Positions 1 to 64,000 of a stretch of DNA of 64,000 nucleotides are shown piece by piece; position 1 is the stretch's first letter; each line of letters starts with the position of its first letter. The position numbers were made by a program, and so were the translations under genes. The DNA lies in the NCBI GenBank assembly GCA_016215115.1, contig JACRLN010000045.1:1-64000 (forward strand), read 5' to 3'. The notes under the pieces were generated by a model, which saw only the letters and a list, made by a program, of their open reading frames with translations, made no database searches and was not told the DNA's origin. The DNA comes from Nitrospirota bacterium. GTDB lineage: Bacteria > Nitrospirota > Thermodesulfovibrionia > UBA6902.

Positions 1-241
1 CTATCCAAGGACATTACCCTTGATCCTTCCCCCCTCTTGTTCCATAAAGATACCCCACCTCCTTAAAAAGAAGAAACCGCCCTGATTCAAAAAATAACAT
101 CTGAGGCGTGTTGCTTCCACCTTTCACTGAAGGGTTACGAATTATAATAATTTCTAATTGCCCCTCCATATTATAGTATGTTATAATGCATCGTCAAAAA
201 GTCCTTGATTTTCTAACATCTGAAATTATAGAGGTTGTTTA
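1..241. other. Intergenic lead-in without recognisable gene
   Basis: AT-rich stretch ahead of the first gene. I see no open reading frame with a recognisable product, no RNA gene and no convincing terminator. An AGAGGTTGTTTA segment just before the ATG at 242 is only a weak ribosome-binding site. Confidence 0.4.
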
Positions 242-1762
242 ATGTTACTTTACTTATTTTTAATTATATACTTTTTTGTGCTGATTACAGTTTTCATATA
301 TGCATCCCATCGTTACTACATGGTATACCTTTATTACAAACATCAAAAGGATAAGCCTGTGCTCAGGGGAAAATTTGAGCGTCTGCCGCGTGTTACCATT
401 CAGCTTCCCATTTTCAATGAAATTTATGTTGTAAGGCGATTAATTGTCGCATCTTGCGATATAGATTATCCCGGAAAACTTCTTGACATTCAGGTTCTTG
501 ATGATTCTACCGATGAAACTGCAGATGTGGCCCGGGAATGTGTAAAGGAATTTCAAAAGAAAGGATACGATATACATTACATTCATCGTGACAACAGGGA
601 AGGGTTTAAAAGCGGCGCTTTGGAGAATGGTCTGAAATCAGCAAAAGGAGAATTTATTGCAGTATTTGATGCTGATTTTGTGCCGCAAAGGGATATCTTA
701 AATAAAACAATCCATTATTTCACTGATGAAACTACAGGTATGGTACAAACAAGATGGACCTATTTGAACAGGGATTACTCATTCTTAACAAAGATACAGG
801 CTATCATGCTCGATGGACACTTTGTAATAGAACATACTGCGAGAAACTGGTCAGGGCGTTTTTTTAATTTTAACGGCACAGCGGGAGTCTGGAGGAGGGA
901 GGCAATAGAAACTGCGGGAGGATGGCAGCACGATACTCTCACGGAAGATCTGGACCTGAGCTACAGATCACAGATGAAAGGATGGAAGTTTGTCTTTTTG
1001 AAGGATGAAACTTCCCCTTCGGAAATCCCTGTAGATATTAATGCATTCAAGAGCCAGCAGAATAGATGGGCCAAGGGCTCAATTCAGACGGCTAAAAAAC
1101 TGCTTTTGCAAATCATGAAGAGCAAACTTCCATTAAAAGTTAAAGTGGAAGCATTTTTCCACCTGACAAATAATGTTTCCTACCTTCTTATGTTATTGCT
1201 TTCGCTTTTGATGTATCCTTCCATGATTGCCAGGATTAATATAGGATGGTTTAAAATGCTGGTGACAGACGTGCCCTTTCTGCTGGTTGCAACTGTCGGG
1301 ATTTCATTTTTTTACCTTTGCTCACAAAGAGAGGCTTATAAAGACTGGAAGACGAGATTGATTTGTATGCCCATGTTGATGTCTCTTGGAATAGGTCTGT
1401 CGGTAAATAATGCGAAGGGGGTATTAGAGGCCCTGTTTAATAAGGAAACAGAATTTAAAAGGACGCCAAAATATAAAATTGAAGAGAAAAAAGACAGGTG
1501 GGTTGGCAAGAAATACAGAGGAGAAATCAATTTTCTCATATTGTTTGAATTGTTCCTTGGGGTCTATTTTACTTTCAATATTTACTTTGCATATATAAAC
1601 AGAATTTATGTGTCGATACCGTTCCTTGTGATTTTCCAGGTTGGATATTTTTATGTTGCTTTTTTATCACTTTATCAATTAATATTGAGAGGCATTTTTT
1701 CTAACCGTTTTACACGTTATTTAATCTCAAAGCGGAATACTGAAGATATTATAACTGCGTAG
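242..1762 (+). CDS. CesA-like membrane glycosyltransferase family 2
   Basis: Processive-type inverting glycosyltransferase of the cellulose-synthase-like GT2 group, 506 aa. Visible motifs in order: N-terminal membrane segment (about 1-22), DDS at 87-89, DAD at 143-145, TED at 234-236 and QQNRW at 272-276, which together form the D,D,D,QxxRW signature. Hydrophobic C-terminal segments lie at about 305-325, 340-360, 375-390 and 428-490. It would use a nucleotide sugar on the cytoplasmic side to build or extrude a beta-linked glycan. The family also includes glucomannan and other beta-glycan synthases, and no PilZ domain or BcsB partner is seen here, so the polymer is unknown. A barrel protein, a TPR protein and two more glycosyltransferases follow on the same strand, which suggests an exopolysaccharide or lipid-linked glycan locus. 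Confidence 0.85.
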   Translation: MLLYLFLIIYFFVLITVFIYASHRYYMVYLYYKHQKDKPVLRGKFERLPRVTIQLPIFNEIYVVRRLIVASCDIDYPGKLLDIQVLDDSTDETADVARECVKEFQKKGYDIHYIHRDNREGFKSGALENGLKSAKGEFIAVFDADFVPQRDILNKTIHYFTDETTGMVQTRWTYLNRDYSFLTKIQAIMLDGHFVIEHTARNWSGRFFNFNGTAGVWRREAIETAGGWQHDTLTEDLDLSYRSQMKGWKFVFLKDETSPSEIPVDINAFKSQQNRWAKGSIQTAKKLLLQIMKSKLPLKVKVEAFFHLTNNVSYLLMLLLSLLMYPSMIARINIGWFKMLVTDVPFLLVATVGISFFYLCSQREAYKDWKTRLICMPMLMSLGIGLSVNNAKGVLEALFNKETEFKRTPKYKIEEKKDRWVGKKYRGEINFLILFELFLGVYFTFNIYFAYINRIYVSIPFLVIFQVGYFYVAFLSLYQLILRGIFSNRFTRYLISKRNTEDIITA

Positions 1763-1834
1763 CACAAATTAAAAAACAAATCGCAAAGAATTAAAATGTT
1801 ATAAATTAAATTCAATACAAAAGGAGTCTGCCCT

Positions 1835-2818
1835 ATGAGAAAAAAAATATTTGCAGTTTTCCTGATTTTAAGCGGATGTATTTTTGTTTCACACGATGTT
1901 TTTGCAGCATGGACACAGGCAAAAGGTCATTCTTACAATTCACTGGGTCTAAGTTATTACAAGACTACAGAGAAATTTACCACGTTGCACAGGGATAGTG
2001 ATGATAAATTAACGACTACGAGCGGTGAAATTTATAAAGATCAGGTAGAGGAATTCACTTCCACAAAGCTCGGTTATTACGGTGAATATGGCATTACGGA
2101 TACACTTACAGCTATTGCTTCTTTCTGGTATGACTGGCAGCGCTCCAATGATACTATGAGATATGCAAAAGAAGACGGCCCCAGCGGAATAGGTGATATC
2201 ACCCTTGGTTTGCGGTACAATCTTTCTCCTAACCTTTTAGGTTCTGGTGTACTGATGTCGGTACAGGGAGAAGTAAAAATACCTGAGGCGTATAAATATG
2301 AACACCCTCTCTTTAATTTAAATCAGGGAGACGGTCAGTATGATACAACTTTGCTGCTGCAATTCGGCAGAGGGATTGGGAAGGGATACGCAGTATTCAA
2401 TATAGGTTACAAATACAGGTTTGAGAATGATAAATTTGACTCGTTTAAACCGTCAGACCAGTTTAAGATGTCACTCTCAGGCGGATACGCCGTCACCTCA
2501 TGGATGTCAGTAATTGGAGGGCTGGACTGGATAAATTCAGTAGGTAATGCAGATATTTCTGATGAGATGTACAATAGGGCTACTCGTGGAGGGGCAGGAT
2601 CTAAAGAAGGCTCAATAACAAGGAATGAACTTATAAGGGATACATTAGCCCTTGAACAAAATGATTTAAGCGGCACCATCGGACTCCAATTTAATATAAC
2701 TCCGCAAGTGCAAACAGTATTATCCTACAGCAGAGACCTGACAGGAGCCGGCTATTTTAGCACCAGGAATAACGCATTCGGTGAAACCGTGGCTTTGAAT
2801 CTGGTCTATATACACTAA
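1835..2818 (+). CDS. Predicted outer-membrane beta-barrel protein
   Basis: 327 aa with an N-terminal signal sequence (MRKKIF... ending near VFA-AWTQ at about residue 25) preceded by a good AAAGGAG ribosome-binding site. The rest alternates aromatic and polar residues in short amphipathic strands (for example YNSLGLSYYKTTE and LGYYGEYGITDTL) and ends in NLVYIH, as expected for a barrel. No enzyme motif is visible. It resembles the broad class of hypothetical transporter/MetA-like barrels. A Cys in LSGC at about 15 could be read as a lipobox, but the later AxA-like site fits signal peptidase I better. It follows the CesA-like gene by about 70 bp and could be an export pore or structural partner for that glycan; this is inference. 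Confidence 0.6.
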   Translation: MRKKIFAVFLILSGCIFVSHDVFAAWTQAKGHSYNSLGLSYYKTTEKFTTLHRDSDDKLTTTSGEIYKDQVEEFTSTKLGYYGEYGITDTLTAIASFWYDWQRSNDTMRYAKEDGPSGIGDITLGLRYNLSPNLLGSGVLMSVQGEVKIPEAYKYEHPLFNLNQGDGQYDTTLLLQFGRGIGKGYAVFNIGYKYRFENDKFDSFKPSDQFKMSLSGGYAVTSWMSVIGGLDWINSVGNADISDEMYNRATRGGAGSKEGSITRNELIRDTLALEQNDLSGTIGLQFNITPQVQTVLSYSRDLTGAGYFSTRNNAFGETVALNLVYIH

Positions 2819-2924
2819 ACCTGATGACGAAAGATTACAGCATATTTTGTTGAAGGCGATTTGAGTATCAAGAGTGCTGTTATTGACTCGAGAATGAACT
2901 TCTTGGGATGTTTAAACCGAAGTG

Positions 2925-2955
2925 TCATGAATCTTAGTGAGCTAAGGGTTCATGA
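2925..2955. repeat. Intergenic stem-loop
   Basis: TCATGAA/TTCATGA outer arms (2925-2931 and 2949-2955) and CTTAG/CTAAG inner arms (2933-2937 and 2942-2946) flank a TGAG loop. No T-run follows, so it is a weak terminator at best. It lies between the barrel gene and the TPR gene. Confidence 0.45.
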
Positions 2956-3015
2956 AAAATTCTGTGTCAGCCTCGGCTGATCCGCTGGCGGAAAAACTGG
3001 AATCCTGGAATTAAA

Positions 3016-3629
3016 ATGAAGCATAAAAAAAAATTGTCATTCTCCTTATATCTGGCTTCGTTTTAGTAATATTATCTTTATATGTCATTGGTAACAGGCA
3101 CAACCTCTTAGCGATTTTCTATCAGACTGTAAAATCAGAGGACAAGGCAATTGAAGAGTTTACGAGAGCAACAGAATCCAATCCGCAAGATGCATATGCC
3201 TATTATCAGCTTGGTTTGATATATAAAGAAAAGAAAGATCTTGATAAGGCTGAAAAAATATATAAAAAGCTGCTGGAAATTTCCCCTGCCCATCCCTATG
3301 CCTATTTTGATTTAGGGTATATTTATATCGAAGAGAAACGCTATGATGAGGCATTATCATTGTGCAGGAAAGCGTTAGAAGTGCTGCCGGAGAATGTTTA
3401 TACACATCATGCCATTGGTAATATATATAAAGAGAGCGGACGATATGAGGAAGCCCTGTCGGAGTATAAAAAGGTTCTTGAAATAGAGCCTTCTCACCGT
3501 TACACATTATGGGATATCGGAGTTGTTTATGAGAAAATGGGAATGAAAGACAAAGCAGAGGAACAGTTCAAATATTACCATGAGATGACAGATTGCAGTT
3601 TCAGAAGATTCTGGAACTGTTTTGATTAA
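3016..3629 (+). CDS. TPR-repeat protein, 5' end apparently frameshifted
   Basis: The clear part (from 3216) is a run of tetratricopeptide repeats, for example YAYFDLGYIYIEEKRYDEAL and TLWDIGVVYEKMGMKDKAEE, in helix-turn-helix units of 34 residues. TPRs are protein-interaction scaffolds. The same frame stays open upstream to about 3027 and encodes a membrane anchor (IVILLISGFVLVIL) plus a further TPR (EEFTRATESNPQDAYAY), but has no start codon. The ATG at 3016 (M-K-H-K-K-K) is one frame off and reaches this frame only if the A9 run at 3025-3033 gains one A. The gene therefore either carries a homopolymer indel (sequence error or mutation) or uses slippage. Membrane-anchored TPR proteins often sit in polysaccharide loci, which fits the neighbours. 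Confidence 0.7.
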
Positions 3630-3703
3630 AAAAAACCACAGAGAGCACAGAGGAATGACAGAAAGAAGATCTGTGCCCTGGTTGATTACATTTTTTAGAT
3701 TCA

Positions 3704-5722
3704 TTGAATATCGTATCCTACATAATAATAAATCTTTTCCTGTTCACTTCCTGGTATACCTTTTTTTTCAGATACAAAGAGCTTTTATCATTTGTTGACA
3801 GAATAATCAGTACTTTTATTCTTGGCTTAACACAGATAATAGTAACAGAGATGCTGCTTGGTGTTGTGTTTAAGAAACTTTACGCAGTACAACTTTTGTT
3901 AATTAATATTTTTCTGTCATCCGTAGTTTTGATTTATGTTGTATCAGCTTGTAGAAAGCAGTCAGAGAGCTCTTGCAGAAATTATATCAGGTCACTCGTT
4001 GCAAATATTTTCAAGGAGATTTCAGATAAGGCTGTCTGGTTTGGTACAGTAATTAAGAATGATCTGATATTGCTTCTTATCTTTATACTTTTTTCAATAT
4101 CAGTCTGCTGGATAATATTTTTAGGATATCTGTTCCCTTCTTATACATGGGATGCTTTATGGTATCACCTTCCAATCGCAGGTTATTTACTGCAGAATGG
4201 CGCTATTTGTGAAGTCCCCAATAATTCATTTATTGAACAGTTTATCAATATCTTTCCAAAAAATATTGAACTGTTATTTATCTGGAATATCATTTTTCTT
4301 GAGAATGATATTGTTACTGATTTAAGCCAGCTCTTTTTTACAATTACCGGTGTTTTAACAATTTACAGCATCGCTGTTAAGCTGAAGATCAACAAGAAAT
4401 ATGCGATATATTCATCTCTTTTGTTTTTCTTTACACCCATAATTGTCCTTCAATCTTCAACGAACTATGTAGATGTAGCCGTGTCTGTGCTGTTTCTCAT
4501 GGCTATAAATTTTTTGATGTCTGATAATATTGTCTCACCCCCCTTAAATTTCCCCCTTGGTAAGGGGGGGCACAGAGGGGTCAAAAGGGATATGTGGGGA
4601 TTTGCGCCTGTTCTCTTATCAGGACTAACGGCAGGTATTTTGCTTGGTTCAAAAGGGTCAGGCCCCCTGTTTGTCGGGATATTGTCTGCAGCGGTTATTA
4701 TCCGGGAATTTATATGGCGCTCTAAATCTTCTGAACCGGAAAAGGTGACGGCGATAAAGATCGCGATAAAGAGTTTCTCGTTTTATCTCATCTTCTTTTT
4801 CATCCCGGCATTTCTTATGGGAGGTTATTGGTACATAAAGAACTGGATGATTTATGGCAATCCTGTCTATCCCATGGAAATATCTTTTCTCAATAGTACA
4901 ATCTTCAAGGGATTATATCAGGGCATAATAGAACCGGCCCCTGAGGTTATCAATAAATTGAATGCGGTTACAAGGCCCTTGTATGTATGGTTGGAAAACG
5001 TAGAATATTACCTTTATGACTCGAGGTTAGGCGGGTTGGGTCCCGTATGGTTTATACTGTTTCTGCCGAGTATTGTATTTTCGTTTGTTTACGCATTAAT
5101 AAAAAGGAACTACAGGTTCATTGCTTTATTGATAATCTTTACTGCTGCATTTCTCATGCATCCGAGGAACTGGAATCCGCGATATGTCATTTTCATTGTC
5201 GGGTTGGGAGCTCTTTCGTTTGGACTTGTTTCCGATTATTTTCAGGAAAGAAAGAATGCAATCAGAATTATTGCATTTCTTCTTGCAGGATATACATTTC
5301 TGATTTCAAATTCACCATGTGTCACCCCTAAACAGATCAAAAAGTTCATGCAATTGTCTGTGAATGAACGAACCATTGCAGTTCATGCTCCATTTAATAT
5401 TGATTTGCACGCCAGACAGGAGTACGGATACTGGATGTGGATAAGCAGGAACATTTCACGGGGAGAAACACTTGCATATACTTTTGAACCGCTTTTTTTA
5501 TCCCCCCTGTGGAATAGTGCATTTTCCAATAAGATAGTTTATATCAAGGATGATAAGGGTGATAAATGGCTGAAGATGTTAAAAGAAAAAGATGTGACAT
5601 ATTTATTAATCAGAAAAAACTCAATTGAAGATAAATGGATTGGAAGTGAAAAGGGAAAATACCGGACAGTCTTTTCTGACGAAAATTATAAGATAGCAAA
5701 GGTTATGCAAAATGAATACTGA
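3704..5722 (+). CDS. GT-C type integral-membrane glycosyltransferase candidate
   Basis: 672-aa protein with many hydrophobic segments and a TTG start. After the first membrane spans comes YTWDALWYHLP, resembling the acidic-residue periplasmic loop of ArnT/GT39-like transferases that take sugars from polyprenyl phosphates. The C-terminal part (about 560-672) is a soluble domain. This role fits the Dpm1-like gene immediately downstream, which could supply polyprenyl-linked sugar. Between residues of about 275 and 300 the protein carries a low-complexity loop (SPPLNFPLGKGGHRGVK) encoded by a palindromic dispersed repeat at 4541-4580. Exact family assignment is uncertain. Confidence 0.6.
   Translation: MNIVSYIIINLFLFTSWYTFFFRYKELLSFVDRIISTFILGLTQIIVTEMLLGVVFKKLYAVQLLLINIFLSSVVLIYVVSACRKQSESSCRNYIRSLVANIFKEISDKAVWFGTVIKNDLILLLIFILFSISVCWIIFLGYLFPSYTWDALWYHLPIAGYLLQNGAICEVPNNSFIEQFINIFPKNIELLFIWNIIFLENDIVTDLSQLFFTITGVLTIYSIAVKLKINKKYAIYSSLLFFFTPIIVLQSSTNYVDVAVSVLFLMAINFLMSDNIVSPPLNFPLGKGGHRGVKRDMWGFAPVLLSGLTAGILLGSKGSGPLFVGILSAAVIIREFIWRSKSSEPEKVTAIKIAIKSFSFYLIFFFIPAFLMGGYWYIKNWMIYGNPVYPMEISFLNSTIFKGLYQGIIEPAPEVINKLNAVTRPLYVWLENVEYYLYDSRLGGLGPVWFILFLPSIVFSFVYALIKRNYRFIALLIIFTAAFLMHPRNWNPRYVIFIVGLGALSFGLVSDYFQERKNAIRIIAFLLAGYTFLISNSPCVTPKQIKKFMQLSVNERTIAVHAPFNIDLHARQEYGYWMWISRNISRGETLAYTFEPLFLSPLWNSAFSNKIVYIKDDKGDKWLKMLKEKDVTYLLIRKNSIEDKWIGSEKGKYRTVFSDENYKIAKVMQNEY
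4541..4580. repeat. Palindromic dispersed repeat inside a CDS
   Basis: CCCCCTTAAATTTCCCCCTT is followed by GGTAAGGGGGGGCACAGAGG. Opposed C- and G-runs form a hairpin in the style of small REP/MITE-like elements. It is read in frame as part of the membrane transferase without interrupting it. Confidence 0.6.
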
Positions 5723-5855
5723 AGGCAGAGAGAACATATTTTTTATATTATTTATACTAATTGTACTTGTAATGGCAGTGGTCTATTTTACAGTTCCTGA
5801 AAGAGCGCTGTTTCTGGAAAATCAGATAAAGTGGTGGAAAGAGTTTATTGAGTAA
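5712..5855 (+). CDS. Small single-span membrane protein (47 aa)
   Basis: The ATG at 5712 lies inside the last codons of the upstream transferase (11-bp overlap), and the stop at 5853-5855 overlaps the TTG start of the next gene at 5848. The product starts MNTEGREN, has one strongly hydrophobic segment (IFFILFILIVLVMAVVYF) and ends IKWWKEFIE. The nested overlaps on both sides suggest translational coupling, so it is probably a real small protein, perhaps an accessory subunit of the neighbouring lipid-linked sugar enzymes. No family recognised. Confidence 0.55.
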   Translation: MNTEGRENIFFILFILIVLVMAVVYFTVPERALFLENQIKWWKEFIE

Positions 5856-6561
5856 TAAAATGATGTACCCGGATAAAAAGATAGCAGTGATAATCCCTGT
5901 GCTGAACGAGGAGAAGACCTTGCCGTTTGTTCTTAATGATATGCCGAAGGATCTGGTTAATGAAGTTGTTGTTATAGACAATGGCAGCAGTGACAGAACG
6001 CCGGAGATTGCAAAAGAACTGGGTGCAACCCTCCTGTTTGAATCAAAAAGAGGGTATGGATATCCGTGTCTCAGAGGTATTGAATACCTGAAAACAAAGA
6101 ATCCGGATATCGTAGTCTTTGTTGACGGGAATTACAGCGATCATCCGGATGAGATAGGCAAACTTATTGCTCCCATAATCAGGGAAGATTATGATCTTGT
6201 TCTTGGCTCAAGGGCCATGGGGAATGTTGAAGAAGGCGCTCTCCGTATGCCGGTGCGTTTCGGTAATCTTCTGGCAACTCTGTTGATCAGAAGTCTCTAC
6301 GGATTTCAATATACTGATGTGGGCCCTTTCAGGGCTATTAAATTTGATAAACTGCTGAAACTTGACATGAATGACAATCTGGGTTGGACCATTGAAATGC
6401 AGGTCAAGGCAGTTAAAAGTGGATATAAGATACTGGAAGTTCCTGTCAGTTACCGTATGGGAACCGGCAAATCCAAGTTTACCGGGAATGTGAGGGGTAT
6501 TTCAGTAGTTGGTTACAGGATATTGCGTGCTGTTTTTAAGAACCTGTTTTATTCTCCGTGA
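5848..6561 (+). CDS. Dpm1-like family 2 glycosyltransferase
   Basis: 237 aa, resembling polyprenyl/dolichol-phosphate sugar transferases. Near the N-terminus IAVIIPVLNEEKT is the nucleotide-sugar fold entry, VIDNGSSDRT holds the first acidic motif, FVDGNYSDHPDEI holds the metal-binding Asp, and the GSRAMG segment follows. There are no C-terminal membrane spans, so it is a soluble, peripheral type. It would load a sugar onto polyprenyl phosphate, matching the GT-C candidate upstream. The start is TTG 5848 or ATG 5860; the first overlaps the 47-aa gene, the second is just downstream of its stop. Confidence 0.82.
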   Translation: MSNKMMYPDKKIAVIIPVLNEEKTLPFVLNDMPKDLVNEVVVIDNGSSDRTPEIAKELGATLLFESKRGYGYPCLRGIEYLKTKNPDIVVFVDGNYSDHPDEIGKLIAPIIREDYDLVLGSRAMGNVEEGALRMPVRFGNLLATLLIRSLYGFQYTDVGPFRAIKFDKLLKLDMNDNLGWTIEMQVKAVKSGYKILEVPVSYRMGTGKSKFTGNVRGISVVGYRILRAVFKNLFYSP

Positions 6562-6609
6562 AATAAACAGACTTTCAACACACACCATAATTCCTTCTAT
6601 GTAACCCCT

Positions 6610-6749
6610 CAGTTATGGGTGACAAAAAACTATTTGGATTGTCATTCCCGCGATCTGTTAAGCGGGAATCCAGAAACCAGAGAATTGGATCCCCGCTCAA
6701 ATGACTGCGGGGATGACACGCTTTAAACGATTATTGCCACCCGTAACTG
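6610..6749. repeat. 140-bp inverted-repeat element (GTCATTCCCG family)
   Basis: The outer arms CAGTTATGGGTG (6610-6621) and CACCCGTAACTG (6738-6749) are near-perfect inverted copies. Between them is GTCATTCCCGC...AGCGGGAATCC and a second arm ending GCGGGGATGACA. Related GTCATTCCC...GGGAATGAC elements occur at 31203, 60636 and 62899. This is a non-coding MITE/REP-like element. Confidence 0.75.
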
Positions 6750-6864
6750 AAGGTTTACCCTTCTATTATTCTTCTTCACCTTGACTTTCAATTATGCATT
6801 GTTATAATCGGAATATAGCTTTAAATTTATTTCTATGTCTTTCAAAAGCATTTTGGATTAATTT

Positions 6865-7003
6865 ATGTCTGAACTGAGGCAGGACGCTACAACATTCGAC
6901 TGGGTCATTATCGCAAAGGAAAGGGCCAGGCAGTTCAGGCATTTATATTAATACCGCCATTCCTGAGGAGACGGCGGCTTTTATGAAAGAAGTTAAGGTG
7001 TAA
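6865..7003 (+). pseudogene. galT: Internal-deletion remnant of galactose-1-phosphate uridylyltransferase
   Basis: The ATG at 6865 opens MSELRQDATTFDWVIIAKER, the conserved amino terminus of GalT. In another frame the same stretch continues as GSGIYINTAIPEETAAFMKE and stops at 7001-7003, matching the GalT carboxyl terminus (GTG.YIN...PEE.A..LREV pattern). About 300 internal codons are missing, so both ends survive joined together. GalT interconverts UDP-glucose and galactose-1-phosphate, consistent with the preceding sugar-transfer genes. Not functional. Confidence 0.75.
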
Positions 7004-7025
7004 TCTGATAAAATGGAGGAGAAAA

Positions 7026-7412
7026 ATGAGCTACTATTTCAGTAAAATGTTAAACATATCCTTTGATGATGCTATAACAAAGGTGACTGAAGAATTGAAG
7101 AAGGAAGGCTTCGGTATCCTTACCGAAATTGATGTGAAGGAGGCATTAAGAAAGAAGCTGAATGTTGATTTCAGGAGATATAAAATACTCGGAGCCTGCA
7201 ATCCTCCCTTTGCATATCAGGCGTTACAGGCAGAAGACAAGATAGGGACAATGCTTCCATGCAATGTTATCGTGCAGGAGGCTCCTGACGGTAGAGTCGA
7301 AGTGGCTGCTATTGATCCCATAGCCTCGATGCAGGCGGTCAGGAATCCCGCGCTGGAGGGATTCGCCCTTGAGGTTCAGAGCAGGTTGAAAAAGGTTATT
7401 GACAGTTTATGA
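7026..7412 (+). CDS. DUF302 family protein
   Basis: 128 aa, a typical full-length DUF302 protein. It has the ILGACNPPFAYQAL core (about 57-70), including the conserved CNP, followed by MLPCNVIVQEAPDG. A strong GGAGG precedes the ATG. No signal peptide, so cytoplasmic. Function of the family is unknown; members are often found next to redox or metal genes, as here. Confidence 0.85.
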   Translation: MSYYFSKMLNISFDDAITKVTEELKKEGFGILTEIDVKEALRKKLNVDFRRYKILGACNPPFAYQALQAEDKIGTMLPCNVIVQEAPDGRVEVAAIDPIASMQAVRNPALEGFALEVQSRLKKVIDSL

Positions 7413-7490
7413 AATGCATTCATAATTTATTCAATATCCTGTGTTTAAATATTACCACAGGAAACAAAAATATATATTCGGGAGGTAAAG

Positions 7491-7958
7491 ATGAAAAAGA
7501 TATTATTAATCAGTTGCATTCTGGTTGTATTAGCTGCTGTTCCATACAGTTTTGCGGGGATGGGCGGAGGTATGAGCGGAGGCGGCATGAGCGGTGGAAT
7601 GTCAGGTGGTCATCCCGGCGGAGGCATGACCGGTGGACAGATGGGCGGAGGAATGATGGGCGGACAGCATGGCCAGATGATGCAGCATGAAGGCATGATG
7701 AACCATGACCAGATGATGAACAACATGACAGATATGATGAATCAGATGTCGGGGATGATGGGCAATATGTCAGAGATGATGAAAGATATGCCCGCAGATA
7801 AGATGAAAAGGATGTCGGAGATGATGCGGGACATGTCGAAAGACATGATGGAGATTTCCAATATGATGGAAAAGGGCATGACAACAGATGAAGAGATGAA
7901 AGCAATGCATAACAGAATGATGGAAATGCAGAAACAGATGTCGGATATGAAAAAATAG
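7491..7958 (+). CDS. Secreted Met/Gly-rich protein, copy 1
   Basis: 155 aa. Signal peptide of about 22 residues (MKKILLISCILVVL... cut near FAG), then a Gly-Met-rich stretch (GGGMSGGGMSGG and similar) and a long region with Met in pairs every 6-8 residues (MMNHDQMMNNMTDMMNQMSG). It is a clear paralog of the protein at 19899, which sits directly in front of the copper ATPase. Paired Met and His residues suggest periplasmic Cu(I)/Ag(I) binding, but that is inference. GGGAGG lies upstream of the ATG. Confidence 0.65.
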   Translation: MKKILLISCILVVLAAVPYSFAGMGGGMSGGGMSGGMSGGHPGGGMTGGQMGGGMMGGQHGQMMQHEGMMNHDQMMNNMTDMMNQMSGMMGNMSEMMKDMPADKMKRMSEMMRDMSKDMMEISNMMEKGMTTDEEMKAMHNRMMEMQKQMSDMKK

Positions 7959-8136
7959 GTAATATGCATATCAATCAAAAAGATATGATTTTTGTTCTGG
8001 AAAATATTCTGAAATTCCATTAAGATAAGACACAATGAAACCATACCATATGAAGGGGGGGATGAGCGGGGTAACATTGGTTATATTTAATCAGTTACAT
8101 TAAGATCACCAAACGAATCAAAAAAAGGAGGAGAAG

Positions 8137-8667
8137 ATGAGAAAATATGTAGCAGTTTTATCGGCAGTAATATTTGTTATTGTTGCTGTGGTTGCTTCTT
8201 ACGCCGTAGATAAGCAGCCTCCCATATTCCCTTACGAATCGGTTATAAAACATATGCCGTGGGCTGCCGGAGGGGATGTGCGTTATCACATTACTATCCA
8301 TAAGCCTTACAGGAAATGGGCCCAATGGCCGGGAAAAGGAGAGATGTACCCGGGGAAAGAACCTCATGGCGCTTTTCTGACGACTTATGTGAATGAAGCA
8401 GCCCTTGATTCAATAAAAAAATTAAACGGCATGGCAGACAAGTCCATAATCGTGAAAGAAAATTATGACGCAAACAAGACGCTTATGGCAATAACAGTTA
8501 TGTACAAGGTAAAGGGTTATAACACGGACGGAGGTGACTGGTTCTGGGCTAAATATGACCCTAAATTTAATATACTCGCGGAAGGGAAAATTGAGGATTG
8601 TTTGAAGTGCCACGGTTCGGTGAAAGATAATGATTATATTTTCACAGGCAAGGTTACGGGAAAATAA
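8137..8667 (+). CDS. Cytochrome P460 family protein
   Basis: 176 aa with a signal peptide (about 1-23), an internal WAQWPGKGEMYPGKEPHGAFLTTYVNE segment and a single c-type haem motif CLKCH at 155-159. This is the layout of small cytochrome P460-type proteins, periplasmic haem enzymes or electron carriers that in known members oxidise hydroxylamine or handle NO. Whether this one has the Lys-haem cross-link cannot be judged here. AAAGGAGGAG ribosome-binding site; a strong terminator follows. Confidence 0.75.
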   Translation: MRKYVAVLSAVIFVIVAVVASYAVDKQPPIFPYESVIKHMPWAAGGDVRYHITIHKPYRKWAQWPGKGEMYPGKEPHGAFLTTYVNEAALDSIKKLNGMADKSIIVKENYDANKTLMAITVMYKVKGYNTDGGDWFWAKYDPKFNILAEGKIEDCLKCHGSVKDNDYIFTGKVTGK

Positions 8668-8699
8668 ATTTATAAATTTAATATGGATAATGCATAATA

Positions 8700-8735
8700 C
8701 CCCGCAGCACTGCAATGCTGCGGGGTTCTTTATTT
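8700..8735 (+). terminator. Rho-independent terminator after cytochrome P460
   Basis: A perfect 10-bp stem CCCCGCAGCA / TGCTGCGGGG (8700-8709 and 8716-8725) with a 6-nt loop is followed by TTCTTTATTTT. Confidence 0.9.
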
Positions 8736-8843
8736 TAAAATAATACAGACATTATGCAAATGAAAGTTGTTTATAGAAATATTTCCTTACATTTGAGGTA
8801 AGTCTCTAAAAATTTGTTTTTCGATACCTTGAAGTAATTTTAA

Positions 8844-9050
8844 TTAATATACCCACGCATATTTTCGATCGATCACTTCTTTCTGAAGATCGCTAAAGCT
8901 CTTAATATATCCGGGAAGCCACATTGCTGGAATAGCTTTTAATCTTTTTGAACAAGGAAGATTTGCTGATAGCCAGATACGTTTCAAGGGTTTTACAATA
9001 TGAGTCAAAGATACCTTCTCAGGTTTACATACGGCAACATTTTTTATAAG
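8844..9050 (-). pseudogene. Transposase N-terminal remnant
   Basis: Read on the minus strand, the stretch gives VSLTHIVKPLKRIWLSANLP and CSKRLKAIPAMWLPGYIKSF, then a stop at 8844. The pattern (LK.IWL....CSKRL......WLP.Y) is the N-terminal region of a DDE transposase group. No start codon and no catalytic domain remain. It differs from the transposase fragment at 38286. It fills most of the gap before the chemoreceptor gene. Confidence 0.55.
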
Positions 9051-9138
9051 TCAATTCGTCCTGTTTTTCTCAATTAAAGTTTTATAACTATTATTCCGAA
9101 TTATGGACATAGACCAAAAGGTATGGGGGTTTAATCAG

Positions 9139-10737
9139 ATGAACATAAAACAAAAAATATGGTCCTTGCCGATCGTGGTTGTTTTGATCTTTGCTGTCGG
9201 TATCACAATAATCTATTTTTTTTCCTCTTCAACATTGACATTGATAGGTCGTGTCGGTCAAGTCGATTATCCATTTCTTAGTAACACACAGTCACTTATT
9301 GCCGACCTTAACGGCATCGCGGAGAATTTTAAAAATGCGGTAACCATGAATGACAAAAATGGACTTGATCTGGCATCGGAAAAAGCTGCTTCATTTAATA
9401 AAACTATAGGAAATGTGTCCGCCATTCCCGGCAAAAATGAGATTGCGGAAAAAATAAAGCGCGAATTTGATGCTTATTATAAAACAGCCAGGAAATCCGC
9501 CTCAATCATGATGGGATTAGAAACAGGCGACGTCAGTAAATCCATAGAAGAAATGCAGGCAACATTGCAATCTTTAAATACTGAACTGTCATCTTCTAAA
9601 GAACTTGCGATCAAAGAGTTTGAATCAGGGTTGTTTACCAGTCAAAGCTATATCCACCGCGGACTCGTGATTAATATCGCTATCGCTGTAATAATAATCC
9701 TCGGACTCTGTCTCATTTCTTACTTCACCATCGCTTCCATTGCTGCCAACTTAAACGAGATCATAGGATTCCTGGAGCGTAAAGACGCTACCAGCGGTAA
9801 TACTAACCTCAATAAGGAGATAACTATCCATTCCAGTGATGAATTTGGCCAGATTGCGAAATGGATCAATACCTTTGTTGCCAATTTACGTGGTTTAATT
9901 TCCAAGATGTCGGAAATTTCAAAAGAGGTCAGACAATCTTCCGCAGAACTTACAACAGCTACTTCCGAGTTGTCACAGGGGGGGGTGAACCAGGCCGATC
10001 AATCAACGCAAATCGCCAATGCAATGGAAACCGTATCTGCCACTATTAACGATATGGCTAAAAACGCTGCAATGGCCGCGGATTCCTCTACCTCGGCGTA
10101 TAAGGTTGCAAAAGATGGCGGACAGGTAATCCATGAAACTATTGCCAACATGCATAAAGTGTCGGATTCAGTCGATGAGACTACCCGGATGGTAGGAGCA
10201 CTGGGCGAAAGTTCAAATCATATCGGTGAAGTCATTTCAGTAATTAAGGATATTGCCGATCAGACTAATTTACTGGCTCTTAATGCAGCGATCGAGGCGG
10301 CGCGGGCCGGGGAACAGGGGCGGGGATTCGCCGTGGTGGCGGATGAAGTGCGCAAGCTTGCGGAGCGGACAACACATGCTACGGTAGAAATTAATAAGAT
10401 GATCGAAGGAATTCAAAAGGAGATAGGGACCACAATCAGTTGCATCTCATCCGGGAAAGAAGCTGCATCCACCGGTAAAGAAAAAGCGGTGAGCGCCCAA
10501 TCGGCGCTCGAAAACATCCTTGCCAGCATCAATGGCGCCAGTGATATGATCATGCAAATTGCTACGGCAACAGAAGAACTGACGTCGACAGTGAAAGAGA
10601 TCACGGGCAAAACAGATCAGATCGCGGGCACTGCGCAAAATACCCTGGCACAAACCAATCAGGCCACACATCAGAGCGAAAATCTGAACGTGTCAATAGA
10701 GCAGCTTAATACAATGATAAATAATTTTAAACTTTAA
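9139..10737 (+). CDS. Methyl-accepting chemotaxis protein
   Basis: About 532 aa from the ATG at 9139 (GGGGG 9 nt upstream; an in-frame ATG at 9103 lacks a Shine-Dalgarno). Membrane segment at about 8-28, a periplasmic helical ligand domain, a second span at about 177-200, a HAMP-like linker, then the cytoplasmic coiled-coil hairpin with the highly conserved tip ([20 protein letters not shown] then [16 protein letters not shown]) near residues 374-413. It signals through CheA/CheW, which are not in the window. A barrel and a phosphate-type binding protein follow on the same strand, suggesting a substrate-sensing unit. A G8 run at 9979-9986 sits inside the gene. Confidence 0.92.
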
Positions 10738-10789
10738 CCGTCAAGCCGCTATTTATGAGGCGTGACTTATTAAAAAGGAGGGACAACTG

Positions 10790-11857
10790 ATGCATACAAT
10801 CTACAAAAGGATACTGGTGACGGTCAGCGCCGTGTTGCTAACCATCGGTATATGTGGAATTGCAATAGCAGTAGAGCTTGGTGACAGAGTGGAGGTCCAT
10901 GGTTATGGACATCAGGGTTATTTGCAGGCCACGGGTAACAAATATCTCGATGCCGACAGCAGTGGCACCTTTAATTTTACTGCCGTAGCGCTGGTCTTTA
11001 CCGCAAAACTGACTGATAAAAGCAATGCGTGGGCGCAGGTGCACTACACGGCTCAAGACGGCACAATTATAAACTGGTCTGTCGATTATCAGTTCACAAA
11101 CGAGCTGAAGGCGATTGCAGGACAGCTTAAACAGCCCCTGGGATTTTACAATGAGATCCACGATGCCAAATTCCTTCATTTTAGCACGATCGCACCTTTG
11201 CTATATCACGATGCTGCAGAAATGGCATTTGAAGCCTTTCGAGGAGTTTCAGCCGTATATGACCAAGATTTTGGCGCCAGCAGTTTGTCTGTAGACGGCT
11301 ATTTTGGTGGGCCGGTCGCAATGGAAGAAGATGCGGATATGTCGACGACAAATAAAAATTTGCTCGGGGGACGGATCACCTATAATACACCGGTTGAGGG
11401 TTTAAAATTCATGGTTGCCGGTTATACAGTACAAGTAGAACAAACAGACAACTCTACTATGGTTGAGGAAAAAGGCCACCATAACATGACGATGATTTCT
11501 GCCGGTTATGCCGTAAATAACTTAGATCTCAAGGCTGAATATGTCAGGGATAAAATTCTTGAGAACAAAAGAGAATCATATTATATACAAGCCGGTTACA
11601 CAATAGCTGATAAATTTTTACCCTTTGTGCGTTATGACTATATAACGACGGACAGGACAATGAAAGATGATCCTTCCTTTTATCAAAAAGAAATAGTGAT
11701 AGGCTCAAGCTACAAACTAACTAACAATATTGCCCTGCGCGTTGAAAATCACTTCAATCGCGGCTATGCGCTGCCTGTTGCTTCCGGTGAAGTGGATGAA
11801 GGCAAAGGAAAGAAAAACTGGAACATGATCGCAACCAGCGTAAGTTTTATATTCTAA
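10790..11857 (+). CDS. Porin-like outer-membrane protein
   Basis: 355 aa with an uncleaved-looking start MHTIYKRILVTVS followed by a signal core ending IAIAVELGD (about 30). The body is a series of amphipathic strands (LKAEYVRD, YYIQAGYTIAD, KFLPFVRYDYITT) and the last residue is Phe (VSFIF), the classic terminal signature for outer-membrane insertion. Resembles phosphate-selective or alginate-export type porins, but I cannot assign a substrate. AAAAGGAGG ribosome-binding site. The binding-protein gene follows after 18 bp, so the two are co-transcribed. Confidence 0.72.
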   Translation: MHTIYKRILVTVSAVLLTIGICGIAIAVELGDRVEVHGYGHQGYLQATGNKYLDADSSGTFNFTAVALVFTAKLTDKSNAWAQVHYTAQDGTIINWSVDYQFTNELKAIAGQLKQPLGFYNEIHDAKFLHFSTIAPLLYHDAAEMAFEAFRGVSAVYDQDFGASSLSVDGYFGGPVAMEEDADMSTTNKNLLGGRITYNTPVEGLKFMVAGYTVQVEQTDNSTMVEEKGHHNMTMISAGYAVNNLDLKAEYVRDKILENKRESYYIQAGYTIADKFLPFVRYDYITTDRTMKDDPSFYQKEIVIGSSYKLTNNIALRVENHFNRGYALPVASGEVDEGKGKKNWNMIATSVSFIF

Positions 11858-11875
11858 GGAAAGGGGAATAAGCTA

Positions 11876-12298
11876 ATGAAAATATCAATCTGTTGTATTA
11901 TTACGGTATTCATGATCGCCGCTTTAAGTATGTCCGTCTTGGCGGGAGATTTAGTAGTAATTGTAAACAAGGACAACAATAATGCTGTTGATAAGGCGCT
12001 TGTAGTGAAAATATACACAGGTGCAACCAAAAATTGGCCGGATGGCAGCCCGATACTCGCTATTGACCAATCTGAAGAGAGTCCGATCCGTGAAGAGTTT
12101 AATGCCGGCATACTGGGTAAAACCATCGCCAATATGAAAGCGCTGTGGGCACAAAACATATTTACCGGAAAAGCGCTGCCACCCAAAATTGCCAATCCTG
12201 ACTTAGAAGTAAAAAAGATTGTCAGCGCCAACAAAAATGCTATCGGCTATATCAAGGCGTCCAGCGTGGATGATACAGTCAAGGTAGTAGTTAAATAA
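11876..12298 (+). CDS. Phosphate-type periplasmic binding-protein-like domain
   Basis: 140 aa. Signal peptide (about 1-22, ...MSVLAGD), then VVIVNKDN and a compact PstS-like fold: VKIYTGATKNWPDGSPI, RE.FNAGILGK, and NKNAIGYIKASSVDDTVK near the end. The I-G-Y-I segment matches the hinge region of phosphate ABC binding proteins, but the length is about half of PstS, so it is the short PBP-like family common next to porins and sensors. Probably a ligand receptor working with the porin and chemoreceptor upstream. Confidence 0.72.
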   Translation: MKISICCIITVFMIAALSMSVLAGDLVVIVNKDNNNAVDKALVVKIYTGATKNWPDGSPILAIDQSEESPIREEFNAGILGKTIANMKALWAQNIFTGKALPPKIANPDLEVKKIVSANKNAIGYIKASSVDDTVKVVVK

Positions 12299-12342
12299 TA
12301 TCAGCAAAAACATAACTGCCATCTTAACGGTTAAGTGCTTTT

Positions 12343-12386
12343 GTTTGCTTTACCAGTGTGCAGCAGCCTGCATTGGTAAAGCAAAC
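12343..12386. terminator. Long stem-loop between convergent genes
   Basis: GTTTGCTTTACCA (12343-12355) pairs perfectly with TGGTAAAGCAAAC (12374-12386), and the loop can pair further through TGCAG/CTGCA. There is no clean T-tract, but its place between two convergent genes suggests transcript ending or 3'-end protection. Confidence 0.5.
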
Positions 12387-12412
12387 CACAAGCCGCTCAG
12401 TAGAATATTTAT

Positions 12413-12625
12413 TTAGTCTGTCAAACGCTTTTCACTTTCTTTCTTTGCGTTTTCCCGGTCTTTGCTTAATAGTTCCTCAATTTCCTTTGAAATATCTATC
12501 ATAAGAGCGTACCCTTCCGCTGTGTATTTCGCTGTCTTTATTTCAGTAATCCTTTTCAAAGCGCTCATGACTGCGTCAATTTTTTTTGCCTGTTCAGATA
12601 TGACCAGGATATCCTCTTTTGACAT
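12413..12625 (-). CDS. Small coiled-coil hypothetical protein
   Basis: 70 aa from MSKEDILVISEQAKK; an upstream ATG at 12664 is possible. The sequence is almost entirely helical and charged (AVMSALKRITEIKTAK, KEIEELLSKDRENAKKES). No signal peptide, no Cys pair apart from one in the optional extension. Family not recognised. It is the only minus-strand gene in this stretch. Confidence 0.4.
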   Translation of the reverse strand: MSKEDILVISEQAKKIDAVMSALKRITEIKTAKYTAEGYALMIDISKEIEELLSKDRENAKKESEKRLTD

Positions 12626-12788
12626 AATTCGCTTACAGTGTCTGACCTTACCCCCAATTACCATATTAGCAAAATTATTTTTGTTTGATATAACTTAAAT
12701 TAAATTGAATTTTCATTTTACAAATAATATCAATTAAAATTAATTTTATTGCAAACGAATAGTAACCACAAGCTATATATATAGCCTC

Positions 12789-12908
12789 TTGTCAAAGAGG
12801 GAAGAAGGTGAGATAATTGAATTATTTGGAGATGAGTATAAGCGCTATATGGAAAAAACTCCGATGTTTATTTCCGGGTTTTCTGAAAAAAGGTATCAAA
12901 AAGCATAA
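12789..12908 (+). pseudogene. 3' fragment of ICMT-family methyltransferase gene (copy A)
   Basis: The frame opens LSKREEGEIIELFGDEYKRY and ends MEKTPMF...QKA, matching the last 40 codons of the intact ICMT-family gene at 18749-19387 (LSKREESEMIKIFGDEYKRF...). The 5' 170 codons are absent. A leftover of duplication and deletion. Confidence 0.8.
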
Positions 12909-12936
12909 TATTTTATGAAGGGAGGAGGATGATGAA

Positions 12937-13437
12937 ATGAAAAAAATGATTCTCATATGTTTATTTATAGCCGGATTGCTTGTTCCTTACGCTCTTGCCG
13001 AGGAAAAGGTAGTTGATGAGATTGTAGTTGATTTTGGAATCATTTCATGGGAAGACATGCAGGCAGGGTCAAAGGAAAAACCTGCAACCCATACTGAGGA
13101 GTACCACCGTAAGATGGCAAAAGCCATGTCTGAAATGCACGGCAGGGGAGGCAAAGGTGAATATCATGTGATGGTTATGCTGAAAGAAAAGCTGTCCGGC
13201 CAACAGATCAAAAATGAGAATGTATGGGTTACAGCAGTATCACAGACCGCACCGGAAACAATTACCCATAAACTAAAGCCAATGACTATGGACGAATATT
13301 ACGGATACGGCGAATTCTTCAAACTGAATTTTCAGGGTCTTTATGTCTTTCAGGTTAAGATAGATCTGACAAGTATGGTGCCGAGAGGAGCTATAACACG
13401 CAGGATAGAGTTTGAAAGAAAAATTCCGCCAAAATAG
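12937..13437 (+). CDS. Secreted hypothetical protein
   Basis: 166 aa with a cleavable signal peptide (about 1-21, ending ALAEE). The mature part has a His/Met-containing helix (HTEEYHRKMAKAMSEMHGRG) and a beta-rich C-terminus (GEYHVMVMLKEKLSG, FFKLNFQGLYVFQVKIDL). No family recognised. It lies exactly between two ICMT 3' fragments, so it arrived or was duplicated with that locus; a periplasmic metal-related role is only suggested by context. GGGAGGAGGATG precedes the start. Confidence 0.6.
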   Translation: MKKMILICLFIAGLLVPYALAEEKVVDEIVVDFGIISWEDMQAGSKEKPATHTEEYHRKMAKAMSEMHGRGGKGEYHVMVMLKEKLSGQQIKNENVWVTAVSQTAPETITHKLKPMTMDEYYGYGEFFKLNFQGLYVFQVKIDLTSMVPRGAITRRIEFERKIPPK

Positions 13438-13483
13438 CTTGTTATCAGATAAGTGACTGCAAAACACAAAGGTCGTAAGCCCC

Positions 13484-13615
13484 GTGTTCATTTTTGTCTA
13501 TTACCGCTTGTCAAAGAGGGAAGAAGGTGAGATAATTGAATTATTCGGAGAGAAATACAGGAGATATACAGAGAAAACTCCTATGTTTATACCGAGGTTA
13601 GGAGGAAAGGCATAA
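13484..13615 (+). pseudogene. 3' fragment of ICMT-family methyltransferase gene (copy B)
   Basis: Reads VFIFVYYRLSKREEGEIIEL then FGEKYRRYTEKTPMFIPRLG and ends GKA-stop. It matches the 3' end of the intact ICMT gene (18749-19387) and copy A at 12789. It starts at a slightly earlier breakpoint than copy A. Confidence 0.82.
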
Positions 13616-13697
13616 TGAAAAAGGTTTGTTAATGTGAGAAGAATCAGAGTAGTAAATTAAGACAATACTAAATGATTTTTAAAAAGAAGGAACGTAT

Positions 13698-14147
13698 ATG
13701 ATTTCAAAAATACTTGTGCCGACAGACGGTTCCAAAATAGCCCAAAAAGCAGCGAAATATGCAGTCAAACTCGCTAAAGAGACAGGTGCAGACCTACTGT
13801 TATTAAGCGTGATTGATAAACGATTTATAGTAAGCCAGTCAATTCCTGCTATTGCATCACCCACTCACTTAATAGAAACGGTCGAAGACTATCTGAAGCA
13901 GGTTGCGGAAGCTTACACCAAAGAGATAAAAGAATTGTGCAAGAGGAATAATGTCCAATCAAAAACCCTCATAAGAACAGGGCATCCCGTCGAGGAGATT
14001 ATAAAGGAGGCGGAAAAATCCAAAGCAGATCTCATCGTTATGGGTTCGCACGGGAAAAGTGCTTTAAAAGCAGCAGTTCTTGGAAGTATTACAATGGGCG
14101 TGATACATAAAGATACAAGAATTCCTGTGCTCCTGGTGAGGAAGTAA
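13698..14147 (+). CDS. Universal stress protein (UspA family)
   Basis: 149 aa, standard single-domain Usp length. N-terminus ISKILVPTDGSKIAQKAA; C-terminal ATP-binding signature VMGSHGKSALKAAVLGS with the following HKDTRIPVLLVRK strand. Likely an ATP-binding cytoplasmic stress protein. A second Usp lies at 57856. Confidence 0.93.
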   Translation: MISKILVPTDGSKIAQKAAKYAVKLAKETGADLLLLSVIDKRFIVSQSIPAIASPTHLIETVEDYLKQVAEAYTKEIKELCKRNNVQSKTLIRTGHPVEEIIKEAEKSKADLIVMGSHGKSALKAAVLGSITMGVIHKDTRIPVLLVRK

Positions 14148-14213
14148 CCTTTATATGCCAAAGTCTGGAGGCAATGCCTTATTGTGCAGATGACCGACTG
14201 GGTGGAGTACAAA

Positions 14214-14260
14214 GGAATTCAAAATTTAAAATTCAAGATTCAGGATTGAAGATTTAAAAA
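14214..14260. repeat. Degenerate heptamer tandem repeat
   Basis: Consecutive 7-bp units of the type AAAATTC/AAGATTC/AGGATTG between the Usp and kinase genes. One of several loci in the window with degenerate 7-bp periodicity. Confidence 0.7.
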
Positions 14261-14291
14261 ATGTAAGGTGCACAATAATGAGAGGTCTTGG

Positions 14292-15764
14292 ATGTCGCTG
14301 CGTGAAACATTCAGAAATCTCAACGCAAGAAAACGCTTTGCCGTTGTGATAATTCTCATCTACATTGTCTCCATCCCGATAATTTCAGCTATTACATATT
14401 ATATTCTGAAACAGAATGCAGTCGACAGTGCCTACAATACCGCAAGGCTGTATCTTGCCTCTTTTGAAGCCGCAAGGCATTATGTGGGCGATGAATTGAG
14501 ACCTGTTCTCCAGAGGGAAATGCCCGGCAAGTTTATAGTGGAGGGGATGTCGAGGTCTTACGTTGCCGGAAGCATAGCAAGAAAGGTGCTTCAGGATATC
14601 CCCGGTTATATTTTCAAGAATGCCTCTCTGAATCCAAGAAATCCCAAAAATAGCGCTGATGAATTTGAAAGAGAAATAATTAACGGATTCAGAGATAAAA
14701 AAGACGGGAAGGAGTGGCGGGGGCTGATAGAAAGGAACGGATATCATTACTATGTTCTTGCCCGCTCCGGTTCGCCGGTTGAGGGGCGGTGTCTGCAGTG
14801 TCACGGAGACCCTGCCGCGGCTCCAAAGGAAATGATAGAGAGATACGGCGCTACATCAGGCTTCAACATGAAGACCGGAGAAATTGTGGACGCGCTCATT
14901 GCATATATTCCCGTTCATATCCCCCTTTTGAGTGCCAGGAAGACAGTCGCAGTCTTTATTGGTATTTACACATTCTTTTTAGGCATTGTTTTCTGGCTCA
15001 TTGACAGGAGATTCGACTGGTTTTATGAAAGGATCGAATCTGACAAGAAGACAATTGAAGGTGTAAGCTCGGAAGTTTTAAATCTGAACCGGGAGATGGA
15101 GGACATAATCGCTGAACGGACCATGGGCATGGTGGGCATGAGAATTGCGGACAGCCTCAGGAATCCTCTAACGATTATCGGCGGACTCTCCCGTCAACTG
15201 CTTAAAGCAGCGGACAAAGATGAGAAGCTCCGGGTTATCCTGTCTGAATGCCGGAAAATGGAGAAGATTGTCGCTGATTTCGATGAACTGCTAAGAAGCA
15301 AGAGATTTCTGTTCAAGCGCGAGGATCTTAACGAGATTGTCATTTTCACGACCCGGTTTGAGGAGCAGGGGATAAAAGACAGAGGCATCGGACTTTCCGT
15401 CAGCCTGTACGATAAGCCGCTGATGTTTAATGCAAACAGGCAGTTGATAAAAATAGCCGTCAGGCACATCATCAATAATGCCGTGGACGCTACACCTTCC
15501 GGAGGGAAAATATCCGTTGTCACAGGAGGAGGTGAAGACGCCGTATTCCTGGAAGTTACAGATACCGGCAGGGGGATGACATCAGAGGAGTTGCACAGGA
15601 TTTTTGAGCCGTTTTACAGCACAAAGGGAAGGATAGGGGTGGGACTTCCTCTTGTAAGACAGATTATCACCGAGCACATGGGAGAAGTTATGATAGAAAG
15701 CAAGCCGGATACAGGAACAATGGTCAGATTCACTTTTCCAATCAGATGGAAGGAGAAGGGATAA
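14292..15764 (+). CDS. Haem-domain (DUF3365) sensor histidine kinase lacking the usual His
   Basis: 490 aa from ATG 14292, which has GAGAGG upstream; a GTG at 14268 is an alternative. Order: membrane span (about 15-40), periplasmic DUF3365/Tll0287-like domain with c-type haem motif CLQCH at 167-171, second span (about 213-235), a short linker, a dimerisation segment and HATPase_c (INNAVDATPSGG N-box, DTGRGM G1 box, GRIGVGLPLVRQI). In the dimerisation helix the expected A-H-E-x-R-N-P-L reads ADSLRNPL, so the phospho-acceptor His is replaced by Asp at about 287. It may bind haem-linked ligands or sense redox and may not autophosphorylate in the usual way. No response regulator is adjacent. Confidence 0.85.
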   Translation: MSLRETFRNLNARKRFAVVIILIYIVSIPIISAITYYILKQNAVDSAYNTARLYLASFEAARHYVGDELRPVLQREMPGKFIVEGMSRSYVAGSIARKVLQDIPGYIFKNASLNPRNPKNSADEFEREIINGFRDKKDGKEWRGLIERNGYHYYVLARSGSPVEGRCLQCHGDPAAAPKEMIERYGATSGFNMKTGEIVDALIAYIPVHIPLLSARKTVAVFIGIYTFFLGIVFWLIDRRFDWFYERIESDKKTIEGVSSEVLNLNREMEDIIAERTMGMVGMRIADSLRNPLTIIGGLSRQLLKAADKDEKLRVILSECRKMEKIVADFDELLRSKRFLFKREDLNEIVIFTTRFEEQGIKDRGIGLSVSLYDKPLMFNANRQLIKIAVRHIINNAVDATPSGGKISVVTGGGEDAVFLEVTDTGRGMTSEELHRIFEPFYSTKGRIGVGLPLVRQIITEHMGEVMIESKPDTGTMVRFTFPIRWKEKG

Positions 15765-15902
15765 AACAGTCTGGGAGGCAAGGACATAGAGTTTTACGCG
15801 GGAGAGGATAAAGACTGGCCGCTCCAAATGGCTTTCCCTCACGACCCGGCACCATTCAGATTACAATACAGGAGCCGGAATAATGATCTGGTTTTAAACT
15901 AA
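15765..15902 (+). other. Open extension in frame behind the kinase stop codon
   Basis: After the kinase TAA (15762-15764) the same frame stays open for 45 codons, including KDIEFYAGEDKDWPLQMAFP and HDPAPFRLQYRS, ending at TAA 15900-15902. No ATG start. It may be a gene fragment or a former kinase extension; I cannot assign a family. Confidence 0.3.
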
Positions 15903-15936
15903 AAGATATGATTCTCTGACCGTCGCGGATATGTGA

Positions 15937-16602
15937 ATGGAAAGAATAGTTGATGAAGAAAAAGAATATTACTCGCTCGTAAAAAAGGTGTTTGATATAT
16001 TGGCTCCTTTTTATGATATTTTGACTATACCCGCCTCAAGGGTAAGGTATGAAGTTGTAGGTTTTACTAATGCAGGAACCGGTTCAAAAATTCTGGATGT
16101 CGGCACGGGAACAGGGAAACAGGCTTTTTCATTTGCAAAAAAAGGTTATGATGTTATCGGTATCGATTTGTCTGAAGCTATGCTTAAAGTAGCCAGAAGG
16201 AAAAACAGATATGGAAATGTGAAATTTGAAGCCGCTGATGCTGTAAATCTGCCGTTTGAGGATAACAGCTTTGATGTTTCCTGTGTGTCTTTTGCCTTAC
16301 ATGATATGTTTTTGACTATAAGAGAAAGGGCCTTGAAGGAAATGGCAAGAGTTACTAAAACAAAAGGAACGATAGTGGTAATTGATTATGCTTTGCCTGA
16401 AAACAAGATTAAAAAGTTTTTGATTTATCACATTGTTAAGCTTTATGAAGGCAAATACTATATGGAATTTATAAAATCCGACCTTAAAGCCTTGCTCAGA
16501 AAATCAGGGATCGAGATAAAAGAAGAGCTTCCTGTATTGCTTGGAGCCGGAAGAATCTTAAAAGGAATAAAAACAGAAGAACTCCTTGCAATCGGCAGCT
16601 GA
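15937..16602 (+). CDS. Class I SAM-dependent methyltransferase (UbiE-like)
   Basis: 221 aa. SAM-binding motif I ILDVGTGTGKQAF at about 51-63, acidic loop GIDLSEAML, motif II region AADAVNLPFEDNSFDVS, typical of the Methyltransf_11/UbiE group. Substrate unknown. Quinone or arsenite-type substrates are possible, but there is no Cys trio for ArsM. It precedes the HMA protein by about 70 bp. Confidence 0.85.
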   Translation: MERIVDEEKEYYSLVKKVFDILAPFYDILTIPASRVRYEVVGFTNAGTGSKILDVGTGTGKQAFSFAKKGYDVIGIDLSEAMLKVARRKNRYGNVKFEAADAVNLPFEDNSFDVSCVSFALHDMFLTIRERALKEMARVTKTKGTIVVIDYALPENKIKKFLIYHIVKLYEGKYYMEFIKSDLKALLRKSGIEIKEELPVLLGAGRILKGIKTEELLAIGS

Positions 16603-16671
16603 AATGATACAATGGAATCAGAAACTGAACTGAAAGGCGACTGTTTGTCCCGCGCCCGGGGGTAAAATACA

Positions 16672-16887
16672 ATGAGAAAGATTTCATTTAAAGTAGAGAG
16701 TAACCTTTGCGATGATTGTGTTCTGGCCTTAAGAAGGTTTATAGGACACCTTGATGGTGTGGATGACATTGATGTGGAAGACGGAAGAGTAGTTGTAAAC
16801 TTTGATGAACTTAAGATAACGGATAAGGAGATTTCGAGAATTACAAAAGACAGTATGGAGAAGCTGGGATACAGACTGGTTGATTAA
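16672..16887 (+). CDS. HMA-domain metal-binding protein
   Basis: 71 aa with the ferredoxin-like fold of heavy-metal-associated domains: KISFKVES beta strand, metal loop LCDDCVLAL with a CxxC pair (Cys13 and Cys16), then GVDDIDVEDGRVVVNFDE and KLGYRLVD. The usual Met before the first Cys is replaced (NLCDDC), so affinity may differ from classic CopZ. Placed at the head of the metal locus. Confidence 0.82.
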   Translation: MRKISFKVESNLCDDCVLALRRFIGHLDGVDDIDVEDGRVVVNFDELKITDKEISRITKDSMEKLGYRLVD

Positions 16888-16942
16888 AAAAAGAAGGTGA
16901 TAGCTGTCAGCTATTAGATATCATCTTAAAAGAGGGGATGAT

Positions 16943-18046
16943 ATGAAATGGTCATGGAAATTAGGCGAGATTGCCGGCATCGGCGTATATATGCATGCGA
17001 CGTTTCTCATCCTCATCGGATGGGTAGTCGTAAGCCATTGGATGGCGGGTCACAGCATGGCTTATGTCATGGGGGGCGTGAGTTTCATCCTGGCCCTGTT
17101 CGGCTGCGTGGTGCTGCATGAGCTGGGGCATGCGCTTACGGCAAGAAGATATGGGATCAAGACGCGCGACATCATACTCCTGCCCATCGGCGGTATGGCG
17201 AGGCTGGAACGTATGCCTGAGGATCCGAAACAGGAGCTTTTAGTGGCGCTTACGGGCCCTGCGGTAAGTGTGGCTGTTGCCGCAGTCCTATTTTTCATCC
17301 TTCAGATCACAGGCAGATGGATCCCCCTAAGCGCCTTGAGCGTGGCAAGTGGTCCTTTTATCCAGCGGCTCATGATAGTCAACCTCTTTCTCGCGGCTTT
17401 CAATATCATTCCTGCCTTCCCGATGGACGGAGGTCGCGCTTTACGCGCATTTCTTGCATTATGGATGGATTATACGAGGGCGACACAGATCGCGGCGCTC
17501 CTCGGTCAGGGCATGGCATTTATCTTCGGCTTCATCGGTTTTTTCACAAATCCGTTCCTGCTCTTTATAGCCTTCTTTGTATGGATCGGCGCGGTACAGG
17601 AAGCGGGCATGGTCGAGATGCGGTCCGCATTGGGAGGAATCCCGGTAAGCCGCGCCATGATCACGGAGTTTCACATCCTTTCTCCCGATGCCCCTTTATC
17701 CAGAGCGATTGAATTTATCCTGCAGGGAACGCAACAGGACTTTCCTGTTTTAGAGAGCGGTCAGGCCGTAGGGGTGCTTTTGCGAAAAGATCTGCTTGTC
17801 TCATTGGCCAAAGGGGGACAGGAGATGTCTGTCGGCGAGGTGATGAGGCGCGATTTTCAGATCGTTGAAGCCGCAGAGATGCTGGAGACTGCGGTGGCGA
17901 AGCTTCAGACCTCTCAGAGCCAGATATTGCTTGTAATGCAAAAAGGACAATTGGCCGGACTTTTAACGATGGACAACCTCGGAGAGTTTATTGCAATACA
18001 GAGCGCATTGAGTAAAGCGAAAGCGGGAGAAAAAGGAAGACGATGA
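16943..18046 (+). CDS. Site-2 protease family M50 metalloprotease with CBS domains
   Basis: 367 aa. HELGH at 59-63 is the zinc motif within a membrane helix, and NIIPAFPMDGGRAL near 154-167 supplies the third ligand Asp; both are diagnostic of M50 intramembrane proteases of the SpoIVFB-like type. Two CBS domains follow (about 230-350), which in this subfamily bind nucleotides. Probably cleaves a membrane-bound regulator or transporter. The gene is GC-richer than its neighbours. GAGGGG precedes the ATG. Confidence 0.92.
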   Translation: MKWSWKLGEIAGIGVYMHATFLILIGWVVVSHWMAGHSMAYVMGGVSFILALFGCVVLHELGHALTARRYGIKTRDIILLPIGGMARLERMPEDPKQELLVALTGPAVSVAVAAVLFFILQITGRWIPLSALSVASGPFIQRLMIVNLFLAAFNIIPAFPMDGGRALRAFLALWMDYTRATQIAALLGQGMAFIFGFIGFFTNPFLLFIAFFVWIGAVQEAGMVEMRSALGGIPVSRAMITEFHILSPDAPLSRAIEFILQGTQQDFPVLESGQAVGVLLRKDLLVSLAKGGQEMSVGEVMRRDFQIVEAAEMLETAVAKLQTSQSQILLVMQKGQLAGLLTMDNLGEFIAIQSALSKAKAGEKGRR

Positions 18047-18164
18047 CGGGTGACAGTATGAGAATGTATGTATAAGAGATCGGTAAGATATTTTTCGAGT
18101 TTCAGCTTATTCATAATGTCTTCAATATCCCGTGAGAGAATAAAAGTAAAAGGAGGATGATGTT

Positions 18165-18353
18165 ATGGAATGGGTTAGAGAAAACTGGGTCTTCATTATG
18201 TTCTTTGTCATCTTTATATCCATGCACCTTTTCGGCGGTGGCTGCTGCGGGCCAGGCGGCCATAAGGGACACGAAGGGCATGGAGAAAAGGAAGAAGATG
18301 AGCATAAAGGGCATTCGGGCAAAGAGGGGAAAGGAGGTCAAGGATGCCATTAA
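18165..18353 (+). CDS. Small Cys/His-rich membrane protein
   Basis: 62 aa: a membrane span (about 9-22, WVFIMFFVIFISMHLF), then GGGCCGPGG and a His-rich tail (HKGHEGHGEKEEDEHKGH) ending GCH. It looks like a membrane-tethered metal-binding protein, a type often placed beside copper/cation exporters. Overlaps the next gene by 10 bp. Good GGAGG upstream. Confidence 0.7.
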   Translation: MEWVRENWVFIMFFVIFISMHLFGGGCCGPGGHKGHEGHGEKEEDEHKGHSGKEGKGGQGCH

Positions 18354-18610
18354 ACATAAGGGTTGTAAGCTGGTCATTGGGGATTTTTTTAGCAGTCTCA
18401 TTTATCCTGTGCGTTCTTTACGGATTTGTTGTCCCTCAGAAACTGCACGGCATGTCTGTGTTTCTTGAGGCGGTGCTTCCCGCTTTTAAATGGATAACTT
18501 TTGGGAGGTTCATTCTCGGTCTTGCGGAAAGCTTCCTTTACGGGGTGTATATCGGAGTTGTCTTCGTACCTATATATAATTTCTTTTACAGAAGGTGGGG
18601 TGTATCGTAG
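18344..18610 (+). CDS. DUF5676 family membrane protein
   Basis: 88 aa with two hydrophobic segments (about 8-28 and 60-80), VSWSLGIFLAVSFILCVLYG near the start and ESFLYGVYIGVVFVPIYNFF near the end, matching DUF5676. The start at 18344 lies within the last codons of the Cys/His-rich gene, so the two are translationally coupled. Function unknown; recurrent in heavy-metal loci. Confidence 0.78.
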   Translation: MPLNIRVVSWSLGIFLAVSFILCVLYGFVVPQKLHGMSVFLEAVLPAFKWITFGRFILGLAESFLYGVYIGVVFVPIYNFFYRRWGVS

Positions 18611-18616
18611 GAAAAT

Positions 18617-18731
18617 GTAGGGGCAATTCATGAATCGCCCCTACTGGATTCCGGGTTAAGCCCGGAATGACAAGAATCCCTCTTTGCCAAAGAGGGGAAC
18701 ACACCCCTAATAATCCCTCTTGATAGAGGGG
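18617..18731. repeat. Cluster of four palindromic repeats
   Basis: Successive hairpins fill the gap: GTAGGGGC...GCCCCTAC (18617-18644), TTCCGGG/CCCGGAA (18649-18667), CCCTCTTTG/CCAAAGAGGGG (18678-18697) and CCCTCT/AGAGGGG (18715-18731). Each resembles a different dispersed palindrome family. They lie between two genes of the metal locus. Confidence 0.85.
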
Positions 18732-18748
18732 AATAAAAGGAGGACAAT

Positions 18749-19387
18749 ATGCATGGTGAAGATATTTCCTTTGCATACGGCTTCTGGAGTCTTGTAGTCG
18801 TCAATGTCGCTCTTTTCGTCTTCTTTATCCTGAGCTTTCTTACTCCGGTTAAAAAAAGAGAATGGAGATCCTTGAGCGTAACGATTGCATTCTTTGTTGC
18901 GCTTTTTACGGAGATGTACGGTTTCCCTCTTACAATCTATATCCTAACAGGCATTCTCGGCACTAAATATCCAGCGCTCAATCCCTTCTCTCATGCAAGC
19001 GGTCATCTCTGGCTCACGTTCTTCGGCGGCGGGGCGGCAATGATGAATGTTATTCATATCATCAGCAACGGACTGGTGATTATCGGGTTTGCGATAATGT
19101 GGAAGGGCTGGAAACTTATTCACGGGGCAAAGGGCGAATTGGTAACCGGAGGTCCTTATACATATGTGAGGCATCCGCAGTATTCAGGTCTTTTTATCAT
19201 AATGATCGGCATGCTGATTCAATGGCCTACTATCATAACGGCGCTGATGTTCCCTGTCCTCATTTTTGTGTATTATCGCTTGTCAAAGAGGGAAGAAAGT
19301 GAGATGATTAAGATATTCGGGGATGAATATAAACGTTTTATGGAAAAGACGCCGATGTTTATACCAAAACTTGGAGATAAAGCTTAA
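18749..19387 (+). CDS. Isoprenylcysteine carboxylmethyltransferase (ICMT)-family membrane methyltransferase
   Basis: 212 aa, membrane protein with about five hydrophobic segments. The C-terminal PEMT/ICMT signature is clear: GPYTYVRHPQYSGLFIIMIG (about 135-154), then VYYRLSKREESEMIKIFGDE and YKRFMEKTPMFIP. Such bacterial proteins methylate unknown small or lipid substrates with SAM. Two truncated 3' copies lie at 12789 and 13484. AAAGGAGGACAAT precedes the ATG. Confidence 0.88.
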   Translation: MHGEDISFAYGFWSLVVVNVALFVFFILSFLTPVKKREWRSLSVTIAFFVALFTEMYGFPLTIYILTGILGTKYPALNPFSHASGHLWLTFFGGGAAMMNVIHIISNGLVIIGFAIMWKGWKLIHGAKGELVTGGPYTYVRHPQYSGLFIIMIGMLIQWPTIITALMFPVLIFVYYRLSKREESEMIKIFGDEYKRFMEKTPMFIPKLGDKA

Positions 19388-19397
19388 TGGAGGATAT

Positions 19398-19619
19398 ATG
19401 CATTGGGATTATGGATGGGGAATGGGATTTGGATGGCTGTTTATGATTATTTTTTGGGTACTGGTTGTTTTAGGTGTTGTTTATCTCCTTAAGTTAGTTG
19501 CAGGAGGTGCAAGGAGAGAGGAAAATAGAGACACTGCCCTTGATATTCTTAAACAAAGATATGCAAAGGGAGAAATAACCAAAGAAGAATTCGAGGAGAA
19601 GAAAAAGGATTTGCTCTGA
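19398..19619 (+). CDS. SHOCT-domain small membrane protein
   Basis: 73 aa from ATG 19398 (GGAGG upstream). Starts MHWDYGWGMGFGW, one membrane span (about 12-34), then a cytoplasmic SHOCT motif ALDILKQRYAKGEITKEEFE. SHOCT is an oligomerisation segment; this short type is common in metal and stress loci. Confidence 0.85.
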   Translation: MHWDYGWGMGFGWLFMIIFWVLVVLGVVYLLKLVAGGARREENRDTALDILKQRYAKGEITKEEFEEKKKDLL

Positions 19620-19663
19620 ATGTGCTTAAGTGATTGGCTCAAGGGAAGAAGGGAGGTGAGAAA

Positions 19664-19810
19664 ATGGCACAGGACCCTGTTTGCAAAATGAATGTAGATG
19701 AAAGCAAGGCTGCCGCAACGAGCTTTTACAAGGGAAAGACATATTATTTTTGCGCAAAGGGCTGCAAGGAAAAATTTGACAAAGAGCCGGAAAAGTATGT
19801 AAAAAAGTAG
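19664..19810 (+). CDS. Single YHS-domain protein (48 aa)
   Basis: Begins MAQDPVCKMNVDESKAAATS and continues YKGKTYYFCAKGCKEKF, ending KYVKK. It is a stand-alone YHS domain with the Cys of DPVCKM and the FCAKGC pair that bind metal. Nearly the same domain appears twice at the N-terminus of the copper ATPase at 20321. It may be a soluble copper carrier. GGGAGGTGAG ribosome-binding site. Confidence 0.88.
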   Translation: MAQDPVCKMNVDESKAAATSFYKGKTYYFCAKGCKEKFDKEPEKYVKK

Positions 19811-19884
19811 CGAGTAATGAGTGATGGGTAATAGGTAAAGAGAAAGCAGAACTCATCACGCATTACGGATTACATTAACGATAA
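19811..19884. repeat. Inverted pair of heptamer repeats
   Basis: GAGTAAT/GAGTGAT/GGGTAAT units are followed by the opposite-strand set ACTCATC/ACGCATT/ACGGATT, so the segment can fold back on itself. Same 7-bp periodicity as at 14214, 20511, 55637 and 63934. Confidence 0.7.
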
Positions 19885-19898
19885 ACAGGAGGTTTAAA

Positions 19899-20321
19899 AT
19901 GAAACGCATTTTTTTGATAACAGTTCTGATTTTAGGAGTGGCTGCTTACGGCTTTGCCCAGATGGGTGGAGGCGGCGGCATGATGGGCGGACAGAAGCAT
20001 GAGCCGGGCATGATGGAACAGAAAGGTCAGATGATGGAGCAGCACAAAGGCATGATGAGTCATGACGAGATGATGAACAACATGAAAGATATGATGGGTC
20101 AGATGTCCGGTATGATGGAAAAAATGTCGGGCATGATGAAAGATATGTCCAAAGATAATATGAAGGCGATGTCCGGCATGATGAAGGATATGTGCTCCGA
20201 GATGAAAAATATGTCCGACATGATGGATAAGGACATGGCCTCAGAAAAAGATATGACGAAGATGCATGATGGGATGATGGAAATGCAGAATAAGATGTCG
20301 GATATGGAAATGAAGAAATAA
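19899..20321 (+). CDS. Secreted Met-rich protein, copy 2
   Basis: 140 aa. Signal peptide (about 1-20, ...AAYGFAQ), a short GGGGGMMGG segment, then [20 protein letters not shown] and repeated M-x-x-MM pairs to the end. Clear paralog of the protein at 7491. Its stop codon overlaps the ATG of the copper ATPase (TAATG), so it is made together with the exporter. That linkage is the best argument for a periplasmic copper-binding role. Confidence 0.75.
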
Positions 20322-22702
20322 TGCAGAAATCAATGAAGCTGAACATCGGCGGACTTCCGAAAACAGGGCAGGTCGTCGATCCCGTCTGTAAGATGACTAT
20401 AGACAAAAAGGACGCAGCCGCAACTTCCGAATACAAGGGTGCGACTTACTATTTCTGCGCGGTCTCGTGCAAAGAGAATTTCGATAAAGATCCGGAATCT
20501 TTTTTAGAAGTCAGAAGTCAGAAGTCAGAAGCCAGAAGTGAAGAAAAGAAAGAAAACATGGCAAAGGATCCGGTATGCGGGATGGTCATTCCGAAGGACC
20601 GTTCCATAAAGAGGGAGGTCGGGGGCAGGACGTATTATTTCTGCGCTGAAAGCTGTGTAAAGACCTTTGAGGAGCCGGAGGCGGAACTTAAGGCAATGAA
20701 GAGAAGGGTTACAATTGCCCTCACAGGCGTGGTGGCCCTTGCGATCTTCAGGGCCGCGGTATTTTTAGGACTTGCGGCAGGCGCAACGGTCCTCACATGG
20801 GTGCCGATACCCTGGCTTCCATGGTTCACATGGGGTGTATGGCTTTTTATTATTACAACTCCGATTATGATTTTCGGGGGCAAGGGATTTTTTGTCGGAG
20901 CATGGCACGCTGTCAAAGACCGTGTGGCAAATATGGACTTGCTGATAGCTCTCGGCACTTCCACTGCTTACATTTACAGTGCTTTTGTCGTCTTCTTTCC
21001 AAAGGTTTTACCTGTTGAGGAAAAAAACGTTTATTTTGAAGTCTCAGCTATAATTATTGCTTTTGTGCTTCTCGGAAAATACATGGAGGAAATTATCAAG
21101 AAGCGAAGCTCCGCCGCCATCCGCAAACTTCTTGACCTCAAACCGCAAACAGCAAAAGTCTTAAGAAAGGGGTCAAGGGGTCAGGGGTTCGAGGGTTCAA
21201 GTGTTGAAGAAGAAGTAGAGATACCAGCCGAGTCCATTATGGTGGAAGAAATAGTTATCGTGAGACCGGGTGAAAAGATCCCCACCGACGGCATTGTAAT
21301 GGAAGGGCATTCATCCGTTGATGAGAAGATGATAACAGGAGAAAGCGTTCCTGTTGAAAAAAAGGCCGGTGACGAAGTGATCGGCGGGACAATAAACAAA
21401 GTAGGCTCATTCAAGTTCAAAACAACAAGGGTCGGAGCCGACACTACATTAAACCAGATTATAAAGATGGTGGAAGATGCGCAGGCATCTTCCTCGCAAA
21501 TTCAAAGACTCGCTGATAAGGTGGCGTCCTATTTTGTCCCTGCCGTTATCGGCGTTGCATTTCTGTCCGCCGCCGGATGGGTCATTGCAGGAAATTCCAC
21601 AAACGCCCTTTTATCTTTTGTAGCAGTGCTTATAATTGCTTGCCCCTGTGCCCTCGGAATTGCCACTCCTGCGGCCTTGATGGTCGGAGTCGGCAAAGGC
21701 GCGGAACTGGGGATATTGATAAGAGGGGCTGAATACCTCGAAAGGGCGGAAAAGCTGAATGCCGTTGTATTCGACAAGACAGGCACTCTCACAAAAGGAG
21801 AGCCGGAGGTGACGGAGATAGTAGCGGTCAGCGGTCAGCAGTCGGCAGTCAGCGAAAAAGACATTTTGCAGCTTGCTGCAATTGCTGAGAAAGGGTCTGA
21901 ACATCCGTTGGCAGAGGCAATTATAAAAAGGGCGAAAATGGCAGGATTGACTATCCCGGATGCGGAAAGATTTGAAGCCGTCCCAGGGCATGGCATCAGG
22001 GCAACGGCTCAGAACAAAGAAATTCTTGTGGGCAACAGAAAGCTGATGAGAGATAACGGTATTTCTATAGAAGATGGGGAGATGCTTATTTCAGGACTTG
22101 AGGAAAAGGGTAATACCGTCATGATCGTTGCATCGGAGGGAAAACTCGCGGGGTTCATTGCGGTTGCAGATACACTTAAAGAGTATGCGGGAGAAGTGAT
22201 TAAGGGACTAAGGGATGAAGGGGTAGAGGTTGTTATGCTGACCGGAGACAATGAACGCACTGCAAAGGCCATCGGCTCAAGGGTGGGGATTGAAAGGATA
22301 ATATCAAATGTCCTTCCTGGGGATAAAGCTAAAGTGGTTAAAGAACTTCAGTCGCAGGGGAAAGTTGTTGCAATGGTGGGAGACGGCATAAATGATTCAC
22401 CTGCCCTTGCACAGGCGGACATCGGTATAGCCATAGGGAGCGGTTCCGATGTGGCAAAAGAGACCGGAGGGATTATCCTCGTGAGGGACGATTTAAGAGA
22501 TGTCATAAAAGGTATTAGGCTCAGCAGGGCAACAATGCGCAAGATAAAACAGAATCTCTTTTGGGCATTTATTTATAACAGCATCGGTATTCCTATTGCT
22601 GCCCTTGGGTTTCTAAACCCGATAGTTGCGGCAGCAGCCATGGCATTGAGTTCATTATCGGTTGTTAGCAACTCTGCTCTACTGAAAACAGTAAAGATCT
22701 AA
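20321..22702 (+). CDS. copA: Copper-translocating P1B-type ATPase with two YHS domains
   Basis: 793 aa. Two N-terminal YHS domains (about 22-63 and 83-125: DPVCKM...YYFCAVSC and DPVCGM...YYFCAESC) replace the usual HMA domains. Membrane segments follow, TGES in the actuator, CPC at 441-443, DKTGT at 485-489 with the phosphorylated Asp485, an HP-type locus (GSEHPLAEA), and [10 protein letters not shown] near 688. It exports Cu(I) (possibly Ag) across the inner membrane. Three short low-complexity inserts ([12 protein letters not shown] at about 67-78, [11 protein letters not shown] at about 285-295, [10 protein letters not shown] at about 506-515) are encoded by tandem DNA repeats. Confidence 0.93.
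20511..20544. repeat. In-frame heptamer repeat inside copA
   Basis: Units AGAAGTC x3, AGAAGCC, AGAAGTG encode the linker [10 protein letters not shown] between the two YHS domains. The same repeat, in opposite orientation, lies inside the radical-SAM gene at 55637. Confidence 0.8.
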
Positions 22703-22825
22703 CTACCGAATCTTACAATTGTGCGATGGACATGAAGGAAACCAGAGAATTTGGCTGACAAGCAAGGTGTAGTTTCAAAAGCTTTCATGATCTTTTTTAA
22801 AATACCTTAAACTGCAGAGCAAGAT

Positions 22826-23860
22826 TTGTCGAAGCCCAGAAAATACTATATAGTTTTTATTTCAGTAATAACGGCAGTTATTACCTACCTGTATTATTCA
22901 ACCTTGCCGGGGATCCATGAACTGCATGATATTTACAGAGAATTCTACTATATGCCGGTTTTTCTCTCGGCCCTATTGTTCGGACTGAAAGGTGCGGTTC
23001 TGGCGTTGCTGCTTGTCCTGGCCATGTATCTGCCTGACATATACCTGAACTGGACAGGAAACTTTGCATCTGAAGCAGACACCTTTCTTCACCTTGCGCT
23101 TCAGGGTCTTTTCGGATTGTTTGCGGGCTTCCTTATTGACAGGGATAAGCAGCGCAGGAAACAACTGGAAAAAGAGCGGTACCTCGCCGGACTCGGACAG
23201 GTTGCAACCACCATTGTGCATGATTTAAAAAACCCTCTTATTACAATTATGGGATTTGCAAGACGCATTCAGGATGGGAAGGGCGAGACGGAAGCCGCCG
23301 TAAAGGCGATAATGGATTCCGCCGGAAACATGCAGAAAATAGTCTATGATGTACTTGATTTTGCAAGGCCGATGCATCTGGAGTTAAAGGAGGAAGATAT
23401 CAGAAATGTCATCAGGAAGGCATGTGATTCCTGCAGGACAAAGACAGAGAGATGGGGGATAAACATTTCAGTCGACCTGTCGGACGAGCCTCTGAACATG
23501 ATGATAGATAGTTTTAATCTTGAAAGGGCTATTGTCAATATTATAAATAACGCAATCGAGGCCTCTTCGAAGGGACAGGATATTACCATCAGCACAACGG
23601 CTGAAAAAAATCATATGACCGTAAGAATCAGGGATAATGGGGCGGGAATGGACAGGGAAACACTGGATAATATCTTCATACCCTTTTACACAAAAAAGAG
23701 CTGGGGAACCGGCCTCGGGATGTGCATATCGAAAAAAATTATTGAGGGACACCAGGGCGATATCGGCATAGTAAGCAATCCGAACCAGGGGACCGAGGTT
23801 TCGATAAGGTTGCCGTACAAGGTAACAGTAAATAAGCCGGGAAAAAGCTCAGCTTCTTGA
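22826..23860 (+). CDS. Membrane sensor histidine kinase
   Basis: 344 aa, TTG start. Membrane segments in the first 110 residues (FISVITAVITYLYY, MPVFLSALLFGLKG, LLLVLAMYLPDIY, LQGLFGLFAGFLI), no separate sensor domain, then HisKA with the phospho-acceptor His132 in IVHDLKNPLITIMG and HATPase_c (INNAIEAS N-box, DNGAGMD, GTGLGMCISKKI). Placed right behind copA, so it may sense envelope or metal stress. Its end overlaps the remnant of another P-type ATPase, so the natural 3' end may have been altered. Confidence 0.9.
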   Translation: MSKPRKYYIVFISVITAVITYLYYSTLPGIHELHDIYREFYYMPVFLSALLFGLKGAVLALLLVLAMYLPDIYLNWTGNFASEADTFLHLALQGLFGLFAGFLIDRDKQRRKQLEKERYLAGLGQVATTIVHDLKNPLITIMGFARRIQDGKGETEAAVKAIMDSAGNMQKIVYDVLDFARPMHLELKEEDIRNVIRKACDSCRTKTERWGINISVDLSDEPLNMMIDSFNLERAIVNIINNAIEASSKGQDITISTTAEKNHMTVRIRDNGAGMDRETLDNIFIPFYTKKSWGTGLGMCISKKIIEGHQGDIGIVSNPNQGTEVSIRLPYKVTVNKPGKSSAS

Positions 23861-23949
23861 ATCCCATGCTTGCCGCATTTGCAATGGGCCTGTCGTCGGT
23901 TACTGTTGTGACAAATGCATTGAGGCTGAGAAGGTTCAGGGTTGCATAA
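23851..23949 (+). pseudogene. 3' remnant of a second copper P-type ATPase
   Basis: In the frame offset from the kinase stop, the sequence reads SFLNPMLAAFAMGLSSVTVV then TNALRLRRFRVA-stop, the classic C-terminal helix and tail of CopA-type ATPases. It differs from the copA copy just upstream (which ends [11 protein letters not shown]), so it comes from another paralog whose front part has been lost. Confidence 0.85.
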
Positions 23950-23955
23950 TTTTAT

Positions 23956-23986
23956 TTGACATTAAATATTCCGGACAGGCTATTAT
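23956..23986 (+). promoter_or_regulatory. Possible sigma70 promoter for yajQ-like gene
   Basis: TTGACA (23956-23961) and TATTAT (23981-23986), spacing 19, which is longer than ideal. It lies 37-67 bp before the next start codon. Confidence 0.35.
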
Positions 23987-24022
23987 TAGAGCACTAAAAA
24001 AGTTTTAAAGGAGGAATATGTT

Positions 24023-24520
24023 ATGGCGGATGAACATTCATTCGATGTTGTTAGCAAAGTAGATTTGCAGGAGGTATCGAATGCCGTTCAGCAGGCTTTG
24101 AAGGAAATGGGACAGCGGTTTGACTTCAGGGGAAGCAAGAGCAATATAGAGCTTGATAAGGTGAAGAATGAGATCCTTCTCACATCTGACGATGAATACA
24201 AACTCAAAAGCGTTATTGATATGCTGCAGAGCAAACTCATTAAAAGGCAGGTGCCTCTGAAGGCGTTGAGCTATGGAAAAGTTGAGCCGGCAGCGTCAAG
24301 CACTGTAAGACAGATTGTAACCCTTCAACAGGGCATTCCAACCGAGAAAGCTAAAGAGATCGTAAAAATCATCAAGGATACAAAACTCAAGGTCCAGTCA
24401 GAAATCCAGAAGGACCAGTTGCGTGTCAGGGCCAAGAAGATTGATGACCTCCAGGCAGTCATGAAGATCCTGCGGGAGAAAGATTTGGGAGTTCATATTG
24501 ATTTTGTGAATTACAGATAA
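24023..24520 (+). CDS. YajQ family nucleotide-binding protein
   Basis: 165 aa, typical length for the YajQ/DUF520 family. Begins HSFDVVSKVDLQEVSNAVQQ; contains RFDFRGSKSNIEL and the C-terminal RVRAKKIDDLQAVM...DFVNYR, all family hallmarks. Members bind tRNA/GTP or cyclic di-GMP in studied species. AAAGGAGGAATATGTT precedes the ATG. Confidence 0.95.
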   Translation: MADEHSFDVVSKVDLQEVSNAVQQALKEMGQRFDFRGSKSNIELDKVKNEILLTSDDEYKLKSVIDMLQSKLIKRQVPLKALSYGKVEPAASSTVRQIVTLQQGIPTEKAKEIVKIIKDTKLKVQSEIQKDQLRVRAKKIDDLQAVMKILREKDLGVHIDFVNYR

Positions 24521-24544
24521 AATAGCTGACAGCTATTCCTCATT

Positions 24545-25330
24545 TCATGAGATGGCATCCCACACGGGCTTTTCGATAAATCGGGAAAGTGTCCGGGCAT
24601 CTTCACGAAGTTTACTTTCATTGCCGTGATCAACGACATTGATGCGCTTGCCATCCTTCAGAACGAGATTTAACTCATAGCTGCGATAGGAATTATCGTC
24701 ACTGCGACAATTCTCAGAAACAAGCTGAAGCGCATATATTTCCTCAAGCCTGGCAAAATACTTCATCGCATTATTGTCAAAGGCCTTATCCGGGTTTTTT
24801 CTGCCCTTCCAGAAGGACGCCTTTTTCTTGTCAAAAACAATGGGCGCCGTGAAATAGTAAAACAAGCCGCCGCCTATGGCGGTAAAGATAATCCCGAACA
24901 ACAGCGGGGCAACGGTATCAAGGCTGATTGAGAACGTCCCGTGAGAAAATTGAAAAAAAGAATAACCAAGTACGATTCCTATTCCCGTAAGGAGAAAAAT
25001 CATGGGAAAAACTTTGGCTCCTCCTGACGCCCGAAACTCAATCCTGTAAGGACTGACCTTTGTTATTTTGTGCGTCGTAAAGCTTGATCCGCCTCCTTTT
25101 GCCGGCGACCAATCGGTTTGCTCGGCGACGGGGTCTTCAAACCTGGACGGATCAATGTCCTGCGTGTATATCTTTTGGACAAGCTTTTTGGCAAGCTCAT
25201 CGCGCTTTGTCGGGTCGACATCCTTGAGGGCTTTGTCGAGTACAGTTTTTGTTTGCCTGACTGCTTTAATAACAATAAGCACAATAGATCCGATTATTAA
25301 GGCAAGAGTTATATTGAACCAATTAAACAT
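24545..25330 (-). CDS. Hypothetical membrane protein
   Basis: 261 aa from MFNWFNITLALIIG (AAAGGAGG 9 nt upstream). Spans at about 5-25, 112-132 and 144-164 and a cytoplasmic C-terminal part (KKASFWKGRKNPDKAF...LNLVLKDGKRINVVDHGNES) resembling DUF3592-like and Gram-negative membrane proteins with a PH-like tail. Function unknown. Antisense to both neighbours. Confidence 0.65.
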   Translation of the reverse strand: MFNWFNITLALIIGSIVLIVIKAVRQTKTVLDKALKDVDPTKRDELAKKLVQKIYTQDIDPSRFEDPVAEQTDWSPAKGGGSSFTTHKITKVSPYRIEFRASGGAKVFPMIFLLTGIGIVLGYSFFQFSHGTFSISLDTVAPLLFGIIFTAIGGGLFYYFTAPIVFDKKKASFWKGRKNPDKAFDNNAMKYFARLEEIYALQLVSENCRSDDNSYRSYELNLVLKDGKRINVVDHGNESKLREDARTLSRFIEKPVWDAIS

Positions 25331-25457
25331 ACATGCGTCCTCCTTTATGATGCATATCGGCAAAACCAATGCGAATCTTAAAGTGTAACAGCGTTCTCTG
25401 GCACTGTTGCTCTGTGGCACTTTATTCCGCAGGAAGTTGTAAAAACCAAAATCATCT

Positions 25458-25490
25458 GTTATAAAAGAAAATCAGTTATAAAAGAAAATC
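25458..25490. repeat. 16-bp tandem direct repeat upstream of promoter
   Basis: GTTATAAAAGAAAATC occurs at 25458-25473 and 25475-25490, ending immediately before a -35 box. Its placement suggests an operator for the following regulator. Confidence 0.55.
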
Positions 25491-25519
25491 TTGGCAAAAG
25501 AAATGGTAAGAGATAAAAT
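25491..25519 (+). promoter_or_regulatory. Sigma70-like promoter for BRO-N gene
   Basis: TTGGCA (25491-25496), 17-nt spacer, TAAAAT (25514-25519). A gene with an AGGAGG site starts at 25553. Confidence 0.5.
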
Positions 25520-25552
25520 AGCTTATTAATTTATCCAAGTAGGAGGGGACAG

Positions 25553-25990
25553 ATGGAAACTAACATAGCTGTTTTTAGAGGTAAGGAAATCAGAAAGACG
25601 ATTCACAAGAATGAATGGTGGTTTTCTGTAGTAGACGTTGTTGGAGTGCTCACTGACAGCCCTGATGCCGGCGCATATTGGAGAAAGCTAAAACAACGGT
25701 TAAAAGGGGAGGGAAGCGAAGTCGTGACATTTTGTCACGGGTTGAAGTTGACCGCCCCTGACGGGAAGTTAAGAGAAACCGATTGCGCTAATACCGAAGG
25801 CATCTTCCGCATAATTCAATCTATCCCATCCCCCAAGGCAGAGCCCTTCAAACGCTGGTTGGCGAAGGTAGGATATGAGCGCGTTCAGGCGTCCTTTTGT
25901 GCTCGTGCACTTTTGTACTTCTGCGCTGTATTTGTGAGTCCTGTTCTTTGGAGTAAACGGGAAGATCTGAGAGAAGATCTGGCGGCGTGA
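25553..25990 (+). CDS. BRO-N domain protein, C-terminus broken
   Basis: 145 aa. The first 110 residues match the BRO family N-terminal (Bro-N) domain of phage antirepressors: WWFSVVDVVGVLTDSPDAGA, YWRKLKQRLKGEGSE, LKLTAPDGKLRETDCANTEG, FKRWLAKVGYERVQ. After YERVQ the family normally continues into ENPELA..R; here it switches to an unrelated Cys-rich tail (ASFCARALLYFCAV). So it is a truncated or recombined copy, probably a phage or chromosomal antirepressor remnant. Confidence 0.7.
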   Translation: METNIAVFRGKEIRKTIHKNEWWFSVVDVVGVLTDSPDAGAYWRKLKQRLKGEGSEVVTFCHGLKLTAPDGKLRETDCANTEGIFRIIQSIPSPKAEPFKRWLAKVGYERVQASFCARALLYFCAVFVSPVLWSKREDLREDLAA

Positions 25991-26045
25991 TAGGTTGATT
26001 GGTTGGGTTTTGTCACTCTAAATTTATTAGGAAATTTGTTTACGT

Positions 26046-26483
26046 ATGCGTATACTGGAACCAACAGTACTTGAAAAATTATATAGGGAATTGCCAGTTG
26101 AAATAGGTGCTGAAATTAAGTCATTGTTGGAAACAAAACATTTATACCAAAATTTGGAGCTTCATCCTAAAATAATAAGCGAGATAACTAAAGTCCTAAA
26201 AGGTACAGATCAAAGCTTAAAATACATTGCACAAAAATATCTTGAAATTGCTGCAGGATTTTGGAGACTTCCTTCATACACTGGCATAATGCCGTCAACC
26301 AGTTCTCTGTTAGAGCTTTCTCTTAATACGATAAAGGTTTTTTGTACATCTTGCGAGCGTATTGAACCATTTCATTCTTCCGGGCAAACATTTTACAGAA
26401 ATAAGATCAAACAATTAGAAAGGATTACACCTGCAATGGAAGCAGGAATACCAGTAATATCTGGACATGGCAGGATATTTTGA
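26046..26483 (+). CDS. Hypothetical protein in AT-rich segment
   Basis: 145 aa, AT-rich codons, no signal peptide. Helical N-terminal half (VLEKLYRELPVEIGAEIKSL), no recognisable motif. No clear ribosome-binding site. It lies in a segment of accessory genes. It may be a truncated gene; a coding role is uncertain. Confidence 0.35.
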   Translation: MRILEPTVLEKLYRELPVEIGAEIKSLLETKHLYQNLELHPKIISEITKVLKGTDQSLKYIAQKYLEIAAGFWRLPSYTGIMPSTSSLLELSLNTIKVFCTSCERIEPFHSSGQTFYRNKIKQLERITPAMEAGIPVISGHGRIF

Positions 26484-26711
26484 TATATGAAGCAACATTG
26501 TGATAGCATAAAGGTAGATTATGTGCTATATATTAACTATATAAGAAACTTGACAATACAATATGTTGGCATATACTATTATCTGTGGCGGAGAAATGAC
26601 TTTCTTTTCATGATCAAAAACCAATCAGCAATATTATATTATTTTTTACTACTCAAGCTATCGGTGTAGTAAGCCGATAATTGATGTATGATGAGAAAGG
26701 AGAGGAAGAAC

Positions 26712-26903
26712 ATGACTCCAATATTAGTAAAGGATGGACACAAATATAACGGTAAATATGTTGCAGTTCGTTCGTTTAAAAACAATGAGGTATTAAGTTC
26801 TGGGCATGATCCTTCTATAGTGCTTGAAAAAGCAAAAAAAAGAGGGGCTAAAAAACCTGTCCTCGTTTTTGTTCCCAAAAAGGATATGGTACATATATAT
26901 TAA
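26712..26903 (+). CDS. DUF5678-like small protein
   Basis: 63 aa from MTPILVKDGHKYNGKYVAV (an ATG at 26688 is an alternative); later VLSSGHDPSIVLEKAKKRG and PVLVFVPKKDMVHIY. This is the DUF5678 pattern (G.YVA......V...G.d...v...A.....). Its stop overlaps the next ATG (TTAATG), giving a two-gene unit with the retropepsin-like protein. Confidence 0.75.
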   Translation: MTPILVKDGHKYNGKYVAVRSFKNNEVLSSGHDPSIVLEKAKKRGAKKPVLVFVPKKDMVHIY

Positions 26904-27331
26904 TGCCTATCCGCAACTTCCCTTTTTATAAAATAAAAAAAGATCGTTGCGCTCGCCCGTGGTTGCCAATTAAATTAATTAATCCCGAAACGCGATTAGA
27001 CTTGATAACTATTGGTTTAATTGATACTGGGGCTGATGAATGTTCTGTACCGGCAACTTTTGCAAAAAAATTGGGGCATAATCTTCAAGCAGTGACCCCT
27101 AAGTTCATTACAACTGCCAGTGGACTTGGAAGAGCATATCCCCACGCAACAACAATAGAAATATATGATGTTAATGTGAAAAATATATTACACAGTATTC
27201 CTAATGTGATTATTGATTATACAGAGGGATTAAATATTGTGTTATTAGGAATGAAAAATTTTTTAGAAAATTTTATTCTTGAAATAAATTACCCCAAAGA
27301 AATTTTCCATATTAAAAAAATAATTAATTAA
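26903..27331 (+). CDS. Retropepsin-like aspartic protease
   Basis: 142 aa. The active-site motif LIDTGADECSVP (about 40-51) is the single-lobed retropepsin DTGA signature; the protein would dimerise to form the active site. The hydrophobic flap region and GLNIVLLGMKNFL (the second conserved ILG-like motif) follow. Coupled to the DUF5678 gene upstream; this pairing is common in bacteria and has no established role. Confidence 0.82.
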   Translation: MPIRNFPFYKIKKDRCARPWLPIKLINPETRLDLITIGLIDTGADECSVPATFAKKLGHNLQAVTPKFITTASGLGRAYPHATTIEIYDVNVKNILHSIPNVIIDYTEGLNIVLLGMKNFLENFILEINYPKEIFHIKKIIN

Positions 27332-27430
27332 TATTTTTTCACTTCCCTGATTCTCAATAATTGAAAACAAGTTGATTTATGGCAACAAATAGTTGATTCG
27401 AATTCAACTCTGAATCTGAACAAACCAGCC

Positions 27431-27450
27431 GCGGGAGCGTGGATTGAAAC
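27431..27450 (+). other. Solitary CRISPR-repeat-like 20-mer
   Basis: GCGGGAGCGTGGATTGAAAC matches the conserved 3' half of many type I CRISPR repeats (...GCGTGGATTGAAAC). There is only one copy, no array and no cas gene in the window. Possibly a relic. Confidence 0.4.
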
Positions 27451-27452
27451 CT

Positions 27453-27566
27453 ATGGTAAGCTGTTTTGAATATCCGTTCATAATGCATTTAATGAAATTG
27501 GTTGAAGGAAAGGACGCTAAATTGTATATTATACAAGATACAAAGTTAAGTGATTGGATTAGATAA
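27453..27566 (+). CDS. Short ORF coupled to cysES
   Basis: 37 codons: [20 protein letters not shown] then [17 protein letters not shown], stop overlapping the ATG of the next gene (TAATG). The protein-like composition and overlap suggest a leader or a remnant C-terminus of a former upstream gene. No family recognised. Confidence 0.35.
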
Positions 27567-29683
27567 TGGGTTTATTAAATGACATAAAGCATGATTTCCA
27601 GGCAGTCTTCAGGATGGACCCTGCAGCGAGGAGTACACTCGAAGTCATTCTTTCTTACTCCGGGTTTCATGCGATTATTTTCTACAGAATCAACCATCTG
27701 CTGTGGGAAATGCATATTCCTGTATTACCGCGTTTTCTGTCCCAACTGGCAAGATTTCTCACAGGTATAGAAATACACCCTGCTGCGAAGATAGGGAAGG
27801 GTTTTTTCATTGACCATGGCATGGGTGTGGTGATAGGAGAGACAGCGGAGATAGGTGAGAACGTCCTTCTTTATCAAGGGGTGACTCTCGGCGGAACCGG
27901 GAAGGAAAAGGGCAAGAGGCATCCGACTCTCGGAAGTAACGTTGTTGTCGGCGCAGGAACTAAGATACTTGGCGCAATTATGATAGGAGACAATGTGAAA
28001 ATAGGGGCTAATTCTGTGGTGCTGAATTCAGTGCCTGATAATTCCATTGTCGTGGGTGTACCGGGAAGGGTGATAAAGAAGAGGGTCGTAAAGATTTTTA
28101 ACGAGGGCTTGGTAGAGATGCTTGATCATGTGCATATGCCCGACCCGCTCGATGAAAAATTTGAGGAGATAAAAAATTATATTACCGAACTCGAAAGGAG
28201 AATCAGTACATTGGAAGGCAAAGGAGATACGATCAGAGTTTACAACACCATGAGCGGGAAAAAAGAGGATTTTGTCCCTCTCGTTTCCGGACAGGTGAGA
28301 ATGTACGTGTGCGGGATAACCGCTTATGACGTATGCCATCTCGGACATGCGCGAAGCGCAATTGTTTTTGACATTATAAAAAGGTATTTAAGATACAGGG
28401 GTTTTAAATTAACCCATGTGAGAAACATTACCGACATTGACGACAAGATTATAAACCGTGCAGCAAAGGAAAATGTTGCATATGATATGATCGCAAAAAA
28501 ATATACGGAAGAATATTACAGGGATATGGAAATGTTAGGAGTAAGCAGGGCGGACATTGAGCCGAATGCAACGGATCATATCAAGGAAATGATAGAGACA
28601 ATAAAGGGTCTTGTTCAGAAGGGTTATGCATATGCGGTTGACGGAGACGTTTATTTTGAGGTCAGTAAATTTTCTGATTACGGAAAACTTTCAAAAAAGA
28701 ACCTTGAGGACCTTATTGCAGGGGCAAGGGTAGAAGTTGATGAGAGAAAGCGGAGCCCTCTTGATTTCGCCCTGTGGAAGTCATCAAAAGAGGGAGAGCC
28801 GTGGTGGGAAAGCCCCTGGGGAAAGGGCAGACCGGGATGGCATATTGAGTGCACAGCGATGTCGTCGAAATATCTTGGCGAGAGTTTTGATATCCATGGC
28901 GGTGGGGCGGATTTAATATTCCCGCATCATGAAAATGAGATTGCACAGAGCGAGGCATGCACCGGCAAGCAGTTTGTGAAATACTGGATGCACAATGGCT
29001 TTATAACTGTTGACAAAGAAAAGATGTCCAAATCTCTCGGCAACTTTTTTACCATCAAGGATATACTTGAAAAATATGAGCCGGAAGTTGTCAGGTATTT
29101 TCTGCTGTCGGCACATTACAGAAGTCCTATAGAATTCTCTGATGTGCAGCTGACCGAGGCGGAGCTTTCCATAGACAGGTATTATTCGACAGTCACAAGG
29201 ATCAAGGATTTCCTCGAAACAGCGGGTGCTACCGAGAAACCGGGAACCTCTGCAGAACTTGAAAAGTTGATCGTATCCTTTAAAGATAAATTTCACAATG
29301 CTATGAATGATGATTTTAATACAGCTTCCTCACTCGGTTTCATCTTTGAACTCATCAGGGAGGTAAATAAATTCCTCGATTCCAGGCCTTCAGGCACAAA
29401 GGCAAAGGAACTTGTCACTAAGACCGGAGAACTCCTTGCCGAGGTCGGCGGCATTCTGAACATCTTCAACAAAACGCCTGAAGAGTGGTACCGGTCGTTG
29501 ATGAAGGTGAAGAAGATAGAGTTTTCCGAAGAAGCACTCCTTGAAAAGATAGCGGAGCGGCAGGAGGCAAGAAAGCAGAAGGAATGGGCAACTGCTGATA
29601 CGATCAGAAAAGCGCTTGAGGAAAAAGGGATCATCCTCGAAGATAAAAAGGATGGGACAACGTGGAAGGTGAAGGCGGGGTGA
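27566..29683 (+). CDS. Fused serine O-acetyltransferase-cysteinyl-tRNA synthetase
   Basis: 705 aa in one frame. Residues 1-220 are serine O-acetyltransferase (CysE): N-terminal helices, then left-handed hexapeptide repeats ([64 protein letters not shown]). Residues 222-705 are cysteinyl-tRNA synthetase (CysS): [17 protein letters not shown] with the HIGH-type motif, zinc-ligand segments WHIECTAMS and [12 protein letters not shown], and KMSKSLGNF. Thr222 (ACG) stands where free CysS has its start Met (usually MIRVYNT), and AAAGGAG remains 4 nt before it, so the two genes were joined by loss of the first stop and start. One chain would make O-acetylserine for cysteine synthesis and charge tRNA-Cys. 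Confidence 0.92.
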
Positions 29684-29688
29684 GAATT

Positions 29689-30846
29689 CTATTTTATACC
29701 TGTAATTTTCTTGATATCCCGCACGGATAATGTAAATACATTCTTTCCCACTGGATATGATTCTTCTCCAGGATAAATGATGTAACCTTTTTTGCAGGAC
29801 AGATCTTCATAAGCATTCCAGAAACCTCTCTCCACTTTTGGAGCTGATGAGTATTTAATTTCAACAGCTACAGGTCTGTTTTTATTGTCAAACAGCAACA
29901 GATCAATTTCAGCGCCTGCATTTGTCCTGTAAAAATAGGCTTGCCAGTCTGCAGGGATCGCTCCAATTATCTGCTCAATAACGAATCCCTCCCACGAGCT
30001 TCCCAGAGACGGGTGACCCTGCAAGTCTTCACGGGACCTGATTCTTAACAATGCGTGTAACAAGCCTGTGTCCCGAATATAAATACACGGCGATTTTATC
30101 AGCCTTTTCTTTATATTGAAATGATAAGGCTGTAACTGTCTCACTACAAAAGTTTCTGTAAGTATGTCCAGATAGTTTCTCACTGTCGGCGCAGATATTC
30201 CGAGGCTGCCTGCGATCTTGCTTGCGTTCCACAATTGCCCATGCGCATGAGCAAGCATTGTCCAAAATTTCCTGAGCTGCAAGGATGGAATATGTATCCC
30301 TAACTGGGGAATATCCATTTCAAGATAAGTTTTAATAAAGGCTTCACGCCATACAAAACTTTTATCATTGCTTTCAGATAAATAGCTCAACGGGTAGCCG
30401 CCCCTTAACCAGAGACGATCTATATTGCCATACCCGGTCTCATTCAGGATGAACGGTGTCAATTCATGGTAAATAATACGTCCGGCGAGGCTTTCAGATG
30501 CATGCTTTATAAGATCAGGCGAAGCCGATCCGAGTAGAAGAAACCGTCCTCCGATCCTCTTCCTGTCAACCAGCGCCCGCATAAGCGGGAAAAGAAACGG
30601 CATGCGCTGTATTTCATCTATGATCACAAGAGCCTCCGCAAACTGCCCCAGATACAACTCCGCGTCCTGCAGTTTGTTGAGATCGGAAGGCATCTCCAGA
30701 TCAAGGTAAACAACTTTTTTATTAAGCTTTCTTTGTATTATCCGGGCAAGAGTTGTTTTGCCAACCTGACGCGGGCCTAATATTCCGACAACCGGATATT
30801 CCTTAAGCGATCTTATAACTGACTCTTGTATGTGCCGCTCTATCAT
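29689..30846 (-). CDS. AAA_14/DUF4143 ATPase
   Basis: 385 aa. Walker A GPRQVGKTTLAR at about 24-35, Walker B ALVIIDEIQRM at about 91-101, sensor GRFLLLGSASPDLI, then the DUF4143 half with the nuclease-like core GFVIEQIIGAI and NAGAEIDLLLF...AVEIKYSS, resembling a PD-(D/E)XK fold. This widespread ATPase family has no agreed function and is often mobile. It is convergent with cysES, with only 5 bp between the stops. Confidence 0.9.
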   Translation of the reverse strand: MIERHIQESVIRSLKEYPVVGILGPRQVGKTTLARIIQRKLNKKVVYLDLEMPSDLNKLQDAELYLGQFAEALVIIDEIQRMPFLFPLMRALVDRKRIGGRFLLLGSASPDLIKHASESLAGRIIYHELTPFILNETGYGNIDRLWLRGGYPLSYLSESNDKSFVWREAFIKTYLEMDIPQLGIHIPSLQLRKFWTMLAHAHGQLWNASKIAGSLGISAPTVRNYLDILTETFVVRQLQPYHFNIKKRLIKSPCIYIRDTGLLHALLRIRSREDLQGHPSLGSSWEGFVIEQIIGAIPADWQAYFYRTNAGAEIDLLLFDNKNRPVAVEIKYSSAPKVERGFWNAYEDLSCKKGYIIYPGEESYPVGKNVFTLSVRDIKKITGIK

Positions 30847-30890
30847 TCTTGTATATTAAAACATATGATTTCAATTTGCAAGACTATTAA

Positions 30891-31088
30891 TTAACCCCGG
30901 TTTGCCCTCATGTTGGTCCCCAACACTCCGTAATTAACTGGAACAGGATTGAGCTTCCCGTCCGGCCCTTGATTAACATCAACGGTTATGCTCGCAGTCA
31001 GAGTTTGTGCCAGCGCCATAGGTGCCGATGACAATACTGCCAACATTATTAATCCAACAACCAACCATGAATAACTTATCTTCCTCAT
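30891..31088 (-). CDS. Small secreted protein
   Basis: 65 aa: signal peptide (MRKISYSWLVVGLIMLAVLS... cut after ALA), mature part QTLTASITVDVNQGPDGKLNPV ending NMRANRG. GAGGAAGGGCAC ribosome-binding site. No family recognised. Confidence 0.5.
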   Translation of the reverse strand: MRKISYSWLVVGLIMLAVLSSAPMALAQTLTASITVDVNQGPDGKLNPVPVNYGVLGTNMRANRG

Positions 31089-31467
31089 GTGCCCTTCCTC
31101 TTTTAATAAAATGTTTTTATTTAACGTTTCTATTCATGTATTAATTAATTACTGAAACCACACAACACAGCTCTTGTCTAAAAACTGCCATTTTTTATTT
31201 TTGTCATGCCCTAAGTTTCCACGCTTACTACCTGCGGGAATGACAACCTTTGAGCCCTTGCTTATAAACTCCTTAGTACATGTAACCGTCTTAACAAAAA
31301 CATGGAAACGCAAAAAGCCTTTTAGAAAATAACAAAAGATTTATAAGGATTGCAAGGGACTTATAGGGGTCATAAATATTATAAATAAGTTCAGTTGCGC
31401 AAATAGGCAAATGCCGGGTTTCTTTCATTGCGAGGCGAAGCCAGGGGAATCTCAAAAAAAGATTACT
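31089..31467. other. Intergenic stretch with repeat relics
   Basis: No gene seen. It holds a degenerate GTCATGCCC...GGGAATGACA element at 31203-31244 and, at about 31425, a TCATTGCGAGGCGAAGCC...GGGAATCTC segment of the sort seen as dispersed repeats. Confidence 0.5.
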
Positions 31468-31534
31468 CGCTGAAAAAGACATCATCCCTTAAAGATTAAA
31501 AGGACGGGACAGCGTGGAAAGTAAAGGCGGGGTG
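31468..31534 (+). pseudogene. Second, decayed copy of the cysS 3' end
   Basis: AAAAAGACATCATCC..., GACGGGACAGCGTGGAAAGT and AAAGGCGGGGTGA align with the last 70 bp of the intact cysES gene (29614-29683). The remainder of this copy is gone. It shows that a second cysS-type sequence once stood here. Confidence 0.75.
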
Positions 31535-31554
31535 AGTTGTGGTCTAAGATCTCC

Positions 31555-31806
31555 TTAGTTTTTGTAACGTTTATAGATTTCTTTTCTTATAGGACACTGA
31601 CAGCTATAAGAAATATAAGAATATCCGAGGGACACGCAGTAAGTACATTTATTGTTCGTGTTAGAAGGATTAATGAAGAGAATATCATGGAAGTTGTCTG
31701 AAACTTCACAAAGACATTCATTATTACCGGACAGGCAAGAAAAGCCATTTATACATTTTGCAGAATTTTGGATTATATTTATATCTATTTGGTATTTCAT
31801 TTTCAA
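31555..31806 (-). CDS. Small cysteine-rich protein
   Basis: 83 aa (TTG 31806; ATG 31800 also possible). The Cys spacing is regular: AKCINGFSCLSGNNECLCEV, then CTYCVSLGYSYISYSCQCPI and a basic end RKEIYKRYKN. Nine Cys in the second and third quarters suggest a metal or Fe-S site rather than a shadow frame; no family can be named. Confidence 0.5.
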   Translation of the reverse strand: MKMKYQIDINIIQNSAKCINGFSCLSGNNECLCEVSDNFHDILFINPSNTNNKCTYCVSLGYSYISYSCQCPIRKEIYKRYKN

Positions 31807-31923
31807 GGTAAAAGCAGCAACTAAAAAGTTAATTATTTATAACAATTTCTATTGAACAATTTCTATCAGGCAAAATATTTTTTTATTGTAGGGAAATCCC
31901 TTATAACCTAATTTTACTGTCCT

Positions 31924-31976
31924 TTCCCGGCAAAGAACTTGTTGTTAAAAGTGAACCCCTTGAAGACCTGTATGTA
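31924..31976 (+). pseudogene. Fragment of an HPF/raiA-like gene
   Basis: TTCCCGGCAAAGAACTTGTT...GAACCCCTTGAAGACCTGTATGT matches positions 52943-52994 of the intact HPF-cold-shock fusion with only a few changes. It lies just before the stand-alone cold-shock gene, so a similar fusion or neighbour pair once existed here. Confidence 0.7.
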
Positions 31977-32042
31977 TTGTTTTTTACATTAGGATGTGAT
32001 ATGCTGAATGCAGAATTTTAGAAGTTTTTGCTGTTTATCAGG

Positions 32043-32076
32043 CCTCAAAGACTTTTGGACTTTGAGGTCTTTTTTA
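32043..32076 (+). terminator. Hairpin with T-run before cold-shock gene
   Basis: CCTCAAAG (32043-32050) and CTTTGAGG (32060-32067) followed by TCTTTTTTATTT. In the leader of a cold-shock gene this may terminate upstream transcription or form part of a temperature-sensitive leader. Confidence 0.75.
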
Positions 32077-32126
32077 TTTGTTGAGACCTTCTGAGATTTG
32101 AGTTTAAAGAAAAGGAGGTAAAAGAA

Positions 32127-32327
32127 ATGGCTAATGGAACAGTAAAGTGGTTTAATGACTCAAAAGGCTTCGGCTTTATTGCAAGCGAAGAAGGTAGTGA
32201 TGTATTCGTCCACCATACTTCCATCCAGGGCAACGGCTTTAAGAGCCTTGCCGAGGGTGATTCAGTAAGCTTTGATACCGAAAAGGGACCGAAAGGCCCC
32301 AAGGCAATCAATGTAATAAAACTGTAA
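32127..32327 (+). CDS. Cold-shock protein (CspA family)
   Basis: 66 aa. The RNP1 motif KGFGFIA and RNP2 motif VFVHHTSI are intact in [20 protein letters not shown]. It binds single-stranded RNA/DNA. A long 5' leader with a hairpin and a strong AAAGGAGG site precede it; a terminator follows. Confidence 0.97.
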
Positions 32328-32336
32328 TAGACCGAC

Positions 32337-32373
32337 AAAATCCCCTCTTGCTTTTGCAGGGGGGGATTTTTTA
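32337..32373 (+). terminator. Terminator after cold-shock gene
   Basis: AAAATCCCC...GGGGGATTTTTTATTTTT: A-rich arm, GC stem and T-run, usable in both directions for the convergent genes. Confidence 0.85.
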
Positions 32374-32376
32374 TTT

Positions 32377-33963
32377 TTAATTGAGACTGTCAATAGTTGA
32401 CAGACTGCACTCCACAGCCTTTATAGCATCAGCGGCCGAACTCGTTATACCTCCTGCAAAGCCTGAACCTTCGCCTATCGGGTACAGGTTTTTTATATTT
32501 ACTGACTCATATTTTTCGCTGCGTTTAATTCTTACAGGGCAGGAAGTTCTTGTTTCTGCACCTAACAATATCGCATGATCTGAAACAAATAATGGATAAT
32601 CCTTTTTCCATTTATTAAATGCGGTTAAAAGCGTCTCATTTACAAATGCCGGGAAAATTTCGTTCATATTAACAGATGCGGTCCCCATCTTATACGAATT
32701 TTTATTTAAGTCAACAGAGGTCCTCCCACATAAAAAATCTACTAAATTCTGAGCAGGAACTTCCCATCTTCCTCCTCCTGCATTAAAAGCCTTTCGCTCT
32801 ATATCCTTTTGGAACTCAATGCCAGCCAATGGACCGGTTGATCTATAATCATCCGTATGACAGGTTACAACAAGCGCTGAATTTGAAAATGCTGAGGACC
32901 TGCTTGAGTAGCTCATCCCGTTGACAACCATCAGGCCCTCTTCAGATGAAGCATTTATTACCTCACCGCCAGGGCACATGCAGAAGGTATACACACCCCT
33001 CCCAATTTTTCGATTGGTGTAGGTAATAGAATAATTAGCAGCCCCTATGCCGGGAAAGTTTTTATATTTATCTCCATATCTTATAAGATTAATAGTTTCA
33101 GCAGGATGCTCTACTCTCACACCAACAAAAATCGGCTTCTGCTCAATAGCAATCCCTTTTTTGTGAATCATCTCAAATGTATCACGCGCTGAATGTCCCA
33201 ACGCAAGATAGATAATTGAAGAACGATATTCCATATCCCCATTTATTATTACGCCTAAGGCATTACCATCTGATATAAGCATATCCGTCATTTTTGAGCT
33301 ATAGTGTATCTCACCGCCTCTTTCGAGGATATAGTTCCTTATATTTTTGACTATTCTGCACAACACGTCCGTCCCCAAATGGGGCTTGCTGACATACCCT
33401 ATTTCTTCAGGCGCGCCAAATTTAATAAAAGTATCCAGCACCTTGTTTGCATATTGTGAATTCTTTATCCTGGAAAACAGCTTTCCGTCCGAGTATGAAC
33501 CGGCGCCGCCTTCACCAAATTGAATATTTGATTCAGGGTCCAGCGCCCTTGTTTTAATAAATTTTTGAATATCAATGGAGCGTTCTTCTATCTTTTTACC
33601 TCTTTCAAATATCAGAGGTTTGATCCCATAATCAATAAGCTCAAGAGCAGCGAACATGCCGGCAGGACCGAAGCCTATTATGACAGGCCTCACCGCAACA
33701 TTTTTTGATTTTCTCTCTGCTTTTATTTTTTCAGTGTATACAGGGAAGTTTCCCCTGTTGTCGAAGCTGTCAGGAGTACTTACCACTATTGAGATTTCGT
33801 AGTAGAGCTGTTCTTTACTGCTCACATCAAGTGACTTGCTCAGTATTTTAGTGAATTTGATATTATCTTCGCTAATGTTCAGCTTTTGTGAAGCGGCTTT
33901 TACATATTCATCCACCCCGTCTTTTTCAACGGGTATTCGCAACTTGCTTATTATTAAATCCAA
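32377..33963 (-). CDS. FAD-dependent dehydrogenase (COG2509 type)
   Basis: 528 aa. After an N-terminal alpha/beta domain come the dinucleotide fold PVIIGFGPAGMFAALE (about 93-108) and NIQFGEGGAGSYSDGKLFSR (about 144-163), both characteristic of the large uncharacterised FAD-dependent dehydrogenase family; then KPIFVGVRVEHPAETIN, CMCPGGEVINASSE and the C-terminal FAD closure YPIGEGSGFAGGITSSAADA. Substrate unknown; predicted cytoplasmic. Confidence 0.9.
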   Translation of the reverse strand: MDLIISKLRIPVEKDGVDEYVKAASQKLNISEDNIKFTKILSKSLDVSSKEQLYYEISIVVSTPDSFDNRGNFPVYTEKIKAERKSKNVAVRPVIIGFGPAGMFAALELIDYGIKPLIFERGKKIEERSIDIQKFIKTRALDPESNIQFGEGGAGSYSDGKLFSRIKNSQYANKVLDTFIKFGAPEEIGYVSKPHLGTDVLCRIVKNIRNYILERGGEIHYSSKMTDMLISDGNALGVIINGDMEYRSSIIYLALGHSARDTFEMIHKKGIAIEQKPIFVGVRVEHPAETINLIRYGDKYKNFPGIGAANYSITYTNRKIGRGVYTFCMCPGGEVINASSEEGLMVVNGMSYSSRSSAFSNSALVVTCHTDDYRSTGPLAGIEFQKDIERKAFNAGGGRWEVPAQNLVDFLCGRTSVDLNKNSYKMGTASVNMNEIFPAFVNETLLTAFNKWKKDYPLFVSDHAILLGAETRTSCPVRIKRSEKYESVNIKNLYPIGEGSGFAGGITSSAADAIKAVECSLSTIDSLN

Positions 33964-34134
33964 AAAACGCCTCCATCTGCAACATGTATCGTATGTTCCT
34001 GACGGTCATTTCTTATTCTGCAACCTTTTCAGAAAAACCCGATATTTCTCAGTATGGCCTTCCTTCACAGACCACCGCTTCACCTCCGAAAATGGGATGC
34101 GTTACTGATATCCCGAGCGCTTAAATCCTGCTCC

Positions 34135-34251
34135 CTATTTCGCTGCGCTTTTTGGTTGTTTGTCCTTCTTCTCTCTTAGATCTCTTGCCTGTTGGACCGC
34201 CTTCTGTTTCCGGTCCTTGTCTTTGTCCTTTTTGCCGCCTTTGTCTCCCAT
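34135..34251 (-). CDS. Very small lysine-rich protein (38 aa)
   Basis: MGDKGGKKDKDKDRKQKAVQ then QARDLREKKDKQPKSAAK, with AAAGGAGG 7 nt before the ATG. Short lysine/aspartate-rich MGDK... proteins of this kind are conserved in several bacterial lineages with unknown role. The ribosome-binding site and composition support coding on this strand rather than the overlapping frames. Confidence 0.65.
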   Translation of the reverse strand: MGDKGGKKDKDKDRKQKAVQQARDLREKKDKQPKSAAK

Positions 34252-34438
34252 TGTGTGCCTCCTTTGGCGTTGCCGGTTATTGGTGACATGTGTCCCTTAC
34301 GATGAATGCTATCAGAAGAATGGGCCGAAGGCAAGGGCGGGAGCGGCGACTGCATTCTGTAACTCTGCTGTGAAGTCGATGCCCGCTCGATGTAAGATAG
34401 TGAATGCATACCGTATTATTGCTTAGGAGTTTGATGTC

Positions 34439-35230
34439 GTGAAAGCACTCATAAAGGATTTTACCCTTTTCACCGATGTGAGTGTAAGTCCCGGCCTCAA
34501 GCTCGGTGTGGGCGCCTATGTCATGATCCCCGCTTCATTTCTGGAGGCCTCTTCCGGAGTTATTGGAAGACCCCAAATAACCGGGCGAATAAAGGTGCGG
34601 AGATTCGAAGGCACTTCATCGACAAGGCTCGAACTTCAGACCGTTTTATGGGCGCTTACCGAGAACCGGAAGGGACCACATGGAAGCCTGACAATATATT
34701 CCGATTCTCAGTGCGTTTCAGGCCTTCTTAAGAGAAAACTCCGCTTGCTGGCAGGAGGATTCCTTTCGAAAAAGACAAACCGGCAGTTAGGCAACGCTCC
34801 TCTTTATCGTACATTTTACGAATTGCACGACGAGTTGAACTTTCACGTTGTCAAGGTGGAGGGGCATTCCAGATCACGCTCTCGCGACACCGCTCACCGG
34901 ATTTTTTCATTTGTGGATAAAGAAGCAAGGAAGGCCTTAAAGATCTGGCTGAATGAGTTAGCGGAAATACGGACTGATACGAATAGCGGGCGCTGGTGCG
35001 TCTATGTGCTCAGGTGCCGCAACAATTCTTTATATATCGGGATGACAAATGATCTTGAGAAAAGGATCAAAAAGCATAAGCTTGGAACCGGCAGCAAATT
35101 CGTAAGATCATGGAGGCCGTTTGAGCTGCTCAAAACAATACTATGCAACAGTGCGGGAGAAGCGAGAAGGCTCGAGTACGATTTAAAAAGACTCACAAGA
35201 AAGAAGAAGATCGAGGTACTTGAGCTTTGA
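34439..35230 (+). CDS. RNase H-like domain fused to GIY-YIG nuclease domain
   Basis: 263 aa, GTG start (TAGGAG upstream). Residues 1-165 are RNase HI-like with Asp13 (FTDVS), Glu65 (STRLELQ), Asp89 (IYSDSQ), His143 (EGHSRS) and Asp160 as candidate catalytic residues. Residues 187-263 are GIY-YIG of the YhbQ/UPF0213 type: WCVYVLRCRNNSLYIGMTND, then Arg209 and Glu246 (RLEYDLK). The chain would pair an RNA:DNA-hybrid-cutting fold with a DNA nicking fold. GreB follows after 88 bp. Confidence 0.85.
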   Translation: MKALIKDFTLFTDVSVSPGLKLGVGAYVMIPASFLEASSGVIGRPQITGRIKVRRFEGTSSTRLELQTVLWALTENRKGPHGSLTIYSDSQCVSGLLKRKLRLLAGGFLSKKTNRQLGNAPLYRTFYELHDELNFHVVKVEGHSRSRSRDTAHRIFSFVDKEARKALKIWLNELAEIRTDTNSGRWCVYVLRCRNNSLYIGMTNDLEKRIKKHKLGTGSKFVRSWRPFELLKTILCNSAGEARRLEYDLKRLTRKKKIEVLEL

Positions 35231-35318
35231 AAAACAACACAACCTGATATCTTCAGCTTGCGACATGGCAAATCGGCGATTCAGGTATAATAACTGTACA
35301 GGAACCTGAGAAACAGTT

Positions 35319-35816
35319 ATGCAACCATCCCATAATAAAACGAGTGCCTCCAAGTATATTACCCCTGAGGGTCGAACGCATTTAAGCGAGGAACTCTCAT
35401 ATCTCTGGAAGGTGAAGCGCCCTCAGGTCACACAGGCAGTCGCTGAAGCCGCGGCCATGGGGGACCGGTCAGAGAACGCGGAGTATATTTACGGCAAGAA
35501 GCAGTTAAGGGAGATCGATTCCCGTATGCGGTTTCTCACAAAGAGGTTGGACGAGTTGATCGTCGTGGACAGGCCGCCTGATGATACGTCGACAGTATTT
35601 TTCGGCGCCTGGGTCGGGCTTGAGGATCCCGATGGAAATCTGTTTCGGTATCGCATCGTCGGTCCGGACGAATTCGATCTCAAAAGGGGTTTTATCAGCA
35701 TTGATTCTCCAATGGCAAAGGCGTTGTTGCGCAAGACCGAAGGTGAAGAAGTCGTGGTGATCAGACCCAACGGTACAGACGTCTTTGTGGTGACATCAGT
35801 CGGCTATGAAGTGTGA
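35319..35816 (+). CDS. greB: Transcription elongation factor GreB
   Basis: 165 aa. N-terminal coiled coil ([20 protein letters not shown] and [20 protein letters not shown]) with the acidic tip residues DRSENAEY that enter the RNA polymerase channel, and a C-terminal FKBP-like domain (VWVGLED.DG-like, [18 protein letters not shown]). Rescues backtracked polymerase. GreB length and the YGKKQLR segment separate it from GreA. Confidence 0.94.
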
Positions 35817-36063
35817 AGGTGTCAGGTCTACGTATTTCAGAAATTCATGTTATCTCTGATTAATTCAATTTTTTTTCAGGGGCCCGTTCTTTTTCAAGAT
35901 TGCATCAAATCGTTTGCTTGCATCAGATACAGATTCGCCAATTCCAGAAAATGTGCCAATTTCTTTAAAGCCGACAAATACCTGTCCCTTTTTTAAGGTC
36001 CAGGTATTTGTCTTTTATAAGTTCAATGAAATGTATCTCGCCACGCTGACGGAAGTCGTGCCG

Positions 36064-36333
36064 TCAGCTATTAAGCAAGTGTATTTCCGGTTTGTCTACG
36101 ACACCAACTTTCTTCATGGTTTCTCTCAGGTCCGCTGACTCTACAAAGACCCTCGCGCGGTTGATATCGAGTGCCTCAAACAATATCGTGACTTCGTTCG
36201 CGTCATTAGCTTCGTGAAGAAGATACTTCTCCGTGAGTCCTGAGTCTATGCGTTTTGGGAGGTGAGCGTCGTATCCGCGCTTCCATTCCGAGAAGTCCCT
36301 GACCTTGTGCCGTATAAGTAAGTAACTAGCCAT
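36064..36333 (-). CDS. Dimeric alpha/beta-barrel (ABM-like) protein
   Basis: 89 aa. MASYLLIRHKVRDFSEWKRG is the opening strand and helix of the stress-responsive/ABM superfamily; NEVTILFEALDINRARVFVE and the closing helix complete the fold. GGAGAT precedes the ATG. Cytoplasmic; function unknown. Confidence 0.65.
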   Translation of the reverse strand: MASYLLIRHKVRDFSEWKRGYDAHLPKRIDSGLTEKYLLHEANDANEVTILFEALDINRARVFVESADLRETMKKVGVVDKPEIHLLNS

Positions 36334-36658
36334 AATAATCTCCTTTCGATCAACGTGTTGATGAATAAACCATCATCGACCTACCCAGTTAAATAGTTTC
36401 TGAGTATATAGCAGTTATTTATCTTACTTTAATATGGATGTCAACTCCCTGTGTTTCTTACAACAGCTTGAGCCGTTAAACTGTTCAAGCGGTTCAAGCC
36501 GTTCAAGCGGTTGAAACTTTTTCAGAAATGTATTTGATTGCCATTTTTTATGAAATTCTGGAGATCGTAGACCTGACATCCCCCTCTATGGTAGACAAAA
36601 TAAAATTTGATTGGCCTAAAATGTCGAATGTCGACGGGCTGACCCTATGTGTTCCTGC
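36334..36658. repeat. Intergenic stretch with 9-bp tandem repeat
   Basis: Holds a GTTCAAGCG/GTTCAAGCC tandem repeat of period 9 at 36461-36517; a relative lies at 48892-48940. Otherwise AT-rich with no gene seen. Confidence 0.6.
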
Positions 36659-36687
36659 TTGATAATGCTTGTATTATGGTATATAAT
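36659..36687 (+). promoter_or_regulatory. Consensus sigma70 promoter
   Basis: TTGATA (36659-36664), 17-nt spacer, TATAAT (36682-36687), about 90 bp upstream of the GTG start of the PilZ-like membrane gene. Confidence 0.65.
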
Positions 36688-36778
36688 TTTTTTAAAAATA
36701 AGTTTATATAACTAAATGTTACAACTTATACTTGCCTTTTTTATGATATGAACTAATTTACCTTTAAAGGGGGATAAG

Positions 36779-38107
36779 GTGCAATACAAACAAGCAAGAG
36801 ATCCTAGAAAACAACCTATCAATATTCAACGTGTTTCTTTGGATTCGGATTCTTCAAATTGGAAAGAGGGACATGTTCAAGACATTAGTAAATCAGGGGC
36901 ATTTCTTTGGCATTGTTACAGTTCTGATATAGTTTCTAGCGATGTGGCTTCTAGAATTGTTTTTCATATTGATAATAAAAAACCGATAGTTAGAAATTGC
37001 AACATTGTAAGAAGTGATAAGGAAAAGAATTTTGTTGCTGTTAAATTTGAAAAATCTCTTTCAGATTTTGAATTGGACAGGGTAACAGGATTGAATGGAT
37101 TATTATATTTACCAGGAGATGATTCAACTTATGAACTATCTAAGATTGATCGAGCCGAAGTATTTAGAGAAGCTAATCAAATAAAAACATGCGCAAGTAA
37201 TTATTTCATGTGGGCAATGGGACTAATTATTCCTCTTACGATGGTAATATGGTCGCTAGCTATAGAAGGGAAATTAACTCCATCTTCAATATCAAGTTCA
37301 ATGATAGGTATATTTTTAGTTTTCTGTGTGGCTGTTTTTTCAAATTTAGAAAAAACAAGAGCTATACTTAAACGTGAAGGTTTTATAGCAGCATTAGATT
37401 ATTATTTGCACAAGAAGCAAGGGCCACATGGTTACAGGGGCTGGGTTAATCTTAAGCATTGTTTTTCTGAGTGTGGAACAAGAAGGAGGGCTAAAATATG
37501 CCCTATTAAAATAGACTCGAAAGCAAGTACAGCTTGTCGTGATGTGGGAGAACGAAAGGCAAAAACAGTTCGCTCTTCAAAAAAAATATTTCCATCAATG
37601 CTTGATTCCTACCTTTCGTTGACATCGTTTTCATACGCCATAATTTTTATAGCATTGACTATTCTTACATTAACTTCATTTGCTGAGACTTGGCATATAA
37701 CTTATGGGATCTCAAGAAGTATGACATTATTGTTTTTTGGAATTGGATTTGCTGCTAGTGCAATAATATGGCGAAATGGTTCCTTAATCATCGCAGCATT
37801 ATTTATAGTGACTATGCTGGCAATTGCTGGGGTAGTATTTACAGACCAATCATTAATTAATATTGTTTCTTTCGGATTAGGTATAATTTTTGGTTCATTT
37901 ACCTGGTTTTTTATGCGACAAGTTGCAGCGCTTAGAGTGGGTCATTATAGTTTTGAAACCTTCACTCACATGTGGTTTGAAATATTTGAAAATTGCATCT
38001 TTATTCCTGATGAGTTTTCGATAACAGAGAGTAGCCCAAATGAACATAGTGGATTTATTAATCGGTTTCTTGCATATATGCCATGGAAGTCAAGAAGGAG
38101 AAAATAG
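36779..38107 (+). CDS. PilZ-like N-terminal domain membrane protein
   Basis: 442 aa, GTG start with GGGG upstream. N-terminal part carries RDPRKQPINIQRV and DISKSGAFLWHC, which fit the R-x3-R...D/NxSxxG c-di-GMP-binding PilZ pattern in weakened form. Hydrophobic segments at about 143-163, 171-191, 285-305, 312-330, 338-355 and 362-380. AT-rich codon use differs from GC-richer neighbours. Likely a c-di-GMP-linked membrane protein, but confidence in PilZ is moderate. Confidence 0.55.
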   Translation: MQYKQARDPRKQPINIQRVSLDSDSSNWKEGHVQDISKSGAFLWHCYSSDIVSSDVASRIVFHIDNKKPIVRNCNIVRSDKEKNFVAVKFEKSLSDFELDRVTGLNGLLYLPGDDSTYELSKIDRAEVFREANQIKTCASNYFMWAMGLIIPLTMVIWSLAIEGKLTPSSISSSMIGIFLVFCVAVFSNLEKTRAILKREGFIAALDYYLHKKQGPHGYRGWVNLKHCFSECGTRRRAKICPIKIDSKASTACRDVGERKAKTVRSSKKIFPSMLDSYLSLTSFSYAIIFIALTILTLTSFAETWHITYGISRSMTLLFFGIGFAASAIIWRNGSLIIAALFIVTMLAIAGVVFTDQSLINIVSFGLGIIFGSFTWFFMRQVAALRVGHYSFETFTHMWFEIFENCIFIPDEFSITESSPNEHSGFINRFLAYMPWKSRRRK

Positions 38108-38285
38108 ACTGAAGATAATAATCTAAAGGTCAAAGACAATAGTGTCAGGTCTTGCTATTTTCTTAATCCCCCTTTGAGTGTTTTAGGAGAGAAGCTGAGG
38201 GTCACGTCTGCATCGTGCAGTGTCCTTGTCAATATTGAGAAAAGCATACAGGGTCAAACCTGCAATTTACATTTTGCAGAATCCA

Positions 38286-38849
38286 TTAAATGTATAATGT
38301 AGGTGAAGACCCTATTCTTTTCCTTGTGCTCGTTGCATCATCGATATATCCCATAAGTACACATTTAGGCCCTCTGCCTTCAAACCAGTCATGATGACTG
38401 CCGTCCATCTGGATCATTTCACCAAAATAATGCTTCCGCTCTCTCCACTGACGATGCTTTCTCCCCTTTCTGGCTTTCTTCCAATCACCAGACTCTAAGA
38501 GCCACAGTCTTAACGTTTCATCACTTAGCTGTATCCCTTCCAGCTCAGCAAGCTTCTCTGATGCAAGTGTCGGTCCAAATCCTGTATATTTCTCACGATA
38601 AAGCTCTATCACCTTGTCTCTTATACCAGTGGGCAATTTCCTGCCTGACGATTTGCCTCTGGATTTATGAGTTATTCCTGTATCTCCTTCAATTCTTACC
38701 CTCTTTGCAAGCCTTCTTATCTGACGATCACTCAATGAAAGCATCTCCGCTGCTTCAATCTGCTTTACTACGCCTTCCAGCACTTTCTTGATAAAGTGCA
38801 GCTTCCTCAACTCTCTCTGGCTGAGCATGATAATGTCCTTTCTTGCCAT
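38286..38849 (-). pseudogene. Truncated ISNCY-type transposase
   Basis: 187 aa. N-terminal helix-turn-helix region (QIEAAEMLSLSDRQIRRLAK) and linker are complete, and the catalytic domain begins (MIQMDGSHHDWFEGRGPKCV, with the first Asp) and runs to MGYIDDATS, then breaks into an unrelated tail (TRKRIGSSPTLYI). Full-length relatives are about 400 aa, so about half is lost. Confidence 0.8.
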
Positions 38850-38891
38850 CTTGCCTCCTTATAAAAAAAGGCAGTATAGCACTCTGAATCC

Positions 38892-38932
38892 GGACATTAT
38901 CATTTTGGTAATTTAGGACATTATCATTTTGG
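38892..38932. repeat. 17-bp direct repeats at the transposase end
   Basis: GGACATTATCATTTTGG occurs at 38892-38908 and 38916-38932 (period 24). An inverted copy of its core (CATGATAATGTCC) lies at 38826-38838 in the start region of the transposase. These look like terminal/transposase-binding sites. Confidence 0.7.
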
Positions 38933-39051
38933 GATGACAGGAAAAAGAGGGGTGGTGTCAGATGTTTAAAAGATGAGAAGACTTAGGATCAGACATGCCT
39001 ACTGATATTTGAATCCCCAACGGGGTCAAAAAAGCTTCATGCTACTTCTTC

Positions 39052-42000
39052 TCATCCCCCCACAACATGTATCCTAACCTCAACCACATGCTCCTGCCGG
39101 TCATCAACAAGTGGAATAGCATTATCGGGCTGCTCAATGCCGTCTACTGTCACCCCCGATCCCACGCTGCCGTTGTGGGTTTGCAGGACAGTGATATGGT
39201 AGAGAGTTTCCCTGTACCTGTAGTGAACTTTGAACGACTCCCATTCCGCAGGGAGGCACGGCGTAAAACGCAGTTTGTCTACTTCAAGCCTCAGCCCCAG
39301 GAGTGATTCCATGATAAGCCGGTACATCCATCCGGCTGATCCCGTGTACCACGTCCATCCACCGCGGCCGGTGTGCGGTGAGACCGCATATACGTCGGCT
39401 GCTACAACGTATGGTTCTACTTTGTAGGTTTCAATCTCCTCCGGTGATCTCCCATGGTTCACCGGGTTGATCATTGACAGCAGTTCCCACGCCCGACGGC
39501 TGTTGCCCAGCTTTGCGAACGCCATTGCCGCCCAGATCGCGGCATGAGTGTATTGCCCGCCATTCTCCCTGACCCCGGGGACGTACCCTTTTATATAACC
39601 TGGATTTAAATCCGATTTATCGAACGGAGGGTCCAGGAGCTGGATCAGTCTATGATCACGTCGAACAAGACGTTTATCCAACGCTTCCATAGCCATGGCT
39701 GAACGTTTGGCATTCCCGGCGCCGGAGAGAACAGACCAGCTTTGCGCAATGGAATCAATCTGGCATTCGGGATTAGCCGCCGAACCGAGCGGCGAGCCAT
39801 CATCGAAGAAAGCGCGGAGGTACCACTCACCGTCCCAGCCATTCTGCTCGATATTCCGGCGCAGTTGGGCTGCCTCCCTCTGGCAGCGTTCGGCAAAGGG
39901 CAGGTCTTCACGCAGGCGTGCGATCTCAGTGAACCGCATGAGCACTTCATATAGGAAGAATCCCAGCCAAACACTTTCGCCTTTGCCGTGTTCGCCCACC
40001 ATGTTCATGCCGTCGTTCCAATCACCCGAGCCGATGAACGGCAGGCCGTGCTCTCCAAGACTAAGACCCTTCATGATGGCCCGCACACAATGATCGTACA
40101 AACTGGCCGTTTGTTCAGACCGGATGGGAAGATCATAATACGAGTCCTCATCGGCGTTTACCTGGCGGCCCTCGATGAAGTGGATGAGTTCATCCAATAC
40201 CCCGGTGTCTCCGGTGTTCAGAACGTAGCTGGAGGCAGCCAACGGCAACCAGAGGAAATCGTCTGAACAGTGCGTGCGCACGCCCCTGCCCGATGGAGGA
40301 TGCCACCAATGCTGGACATCACCCTCCTTGAACTGATGGGCCGCGCAAAGGAGTAGATGCTCACGCACGAGGCCCGGTTCTGCGTGGATGAGCGCCATCA
40401 CGTCCTGTAACTGGTCGCGGAAACCGAAGGCGCCCCCTGACTGGTAGTATCCGCTGCGTGCCCAAAGACGGCATGAGAGAGTTTGGTACAAGAGCCAGCC
40501 ATTGGTCAGGATATTGACGGACTGGTCGGGTGTTTCCACTTGCACTGCGCCAAGCGTGTGGTTCCAGTATTGCCACACCGCGTCGAGCGTGCTGCGCGCG
40601 GCAGCAGATCCCCGGAAACGACGCACTATGTTGCCGGCGTCATCGGCATCTCGTCCTGTACCGAGCCTGAAGATGATCTCGCGCTCTTGTCCGTCGGCCA
40701 GATCGAATGCGACCTGGATAGCGGCGCAGGGGTCCAGGGCAGCTCCTACCCTGCCGGAAAGCCGCGCCCGGGTCAGAGCGGCAGGATTCCGAAGGGTGCC
40801 GTTACGACCAAGGAACTCGGTCCTGTCGCCGCTTACAGTACGATTAATATCGTCTACGTCGAAGAAGGCAACCCGGTCGGCGAACTCCGTGTTGTAAGGG
40901 TTTCGAGCGAAGATCGCGCCGCTTTTGGGATCAAGTTCGGTAATCACATGCGTTGCTGTTTTGGGCCGCAGATCTCCAAGAACCCATTCCACGTATCCTG
41001 TCGCGGAAAGCCGCCGGGACCGGCCTGACTCGTTTCGCACCTTAATCACCGTGAACTTGACCGGTGCGTCCATGGCTACGTAAACCCACACCTCCGAGCG
41101 TATACCGCGCTCTGTGTGCTCGAAGACGCTGTAGCCGAATCCGTGCCGGGTGACATAAGGGGTCGCCCCGAGGCTGGGCAGCGGGGTGGGGGACCAGAAA
41201 TGTCCGCGCTCTTCATCACGGAGGAAGAAGGCTTCACCAATCGAGTCACTCACCGGATCGTTGTGCCAGGGAGTAAGGCGGAACTCATGGGCATTCTCGC
41301 CCCAGGTGTATGCAAGGCCGCTCTCTGAAATAACGGTCCCGAAGTGCGGATTTGCCAGCACATTCACCCATGGCGCCTGCGTCACCTGCCCGTGCGCGGT
41401 CGTAATGACGTACTCGCGTCCATCCGGGGTGAATCCGCCCAGTCCGTTAAAAAACGACAGATCGTGACGAGGCAGCGCAGCGACCGCAAGGGGTTCGGAG
41501 CGATGGGTCCGGGTCGGTACAAGGAGCGGCACTGTTATTTTCACAGTACTGCGGCGGTTGATCTGGTCTGCCAGCGACCCACGGCTGTCGGTGATGATAA
41601 CGCGCGCAACGGTTTGGAACAGAATCCGGTCCTCGTTCGATATCTGTTCCGCTGCCCTGACGAAAATGCCGCCGGGCCGATCGGTCACGTTGGCTTCAGT
41701 GCCCGCTGCAATAAGTCCCATGATCTGGTCATGCAGGAGCTGCCTGTAACCGGCATGATCTTCGTTCCAGATCACCAGGTCTACTATCAGTCCTTTTAGA
41801 CGCCAGTATGCGTGGGCCTGTACGAGTTGGCGCACCAGGTTGATATTTGCCGGATCTTCAATTTGCAGCAGCACAATCGGTAAATCCCCGGAGATGGCGT
41901 AGCCCCAGAGACCGGATTGCCCCCGGTGGTTTTTGATGAGGACGCCCGGGTCGGCCCGCAGCAGGGAATTGGCATAGATTATCGAGCCGGCAAGGCGCCC

Positions 42001-45000
42001 ATAGAGCTGTGCGTCGGCCTCTGAGGCATTGAATTGCTGCAGAAGCACCTGACCATGTGTCCATGCCAGATCAAAGACGCGATCCGCGAGACGCCGGTCC
42101 TGGTATTTCTGCACAAGGCTTAATGCTGCATCGCGGGTTTCGCCGATGCCGGAGACAATATTTATCGTTACCGATTCTTCCGGCTCCAGCGTTATCCGAT
42201 ACCGGATGGCGACAATCGGATCGAGCACGGAGCCCTCACTGCCCGAGAGTGCACCCGTAAAAAAACCGGCTACTCCGCTTATCGCTTGTGGATCGGCGAC
42301 TGTGTTTCCGCGGCCGATGAACTGCATGCGGTCCGTCTCATAGGAGACTTCTCCGATCTCCGCCCCATGCACGGCCATCAGGTGAAACATCCAGGGCGCC
42401 TGCTCGCTCTGGGAGCGGGGACGGCGGGTACAGAGGATCGCTCGCTGCCGGCGGATGATCTCGGTCTGAACAAAGAGATTGCTGAACGCCGGATGCAGTG
42501 CGTCAGCGGCAGGCGGTGTAAGAACCACTTCCGCATAACTCGTAACATCAATCGCTCTGCGCGTCCGGGCCCGGTTAGTGATGCGGACCCGGCGCAGTTC
42601 AATATCATCCTCGGGTGAAACAGCGATCTCGGTATGTGTGTCAAAATCGTGGTCCCGGCAGCGAAACTCCGCTTTCGCCTCTGAGAAAATCGCTTCGTAA
42701 TTATTCGATTGATTATCCGGTCGGTTGAGCGTCGGCTGATATGCGGTGGACCAGAACTCTCCGCTCGCCACGTCGCGGAGGTAACAGAACGTCCCCCAGT
42801 TGTCGCGGGTACTGTCTTCGCGCCAGCGTGTCACTGCGAGGTCCTTCCAGCGGCTGTAACCGCCCCCCGCATTCGTAATCATCACGTGGTATCTGCCGTT
42901 GGAGAGCAACTGCACTTCCGGTGTCGGCGTATCCGGGCTGCTGAAAACGCGCACCGGCGTCTCCATACCACTGGAAGCCCCCTGTATGTCGGAAAGCTCG
43001 GAGGTGTGCGAATAAAACGCCGTGGCCTTCGGCACCCGCTCCTGGAGCAGCAGCATGGTTGCCTGGAACACCGGGTCCGCCTCGAATCGCTTCTGCATCG
43101 GACGGTCCAGGAGCAGATAGGCCAGAGAGAGGAGGCTCATACCTTGGTGATGCGCCATGAAGGACCGTACCACGGCGCTCGATTGCCCGCGTTGTTGACG
43201 TGAAGGGGTGTAGTCGATCGCTTCATAGAAGCCGTACTTCCCTTCGAAACCTTCCGTGGCGAGTCGCTGCAGATTCAGGCACGCCTCCTCGGGCGCAACC
43301 ATCAGCGCGAGCGCCGAGGCATAGGGTGCAATGACCAGATCCTCTGCGAGTCCGCGTTGGAGCCCCAGACCGGGCACACCAAACGCACGGTACTGGTAGT
43401 TGAGATGAACGTCGATCGTGCTGTAGCCGGATTCCGACATGCCCCACGGCACGCCGCGCTGCCTCCCATACTCGATCTGCCTCGCCACAGCCGCCTTATA
43501 GGTCTGGTCAAGCAGCGTGTGTTCGTACGTCGGCATCACCAGAAGCGGCATGAGGTACTCGAACATCGAACCGCTCCATGAAAGGAGAACAGGCTCTCCA
43601 CCAGCGGTAGTAAGCAGGCGCCCTAAGGCAAACCAGCTTTCCTGCGGCAGTTGTCCTTGCGCAATCGCCACAAAACTGCACAATCTCGCTTCCGAAGCCA
43701 GCATATCGTAGTAACTCGAGTCCCTCCTGCGCTCACCAACGTTGTACCCGATAGTCAGCAGATGACATGTTTCATCAAACAGGAAATCATATTCCATACG
43801 GGCGAGTTCGCTGGATTGCAATGCAAGCCGTTCGATAGCCGCGATTCTCTCACAGGCACGTTGGTTCCCAAGTCTTGCCAGTTCGCGCAGCGTCGGGATC
43901 TCATCGATGCCGTGAACCGTCGGCGGGTCAAGAAGGGTCAGCTCATCGAGGGCATCCCGGCATTGCCGGGCAAAGGCACGCGCCCACCACCCAGCCGGGT
44001 TCTCATGGTCGGCATTAATGCCGGCGACCACTTCTGCAGCGGATAGTGCCAGATGATCAAGGCACAGCCGGGCCGCCATAAGTTTAGTAGGCGGGGACTT
44101 GAGCGCGGACTCCAGATGCTTTTGTAGTTGAGCAAGCCCCACTGGAGCGGCGCCCTCCGAATCGTCTCCGGTTCCAGCGTCCGCGAGAATCCCAACGAGA
44201 CTCATGAGTGTATCGTTGAGGCCGTCAAAAAATCTCTCTCCCAGGATCTTTTGATCGGGAAGTGCGAGCAGCCCCAGCCGCAATGTCAGAAGGTGAGCGG
44301 CGAGGTTCCCGCTGTCTACCGTTGAAATGTAGAGGGGCGACAGTGGTTTCAGAGATTTCGTGTCGTACCAGTTGTAGAAGTGGCCCCGGTGTCGTTTCAA
44401 AGCTTCCATTGTGTGGAATGCATTCGCCGTGCGCTTAATGAGCTGTCCCGTTAAAATATAGCCGAAGTCGTACGCGGATAAATTCGCGAGCAGCGCAAGG
44501 CCCATGTTGGTCGGCGAGGTGCGATGTGCGACCACGGCAACCGGATACTCCTGATAGTTATCCGGCGGCAGCCAATTATCTTCCGGGTCGACGAAGGTCT
44601 CGAAAAAGGCCCACGTTTTTCGGGAAAGCTTCCGGAGAAAGAGGGTCTGTTCGTCCGTCAGTCTTGCTCCGCGGCGAGCGAGCGGTCGGCTGATCCACCA
44701 CGCTATAACAGGGGAGGCAAACCAGAGACATAGCATAGGCCCGGCCACAGCTAAAACGGACGGATTCGAAAGCATCAGATAGATCATCACTGCAAAGGCA
44801 ACAAGGGGCGCGATCCACATCATTCGGCAATAGGCGGCGAGGCCTCCCATACGGGAATCACGGCTATTACGCTCGGGGTCGCTTGACGGATTCCATTCAA
44901 GCAGTCGCCTGTGCGTTACCAGCATTCTCCCGGTCGAACGCACAATCGCATCCAGACTGAAAAAAGCCTCGTAAGGAAGGCACATGAACGTAAATGCAGC

Positions 45001-47730
45001 CTGAGCAAAGCGCCAGCCGGCGGAACGCACTGCGGCAATGAGGTGCTGACCCAAAAGCATATCGTCCGGCTTCTGAAGCAGATCCTTGATGGAGGTAATC
45101 AAAGAAGGAATCAGGATGATCCCGATTACCGACAAGGTCCAAAACCATGCCGATGGCAAGACCGTCCAGCCCAGAAGCAACAGGAGTGTTAATGCCGAAG
45201 GCGCGAGGCTGCGCCGAAGGTTGTCGAAGATCTTCCATCGGGACAGCAGTGAGAGAGAGTTCTTTTGAAAGCGGGCCTCAAGGCCCGGAACGCCCGGCAG
45301 CAGCCATCGAACAATCTGCCAATCCCCACGAATCCAGCGGTGCCTTCGGCTTACGTCTTCGCTGTAGCGAGATGGATATTCCTCATATAACTGCACATCG
45401 CTTAACAGCCCCGCCCGCGCATAGCACCCTTCGATAAGATCGTGGCTGAGCATAAGGTTCTCAGGGAGACGTCCGTTGAGTGCCCGCTCGAATGCAGCGA
45501 CTTCATAGATACCCTTACCAATAAATGAGCCTTCCTGGAAGAGGTCTTGGTAAATATCAGAGACAACATGCGTATATGGATCAATGCCCGGCTCACTACC
45601 GCACATTCTCGCATACCGCGACCGGTTAGTGCCGGGCAGACTTACTGCCACGCGCGGCTGAAGGATGCCGTACCCGGCAACAACCCGCTGTTTTTCTTCG
45701 TTGTATTGCGCACGATTTAGCGGGTGCGCCATTGCTCCCACAAATTGCCACGCTGAATCGCGCGGCAGTAGCGTATCGGTGTCAAGGGTGATCAAGTACT
45801 TCACATCAGATAAGACGGAAGTTTCACCGACTACGAGCGAAAAGCGCTCTTTTGAGACACCATGTGCACCGGCATGCAAAAAGGAATTTAATTCCGCAAG
45901 CTTCCCTCGCTTGCGCTCGTAACCCATCCAAACCCGCTCCCGGGGATTCCATCGGCGCGGACGATGGAAAAGGAAGAACGTATCGCCTTTTGCACTCATG
46001 TACTTTTTATTCAGATCTTCGATCATCTTCCGGGCGAGCTGCAACAGCGGTCCGTCCTCCGGCAGGGTTTCTTCGGCCGCGTCCCGAAAATCAGTTAACA
46101 GGGCGAAGTGCAGGTTTTCGTCCCGATTTGCCAGGAACCTGACTTCAAGCGCCTCGATCAGGTTCTCGATGTTCTGAGGGCTTGTGAGCAGTGTCGGGAC
46201 CACGGCCAGTGTACGCAATTCCGGAGGGATCCCTTTGGAGAAGTCCATTCGCGGCAGCGGATGCGGTGTCACTATCAACGTAGCAATCCAGTTCACCAGC
46301 GCCACCGCCAACTGACTTGAGCACAGCAGAGAGAGAATACCAATCAGCGTCAGCAGCCAATTATGCAGGTCGCCTGCATACGCCTTCGCCAATAAGCTGC
46401 CGGTGAAAATCCCTGTAATCAGCGTGATCGTGCCAAGATAGAGGAGCAAAGGAAACCGGGAGATCAATTTTTGAAAGGCGTCAGAGACAGATAATTGCAC
46501 TTCTGCCAGATGCTCAAGCTGCGCCAGTCCCTTGTCTATCAGGTAAAAGCCGACATGTGACGAGCGATTGTCGAAGCATAGATTGTTATCTTCAGAGGCT
46601 GCGTTTTCACGCGCAAGCCGGATCGCTTCTGTCGCCACCTCGCTCTCGGATAACCGGCTGTTCTTTGCTATCTTCTCAACAACGTGGCGGTAACGGTCAC
46701 GAGTAAAAAAATCCATCTTGCCGTAAACCCCGCCGGCGTCCTCACGCAGTATCTGATCGACAATACTCATCGTCTCGACGAACTCGCGCCAGTCCATCGC
46801 ACCCAGGAAACGGAGGCTGCCGATACTGTTGCTTATCGAGACCTGGTCGGCGGCCTGTTGCTGGTTCTCCGACTGCACCAACTGCTCAACCGTCTGGCCG
46901 AATTCGGAGAGTCGCTGCTCAAGCCAGGTAAGCGGCAATGCAAGAGCAGGGCCCTGTCCCTTCAGCCGGCGCGTAAGTTCCGCAACAAACGAACTCACCA
47001 TCGGCGGGCCCGACCGCGCCATATCCGCGATCACCAAAATCAGGCTCTTCGGGTCTTTCCCGGCGGTCTCCGTCATCTGGTCCGCCCAATAATCAGCGCT
47101 GTTCCGGTCGATCCTGTCAGCGGCGATCCGGACTGCAACGCGCCGGAGATTCTCGATCAGTGCCAGGCGTAACATGATGGGGATGGCCCATAATTCGCCT
47201 AACTTCAGGGCGGTGACTGTCTGGTAGGCTGCCACGAAACTGCTGAGGCTCTCCGGATCTACCCGCCCATCGCCATGCGAAATCGTCTCCAGCGCAATGT
47301 CATACACGCGCGGAAGACCGGCCGATGGACCATTCAGCAGTCGAGGCAGTTCCCGGCTATACCCCTTTGGCAAATGCCTCCTGGCCGTGCGGATCTGCTC
47401 CTCAATCAGATAGAAGTTGTCGAGCAGCCATTCCCCAGCCGGTGTAATCCTGCGGTTGTCCTTGACCGCCTCTGTAATCAGGTGGCGGACATTAAGCAGT
47501 ACGCTTTCATTCTCAGCCAGCCGTGTCAGGAGTTGCTCCGGGGCATAGTCCGGGCTCAACTTATGTGAGCCCGCCAGGGTCTTGCCATGCTGCTCCATCT
47601 GATAGGCGCTAAACAGCTCCGATCGCAATGGTGGCTCGCCGCCGGCGTACTCTTTCACAAAGCTGTTTCCGCTGAGGCTTGCCCGCAAATGAGACAAGTT
47701 TTTAAGGACGCTCTTTCTGCTCATCTTCAA
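39052..47730 (-). CDS. ndvB: Cyclic beta-1,2-glucan synthase (NdvB/Cgs type)
   Basis: 2892 aa, typical for this family. Order: N-terminal region with membrane spans near 430-490; the GT84 glycosyltransferase core with DTDTLLPRDSAW near 650 and RRHRWIRGDWQIVRW near 805; further spans around 850-1020; a glucoamylase-like domain (about 1060-1550); two glycoside-phosphorylase-like (GH94) beta-sandwich regions; and a C-terminal GH94 catalytic barrel with IGSGDWNDGMN near 2565, whose Asp is the catalytic acid in phosphorylases. It initiates, elongates and cyclises glucan for the periplasm. The whole gene is visibly GC-richer than its surroundings, so transfer is likely. Confidence 0.95.
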   Translation of the reverse strand: MKMSRKSVLKNLSHLRASLSGNSFVKEYAGGEPPLRSELFSAYQMEQHGKTLAGSHKLSPDYAPEQLLTRLAENESVLLNVRHLITEAVKDNRRITPAGEWLLDNFYLIEEQIRTARRHLPKGYSRELPRLLNGPSAGLPRVYDIALETISHGDGRVDPESLSSFVAAYQTVTALKLGELWAIPIMLRLALIENLRRVAVRIAADRIDRNSADYWADQMTETAGKDPKSLILVIADMARSGPPMVSSFVAELTRRLKGQGPALALPLTWLEQRLSEFGQTVEQLVQSENQQQAADQVSISNSIGSLRFLGAMDWREFVETMSIVDQILREDAGGVYGKMDFFTRDRYRHVVEKIAKNSRLSESEVATEAIRLARENAASEDNNLCFDNRSSHVGFYLIDKGLAQLEHLAEVQLSVSDAFQKLISRFPLLLYLGTITLITGIFTGSLLAKAYAGDLHNWLLTLIGILSLLCSSQLAVALVNWIATLIVTPHPLPRMDFSKGIPPELRTLAVVPTLLTSPQNIENLIEALEVRFLANRDENLHFALLTDFRDAAEETLPEDGPLLQLARKMIEDLNKKYMSAKGDTFFLFHRPRRWNPRERVWMGYERKRGKLAELNSFLHAGAHGVSKERFSLVVGETSVLSDVKYLITLDTDTLLPRDSAWQFVGAMAHPLNRAQYNEEKQRVVAGYGILQPRVAVSLPGTNRSRYARMCGSEPGIDPYTHVVSDIYQDLFQEGSFIGKGIYEVAAFERALNGRLPENLMLSHDLIEGCYARAGLLSDVQLYEEYPSRYSEDVSRRHRWIRGDWQIVRWLLPGVPGLEARFQKNSLSLLSRWKIFDNLRRSLAPSALTLLLLLGWTVLPSAWFWTLSVIGIILIPSLITSIKDLLQKPDDMLLGQHLIAAVRSAGWRFAQAAFTFMCLPYEAFFSLDAIVRSTGRMLVTHRRLLEWNPSSDPERNSRDSRMGGLAAYCRMMWIAPLVAFAVMIYLMLSNPSVLAVAGPMLCLWFASPVIAWWISRPLARRGARLTDEQTLFLRKLSRKTWAFFETFVDPEDNWLPPDNYQEYPVAVVAHRTSPTNMGLALLANLSAYDFGYILTGQLIKRTANAFHTMEALKRHRGHFYNWYDTKSLKPLSPLYISTVDSGNLAAHLLTLRLGLLALPDQKILGERFFDGLNDTLMSLVGILADAGTGDDSEGAAPVGLAQLQKHLESALKSPPTKLMAARLCLDHLALSAAEVVAGINADHENPAGWWARAFARQCRDALDELTLLDPPTVHGIDEIPTLRELARLGNQRACERIAAIERLALQSSELARMEYDFLFDETCHLLTIGYNVGERRRDSSYYDMLASEARLCSFVAIAQGQLPQESWFALGRLLTTAGGEPVLLSWSGSMFEYLMPLLVMPTYEHTLLDQTYKAAVARQIEYGRQRGVPWGMSESGYSTIDVHLNYQYRAFGVPGLGLQRGLAEDLVIAPYASALALMVAPEEACLNLQRLATEGFEGKYGFYEAIDYTPSRQQRGQSSAVVRSFMAHHQGMSLLSLAYLLLDRPMQKRFEADPVFQATMLLLQERVPKATAFYSHTSELSDIQGASSGMETPVRVFSSPDTPTPEVQLLSNGRYHVMITNAGGGYSRWKDLAVTRWREDSTRDNWGTFCYLRDVASGEFWSTAYQPTLNRPDNQSNNYEAIFSEAKAEFRCRDHDFDTHTEIAVSPEDDIELRRVRITNRARTRRAIDVTSYAEVVLTPPAADALHPAFSNLFVQTEIIRRQRAILCTRRPRSQSEQAPWMFHLMAVHGAEIGEVSYETDRMQFIGRGNTVADPQAISGVAGFFTGALSGSEGSVLDPIVAIRYRITLEPEESVTINIVSGIGETRDAALSLVQKYQDRRLADRVFDLAWTHGQVLLQQFNASEADAQLYGRLAGSIIYANSLLRADPGVLIKNHRGQSGLWGYAISGDLPIVLLQIEDPANINLVRQLVQAHAYWRLKGLIVDLVIWNEDHAGYRQLLHDQIMGLIAAGTEANVTDRPGGIFVRAAEQISNEDRILFQTVARVIITDSRGSLADQINRRSTVKITVPLLVPTRTHRSEPLAVAALPRHDLSFFNGLGGFTPDGREYVITTAHGQVTQAPWVNVLANPHFGTVISESGLAYTWGENAHEFRLTPWHNDPVSDSIGEAFFLRDEERGHFWSPTPLPSLGATPYVTRHGFGYSVFEHTERGIRSEVWVYVAMDAPVKFTVIKVRNESGRSRRLSATGYVEWVLGDLRPKTATHVITELDPKSGAIFARNPYNTEFADRVAFFDVDDINRTVSGDRTEFLGRNGTLRNPAALTRARLSGRVGAALDPCAAIQVAFDLADGQEREIIFRLGTGRDADDAGNIVRRFRGSAAARSTLDAVWQYWNHTLGAVQVETPDQSVNILTNGWLLYQTLSCRLWARSGYYQSGGAFGFRDQLQDVMALIHAEPGLVREHLLLCAAHQFKEGDVQHWWHPPSGRGVRTHCSDDFLWLPLAASSYVLNTGDTGVLDELIHFIEGRQVNADEDSYYDLPIRSEQTASLYDHCVRAIMKGLSLGEHGLPFIGSGDWNDGMNMVGEHGKGESVWLGFFLYEVLMRFTEIARLREDLPFAERCQREAAQLRRNIEQNGWDGEWYLRAFFDDGSPLGSAANPECQIDSIAQSWSVLSGAGNAKRSAMAMEALDKRLVRRDHRLIQLLDPPFDKSDLNPGYIKGYVPGVRENGGQYTHAAIWAAMAFAKLGNSRRAWELLSMINPVNHGRSPEEIETYKVEPYVVAADVYAVSPHTGRGGWTWYTGSAGWMYRLIMESLLGLRLEVDKLRFTPCLPAEWESFKVHYRYRETLYHITVLQTHNGSVGSGVTVDGIEQPDNAIPLVDDRQEHVVEVRIHVVGG

Positions 47731-47926
47731 GTTTGAAGTCTCCTTCTGAGAAGCGAAGTCTCAGTAAATAGAATAGCAATCAGGGTGGTTAGACTATCTC
47801 TCTTCGGTAGTCGGTGTTCATGGTGCAATCAACATCATTATAGCAGATTGCTATCTTGAAGGTTTCAGTCAACTCATGGCAGGAGCACATCAGAAAGAGG
47901 CGATACCTCTAATGTTGCGGACTCAT

Positions 47927-48781
47927 TTAAACTGCTTTAACTGCTATTCTTAGTTCATGCAATATGTCCTGGATTAAATCCATACTGAACCTTTTTGTAA
48001 ATCGTATTTCATTAATGTATTTTGCATCTTTCACGATTTTGATTAAATCTTCCTTGTGAATAACATTGTGAGGCGGCATGTTATATAGTTTTGCATACTT
48101 ATCTCTAATATCAAAAACTCTCCGGAAAACGGCCTTTTTGTCATCTCGAAGTCTGCTATATCCGTTTATCTTTCTGTATTTGTCTTCCGGATCCCTCGTA
48201 TAATCTTTGTTCTGGATTTGCAAGTTCTTCAGGAGAAAGGGCTCCAGCAATTTCTTTGCGAACAGTTTTGCTAAAATGATATCTTTCAATGCAAGCAGAT
48301 GAATTACATCATTGAGAGCATAATCGATCGCTTGCTCGGCAACAGGTCTTTTTATCCAGTTATATTTCTGATAGGTCCTTTTCTTTTTCAGAAATATTCC
48401 AAGTTCAAAAGCAATTACTGAATGAAGGTCTTTCTTTTCATAATTAAGAAGCTCAGCAGCCGGTCTTAAATCCAGTATTGATTTTATTTCTATATCAGCA
48501 GTGTTTTTAAGTAACGATAAGTCGCTCCCTGCATCGTACATTACTTTTAGAATGTTCGTATTCTCAAAGAGCAGTTTAAGAGTATCGTAGTCGATCTTGA
48601 ACGGATCAATGATTACATTGTCCACTCCATCGAAGATTTGCGTTAAGCATAATTTTTCTCCGTAAGCATGCAAATTTGACTCTGCTTCTATATCTAAAGC
48701 GATAATGTGAAGCCCTTTATCTTCAAACTTCTTCAGGTATGACCGAAGTTCGGCCTCGTTTTCAATATTAATATAATTCAC
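47927..48781 (-). CDS. Ribonuclease D-like 3'-5' exonuclease
   Basis: 284 aa, DEDD exonuclease followed by an HRDC-like helical part. Motif Exo I IIALDIEAES (D,E at about 29-33), Exo II MYDAGSDLSLLK, Exo III QAIDYALNDVIHLL, then FDIRDKYAKLYNMPPHNVIH resembling HRDC. Matures tRNA and other structured RNA 3' ends. Slightly shorter than E. coli Rnd. Confidence 0.9.
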   Translation of the reverse strand: MNYINIENEAELRSYLKKFEDKGLHIIALDIEAESNLHAYGEKLCLTQIFDGVDNVIIDPFKIDYDTLKLLFENTNILKVMYDAGSDLSLLKNTADIEIKSILDLRPAAELLNYEKKDLHSVIAFELGIFLKKKRTYQKYNWIKRPVAEQAIDYALNDVIHLLALKDIILAKLFAKKLLEPFLLKNLQIQNKDYTRDPEDKYRKINGYSRLRDDKKAVFRRVFDIRDKYAKLYNMPPHNVIHKEDLIKIVKDAKYINEIRFTKRFSMDLIQDILHELRIAVKAV

Positions 48782-48891
48782 AAATATCTCTTCTCCAGTT
48801 TTAGTTAATGGTACTCTTCGGCAAGAGCAGGCAGAAGCAACATGTTAATTATAAGCTTCCATGACGTAAAGATAAAGTGCAGGGTATTAAT

Positions 48892-48940
48892 AGTTTGAAC
48901 TGCTTGAACCGTTTAATAGCTCAAGCGGCTGAAACTGTTC
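48892..48940. repeat. Degenerate 9-bp repeat, second locus
   Basis: GAACTGCTTGAACCGTTTAA and TAGCTCAAGCGGCTGAAACT contain the same GTTCAAGCGG/GCTTGAACCG motif as the element at 36461. Confidence 0.55.
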
Positions 48941-48969
48941 TTTATTTTTTTAACTTCCGCGCTTTTTCA

Positions 48970-49503
48970 CTACCTTCCCAATGCCTCCATGAAATCTCTG
49001 AACTTCATGTCGTGTCCCTCTTTTTCCGACCAGCGTCTTACTTCTCCGAGATCTGCCTTCTGCGCCTTTGCTATCATGAGCGCCTGCTCCAGCGCCTGCA
49101 TATCGTTCCAGTAATAATAGGCTGCAAGCCTGTCTTTGATGCTGTCCGTAGGCGTCATCAGGACAATGGTGCCGAATCTTGTTTTTACCTTTTTCTGCCC
49201 TTTAAGCGGCTCGCTCCCGATTGCCGCCGGAGGTGCAACAAACTCGATAAAGAAAGGGCAGCCCTTCCGAATAAAATGGCGGGAACCTTCTTTTCGAAAC
49301 CCAAGCTCTGCCAGAACAGGAGTAACCTCCTTCATCGCGGAATGTGTCACGAAGTCAAGGTCATACGACTGATAAAGGTTTTTTGTATAAATGGAAACGC
49401 AGGCCCCGCCTACCAGTATTACATCGAGACCTTCTGCATGCAGTTGTTCACATACGAGAGCAGCCAGGTCTCTTATGTCAATGTGCTTCCAATCGATTTT
49501 CAA
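48970..49503 (-). CDS. AbiEii-type nucleotidyltransferase-fold protein
   Basis: 177 aa. Core motif ILVGGACVSIY followed by SYDLDFVT (G-G...D-x-D) of the nucleotidyltransferase superfamily, with Cys in place of the usual second small residue; later PTDSIKDRLAAYYYWND, as in AbiEii/MenA-like toxins. The last codons of the winged-helix gene overlap its start by 4 bp. Arrangement (DNA-binding protein upstream, NTase downstream) resembles a toxin-antitoxin or Abi pair. Confidence 0.75.
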   Translation of the reverse strand: MKIDWKHIDIRDLAALVCEQLHAEGLDVILVGGACVSIYTKNLYQSYDLDFVTHSAMKEVTPVLAELGFRKEGSRHFIRKGCPFFIEFVAPPAAIGSEPLKGQKKVKTRFGTIVLMTPTDSIKDRLAAYYYWNDMQALEQALMIAKAQKADLGEVRRWSEKEGHDMKFRDFMEALGR

Positions 49504-49829
49504 AGCGGCTTTCCTGCCCTCCTCGGCCTGGTGCGTTTGCGGTAATACGCGTTCTTTTCTTTTTCCTGGAGAAACCCGGACGCCTTGCCCACGAGCGCCT
49601 TCAATTCATTTAAAAACGGATACCTAGGATTGAACGTGTACACCCTTGTCCTGCCGCTGAGGCGGCTCACAATGACGCCCGCGTCTTCGAGCCTTCTCAA
49701 CTGCTGCTGAAACCTGTTTACCGGTTCCCCGAAGGTCTTTGCCATACCGAGCGGATACCCTTCTTCATAGAAATAAAGGGTGAACAGTATCTTCTCTATA
49801 ATTATGTTACCGAATATACCTTCCAGCAT
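49500..49829 (-). CDS. Winged-helix regulator, probable antitoxin-like partner
   Basis: 109 aa. ArsR/MarR-like winged helix: NIIIEKILFTLYFYEEGYPL, then VNRFQQQLRRLEDAGVIVSR (recognition helix) and the wing SGRTRVYTFNP. First gene of the two-gene unit. Upstream lies a tandem pair of palindromes that fit autorepression. Confidence 0.78.
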   Translation of the reverse strand: MLEGIFGNIIIEKILFTLYFYEEGYPLGMAKTFGEPVNRFQQQLRRLEDAGVIVSRLSGRTRVYTFNPRYPFLNELKALVGKASGFLQEKEKNAYYRKRTRPRRAGKPL

Positions 49830-49837
49830 GTTTATAA

Positions 49838-49879
49838 TTTACCATAAATCATGGTTAATTTACCATATTAAATGGTAAA
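49838..49879. promoter_or_regulatory. Tandem palindromic operator
   Basis: Two 21-bp palindromes abut: TTTACCAT-AAATC-ATGGTTAA (49838-49858) and TTTACCAT-ATTAA-ATGGTAAA (49859-49879). Their period is exactly 21 bp, two helical turns, and they sit 9 bp upstream of the winged-helix gene. Confidence 0.8.
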
Positions 49880-50126
49880 CAGGTTTTATGCTCTTTTGTA
49901 TTTTATCACTTTCTAACTTCCGAGCTTACATTCTTTCGAACTTTTGTTCTTTGTTGCTGAGCTCTTACGGCTAAAAAATGTGCTCCGAATGTCAATAATC
50001 ATGTCTGACCATGAATGTGCAAAAGATTGAAAGTGCAACCGGATGACAATGCAAGGCTGAAAAACGCTGCTTAAGATAAAGAACCAAATTGGGAGCCGTT
50101 TGAAAAATCAAATTTCAACTGAAAAC
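49880..50126. other. Intergenic stretch without gene
   Basis: No gene seen between the operator and the DUF3300 promoter. Pyrimidine-rich with degenerate CTTTC/CTTCC units; nothing else recognised. Confidence 0.35.
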
Positions 50127-50154
50127 TTGACAGTCTATAAATTAGCGGTAAAAT
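50127..50154 (+). promoter_or_regulatory. Sigma70-like promoter for DUF3300 gene
   Basis: TTGACA (50127-50132), 16-nt spacer, TAAAAT (50149-50154), about 110 bp before the chosen ATG. Confidence 0.5.
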
Positions 50155-50262
50155 TATTATGTATACTCAAACACTCTTACTTTTCAGAAAAACCATCACA
50201 GAGGACCTGACCCGGGGTTCTCGATGCGCCTGGATTTTTATAGAAGCGCAAAAGGAGACATT

Positions 50263-51579
50263 ATGAGAGCTTCAACAATCATTATGCGGGGGTTGGCCTG
50301 GATGATCATCGCCATGCTCGTCATACCTCCCGGAATACCTGCGCAGGATTCCGGTCAACCAGAGCAATCCGACAGGTTCAGGGAAGAAGCATTGGCGCAG
50401 ATGCTTGCTCCGCTCGCCTTATATCCCGATTCTCTGATAGCCCAGATTCTGATGGCATCGACCTATCCGCTTGAGGTGGTCGAGGCTGAACGCTGGTTGA
50501 AACAGAACAAGAACCTGAAAGGCGATGCACTGAACGAGGCACTGAAGGAAAAGGCCTGGGATCCAAGTGTGAAATCGCTCTGCCATTTCCCGGACGTTCT
50601 TTTTGCCATGAGCGACAAACTCGACCAGACGGGGAAATTAGGCGATGCCTTCATAAGCCAGAAGGATGAGGTTATGGACACCATACAGGAATTGCGCCGA
50701 AAGGCCTCGGACCAGGGGAACCTCAAGACGACCATGGAACAGCAAGTCATAGTCGAGCGGGAAGTAATCAGGATCGAACCGGCTGCCCCTGATGTTGTCT
50801 ATGTGCCGGTCTACGATCCTTTCTATGTATACGGCCCGTGGTGGTACCCTGCGTATCCTCCTTATTACTGGTACTATCCACCCGGTTTTGTTGTCACCAG
50901 CGGTTTTGTCAGTTTTGGCCCCAGAGTATTTATCGGAATCAGCTTTTTCCCATGGGTCTGGTTCGACTGGCCTGTCCATCGCATCGATATAGACATCCAT
51001 AAAACGAGTCGATTCCACAGGTTCGACCACAGGCGGGATTTCGACAGGCATGTCTGGGAACATAACCCGTACCACAGAAAAGGGGTTGCCTACAGAGACA
51101 GGACAACGAGTCAGCGCTTCGGATCGAGACCGTCACGTGTGTCACCAGCGAGTCCGGAAACGCGCGGTTATCCGGGCAGGCGCATTGAAAGACAGGACGG
51201 GCGACCATCTCAGGGCCCTGTTGAACGCCATGAAAGGACAGTAGCACCACAGGCAGGAAAAGAACCCGCAGGATCGCGGGGCGCTGTCGAACGCCGGGAA
51301 GGTGCCGGCACACCAAGAGTCAGGCACGAGAGGGAAAGGATTCATATCCCTGCAGACCGGGATACTCCCTTCAGGGGAATCGGCGAAGGCAATTTTGAGC
51401 GCAAAGCAAGCGAACGCGGAGGCGTGAGCAGGCAAAGCGGAGAGGTAATCCGCCGGGGTGAAGGCGCAAGCCGCCAGGGCGGAGGCATATCCCCGCAGGA
51501 CAGTGGCGCAGAGCGTAAAAGCGGAGATACGGGCCGTCCGGGCAGGAAGGACACCGAAGGCGGAGGCCCCCGGAGGTAG
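50263..51579 (+). CDS. DUF3300 family protein
   Basis: 438 aa from ATG 50263 (AAAAGGAGAC upstream; an ATG at 50224 exists). Signal peptide (about 1-27), then the DUF3300 core: ALAQMLAPLALYPDSLIAQI, LMASTYPLEVVEAERWLKQN, VVYVPVYDPFYVYGPWWYPA. The C-terminal 150 residues are Arg/Gly/Glu-rich and low in complexity. Periplasmic or outer-membrane; function unknown, but members are usually followed by DUF2950, as here. Confidence 0.92.
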   Translation: MRASTIIMRGLAWMIIAMLVIPPGIPAQDSGQPEQSDRFREEALAQMLAPLALYPDSLIAQILMASTYPLEVVEAERWLKQNKNLKGDALNEALKEKAWDPSVKSLCHFPDVLFAMSDKLDQTGKLGDAFISQKDEVMDTIQELRRKASDQGNLKTTMEQQVIVEREVIRIEPAAPDVVYVPVYDPFYVYGPWWYPAYPPYYWYYPPGFVVTSGFVSFGPRVFIGISFFPWVWFDWPVHRIDIDIHKTSRFHRFDHRRDFDRHVWEHNPYHRKGVAYRDRTTSQRFGSRPSRVSPASPETRGYPGRRIERQDGRPSQGPVERHERTVAPQAGKEPAGSRGAVERREGAGTPRVRHERERIHIPADRDTPFRGIGEGNFERKASERGGVSRQSGEVIRRGEGASRQGGGISPQDSGAERKSGDTGRPGRKDTEGGGPRR

Positions 51580-51656
51580 GAAGACATGAGAGCTGTGGTT
51601 CGTTCTATGTGTATTTGCAGACAGAGACGTGATTATATATGCACAAGGGAGGAAAA

Positions 51657-52637
51657 ATGAATATAGTTGCATTGCATAAAAAGTTTGGAAAGGTCTTGTT
51701 GACTATGCCGGCCTGTGTCATCGCAGTTGCCATGCTCTTGTTCGGGGTGTTTTCAGCTTCGCTTGCCGCAGGCACGCCGCAGAAGATCTTTCCCTCGCCT
51801 GAAGAGGCGGTTAGTTCGCTTGTCGCTGCAGTAAGGGCGAATGATATGAAAGAAATGCGTATCATATTAGGCCCCGGAAGCGAAGCATTGATCTCGTCCG
51901 GCGATGACGTAGCAGACAGGGCAGGACGTGAAAAATTCTTCAAGGCCTATGACCAGTTGAACAGGCTTGAACAGGCATCTGCGGACAAGATGGTCCTCCA
52001 TATCGGCAACGACGACTGGCCCATGCCGATCCCGATCGTAAAAAAGGGTACAACTTGGCTTTTCGACATAGATAAAGGCAAAAAGGAGATCCTGAACCGG
52101 AGAATAGGCAGAAATGAACTGCATGTTATAGAGGTGCTTGATGCTTATGTTGATGCACAGCATGAATACGCCAGTAAGGATTGCGGAGGCGGCGGCAAGG
52201 TCGAATTTGCCCAAAAATTTATCAGCGCCGAAGGGAAGCATGACGGGCTGTACTGGGAAGCAAAAGAGGGCGAAGAAGAGAGTCCTCTCGGACCACTGAT
52301 TGTGCAGGCGTCAAGAGAAGGATACAGCAAGGAAAGCAGCCTTTCTCCTTTTCACGGGTATTATTTCGAAATCCTCAAGGGCCAGGGGAAGCATGCCGAA
52401 GGAGGGCGTTACAACTATGTCGTTAAGGGGAAGATGATCCTCGGCTTCGCACTCGTGGCCTATCCTGCAGAATATGGGAATTCCGGAGTGATGACCTTCA
52501 TGGTGAGCCAGGAGGGGATCATTTACCAAAAGAATCTTGGCAGGGATACTAAGCGGAAAGCAGAGGCGATGAAGGTTTTTGATCCCGACAAGACCTGGCA
52601 AAGGGTCAAGGAGACCTTGCAGCAGCAAGACAAATAA
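51657..52637 (+). CDS. DUF2950 family protein
   Basis: 326 aa from ATG 51657 with GGGAGGAAAA upstream. Signal peptide (about 1-39, ending SLAAG), then QKIFPSPEEAVSSLVAAVRA, RRIGRNELHVIEVLDAYVDA, the AEGGRYNYVVKGKMILGFAL segment and GVMTFMVSQEGIIYQKNLG, all hallmarks of DUF2950. Partner of DUF3300; function of the pair unknown. Confidence 0.93.
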   Translation: MNIVALHKKFGKVLLTMPACVIAVAMLLFGVFSASLAAGTPQKIFPSPEEAVSSLVAAVRANDMKEMRIILGPGSEALISSGDDVADRAGREKFFKAYDQLNRLEQASADKMVLHIGNDDWPMPIPIVKKGTTWLFDIDKGKKEILNRRIGRNELHVIEVLDAYVDAQHEYASKDCGGGGKVEFAQKFISAEGKHDGLYWEAKEGEEESPLGPLIVQASREGYSKESSLSPFHGYYFEILKGQGKHAEGGRYNYVVKGKMILGFALVAYPAEYGNSGVMTFMVSQEGIIYQKNLGRDTKRKAEAMKVFDPDKTWQRVKETLQQQDK

Positions 52638-52752
52638 CCGGTTTTTTGTCAGGAGCAGATCAGTCCGTGATTTATTCAAGTTATTGACAACATGCCAACT
52701 CACTGTTATTATTTTTTTAAGAGGACAATAAAAAAACTGAAAGGAAATTTCT

Positions 52753-53283
52753 ATGGAAATCCCGTTACAGATAACAATTCGTGATTTTGAACTGACAGAT
52801 GCAATAAAATCAGAAATTCTGGATAAGGCCGGGAAGCTGGATATATATTACGACCGTATCATGAGATGCAGGGTTGTTGTTGAAACTCCTCACCGGCATC
52901 ATCATGAAGGCAAGCTGTACAATGTCCAGATTCATATTACAGTTCCCGGCAAAGAACTTGTTGTTAAACGTGAACCCCATGAAGATCTCTATGTCTCCAT
53001 CAGAAACAGTTTTGATGCAGCACGTCGCAAACTTGAAGACTTTGTCAGACGGCAGCGTGGCGATATAAAACGTCACGATGAACTTCCCCAGGCGCGTATC
53101 AGTACACTCTTCCATGAGATAGGCTATGGCTTTATCATTACACCCGACAACCGCGAGATCTACTTCCATGAAAACAGTATAGTAAACCGCGATTTCAAAA
53201 GCCTGAAAGAGGGTATGGAAGTGCGGTTTGTGGAAGAAAAGGGTGAGAAAGGGCCACAGGCAAGCAGTGTGACCGTTATCTAA
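52753..53283 (+). CDS. Ribosome hibernation factor (HPF/RaiA) fused to cold-shock domain
   Basis: 176 aa. Residues 1-105 are the S30AE/HPF fold (QITIRDFELTDAIKSEILDK; CRVVVETPHRHHHEGKLYNV; helix EDLYVSIRNSFDAARRKLED). Residues 113-176 are a cold-shock OB fold (TLFHEIGYGFIITPDNREIY; FHENSIVNRDF; GMEVRFVEEKGEKGPQASSV) with a recognisable but diverged RNP1 (GYGFIIT). Likely binds the ribosome decoding centre and RNA. A fragment of the same gene lies at 31924. Confidence 0.88.
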   Translation: MEIPLQITIRDFELTDAIKSEILDKAGKLDIYYDRIMRCRVVVETPHRHHHEGKLYNVQIHITVPGKELVVKREPHEDLYVSIRNSFDAARRKLEDFVRRQRGDIKRHDELPQARISTLFHEIGYGFIITPDNREIYFHENSIVNRDFKSLKEGMEVRFVEEKGEKGPQASSVTVI

Positions 53284-54494
53284 GCAGGCTTCATCTGGCG
53301 TCGTATTAAATCATTCTCTCTTACCCCCGGCTGGATTGGGAGCAGGACGGATTCTTCATTTCTTGCCGCTTCAATCGGGTCTTCTTCTGTGTCATATATT
53401 TTAGAAACTTCAAAAGTCTGGTGTTCCAGGCCGGTTGAAAGAAATTCTATATAATCGCCGATCTTCAGGCTGTTTCTGAGCGCTACAACCGCTTTGCCAT
53501 TTCTGACAGACTGGACTATGCCGACAAGCTCGTGGCTCATTTTGTATATTTCCTTTTCATCATGGTTATATCCGGTGTTGGAATGTTTACCTAAGAACAT
53601 CCCTGTTGTATAACCCCTGCTTGAAAACATGGATAGTTCCCTGAGCCAGTTCTCTTTTACTCTGTAAGGTCTGTTTTTCAGGCTGTCGACAGCCTCTCTG
53701 TATGTTTTCACCACTCCGGCAACATAATTGATTCCCTTCATCCTTCCTTCGATCTTAAAACTGTCTACTCCTGCGTCAGCAAGTTTATCAAGTTGTTCGA
53801 TCATACAGAGGTCTTTTGAACTTAAGACATAGGTTCCCCTGTCATTTTCATAAACGGGGAAATATTGCCCATGCCGGGTCTCTTCCATTAATGTATAATT
53901 CCACCTGCATGAATTAGTGCATTCTCCCCGGTTAGCAGACCTGTTTGCCAGAAAACTGCTTATATAACATCTGCCCGAGTAAGATATGCATATTGCTCCG
54001 TGAACAAAACATTCGAGCTCAATAGATACATTGTCTCTTATCTCCTTAATTTCATCAATGGTAAGCTCTCTGGAAAGCACAAGTCTTTTTGCCCCCAGTT
54101 TCTCCCAGAATTTCGCTGCACTGTAATTGGTAATATTTGCCTGGGTGCTTATGTGAACAGGGACATTGGGAAGCATTTCAGATATCATGTCAATTACGCC
54201 CAGATCTGAAATGATTAGAGCGTCGGGCGTTATTTCCCTCAGGGAGAGCAGATGTTCTTTTATAAGTGAAATATCTCTGTTGTGAGGAAAGATATTTACA
54301 GTGACATAGAACTTCTTATCTCTGGAACGAACCAGTTGAGCTGCCTTTTCAAGTTCCCCGGGTGTAAAATTGTCGGCTTTGGCCCTTAGGCTGAATTCAG
54401 ACAATCCCATATAGACAGCATCAGCGCCATAATGGAGCGCTGTCTTTAATTTTTCATAATTACCGGCAGGGGCGAGAAGTTCGGGTGTTTTCAT
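53280..54494 (-). CDS. U32 family peptidase / tRNA-modification protein
   Basis: 404 aa from ATG 54494, which overlaps the upstream stop (ATGA). MKTPELLAPAGNYEKLKTAL opens the U32 TIM-like fold; ECFVHGAICISYSGRCYISS and RSANRGECTNSCRWNY carry the conserved Cys set that in TrhP/YegQ relatives binds Fe-S and modifies tRNA uridine 5-hydroxylation. The TIM barrel and Cys motifs are complete. Confidence 0.9.
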   Translation of the reverse strand: MKTPELLAPAGNYEKLKTALHYGADAVYMGLSEFSLRAKADNFTPGELEKAAQLVRSRDKKFYVTVNIFPHNRDISLIKEHLLSLREITPDALIISDLGVIDMISEMLPNVPVHISTQANITNYSAAKFWEKLGAKRLVLSRELTIDEIKEIRDNVSIELECFVHGAICISYSGRCYISSFLANRSANRGECTNSCRWNYTLMEETRHGQYFPVYENDRGTYVLSSKDLCMIEQLDKLADAGVDSFKIEGRMKGINYVAGVVKTYREAVDSLKNRPYRVKENWLRELSMFSSRGYTTGMFLGKHSNTGYNHDEKEIYKMSHELVGIVQSVRNGKAVVALRNSLKIGDYIEFLSTGLEHQTFEVSKIYDTEEDPIEAARNEESVLLPIQPGVRENDLIRRQMKPA

Positions 54495-55954
54495 AGGGAA
54501 GTGCGACGGAAGACATCGCTTTTTGCCCACAGCCAGAAGATGCTTTTGAATCCTTTTAACGCAGCTCTTAAATCATGAATACTTTTCAATCCAAGTATGC
54601 GTTTAGCGATAAACTTTGGCCTTGAGTAAAATCTCTTAAAAGCGAGTTGTCTGAGTTTTGCAATCTCTTCTCTTGTCATTGTATAAGGGACAAACGCTGC
54701 TCCCTGATATGTGAAGTCAGTCAGGTCGTCAGACATTGTGCCGTATTTCTTAATGTTATCGTAAAGCTCAGTGCCTGGAAATGGCGTCAATGCGTGGAAA
54801 TTAGCAATGTCAGGGTTTATCTCACAGGCGAAGTCAATTGTTTTTAACCCATCTTCAAATGTTTGACCCGGAAGGCCAAAGAGAAACGGCGTGTATACTG
54901 TTAAACCAACTTCTTTTGCCGCCTTGACCGCCTTGCGTGTCTGATCAAGCGTTATACCTTTTCTGATTGTATTCAAATTCTTCTGCACTCCGCTTTCAGC
55001 GCCAAAAAGTATGGCCCAGCACCCGGCATCTTTGAAAGCTTTTAATAAGGGCTTATCAACCTGATTTACACATGCAGAGGCAAACCATGTGAAATCGAGT
55101 TTGCGTCTTTTTATCTCGTGTGTAATCTGCATAGCCCTGTCGTAGTCTGCGGCAAAAGTGTCATCAATAAACTTTATCTCTCTGTAACCTTGATCTAAAC
55201 AGAGTTCAATCTCTTGCATAACGTTTTCAACGCTGCGGTATCGTATACCACTATTTCTCTCTTTATCAATCTGGAAACAGTATATGCATCTCCTGTTACA
55301 GCCTCGTGCGGTCATGATAACAGCCACAGGTTTTCTTTTGTAAGTCGCAGGCGGAGGGATATAGTTATTCGTATCACCAAGAAGCTCACGCGCAGGGAAG
55401 GGCAGGGCGTCAATGTCTGTGATCAGCAGCCGTTTAGGATTTATTATAATCCTTTCACCATCCCGGAAAACTACGCCCTCAACACCGTCAAGGCTTTCTC
55501 GCTGAGACAATTTTTCCAGCATTTCCACTACGGTAATCTCACCTTCACCAGTGACTACGGCGTCAATATCCTTTGAGTCAGCAAGACATTTTTCCTGCAT
55601 TGCAATAGGGTAGGGGCCGCCAACGGCGATGAAAGTATAGTCCTTCACTTCTGACTTCTGACTTCTGACTCCTGACTTTCTTATTTCCGCTGCTGTAAAC
55701 ATCGCCTTCTTCCATCCGAATGCTGTCGAATAAATACCGATGAATTCAGGTTTGAATTTATCAATTTCATCCATGATTTCATCATGCTTCATGAATGCTC
55801 CATTCAGAAATTGCACCTCATGCCCTGCTTTCATAAGTGACGACGCAACATATAATGTTCCGAGCGGCTGCCAGTAATTTATCTGGGAACCGGCGGTCTT
55901 TGAAGAAAATATTTCCTCCGGCACCCATGAGGGGATAATGAGAACGCACTTCAT
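54491..55954 (-). CDS. B12-binding radical SAM protein
   Basis: 487 aa. N-terminal cobalamin-binding-like domain (PSWVPEEIF..., LYVASSLMKAGHEVQFLNGA), then the radical-SAM cluster CNRRCIYCF at about 219-227 (CxxxCxxC) with the TIM-barrel radical domain, and a C-terminal extension. Class of methyltransferases or ring-contractases acting on lipids or natural products; substrate unknown. It contains a tandem-repeat-encoded insert GVRSQKSEVKDY at about 95-106. Start overlaps the stop of the flavoprotein upstream (ATGA). Confidence 0.9.
   Translation of the reverse strand: MKCVLIIPSWVPEEIFSSKTAGSQINYWQPLGTLYVASSLMKAGHEVQFLNGAFMKHDEIMDEIDKFKPEFIGIYSTAFGWKKAMFTAAEIRKSGVRSQKSEVKDYTFIAVGGPYPIAMQEKCLADSKDIDAVVTGEGEITVVEMLEKLSQRESLDGVEGVVFRDGERIIINPKRLLITDIDALPFPARELLGDTNNYIPPPATYKRKPVAVIMTARGCNRRCIYCFQIDKERNSGIRYRSVENVMQEIELCLDQGYREIKFIDDTFAADYDRAMQITHEIKRRKLDFTWFASACVNQVDKPLLKAFKDAGCWAILFGAESGVQKNLNTIRKGITLDQTRKAVKAAKEVGLTVYTPFLFGLPGQTFEDGLKTIDFACEINPDIANFHALTPFPGTELYDNIKKYGTMSDDLTDFTYQGAAFVPYTMTREEIAKLRQLAFKRFYSRPKFIAKRILGLKSIHDLRAALKGFKSIFWLWAKSDVFRRTSL
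55637..55676. repeat. In-frame heptamer repeat inside radical-SAM gene
   Basis: AGTCAGG/AGTCAGA units (minus strand) encode VRSQKSEVKD. Same repeat family and nearly the same peptide as the insert in copA at 20511. Confidence 0.8.
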
Positions 55955-57381
55955 AATTGATTCGTAATCTTGAGCTTTGAATTTTGAATTATCTTTTCCG
56001 CAACTTCCCTGCCGGATTCGATCGCATGGTCTATATTATAGTATTTAAACATCCCGGTCCTGCCGGCGATATGCAGGTTTTTAAAATTCTCCAGATATTG
56101 CAGGATTTTAGAATATTGCTCATTGTAGCCAACTTCAAAAACCGGATATGCCTTAGGCACCCTCACTATGCAATAATCAAAGACATCATTCTTTTTAATA
56201 AACCCCAGTTGCTCTAACTGTTTTACTGTCATGGATACAAGTTCTTCATCTGATGAGTTCCATATCCTGTCTTCTTTGAAACAAAAGTATTCTGCGACGA
56301 TATGGGTTTTCCCCTCGGGCGCCATGTAGGGACTCCAGTTTTTTGGTTCATGAATCCTTCCGAGAGGCATGCTCTGTTCCGGCAGATACAGCCACGTGAG
56401 ATCGGTAACCCTTTCACGGTTGAGCATTATCGTTACAATTACAAGATCCCTGTATTTTAATTTTGATACTGCTGTAAGAATATCAATCGGCGGAGAAGGA
56501 TTCAGCATGCTGACAAGATGTGTAATCGGGATGCTCGAGATAAACTCGTTACCTTTCAGATCGTAAGTATTGTCACAGTTTTTTGCAATTATATTTGTGA
56601 TAACAGCATTCCTGTGTTTTATCTCTGAAACCCGTGTATTTGTCAGGACAGTATTTCTTTTTTCAATTTCTTCTTTAAACCTGTCGGATATCTGACCTAT
56701 TCCCATGGGGGGATAAATGAATTCATCGACAAGGGTAGGGACTCTCCGTCCGTTGAGTTTAAAGAGGGCATTCTTTATCGCTACTCCCAGAGAGAGACCT
56801 TCTATTCTCCGGGATACCCATTCTTCACTTATGTTTTTACAGGAAATCCCCCATACTTTTTCACTGTATTCCTTAAAGTAAAGGGTGAACAATGTTCTGC
56901 CGAAATGACTTATTACCCAGTCCTCAAGGGAAATATTTTGCGGAGAGATGAAAAGATTTTTAATTTTTTCCTTCCCGTAATCGGAAATTGCCCTAATCGT
57001 AGTAGATACACCCAGACCCAAAAGTGCATTTGCAGGTTTGAGTGGATAATCGAAGAATTTTTTCTGCAAATATATTTTGCTTTTTCGGTGGACCGTTAAG
57101 TAATCGTTCCGTAGAATATTTTTTACAAAACGTTCCGTTTCTTCGTTTCTGGTAAAAAACCTGTGACCCCCCAGATCAAATTTGAAATTACCGTGACGTA
57201 TGGTCTTTGAGAGCCCTCCTACTTCTTTGTCACTTTCGAATACAGTGACAGACCGCCCTGCATCTGCAAGACTGAATCCTGCAGAGAGACCTGCAAGGCC
57301 GCCGCCAAGAATAACACTCGTATTATCACTGAATGGCAGAGTGTGCTGCGGGTGTGTTGAATTGTGCGTGAAGGAGTTCAT
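55951..57381 (-). CDS. FAD-dependent oxidoreductase, protoporphyrinogen oxidase/UGM-like
   Basis: 476 aa. FAD/NAD fold VILGGGLAGLSAGFSLADAG at about 24-43 with GGLSKTIRHGNFKFDLGGHR near 58-77, and TGMFKYYNIDHAIESG at the end. It resembles FAD amine-oxidase/UDP-galactopyranose mutase-like proteins that sit in glycan or lipid-modification operons. It heads a minus-strand operon with the radical-SAM and U32 genes, joined by ATGA overlaps. Confidence 0.87.
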   Translation of the reverse strand: MNSFTHNSTHPQHTLPFSDNTSVILGGGLAGLSAGFSLADAGRSVTVFESDKEVGGLSKTIRHGNFKFDLGGHRFFTRNEETERFVKNILRNDYLTVHRKSKIYLQKKFFDYPLKPANALLGLGVSTTIRAISDYGKEKIKNLFISPQNISLEDWVISHFGRTLFTLYFKEYSEKVWGISCKNISEEWVSRRIEGLSLGVAIKNALFKLNGRRVPTLVDEFIYPPMGIGQISDRFKEEIEKRNTVLTNTRVSEIKHRNAVITNIIAKNCDNTYDLKGNEFISSIPITHLVSMLNPSPPIDILTAVSKLKYRDLVIVTIMLNRERVTDLTWLYLPEQSMPLGRIHEPKNWSPYMAPEGKTHIVAEYFCFKEDRIWNSSDEELVSMTVKQLEQLGFIKKNDVFDYCIVRVPKAYPVFEVGYNEQYSKILQYLENFKNLHIAGRTGMFKYYNIDHAIESGREVAEKIIQNSKLKITNQL

Positions 57382-57398
57382 AAACTATTGTACATATG

Positions 57399-57432
57399 TT
57401 TTTCAGGGCACTGCAATGAGTGCCCTGAAAAA
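57399..57432 (-). terminator. Perfect palindromic terminator
   Basis: TTTTTCAGGGCACT (57399-57412) and AGTGCCCTGAAAAA (57419-57432) form a perfect 14-bp stem with a 6-nt loop. Ends the lipoprotein transcript (minus strand) just ahead of the flavoprotein start. Confidence 0.88.
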
Positions 57433-57472
57433 GAAATTATAACTATCTGGTATTGCCGGATTTCCTTTCCGG

Positions 57473-57652
57473 TTATTTTCCGTAACCGCCAGTTGCAGCG
57501 GGCTTTTGTTCACCATAACCACCGGACTGAGCGGGCTTTTGTTCACTCTGCTTTGGCTTTTCGGTAACCGTCTCTTTTTTCTGACAAGCAACAAGAGACA
57601 GGCCGAGAACTAAAGTAATAATGCACAAGGTTATCACAATTAACTTTTTCAT
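57473..57652 (-). CDS. Small lipoprotein with GGYG tail
   Basis: 59 aa from MKKLIVITLCIITLVLGLSL; lipobox LSLVAC with Cys at about 22, then a Lys/Gln/Pro-rich segment and two SGGYG/TGGYGK units, the last residues being GGYGK. The same GGYGK end occurs on the repeat protein at 58370. GGAGAGCTC ribosome-binding site. Confidence 0.65.
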   Translation of the reverse strand: MKKLIVITLCIITLVLGLSLVACQKKETVTEKPKQSEQKPAQSGGYGEQKPAATGGYGK

Positions 57653-57784
57653 GTGAGCTCTCCTTTCATATAAGGTTATTAATGTGTCTCTCCACATGGT
57701 TTTATATTAACACGAGGATGACGGGTTTATGTTTTAATGTTACTATTATTTAAACCGTAGGATCAGGCAGGGGGCTTACCCTCT

Positions 57785-57816
57785 AAAAAGAAGAACCGCT
57801 TTATACTCAAAGCGGT
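57785..57816 (-). terminator. Terminator downstream of Usp
   Basis: On the minus strand ACCGCTTT...AAAGCGGT (57795-57816) is followed by TTCTTCTTTTT (57785-57795). It would end the Usp transcript. Confidence 0.8.
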
Positions 57817-57855
57817 CCTTCCTGAATTGCAGCTTCAGAAAAATAATCACGTGTC

Positions 57856-58332
57856 CTATTTTCTTTTGACAACGAGTACGGGGAGCCGGGCGCTATTAAC
57901 AACCTCCCTGCTGACGCTTCCCATAAATAAATGAGAGGTCCTCGTTCCTCTCGAACCGATCATGATAATGTCAACTCCCTCTTCATCTGCAGCTTTCAGA
58001 ATCTCTTCAGCAGGATGACCTTTTCTTATTACGGTTTTTACAGCAGTTAAACCTCTCTCCTCCAGCGCCTTTTTGTAATAATCCAGAACTGCCGTCGCTT
58101 TTTTATCCAGTGCTTCCTGATATTCTGTTCCCTCCAGCGCTTTCTTCAAGGTGGACATTTCTGAGACGCTTAACAGCACATCATCCATTAAAGACCTGCC
58201 TTCAAGCTTTTCTACATAGCACAAAACTATTGTCTCCGGACGGGCACAGGAACACATGTTGATACATACATTAAACAACTCCTTGGTACCTTTTGTGTCA
58301 TCTACTGCAATGAGTATTTTTTTCATGTTCAT
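57856..58332 (-). CDS. Universal stress protein (UspA family)
   Basis: 158 aa (ATG 58332; ATG 58326 also possible). KKILIAVDDTKGTKELF at the N-terminus and the ATP-binding signature MIGSRGTRTSHLFMGSVSRE then VVNSARLPVLVVKR at the end. Lies in the sulfur cluster between GGYG-repeat genes. Confidence 0.93.
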   Translation of the reverse strand: MNMKKILIAVDDTKGTKELFNVCINMCSCARPETIVLCYVEKLEGRSLMDDVLLSVSEMSTLKKALEGTEYQEALDKKATAVLDYYKKALEERGLTAVKTVIRKGHPAEEILKAADEEGVDIIMIGSRGTRTSHLFMGSVSREVVNSARLPVLVVKRK

Positions 58333-58369
58333 ACCTGCCTATTTTTTTCAGATTAATAGATGAGATACT

Positions 58370-58687
58370 TTATTTACCATAACCGCCTGCTGCCGGCGCA
58401 TGACCGTATCCTCCTGCCGAAGGAGCAGCACCATAACCACCTGCAGACGGCGCAGCACCATAACCGCCCGCTGCCGGTGCATGACCATAACCACCTGCCG
58501 ACGGCGCAGCACCATAACCGCCCGCTGCCGGTGCATGACCATAACCACCTGCCGACGGCGCAGCACCATAACCGCCCGCTGCCGGATGTGCCGCTGTCTG
58601 TTTATGGGTGCCTGTCTGACTGTAAACTATTAAAAAGCCGAGCATTGCCGCAACAATTACAATAATTATTGCACGGGGCGTATTCAT
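58370..58687 (-). CDS. Membrane-anchored GGYG-repeat protein
   Basis: 105 aa. Membrane anchor (about 5-22, AIIIVIVAAMLGFLIVYS), then eight AGGYG units alternating AAPSAGGYG and HAPAAGGYG, ending GGYGK. The DNA repeats in a 27-bp unit (54 bp for the alternating pair), so it grows or shrinks by slippage. Strong AGGAGGAATT site. No family recognised; Gly-Tyr-rich tail with His could bind metal or act as a surface or low-complexity layer. Its position beside TusA and YeeE suggests a sulfur-related role, by context only. Confidence 0.65.
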   Translation of the reverse strand: MNTPRAIIIVIVAAMLGFLIVYSQTGTHKQTAAHPAAGGYGAAPSAGGYGHAPAAGGYGAAPSAGGYGHAPAAGGYGAAPSAGGYGAAPSAGGYGHAPAAGGYGK

Positions 58688-58714
58688 AATTCCTCCTTAA
58701 TAAAGGATAAATAT

Positions 58715-58966
58715 TTATCCTTTTTTAATCTTCAAATATATTTTGCCGCCTTCTGTTTTCTTATTCAATATATCGTTTCCTACCTGATCGCACATCTGTG
58801 TTATAGTCTCAACAGATGAGGGATTATCAAGTATTACCTCAACAACGTCACCTTCGCTCATTTTCTCAAGAGACTTCTTACAATATATCTGTGGATGTGG
58901 ACATACATATCCACAAACATCAAGCATATAAGTTCCTTCTCCTGTTTTTTCAAATTTCATTGCCAT
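58715..58966 (-). CDS. TusA-family sulfur carrier
   Basis: 83 aa. CPHPQ motif in DVCGYVCPHPQIYCKKSL (about 17-34), with the sulfur-carrying Cys in CPxP; the rest is a typical TusA/SirA alpha-beta sandwich (VEVILDNPSSVETI). Carries sulfane sulfur to acceptors. Directly followed by YeeE/YedE, a common pairing. GAGGAATTTC upstream. Confidence 0.92.
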   Translation of the reverse strand: MAMKFEKTGEGTYMLDVCGYVCPHPQIYCKKSLEKMSEGDVVEVILDNPSSVETITQMCDQVGNDILNKKTEGGKIYLKIKKG

Positions 58967-59015
58967 GATTGAAATTCCTCCTTTAAGAATTTAATTTGAT
59001 TGATTGTGCCTTCGG

Positions 59016-60440
59016 TTAGAAAGCCTCCATTTCTTTTGCCATTTTCCTTTCCGACCACCAATTAAAGAATTTAACGCCGATGAAAGCTCCTGCAACCATA
59101 CCAGAGCCATATAACCAACCGCTCGGATCGCCGCCTGCAACTCTTATAAAGAATGCTCCAATGTTGCAGCCGAGGGCAGGCCTTGAGCCTACTCCCATTA
59201 ATAATCCGCCGATAAGTCCCCACGCGATAAGCTCGCCTTTTGGGAGTTTGAATTTATATTCATTGTTCAGCCGCGCCATTACCATCGCTCCAAAGATAAT
59301 GCCAAACGACATCCAGAGCGCCGGGTTACGCCATGGTTCCGGAAGACCGTTATTAACACCGAAAAATATGTTGTCGTGCATATTCCAGCCGAATTTCTCC
59401 AGGATCCATGCACCAAACTGTCCTTCCTGACTGGTGATATACCAGTAACCGGGATCAAATACGGTTCCTTTGATTGAGACGTCGTTCGTATATCCCATCT
59501 TTGTTAACAGCCTTCCAAAATTATCAACTCCGAATTTTATCTGCATGCCCTTCATTACCAGGATATGGAGTCCTGCTACAATACCGATTAAAAAGCCCAT
59601 GAGCGTCGTTCTCTTTGATGCTGTTATCATATTCCAGATACCTGCAATATCGTCACCAATACCGGTAGGAGCGCCTTTTTGTTTCGCCCTTTTCTTTATG
59701 AACCCTTTCCTCATATAAACAGCATAAATAATAACGAGAATAATGGCTGCCGGTATAAGGGTGTTCAAGAGTGAGTCAGCTACAAAATATTTTAGTGAAC
59801 CCGGTAATGCCTCAGTCATAGTTTTTGTATGCGATAACTGAAGCACCGGCTGATCCCATATGTAACCTGCGAGATATGTATCAAAAGATGAAGTCATTTT
59901 GTCAGCGGGGAGTCCTTTAGCCATGGCTGAAGTTATCCATTTCTGAGGCAGCAAAAAGTCAAACCATTTGACGTCTACGAAAACCGCCTGTCCAATGCAA
60001 AGTCCAAAGAATGCCGCCAGGAAAGAGGTCATATTACCTTCGCCGATCTTATAAAGAGATCCTGAAGCGCAGCCTCCGGAGAGAACCATGCCCACGCCGA
60101 AGATTAAGCCTGCTATTAACGTGTGTATGCCAAACGGGGCGGGATGGAATGTACTCATGTTGGTTGAGGCAAGCGTCGCCTGAATAATACTGAAAAACAT
60201 TAACGCTACCAAAACGCCGACTGCCATCCTCGGGACGCCGGCAGCAAAAAGGTCTCTCGAGGCAGAGGCAAAACAAAATCTCCCGTACTGCAGCATCATC
60301 CCGTAAGCGAAGCCGAACCAGATGTACGCTATGAGGTACATGTAAAATACATTCGCCTTATAATACATCAGACTGATGAGTATAAAAGCGCCTGTGATTA
60401 TAAAAGCCCACATTTTGTTTCTTTTTTCTTCGTTTTCCAC
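59016..60440 (-). CDS. YeeE/YedE family sulfur-compound transporter
   Basis: 474 aa with about ten or more membrane segments. Conserved Cys motifs GGCASGSLYKIGEG (about 125-138) and RPALGCNIGAFFIRVAGGDP (about 425-445), as in YeeE/TsuA thiosulfate carriers where the Cys relay thiosulfate. Substrate here is not fixed; thiosulfate fits the TusA and rhodanese neighbours. AGGTTCTAAACCTG precedes the ATG. Confidence 0.92.
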   Translation of the reverse strand: MENEEKRNKMWAFIITGAFILISLMYYKANVFYMYLIAYIWFGFAYGMMLQYGRFCFASASRDLFAAGVPRMAVGVLVALMFFSIIQATLASTNMSTFHPAPFGIHTLIAGLIFGVGMVLSGGCASGSLYKIGEGNMTSFLAAFFGLCIGQAVFVDVKWFDFLLPQKWITSAMAKGLPADKMTSSFDTYLAGYIWDQPVLQLSHTKTMTEALPGSLKYFVADSLLNTLIPAAIILVIIYAVYMRKGFIKKRAKQKGAPTGIGDDIAGIWNMITASKRTTLMGFLIGIVAGLHILVMKGMQIKFGVDNFGRLLTKMGYTNDVSIKGTVFDPGYWYITSQEGQFGAWILEKFGWNMHDNIFFGVNNGLPEPWRNPALWMSFGIIFGAMVMARLNNEYKFKLPKGELIAWGLIGGLLMGVGSRPALGCNIGAFFIRVAGGDPSGWLYGSGMVAGAFIGVKFFNWWSERKMAKEMEAF

Positions 60441-60773
60441 AGGTTTAGAACCTCCTTTTTTGGTTAATGATTGGGATTAAAATTATGATCGCTGTTTTAA
60501 GAGAATGTCTAACTTAGCAACTGAATATTAGACCTTTGAATAATAGTATACACCGCTCTGATAGTCCAATAAAAAAAACTAATTGTATAATTATGACTCT
60601 TTATTTGATAATAATCTGTTTAGAAAGTGCCTTACGTCATTCCCACGAAAGTGGGAATCCAATCTTTTGTAAGGTTTTTGCTTTCGCGGGGACGGCGTCT
60701 GTCTTCCCGGTTTCACGGGAATGACAAATAACTGCAGTTTATCAACCGACTCTAATCCCCTTATAGGGATGCA
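60441..60773. other. Gap with palindromic repeat
   Basis: No gene seen. Holds the GTCATTCCCACGAAAGTGGG...CGGTTTCACGGGAATGAC element at 60636-60725, another member of the GTCATTCCC family. Confidence 0.6.
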
Positions 60774-61076
60774 TTACAAAACAATTACTTTGTCTGCATC
60801 ATGATTCATATTGGCGTTGTCAAACTGGCTCCCGCAAGCAATCTCGCTTGGGAGACCTTCGGTAGAAACATTAATATGTTTTGCGCTGTGATCGCAGAAA
60901 CTCATCGTTACGCCTTTCGTTTTACACAGTGCGGTAAAAGAAGGGTTTCCCAAAAGTTTTGTGCCTGCGTCCATACTGAAGATTGTAACCGTATGGCCTT
61001 TTGCCAGAGCAGACTTGGAAATCCCCAGGATGCTGTCAAGATGTTTATCTGTATTAACTAGAATGCCGAGCTTCAT
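60774..61076 (-). CDS. DsrE-like sulfur-relay protein
   Basis: 100 aa. Alpha/beta DsrE-type fold: KLGILVNTDKHLDSILGISK, then HTVTIFSMDAGTKL, with a Cys in ALCKTKGVTMSFCDHS (about 50-64) and a second conserved-looking Cys in EIACGSQFDNAN near the end. Would carry sulfur between TusA and other enzymes. AAAGGAGACG precedes the ATG. Confidence 0.72.
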   Translation of the reverse strand: MKLGILVNTDKHLDSILGISKSALAKGHTVTIFSMDAGTKLLGNPSFTALCKTKGVTMSFCDHSAKHINVSTEGLPSEIACGSQFDNANMNHDADKVIVL

Positions 61077-61118
61077 TTTTGTTCGTCTCCTTTCAAAATT
61101 GCGGATACAGGTTATTCA

Positions 61119-61289
61119 TTACCAGGATATAACCTTGTCGCTTGATCTTATTAAATCCACAATCTCGTCGTAGTTTTTATTTTCGTTGATGTTTATGATT
61201 GTTACCTGATTGGTTTTCTTATGTTCTTCAATAAGCTTAGTGACAGTGTCATCAGTATTTTTCTGTCTTAAAATATATAGGATTTTCAT
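61119..61289 (-). CDS. DsrH/TusB-like small protein (56 aa)
   Basis: Starts MKILYILRQKNTDDTVTKLI with GGAGGCAGTAGGG ahead of it and ends IRSSDKVISW. The short length, start strand, and terminal SDKVISW fit DsrH/TusB-type subunits, although the usual conserved Cys is absent. Placed between two DsrE-like genes, giving an E-H-F-like set. Confidence 0.6.
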   Translation of the reverse strand: MKILYILRQKNTDDTVTKLIEEHKKTNQVTIININENKNYDEIVDLIRSSDKVISW

Positions 61290-61358
61290 TCCCTACTGCC
61301 TCCTTTGATTAATTGTCTGGCGGTAACCGTTATAGTTTTAGAACTGCCGGCAATTATA

Positions 61359-61631
61359 TTAATAAGGTAATATCAGATCGAACTCAAGAAGCTTCTGAGC
61401 TATCTCTTCTGTGGAGATGTATTCGATATTTTCGTTTCCCTTGAAATTTGTATAAGTCTTTATATCCATGTCATTCATGGTTTCAAGGTTCATCATATTG
61501 TCATCTGTTTCTTCGACCTTCCTGTCCATTACGAACACGGTAATAAGATCATCTGCGAGCATCGCACCCACTCCCATTCTCAGGCCTTCACCCTGTCTGT
61601 CCCTTACCAAAATAGCAATCTTTTTTGCCAT
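61359..61631 (-). CDS. DsrE/F-like protein
   Basis: 90 aa. KKIAILVRDRQGEGLRMGVG then ADDLITVFVMDRKVEETD, and EIAQKLLEFDLILPY at the end: an alpha/beta DsrE/F-type fold with no Cys at all, so it may be a structural subunit or carry something other than sulfane sulfur. GGAGGTG upstream. Confidence 0.68.
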   Translation of the reverse strand: MAKKIAILVRDRQGEGLRMGVGAMLADDLITVFVMDRKVEETDDNMMNLETMNDMDIKTYTNFKGNENIEYISTEEIAQKLLEFDLILPY

Positions 61632-61740
61632 TTTTTCACCTCCTTTTTTACAAATGAAATTCCAATGTCATTCAGAGAAAGCCCGGAATGACATTGGAAT
61701 TGTTATCTATCCCTTAAAGTTGAAAGAATATTTAGGCAAT

Positions 61741-62694
61741 CTATTTCTCAATAGGATATTTTGCCGTGTCAAGCCTGTTGCCCCATTCACCCCATGAACC
61801 TACATAATTTCTGACATTCGGATAACCCAGTATATGCTTAAGTGCAAAATAAGTATGCGCAGCACGTATGCCCGCCTGGCAGTATGTTATAACCTCTTTA
61901 TCCTTTGTAACCCCTTTTGCCTCATAAGCAGACTTAATATCTTTGGCTGATTTAAATGTACCGTCACTATTAAGATTTGCTGAGAAGAAACCAATATCTG
62001 CAGCGCCGGGTATGTGCCCAACCTTTTTGTTACCCATCTTGCTCTCATCCGCATACACTCCTTTATACTCATCTGTGCCGCGGGTATCCACTATTACAGC
62101 CTTCGGGTTCTTCAGATTTTTCAAGACATCGTCTGCGGTTGCAATGAGAGAGGCATTTGGGGTTGCCTTATACATCGCAGGTGTTATTTTTGCAGGCCCT
62201 CCTGCTGTAACACGTCCTTCATTCATCCACTTTGTGATGGTGCCATTCAGCATACTCAACTTTTTATGACCGAAATAGTCAAAAAGCCAGAATGCGCCGG
62301 CAGCAAAAAGGGTGTCACTGCTGTGGATTATCACATGGTTATCATTTCCTATTCCCAGACCGCCCACAAGCGCCTCAAATTTTGCCTTATCAGGAGGTGT
62401 GCTGCCGTCTCCAATTGCTCCCATTAAAACAGAGAAATCAAGAAATACGGCGCCGGGAACGTGTTTTAATTCAAAATTTTCCTTCTTGGAAGTTGGGCCG
62501 CCAACATAGACGATTGCAAGCCCTGGATTCTTTAAGTTGTCTGCAAGCCACGAGGTTTCAACAAGCGCCTGTGCCTCCGTGCCTGCTATAACTGTTTGAT
62601 GGCTGAAGAATAATAAGCTGAATAAAAACAGGGCACATAAAACTGTTAAAAATTTCCTCCTGACCATTCTCTCTCTCATGAAATCTTGAAGCAT
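61741..62694 (-). CDS. Secreted rhodanese (thiosulfate sulfurtransferase)
   Basis: 317 aa with a signal peptide (about 1-36, ...IAGTEA). Two rhodanese domains: the first lacks the Cys (HVIIHSSDTLFAAGAFWLFD), the second has the active site YCQAGIRAAHTYFALKH with Cys near 270. It transfers sulfane sulfur in the periplasm. Last gene of the sulfur cluster; AAGGAGGACGC precedes the ATG. Confidence 0.92.
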   Translation of the reverse strand: MLQDFMRERMVRRKFLTVLCALFLFSLLFFSHQTVIAGTEAQALVETSWLADNLKNPGLAIVYVGGPTSKKENFELKHVPGAVFLDFSVLMGAIGDGSTPPDKAKFEALVGGLGIGNDNHVIIHSSDTLFAAGAFWLFDYFGHKKLSMLNGTITKWMNEGRVTAGGPAKITPAMYKATPNASLIATADDVLKNLKNPKAVIVDTRGTDEYKGVYADESKMGNKKVGHIPGAADIGFFSANLNSDGTFKSAKDIKSAYEAKGVTKDKEVITYCQAGIRAAHTYFALKHILGYPNVRNYVGSWGEWGNRLDTAKYPIEK

Positions 62695-63131
62695 TTTGCG
62701 TCCTCCTTTTTTGATTTTTTGTTGTTGATTAGACTGGATGAAGTATATTTATATAATATGATTGCAAGGAATGTCAATATAAATTTACCAGATCCGGATT
62801 TAAAAATATTAATACATGAATTTGAAATTTCAATCTGTGTCCATTGACTTAATCCTTATCATTTTATACATAGCGTCATAAATAATTGCGCATAAATCGT
62901 CATTCCCGCAGTCCTTTAGCGGGAATCCAGAAGCAGTTGATTTGAAAGAATACTGGATTCGTCCCCGAAGGTCTTTATCGGGGATAAAAAACTTCGGGAA
63001 TGACAACTCAGATATAAGAGACTCTATTCGCAATACAATATGTTGTTCTGTATAGTTAATAAAATTTAACAAATGTTTGTTATAATCAAGCTTATCAGGC
63101 AACTATGAATTTCTTTTGAAGGAGGATTTTC
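62695..63131. other. Gap with GTCATTCCC repeat element
   Basis: No gene seen. GTCATTCCCGCAG...AGCGGGAATCC and CCCCGAAGG...TTCGGGAATGAC form two hairpins at 62899-63004. The divergent genes' promoters must lie in the remaining AT-rich parts. Confidence 0.6.
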
Positions 63132-63323
63132 ATGAAAAAGATAATCTGTTCACTGATAGCGGGACTGTTCTTTTTTTTATCCGGCTGCATTACTCCGCCG
63201 GGACAGATAAAAGAACAAACGGCCCCCGGACAGATTAAGAAAACGACCGGAAATAATCCTGTATCTATTGAACTTGGAGGACAGATCGAGGTAAGAGGCG
63301 AATACAAACACGATTTAAAGTAA
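63132..63323 (+). CDS. Small lipoprotein
   Basis: 63 aa. Signal with lipobox LSGC (Cys at about 19), then ITPPGQIKEQTAPGQIKKTT, a repeated PGQIK unit, and GGQIEVRGEYKHDL. Strong GGAGG. It leads into the cyclophilin gene. Confidence 0.72.
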   Translation: MKKIICSLIAGLFFFLSGCITPPGQIKEQTAPGQIKKTTGNNPVSIELGGQIEVRGEYKHDLK

Positions 63324-63343
63324 AAGAAATAATAGGAGGTTGT

Positions 63344-63940
63344 ATGAATTTTTCCAGGACAAGCTTTGCATTAATTCTAATTTTTCTGTTCATTGCTCTT
63401 GCTCATGCTGAAGAGCCGAGGAATAAAAAATTTACAAAAGAGGAGATAAAGAAAATGTCTGAAACAAGGGCTGTCATTGAAACAAAACTCGGAAATATCG
63501 AGCTCAAATTCTTCCCGGATGTTGCACCGAATCATGTAAACAATTTCATTGAGCTTGCCAGGAAAAGCTTTTACGATGGGACCACCTTTCATCGTGTTAT
63601 CCCGGGCTTTATGATTCAGGGTGGGGATCCAAACTCAAAAAATCCTGACAGGTCGAAGCACGGAACGGGTGATCCAGGGTATAAGGTCAAGGCTGAGTTT
63701 AATGATAAACCGCATAAAAGAGGAACTCTTTCAATGGCAAGGGCAGGGCATCCTGACAGCGCGGGATCGCAATTTTTTATCTGCGTGGCTGATTCTCCGT
63801 TTCTTGACAGACAGTATACGGTTTTTGGCGAAGTTGTGTCAGGAATGGATGTGGCGGACAAAATAGTTAATCAACCGAAGGACAAACGCGATAATCCAAA
63901 CGATAGAGTAGAGATGAAGGTAAAGATCGTGGAGAACTAA
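63344..63940 (+). CDS. Secreted cyclophilin-type peptidyl-prolyl isomerase
   Basis: 198 aa with a signal peptide (about 1-22, ...ALAHAEE). Cyclophilin core FHRVIPGFMIQGGDPN (Arg and Gln of the active site), GTLSMARAGHPDSAGSQFFI with the AG.SQFF motif, and the tail YTVFGEVVSGMDV. Periplasmic folding helper. The stop codon is part of a GAACTAA heptamer repeat. Confidence 0.94.
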   Translation: MNFSRTSFALILIFLFIALAHAEEPRNKKFTKEEIKKMSETRAVIETKLGNIELKFFPDVAPNHVNNFIELARKSFYDGTTFHRVIPGFMIQGGDPNSKNPDRSKHGTGDPGYKVKAEFNDKPHKRGTLSMARAGHPDSAGSQFFICVADSPFLDRQYTVFGEVVSGMDVADKIVNQPKDKRDNPNDRVEMKVKIVEN

Positions 63941-63970
63941 GAACTAAGAACTAAGAACTAAGAACTAAGA
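63934..63970. repeat. GAACTAA heptamer tandem repeat
   Basis: Five exact GAACTAA units; the first contains the cyclophilin stop codon. Same 7-bp periodicity as at 14214, 19811, 20511 and 55637. Confidence 0.9.
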
Positions 63971-64000
63971 AGTTTTATACTTCCTTACAAGTCAAATGAC

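Follow-up and report, generated by a model that had tools for sequence, protein, structure and literature searches.

A small membrane-anchored protein with a tail of GGYG repeats, encoded beside yeeE and tusA in a Nitrospirota bacterium, almost certainly belongs to a family tied to this sulfur locus and is probably a partner of the transporter YeeE. It was found in a stretch of 64,000 nucleotides of contig JACRLN010000045.1, referred to here as the window. The route by which extracellular sulfur reaches the cytoplasmic Dsr enzymes in sulfur-disproportionating and sulfate-reducing bacteria is an open question, for which the YTD cluster, composed of yedE-tusA-dsrE and conserved hypothetical genes (Umezawa 2020, as cited in PMC9751629 and PMC12998232), is a leading yet unexplained candidate. 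The cluster has been put forward as a candidate for sulfur disproportionation and was found in one species to be more abundant while thiosulfate was disproportionated (PMC9751629, PMC12998232). An uncatalogued membrane partner that tracks YeeE would be a concrete missing piece.

The sulfur locus and its repeat proteins

The locus opens with an exported, two-domain rhodanese (61741..62694; Pfam Rhodanese in two stretches, E 1.6e-27), which has a signal-peptide-like N-terminus and carries Cys272 within a CQAGIR loop. Three small genes follow. The first two encode cysteine-free proteins conserved among relatives, one of 90 aa that is DsrF-like in position and size (61359..61631; no Pfam, NCBIfam or PDB match) and one of 56 aa that is DsrH-like by the same standard (61119..61289; no convincing Pfam or PDB match). 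The third is a DsrE family protein (60774..61076; Pfam DsrE, above the cut-off) in which Cys51, Cys61 and Cys81 are invariant in the alignment with relatives. PDB sequence searches with the trio proteins returned no DsrEFH match. Next come a long YeeE/YedE-type sulfur transporter of 474 aa (59016..60440; Pfam Sulf_transp, E 3e-41), TusA with Cys18 and Cys22 in CGYVCPHP (58715..58966; Pfam TusA, E 2.1e-19), the GGYG protein of 105 aa (58370..58687), which occupies a slot shared with relatives, and a universal stress protein supported by synteny (Usp, 57856..58332; Pfam Usp, E 1.6e-24). A second GGYG protein, a 59-aa lipoprotein (57473..57652), precedes two common downstream neighbours, a flavin oxidoreductase (55951..57381; Amino_oxidase, NCBIfam PRK07208 group) and a B12-binding radical SAM protein (54491..55954; nearest NCBIfam HpnJ/BchE, under the cut-off). 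The preliminary description had listed the rhodanese, the DsrE/H/F-like trio, TusA, YeeE and two repeat proteins ending in GGYGK as one group on one strand; all lie on the minus strand, Pfam backs four of them, and both repeat genes do end in GGYGK-stop. The usp gene between the two repeat genes, as well as the genes for the flavin oxidoreductase and the B12-binding radical SAM protein, had been omitted there; these three are on the minus strand too.

The gaps separating yeeE, tusA, the GGYG gene and usp are 49, 27 and 37 nt, and most of these genes have good ribosome sites, that of the GGYG gene being AAGGAGG. Since a hairpin of 14 pairs with a T run, resembling an intrinsic terminator, comes after usp (57784..57820; found by folding and absent from the list of the consensus terminator scan), the four genes look like one unit. 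The gene for the second GGYG protein, which has the lipobox LVAC and for which the start at 57652 is preferred, lies beyond the hairpin; similar lipoproteins occur among relatives. The window's genome (2.82 Mb, 99.4% complete) contains dsrAB, a DsrC-like gene and, from reading the sequences, dsrMKJOP-like genes; DsrD gave no match in the search, but control genomes gave none either. Additional YeeE paralogues are present in G000.

In the 105-aa protein, a membrane helix (residues 3-25, pLDDT above 90) is followed by eight GGYG units, and structure prediction assigns the tail pLDDT values mostly below 50; GGYG tails are thus predicted to be disordered. The repeats are encoded by a tandem array (58376..58585), in which TRF recognised 3.9 copies of a 54-nt unit made of two 27-nt sub-units. 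The lipoprotein has two GGYG units and the same GGYGK C-terminus. Two instances of this pattern before a stop codon lie in the window, where chance would give 0.00, and the rest of the 2.82-Mb genome has none; with just two such proteins, we rejected GGYGK as a genome-wide C-terminal sorting signal. Successive GGYG units use different codons in the window and in its relatives (about 5 encodings per gene at the median), meaning that conservation acts on the amino acids and that the repeats are not just copied DNA, which argues for protein-level selection on the tail sequence. A spurious reading frame or DNA-repeat artefact was rejected given the ribosome site, the conserved helix and this synonymous variation. 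Neither Pfam, NCBIfam nor PDB holds a match to the small protein.

Across 58 repeat proteins, the tails consist of 40% Gly, 20% Ala, 11% Tyr and 0.1% Cys, and 375 of about 410 tyrosines sit in GGYG. The number of units ranges from 3 to 15, with widely varying tail length and spacers, and the C-terminal residue is frequently basic (GGYGK in 21, GGYGH in 11 and GGYGR in 2). One YG motif repeatedly expanded in this manner would offer a clear example from nature of selection on a low-complexity tail in bacteria.

Linkage to the locus and parallel variation with YeeE

The sulfur role first proposed for the repeat proteins presupposed that they accompany sulfur genes in other genomes, and they do. 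Among 231 genomes of the class (Thermodesulfovibrionia), with cut-offs of E at most 1e-100 for the long YeeE (86 genomes) and E at most 1e-3 for the GGYG-family profile (84 genomes), 78 have both, 8 YeeE alone, 6 the family alone and 139 neither (Fisher test, P-value ~2e-44, with genomes treated as independent though they are related). In two of the six family-alone genomes, the family gene lies at the end of a contig, next to TusA or YeeE. Moreover, the slot after tusA is occupied by a family member in 70 of the 71 class loci with enough sequence 3' of tusA. By form, these 71 loci divide into 50 repeat, 18 single-motif, 2 rhodanese fusion and 1 shortened, some labels being rough (an N interrupts L101, and L069 and L071 bear a second helix); in L067, the GGYG repeats were lost. 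A profile of the tail only matched in 37 genomes, almost always at the yeeE-tusA locus, and a phylum-wide search with the C-terminal pattern returned about 20 true proteins, in the order yeeE-tusA-GGYG-usp wherever the contig permitted; the remaining matches lack the anatomy and were discarded as chance. Each of eight genomes tested has one strong family copy. Within 984 kb of loci, all 65 open reading frames with at least two xGYG are slot proteins, their fragments or GY lipoproteins of the same locus, and seemingly unlinked family members proved on inspection to be mostly linked, lipoproteins or rhodanese stems. We therefore regard linkage to the sulfur locus and family membership as very nearly certain; the gene order within the class may in part reflect inheritance.

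A search of 85,000 species genomes with a YeeE alignment brought up loci from Nitrospirota, Desulfobacterota, Gamma-, Beta- and Alphaproteobacteria and Rokubacteria. In most of these loci, a pair of short proteins occupies the slot, A, with the motif …LGFxxGYSxPPxxEVG…, and B, with …GYSISxxTGxEPGYFEAxEAAGYGGG…, the latter having six invariant columns among 47 proteins, Y43-G44 of the motif included. The GGYG/B family, as defined here, comprises proteins encoded between tusA and the next gene in which an N-terminal membrane helix is followed by [A/G/S]YG. Nearly all of the 75 loci from other phyla have a member in the slot, and at least five of seven loci scored as having none contain a visible B that was lost to start trimming. 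Profile-to-profile alignment connects A, B and the repeat proteins with 98-99% probability (the B set included one stray lipoprotein row), and forms intermediate between repeat and single-motif exist in L096, L098 and L108; judged by these alignments, the repeat GGYG proteins are homologous to the single-motif protein, which takes the corresponding position in Desulfobacterota, Pseudomonadota and Rokubacteria. In Desulfobacterota, where few relevant genomes were sampled, the single-motif profile, which is blind to repeat forms, matched in one genome; a follow-up search by gene order uncovered repeat forms in Desulfobulbales that this profile misses.

The form of the small protein follows the YeeE tree. 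Clade I (52 rows) includes 45 repeat and 3 rhodanese-stem forms, and clade II (96 rows) 82 single-motif and 12 repeat forms, so that the ratio of repeat or stem-rhodanese forms to A plus single-motif B is 48/3 in clade I versus 12/82 in clade II. Whether repeats were gained or lost hinges on the root, and about six or seven changes are needed to explain the tree. That the small proteins are tied to YeeE, beyond mere neighbourhood, is best indicated by five Desulfobulbales genomes (G460, G885, G891, G897 and G903) in which the two kinds of locus coexist with matching small proteins: the GGYG repeat protein is found with a clade I-like YeeE (67-70% identical to that of the window), and A and B go with a clade II-like one (52-53% identical). 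We consider it fairly probable that the GGYG protein is a partner of YeeE.

The stem is also found fused to rhodanese. In three class loci (L070, L073 and L083, the last cut by the contig end), a stem with AAGYGG runs on into a rhodanese; similar stem-rhodanese proteins away from yeeE are encoded in L202 and L204, and L203 resembles the beginning of such a protein. The fusion is confined to one small YeeE-tree clade and a few other genes.

Comparison with known sulfur systems

Like the YTD cluster, the loci combine YeeE/YedE, TusA, DsrE and small hypothetical genes, and they do so in members of Nitrospirota and Desulfobacterota that have a dsr pathway. The window itself has yeeE/yedE, tusA and dsrE in synteny, as in the YTD or yeeE-tusA-dsrEFH type II arrangement, in an order shared by L054, L060 and others. 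In contrast, the GGYG, A and B proteins and the Usp, flavin and radical SAM neighbours go unmentioned in the main texts of the YTD papers, as far as these were available; chp3 of those papers could be A, B or the GGYG protein. The dsrE gene and two hypothetical genes of such clusters have been reinterpreted as DsrEFH type II, which passes sulfur from TusA to DsrC, with Cys67 as the active DsrE cysteine in cable bacteria and a reported Nitrospirota-rich subtype (PMC13293266). The window likewise has three small genes syntenic with tusA and yeeE and conserved cysteines in DsrE; its trio differs in lying upstream of yeeE, and the likeness is one of synteny and size. The YeeE-YeeD (TsuA-TsuB) thiosulfate uptake system (PMC11073785) also places a YeeE-family channel beside a TusA-like partner, but the window's YeeE has 474 aa, is joined by extra small membrane proteins and scores 105 bits against NCBIfam TsuA, for which the cut-off is 400. 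Full-text searches of the accessible literature, and the main texts consulted, brought up no mention of a GGYG-type protein. This previously unrecognised family of small, membrane-anchored and YG-tailed proteins is probably an external component of the machinery for sulfur uptake.

Possible roles of helix and tail

Three features together place the tail outside the cytoplasm, as far as sequence can tell: the lipoprotein's lipobox, the short N-terminus in the helix form, and the rhodanese fusions. The surface or periplasmic location originally suggested is thus backed in its extracytoplasmic part; we infer the periplasmic side, and a surface location stays conjectural. Because the tails are essentially free of cysteine, they cannot hold persulfide in this way: a covalent carrier on a tail cysteine was rejected, and the sulfur binding by the repeat envisaged in the preliminary description is unlikely in its direct covalent form. 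Many outer tyrosines on a membrane stem tied to YeeE, and at times fused to rhodanese, would most simply serve to gather a sulfur donor where the channel opens. In the reading that we favour, the N-terminal helix would lie in the inner membrane close to YeeE, and the cysteine-free Tyr-Gly tail would stand in the periplasm as a multivalent, non-covalent holder of sulfur substrate, of a periplasmic rhodanese or of both at the YeeE entrance. Sulfur would then pass from YeeE through TusA and the DsrEFH-like trio to DsrC and DsrAB, and the lipoprotein, whose tail is of the same kind, would supply more of them on the outer side. To the proposal that YeeE has in the GGYG protein a small, dedicated partner acting in this way, we give a little less than an even chance; the gathering function of the tail, taken by itself, is more tentative. 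Of the two repeat proteins first suggested as sulfur partners, the membrane-helix protein is core to the locus; the lipoprotein differs in anchor and distribution and is not.

The main rival to the gatherer reading makes the protein an accessory or assembly subunit of YeeE in which the helix does the work and the tail is a loose spacer whose repeat expansion is near-neutral. The wide variation in tail length and spacers (3-15 units) is in its favour, as are the loci without repeats (L067) or with a second helix in their place (L069 and L071). However, GGYG is kept at the amino-acid level despite synonymous variation, YG is invariant in the single-motif forms too, and lipoproteins of the same locus with unrelated anchors also bear GYG repeats; on balance, we hold this explanation to be unlikely, though by no means negligible.

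A bolder version of the gathering model, which we deem improbable, is that the GYG tails condense in the periplasm into a YG-type phase surrounding YeeE, where zero-valent sulfur or polysulfide would become concentrated. PEX13, a membrane protein, has a YG domain of similarly disordered, Tyr/Gly-rich repeats, which form a selective gel (PMC9795577); it is, however, eukaryotic and unrelated, so that the analogy is in make-up only. If true, such a phase would recruit the tail-bearing rhodanese, lipoproteins and multihaem cytochrome, and would be a convergent bacterial counterpart of FG/YG selective phases, used to take up sulfur in the form of small molecules.

Alternatively, the Gly-Tyr repeats might be a RiPP-like or glycoprotein substrate of the B12 radical SAM or flavin enzymes, or of a GT-C protein, consistent with radical SAM genes in 44 and flavin genes in 37 of the 52 non-class loci with room for them and with a GT-C match upstream in 57 of 76. 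Yet the radical SAM protein is nearest, well under cut-offs, to HpnJ/BchE, which are lipid or small-molecule enzymes, A and B are kept with neither enzyme seen nearby in several loci, among them L118, L145, L155 and L158, the interval from dsrE to yeeE in the window lacks a GT-C gene, and the membrane anchor speaks against a released peptide, all of which makes this reading quite improbable. The flavin enzyme, the radical SAM enzyme and the GT-C glycosyltransferase-like protein do share the locus, and the partner model leaves them unexplained. Finally, a coat of tails lining and holding elemental sulfur deposits in the periplasm is very unlikely: although the tails are low-complexity, extracytoplasmic and part of a sulfur locus, and known globule proteins are also periplasmic, repetitive and hydrophobic (PMC10386293), the published description of Sgp gives regularly spaced Pro and not GGYG, the GGYG protein is membrane-anchored, and no globules are known here.

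Tails of this type are carried by other proteins as well. A small multihaem CxxCH cytochrome with a GGYG tail is encoded in L209 with no sulfur neighbours visible, so that use of the tail is not strictly bound to YeeE, and in several genomes GY lipoproteins are encoded close to the radical SAM gene or to a paralogue of YeeE.

Genes accompanying the YeeE-TusA module

Downstream of the YeeE-TusA module lie a flavin oxidoreductase of the PRK07208 group and an HpnJ/BchE-like B12 radical SAM protein, both in the window (54491-57381) and in the compared loci L033-L196. The pair follows the module in Nitrospirota, Pseudomonadota, Desulfobacterota and Rokubacteria, and a GT-C glycosyltransferase-like protein is usually encoded upstream of yeeE in relatives. 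The sulfur relay is accompanied by enzymes of lipid or glycan type. The window's own genome carries several additional Sulf_transp (YeeE-type) genes on contigs C19, C9 and C31, one of them lined up with Usp genes.

Tyr-Gly repeats in other proteins

In two compared loci (L096:1-345 and L098:2-511), a second protein with perfect SGDYGDSGDYGD repeats is encoded 3' of the slot, both copies being incomplete, interrupted by the contig end. Lipoproteins bearing GYGEKAKEAV-like or GGYGE repeats are encoded close to the gene for the radical SAM protein or to a paralogue of YeeE in L052, L085, L089, L092, L198-L200 and L205; they share the Tyr-Gly unit of the GGYG proteins on another backbone. A small multihaem (CxxCH) cytochrome (L209:4699-5115) ends in a C-terminal GGYGAPAGGYGAPAGGYGKY tail, with no linkage to the sulfur locus.

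Other features of the window

A 2892-aa ORF (39052-47730), resembling by eye a cyclic beta-glucan synthase, lies in a GC-rich island (55-59% versus ~40-45% in its surroundings). Two small exported Met/Gly-rich proteins are encoded at 7491-7958 and 19899-20321, the latter immediately followed by a heavy-metal P-type ATPase-like gene.
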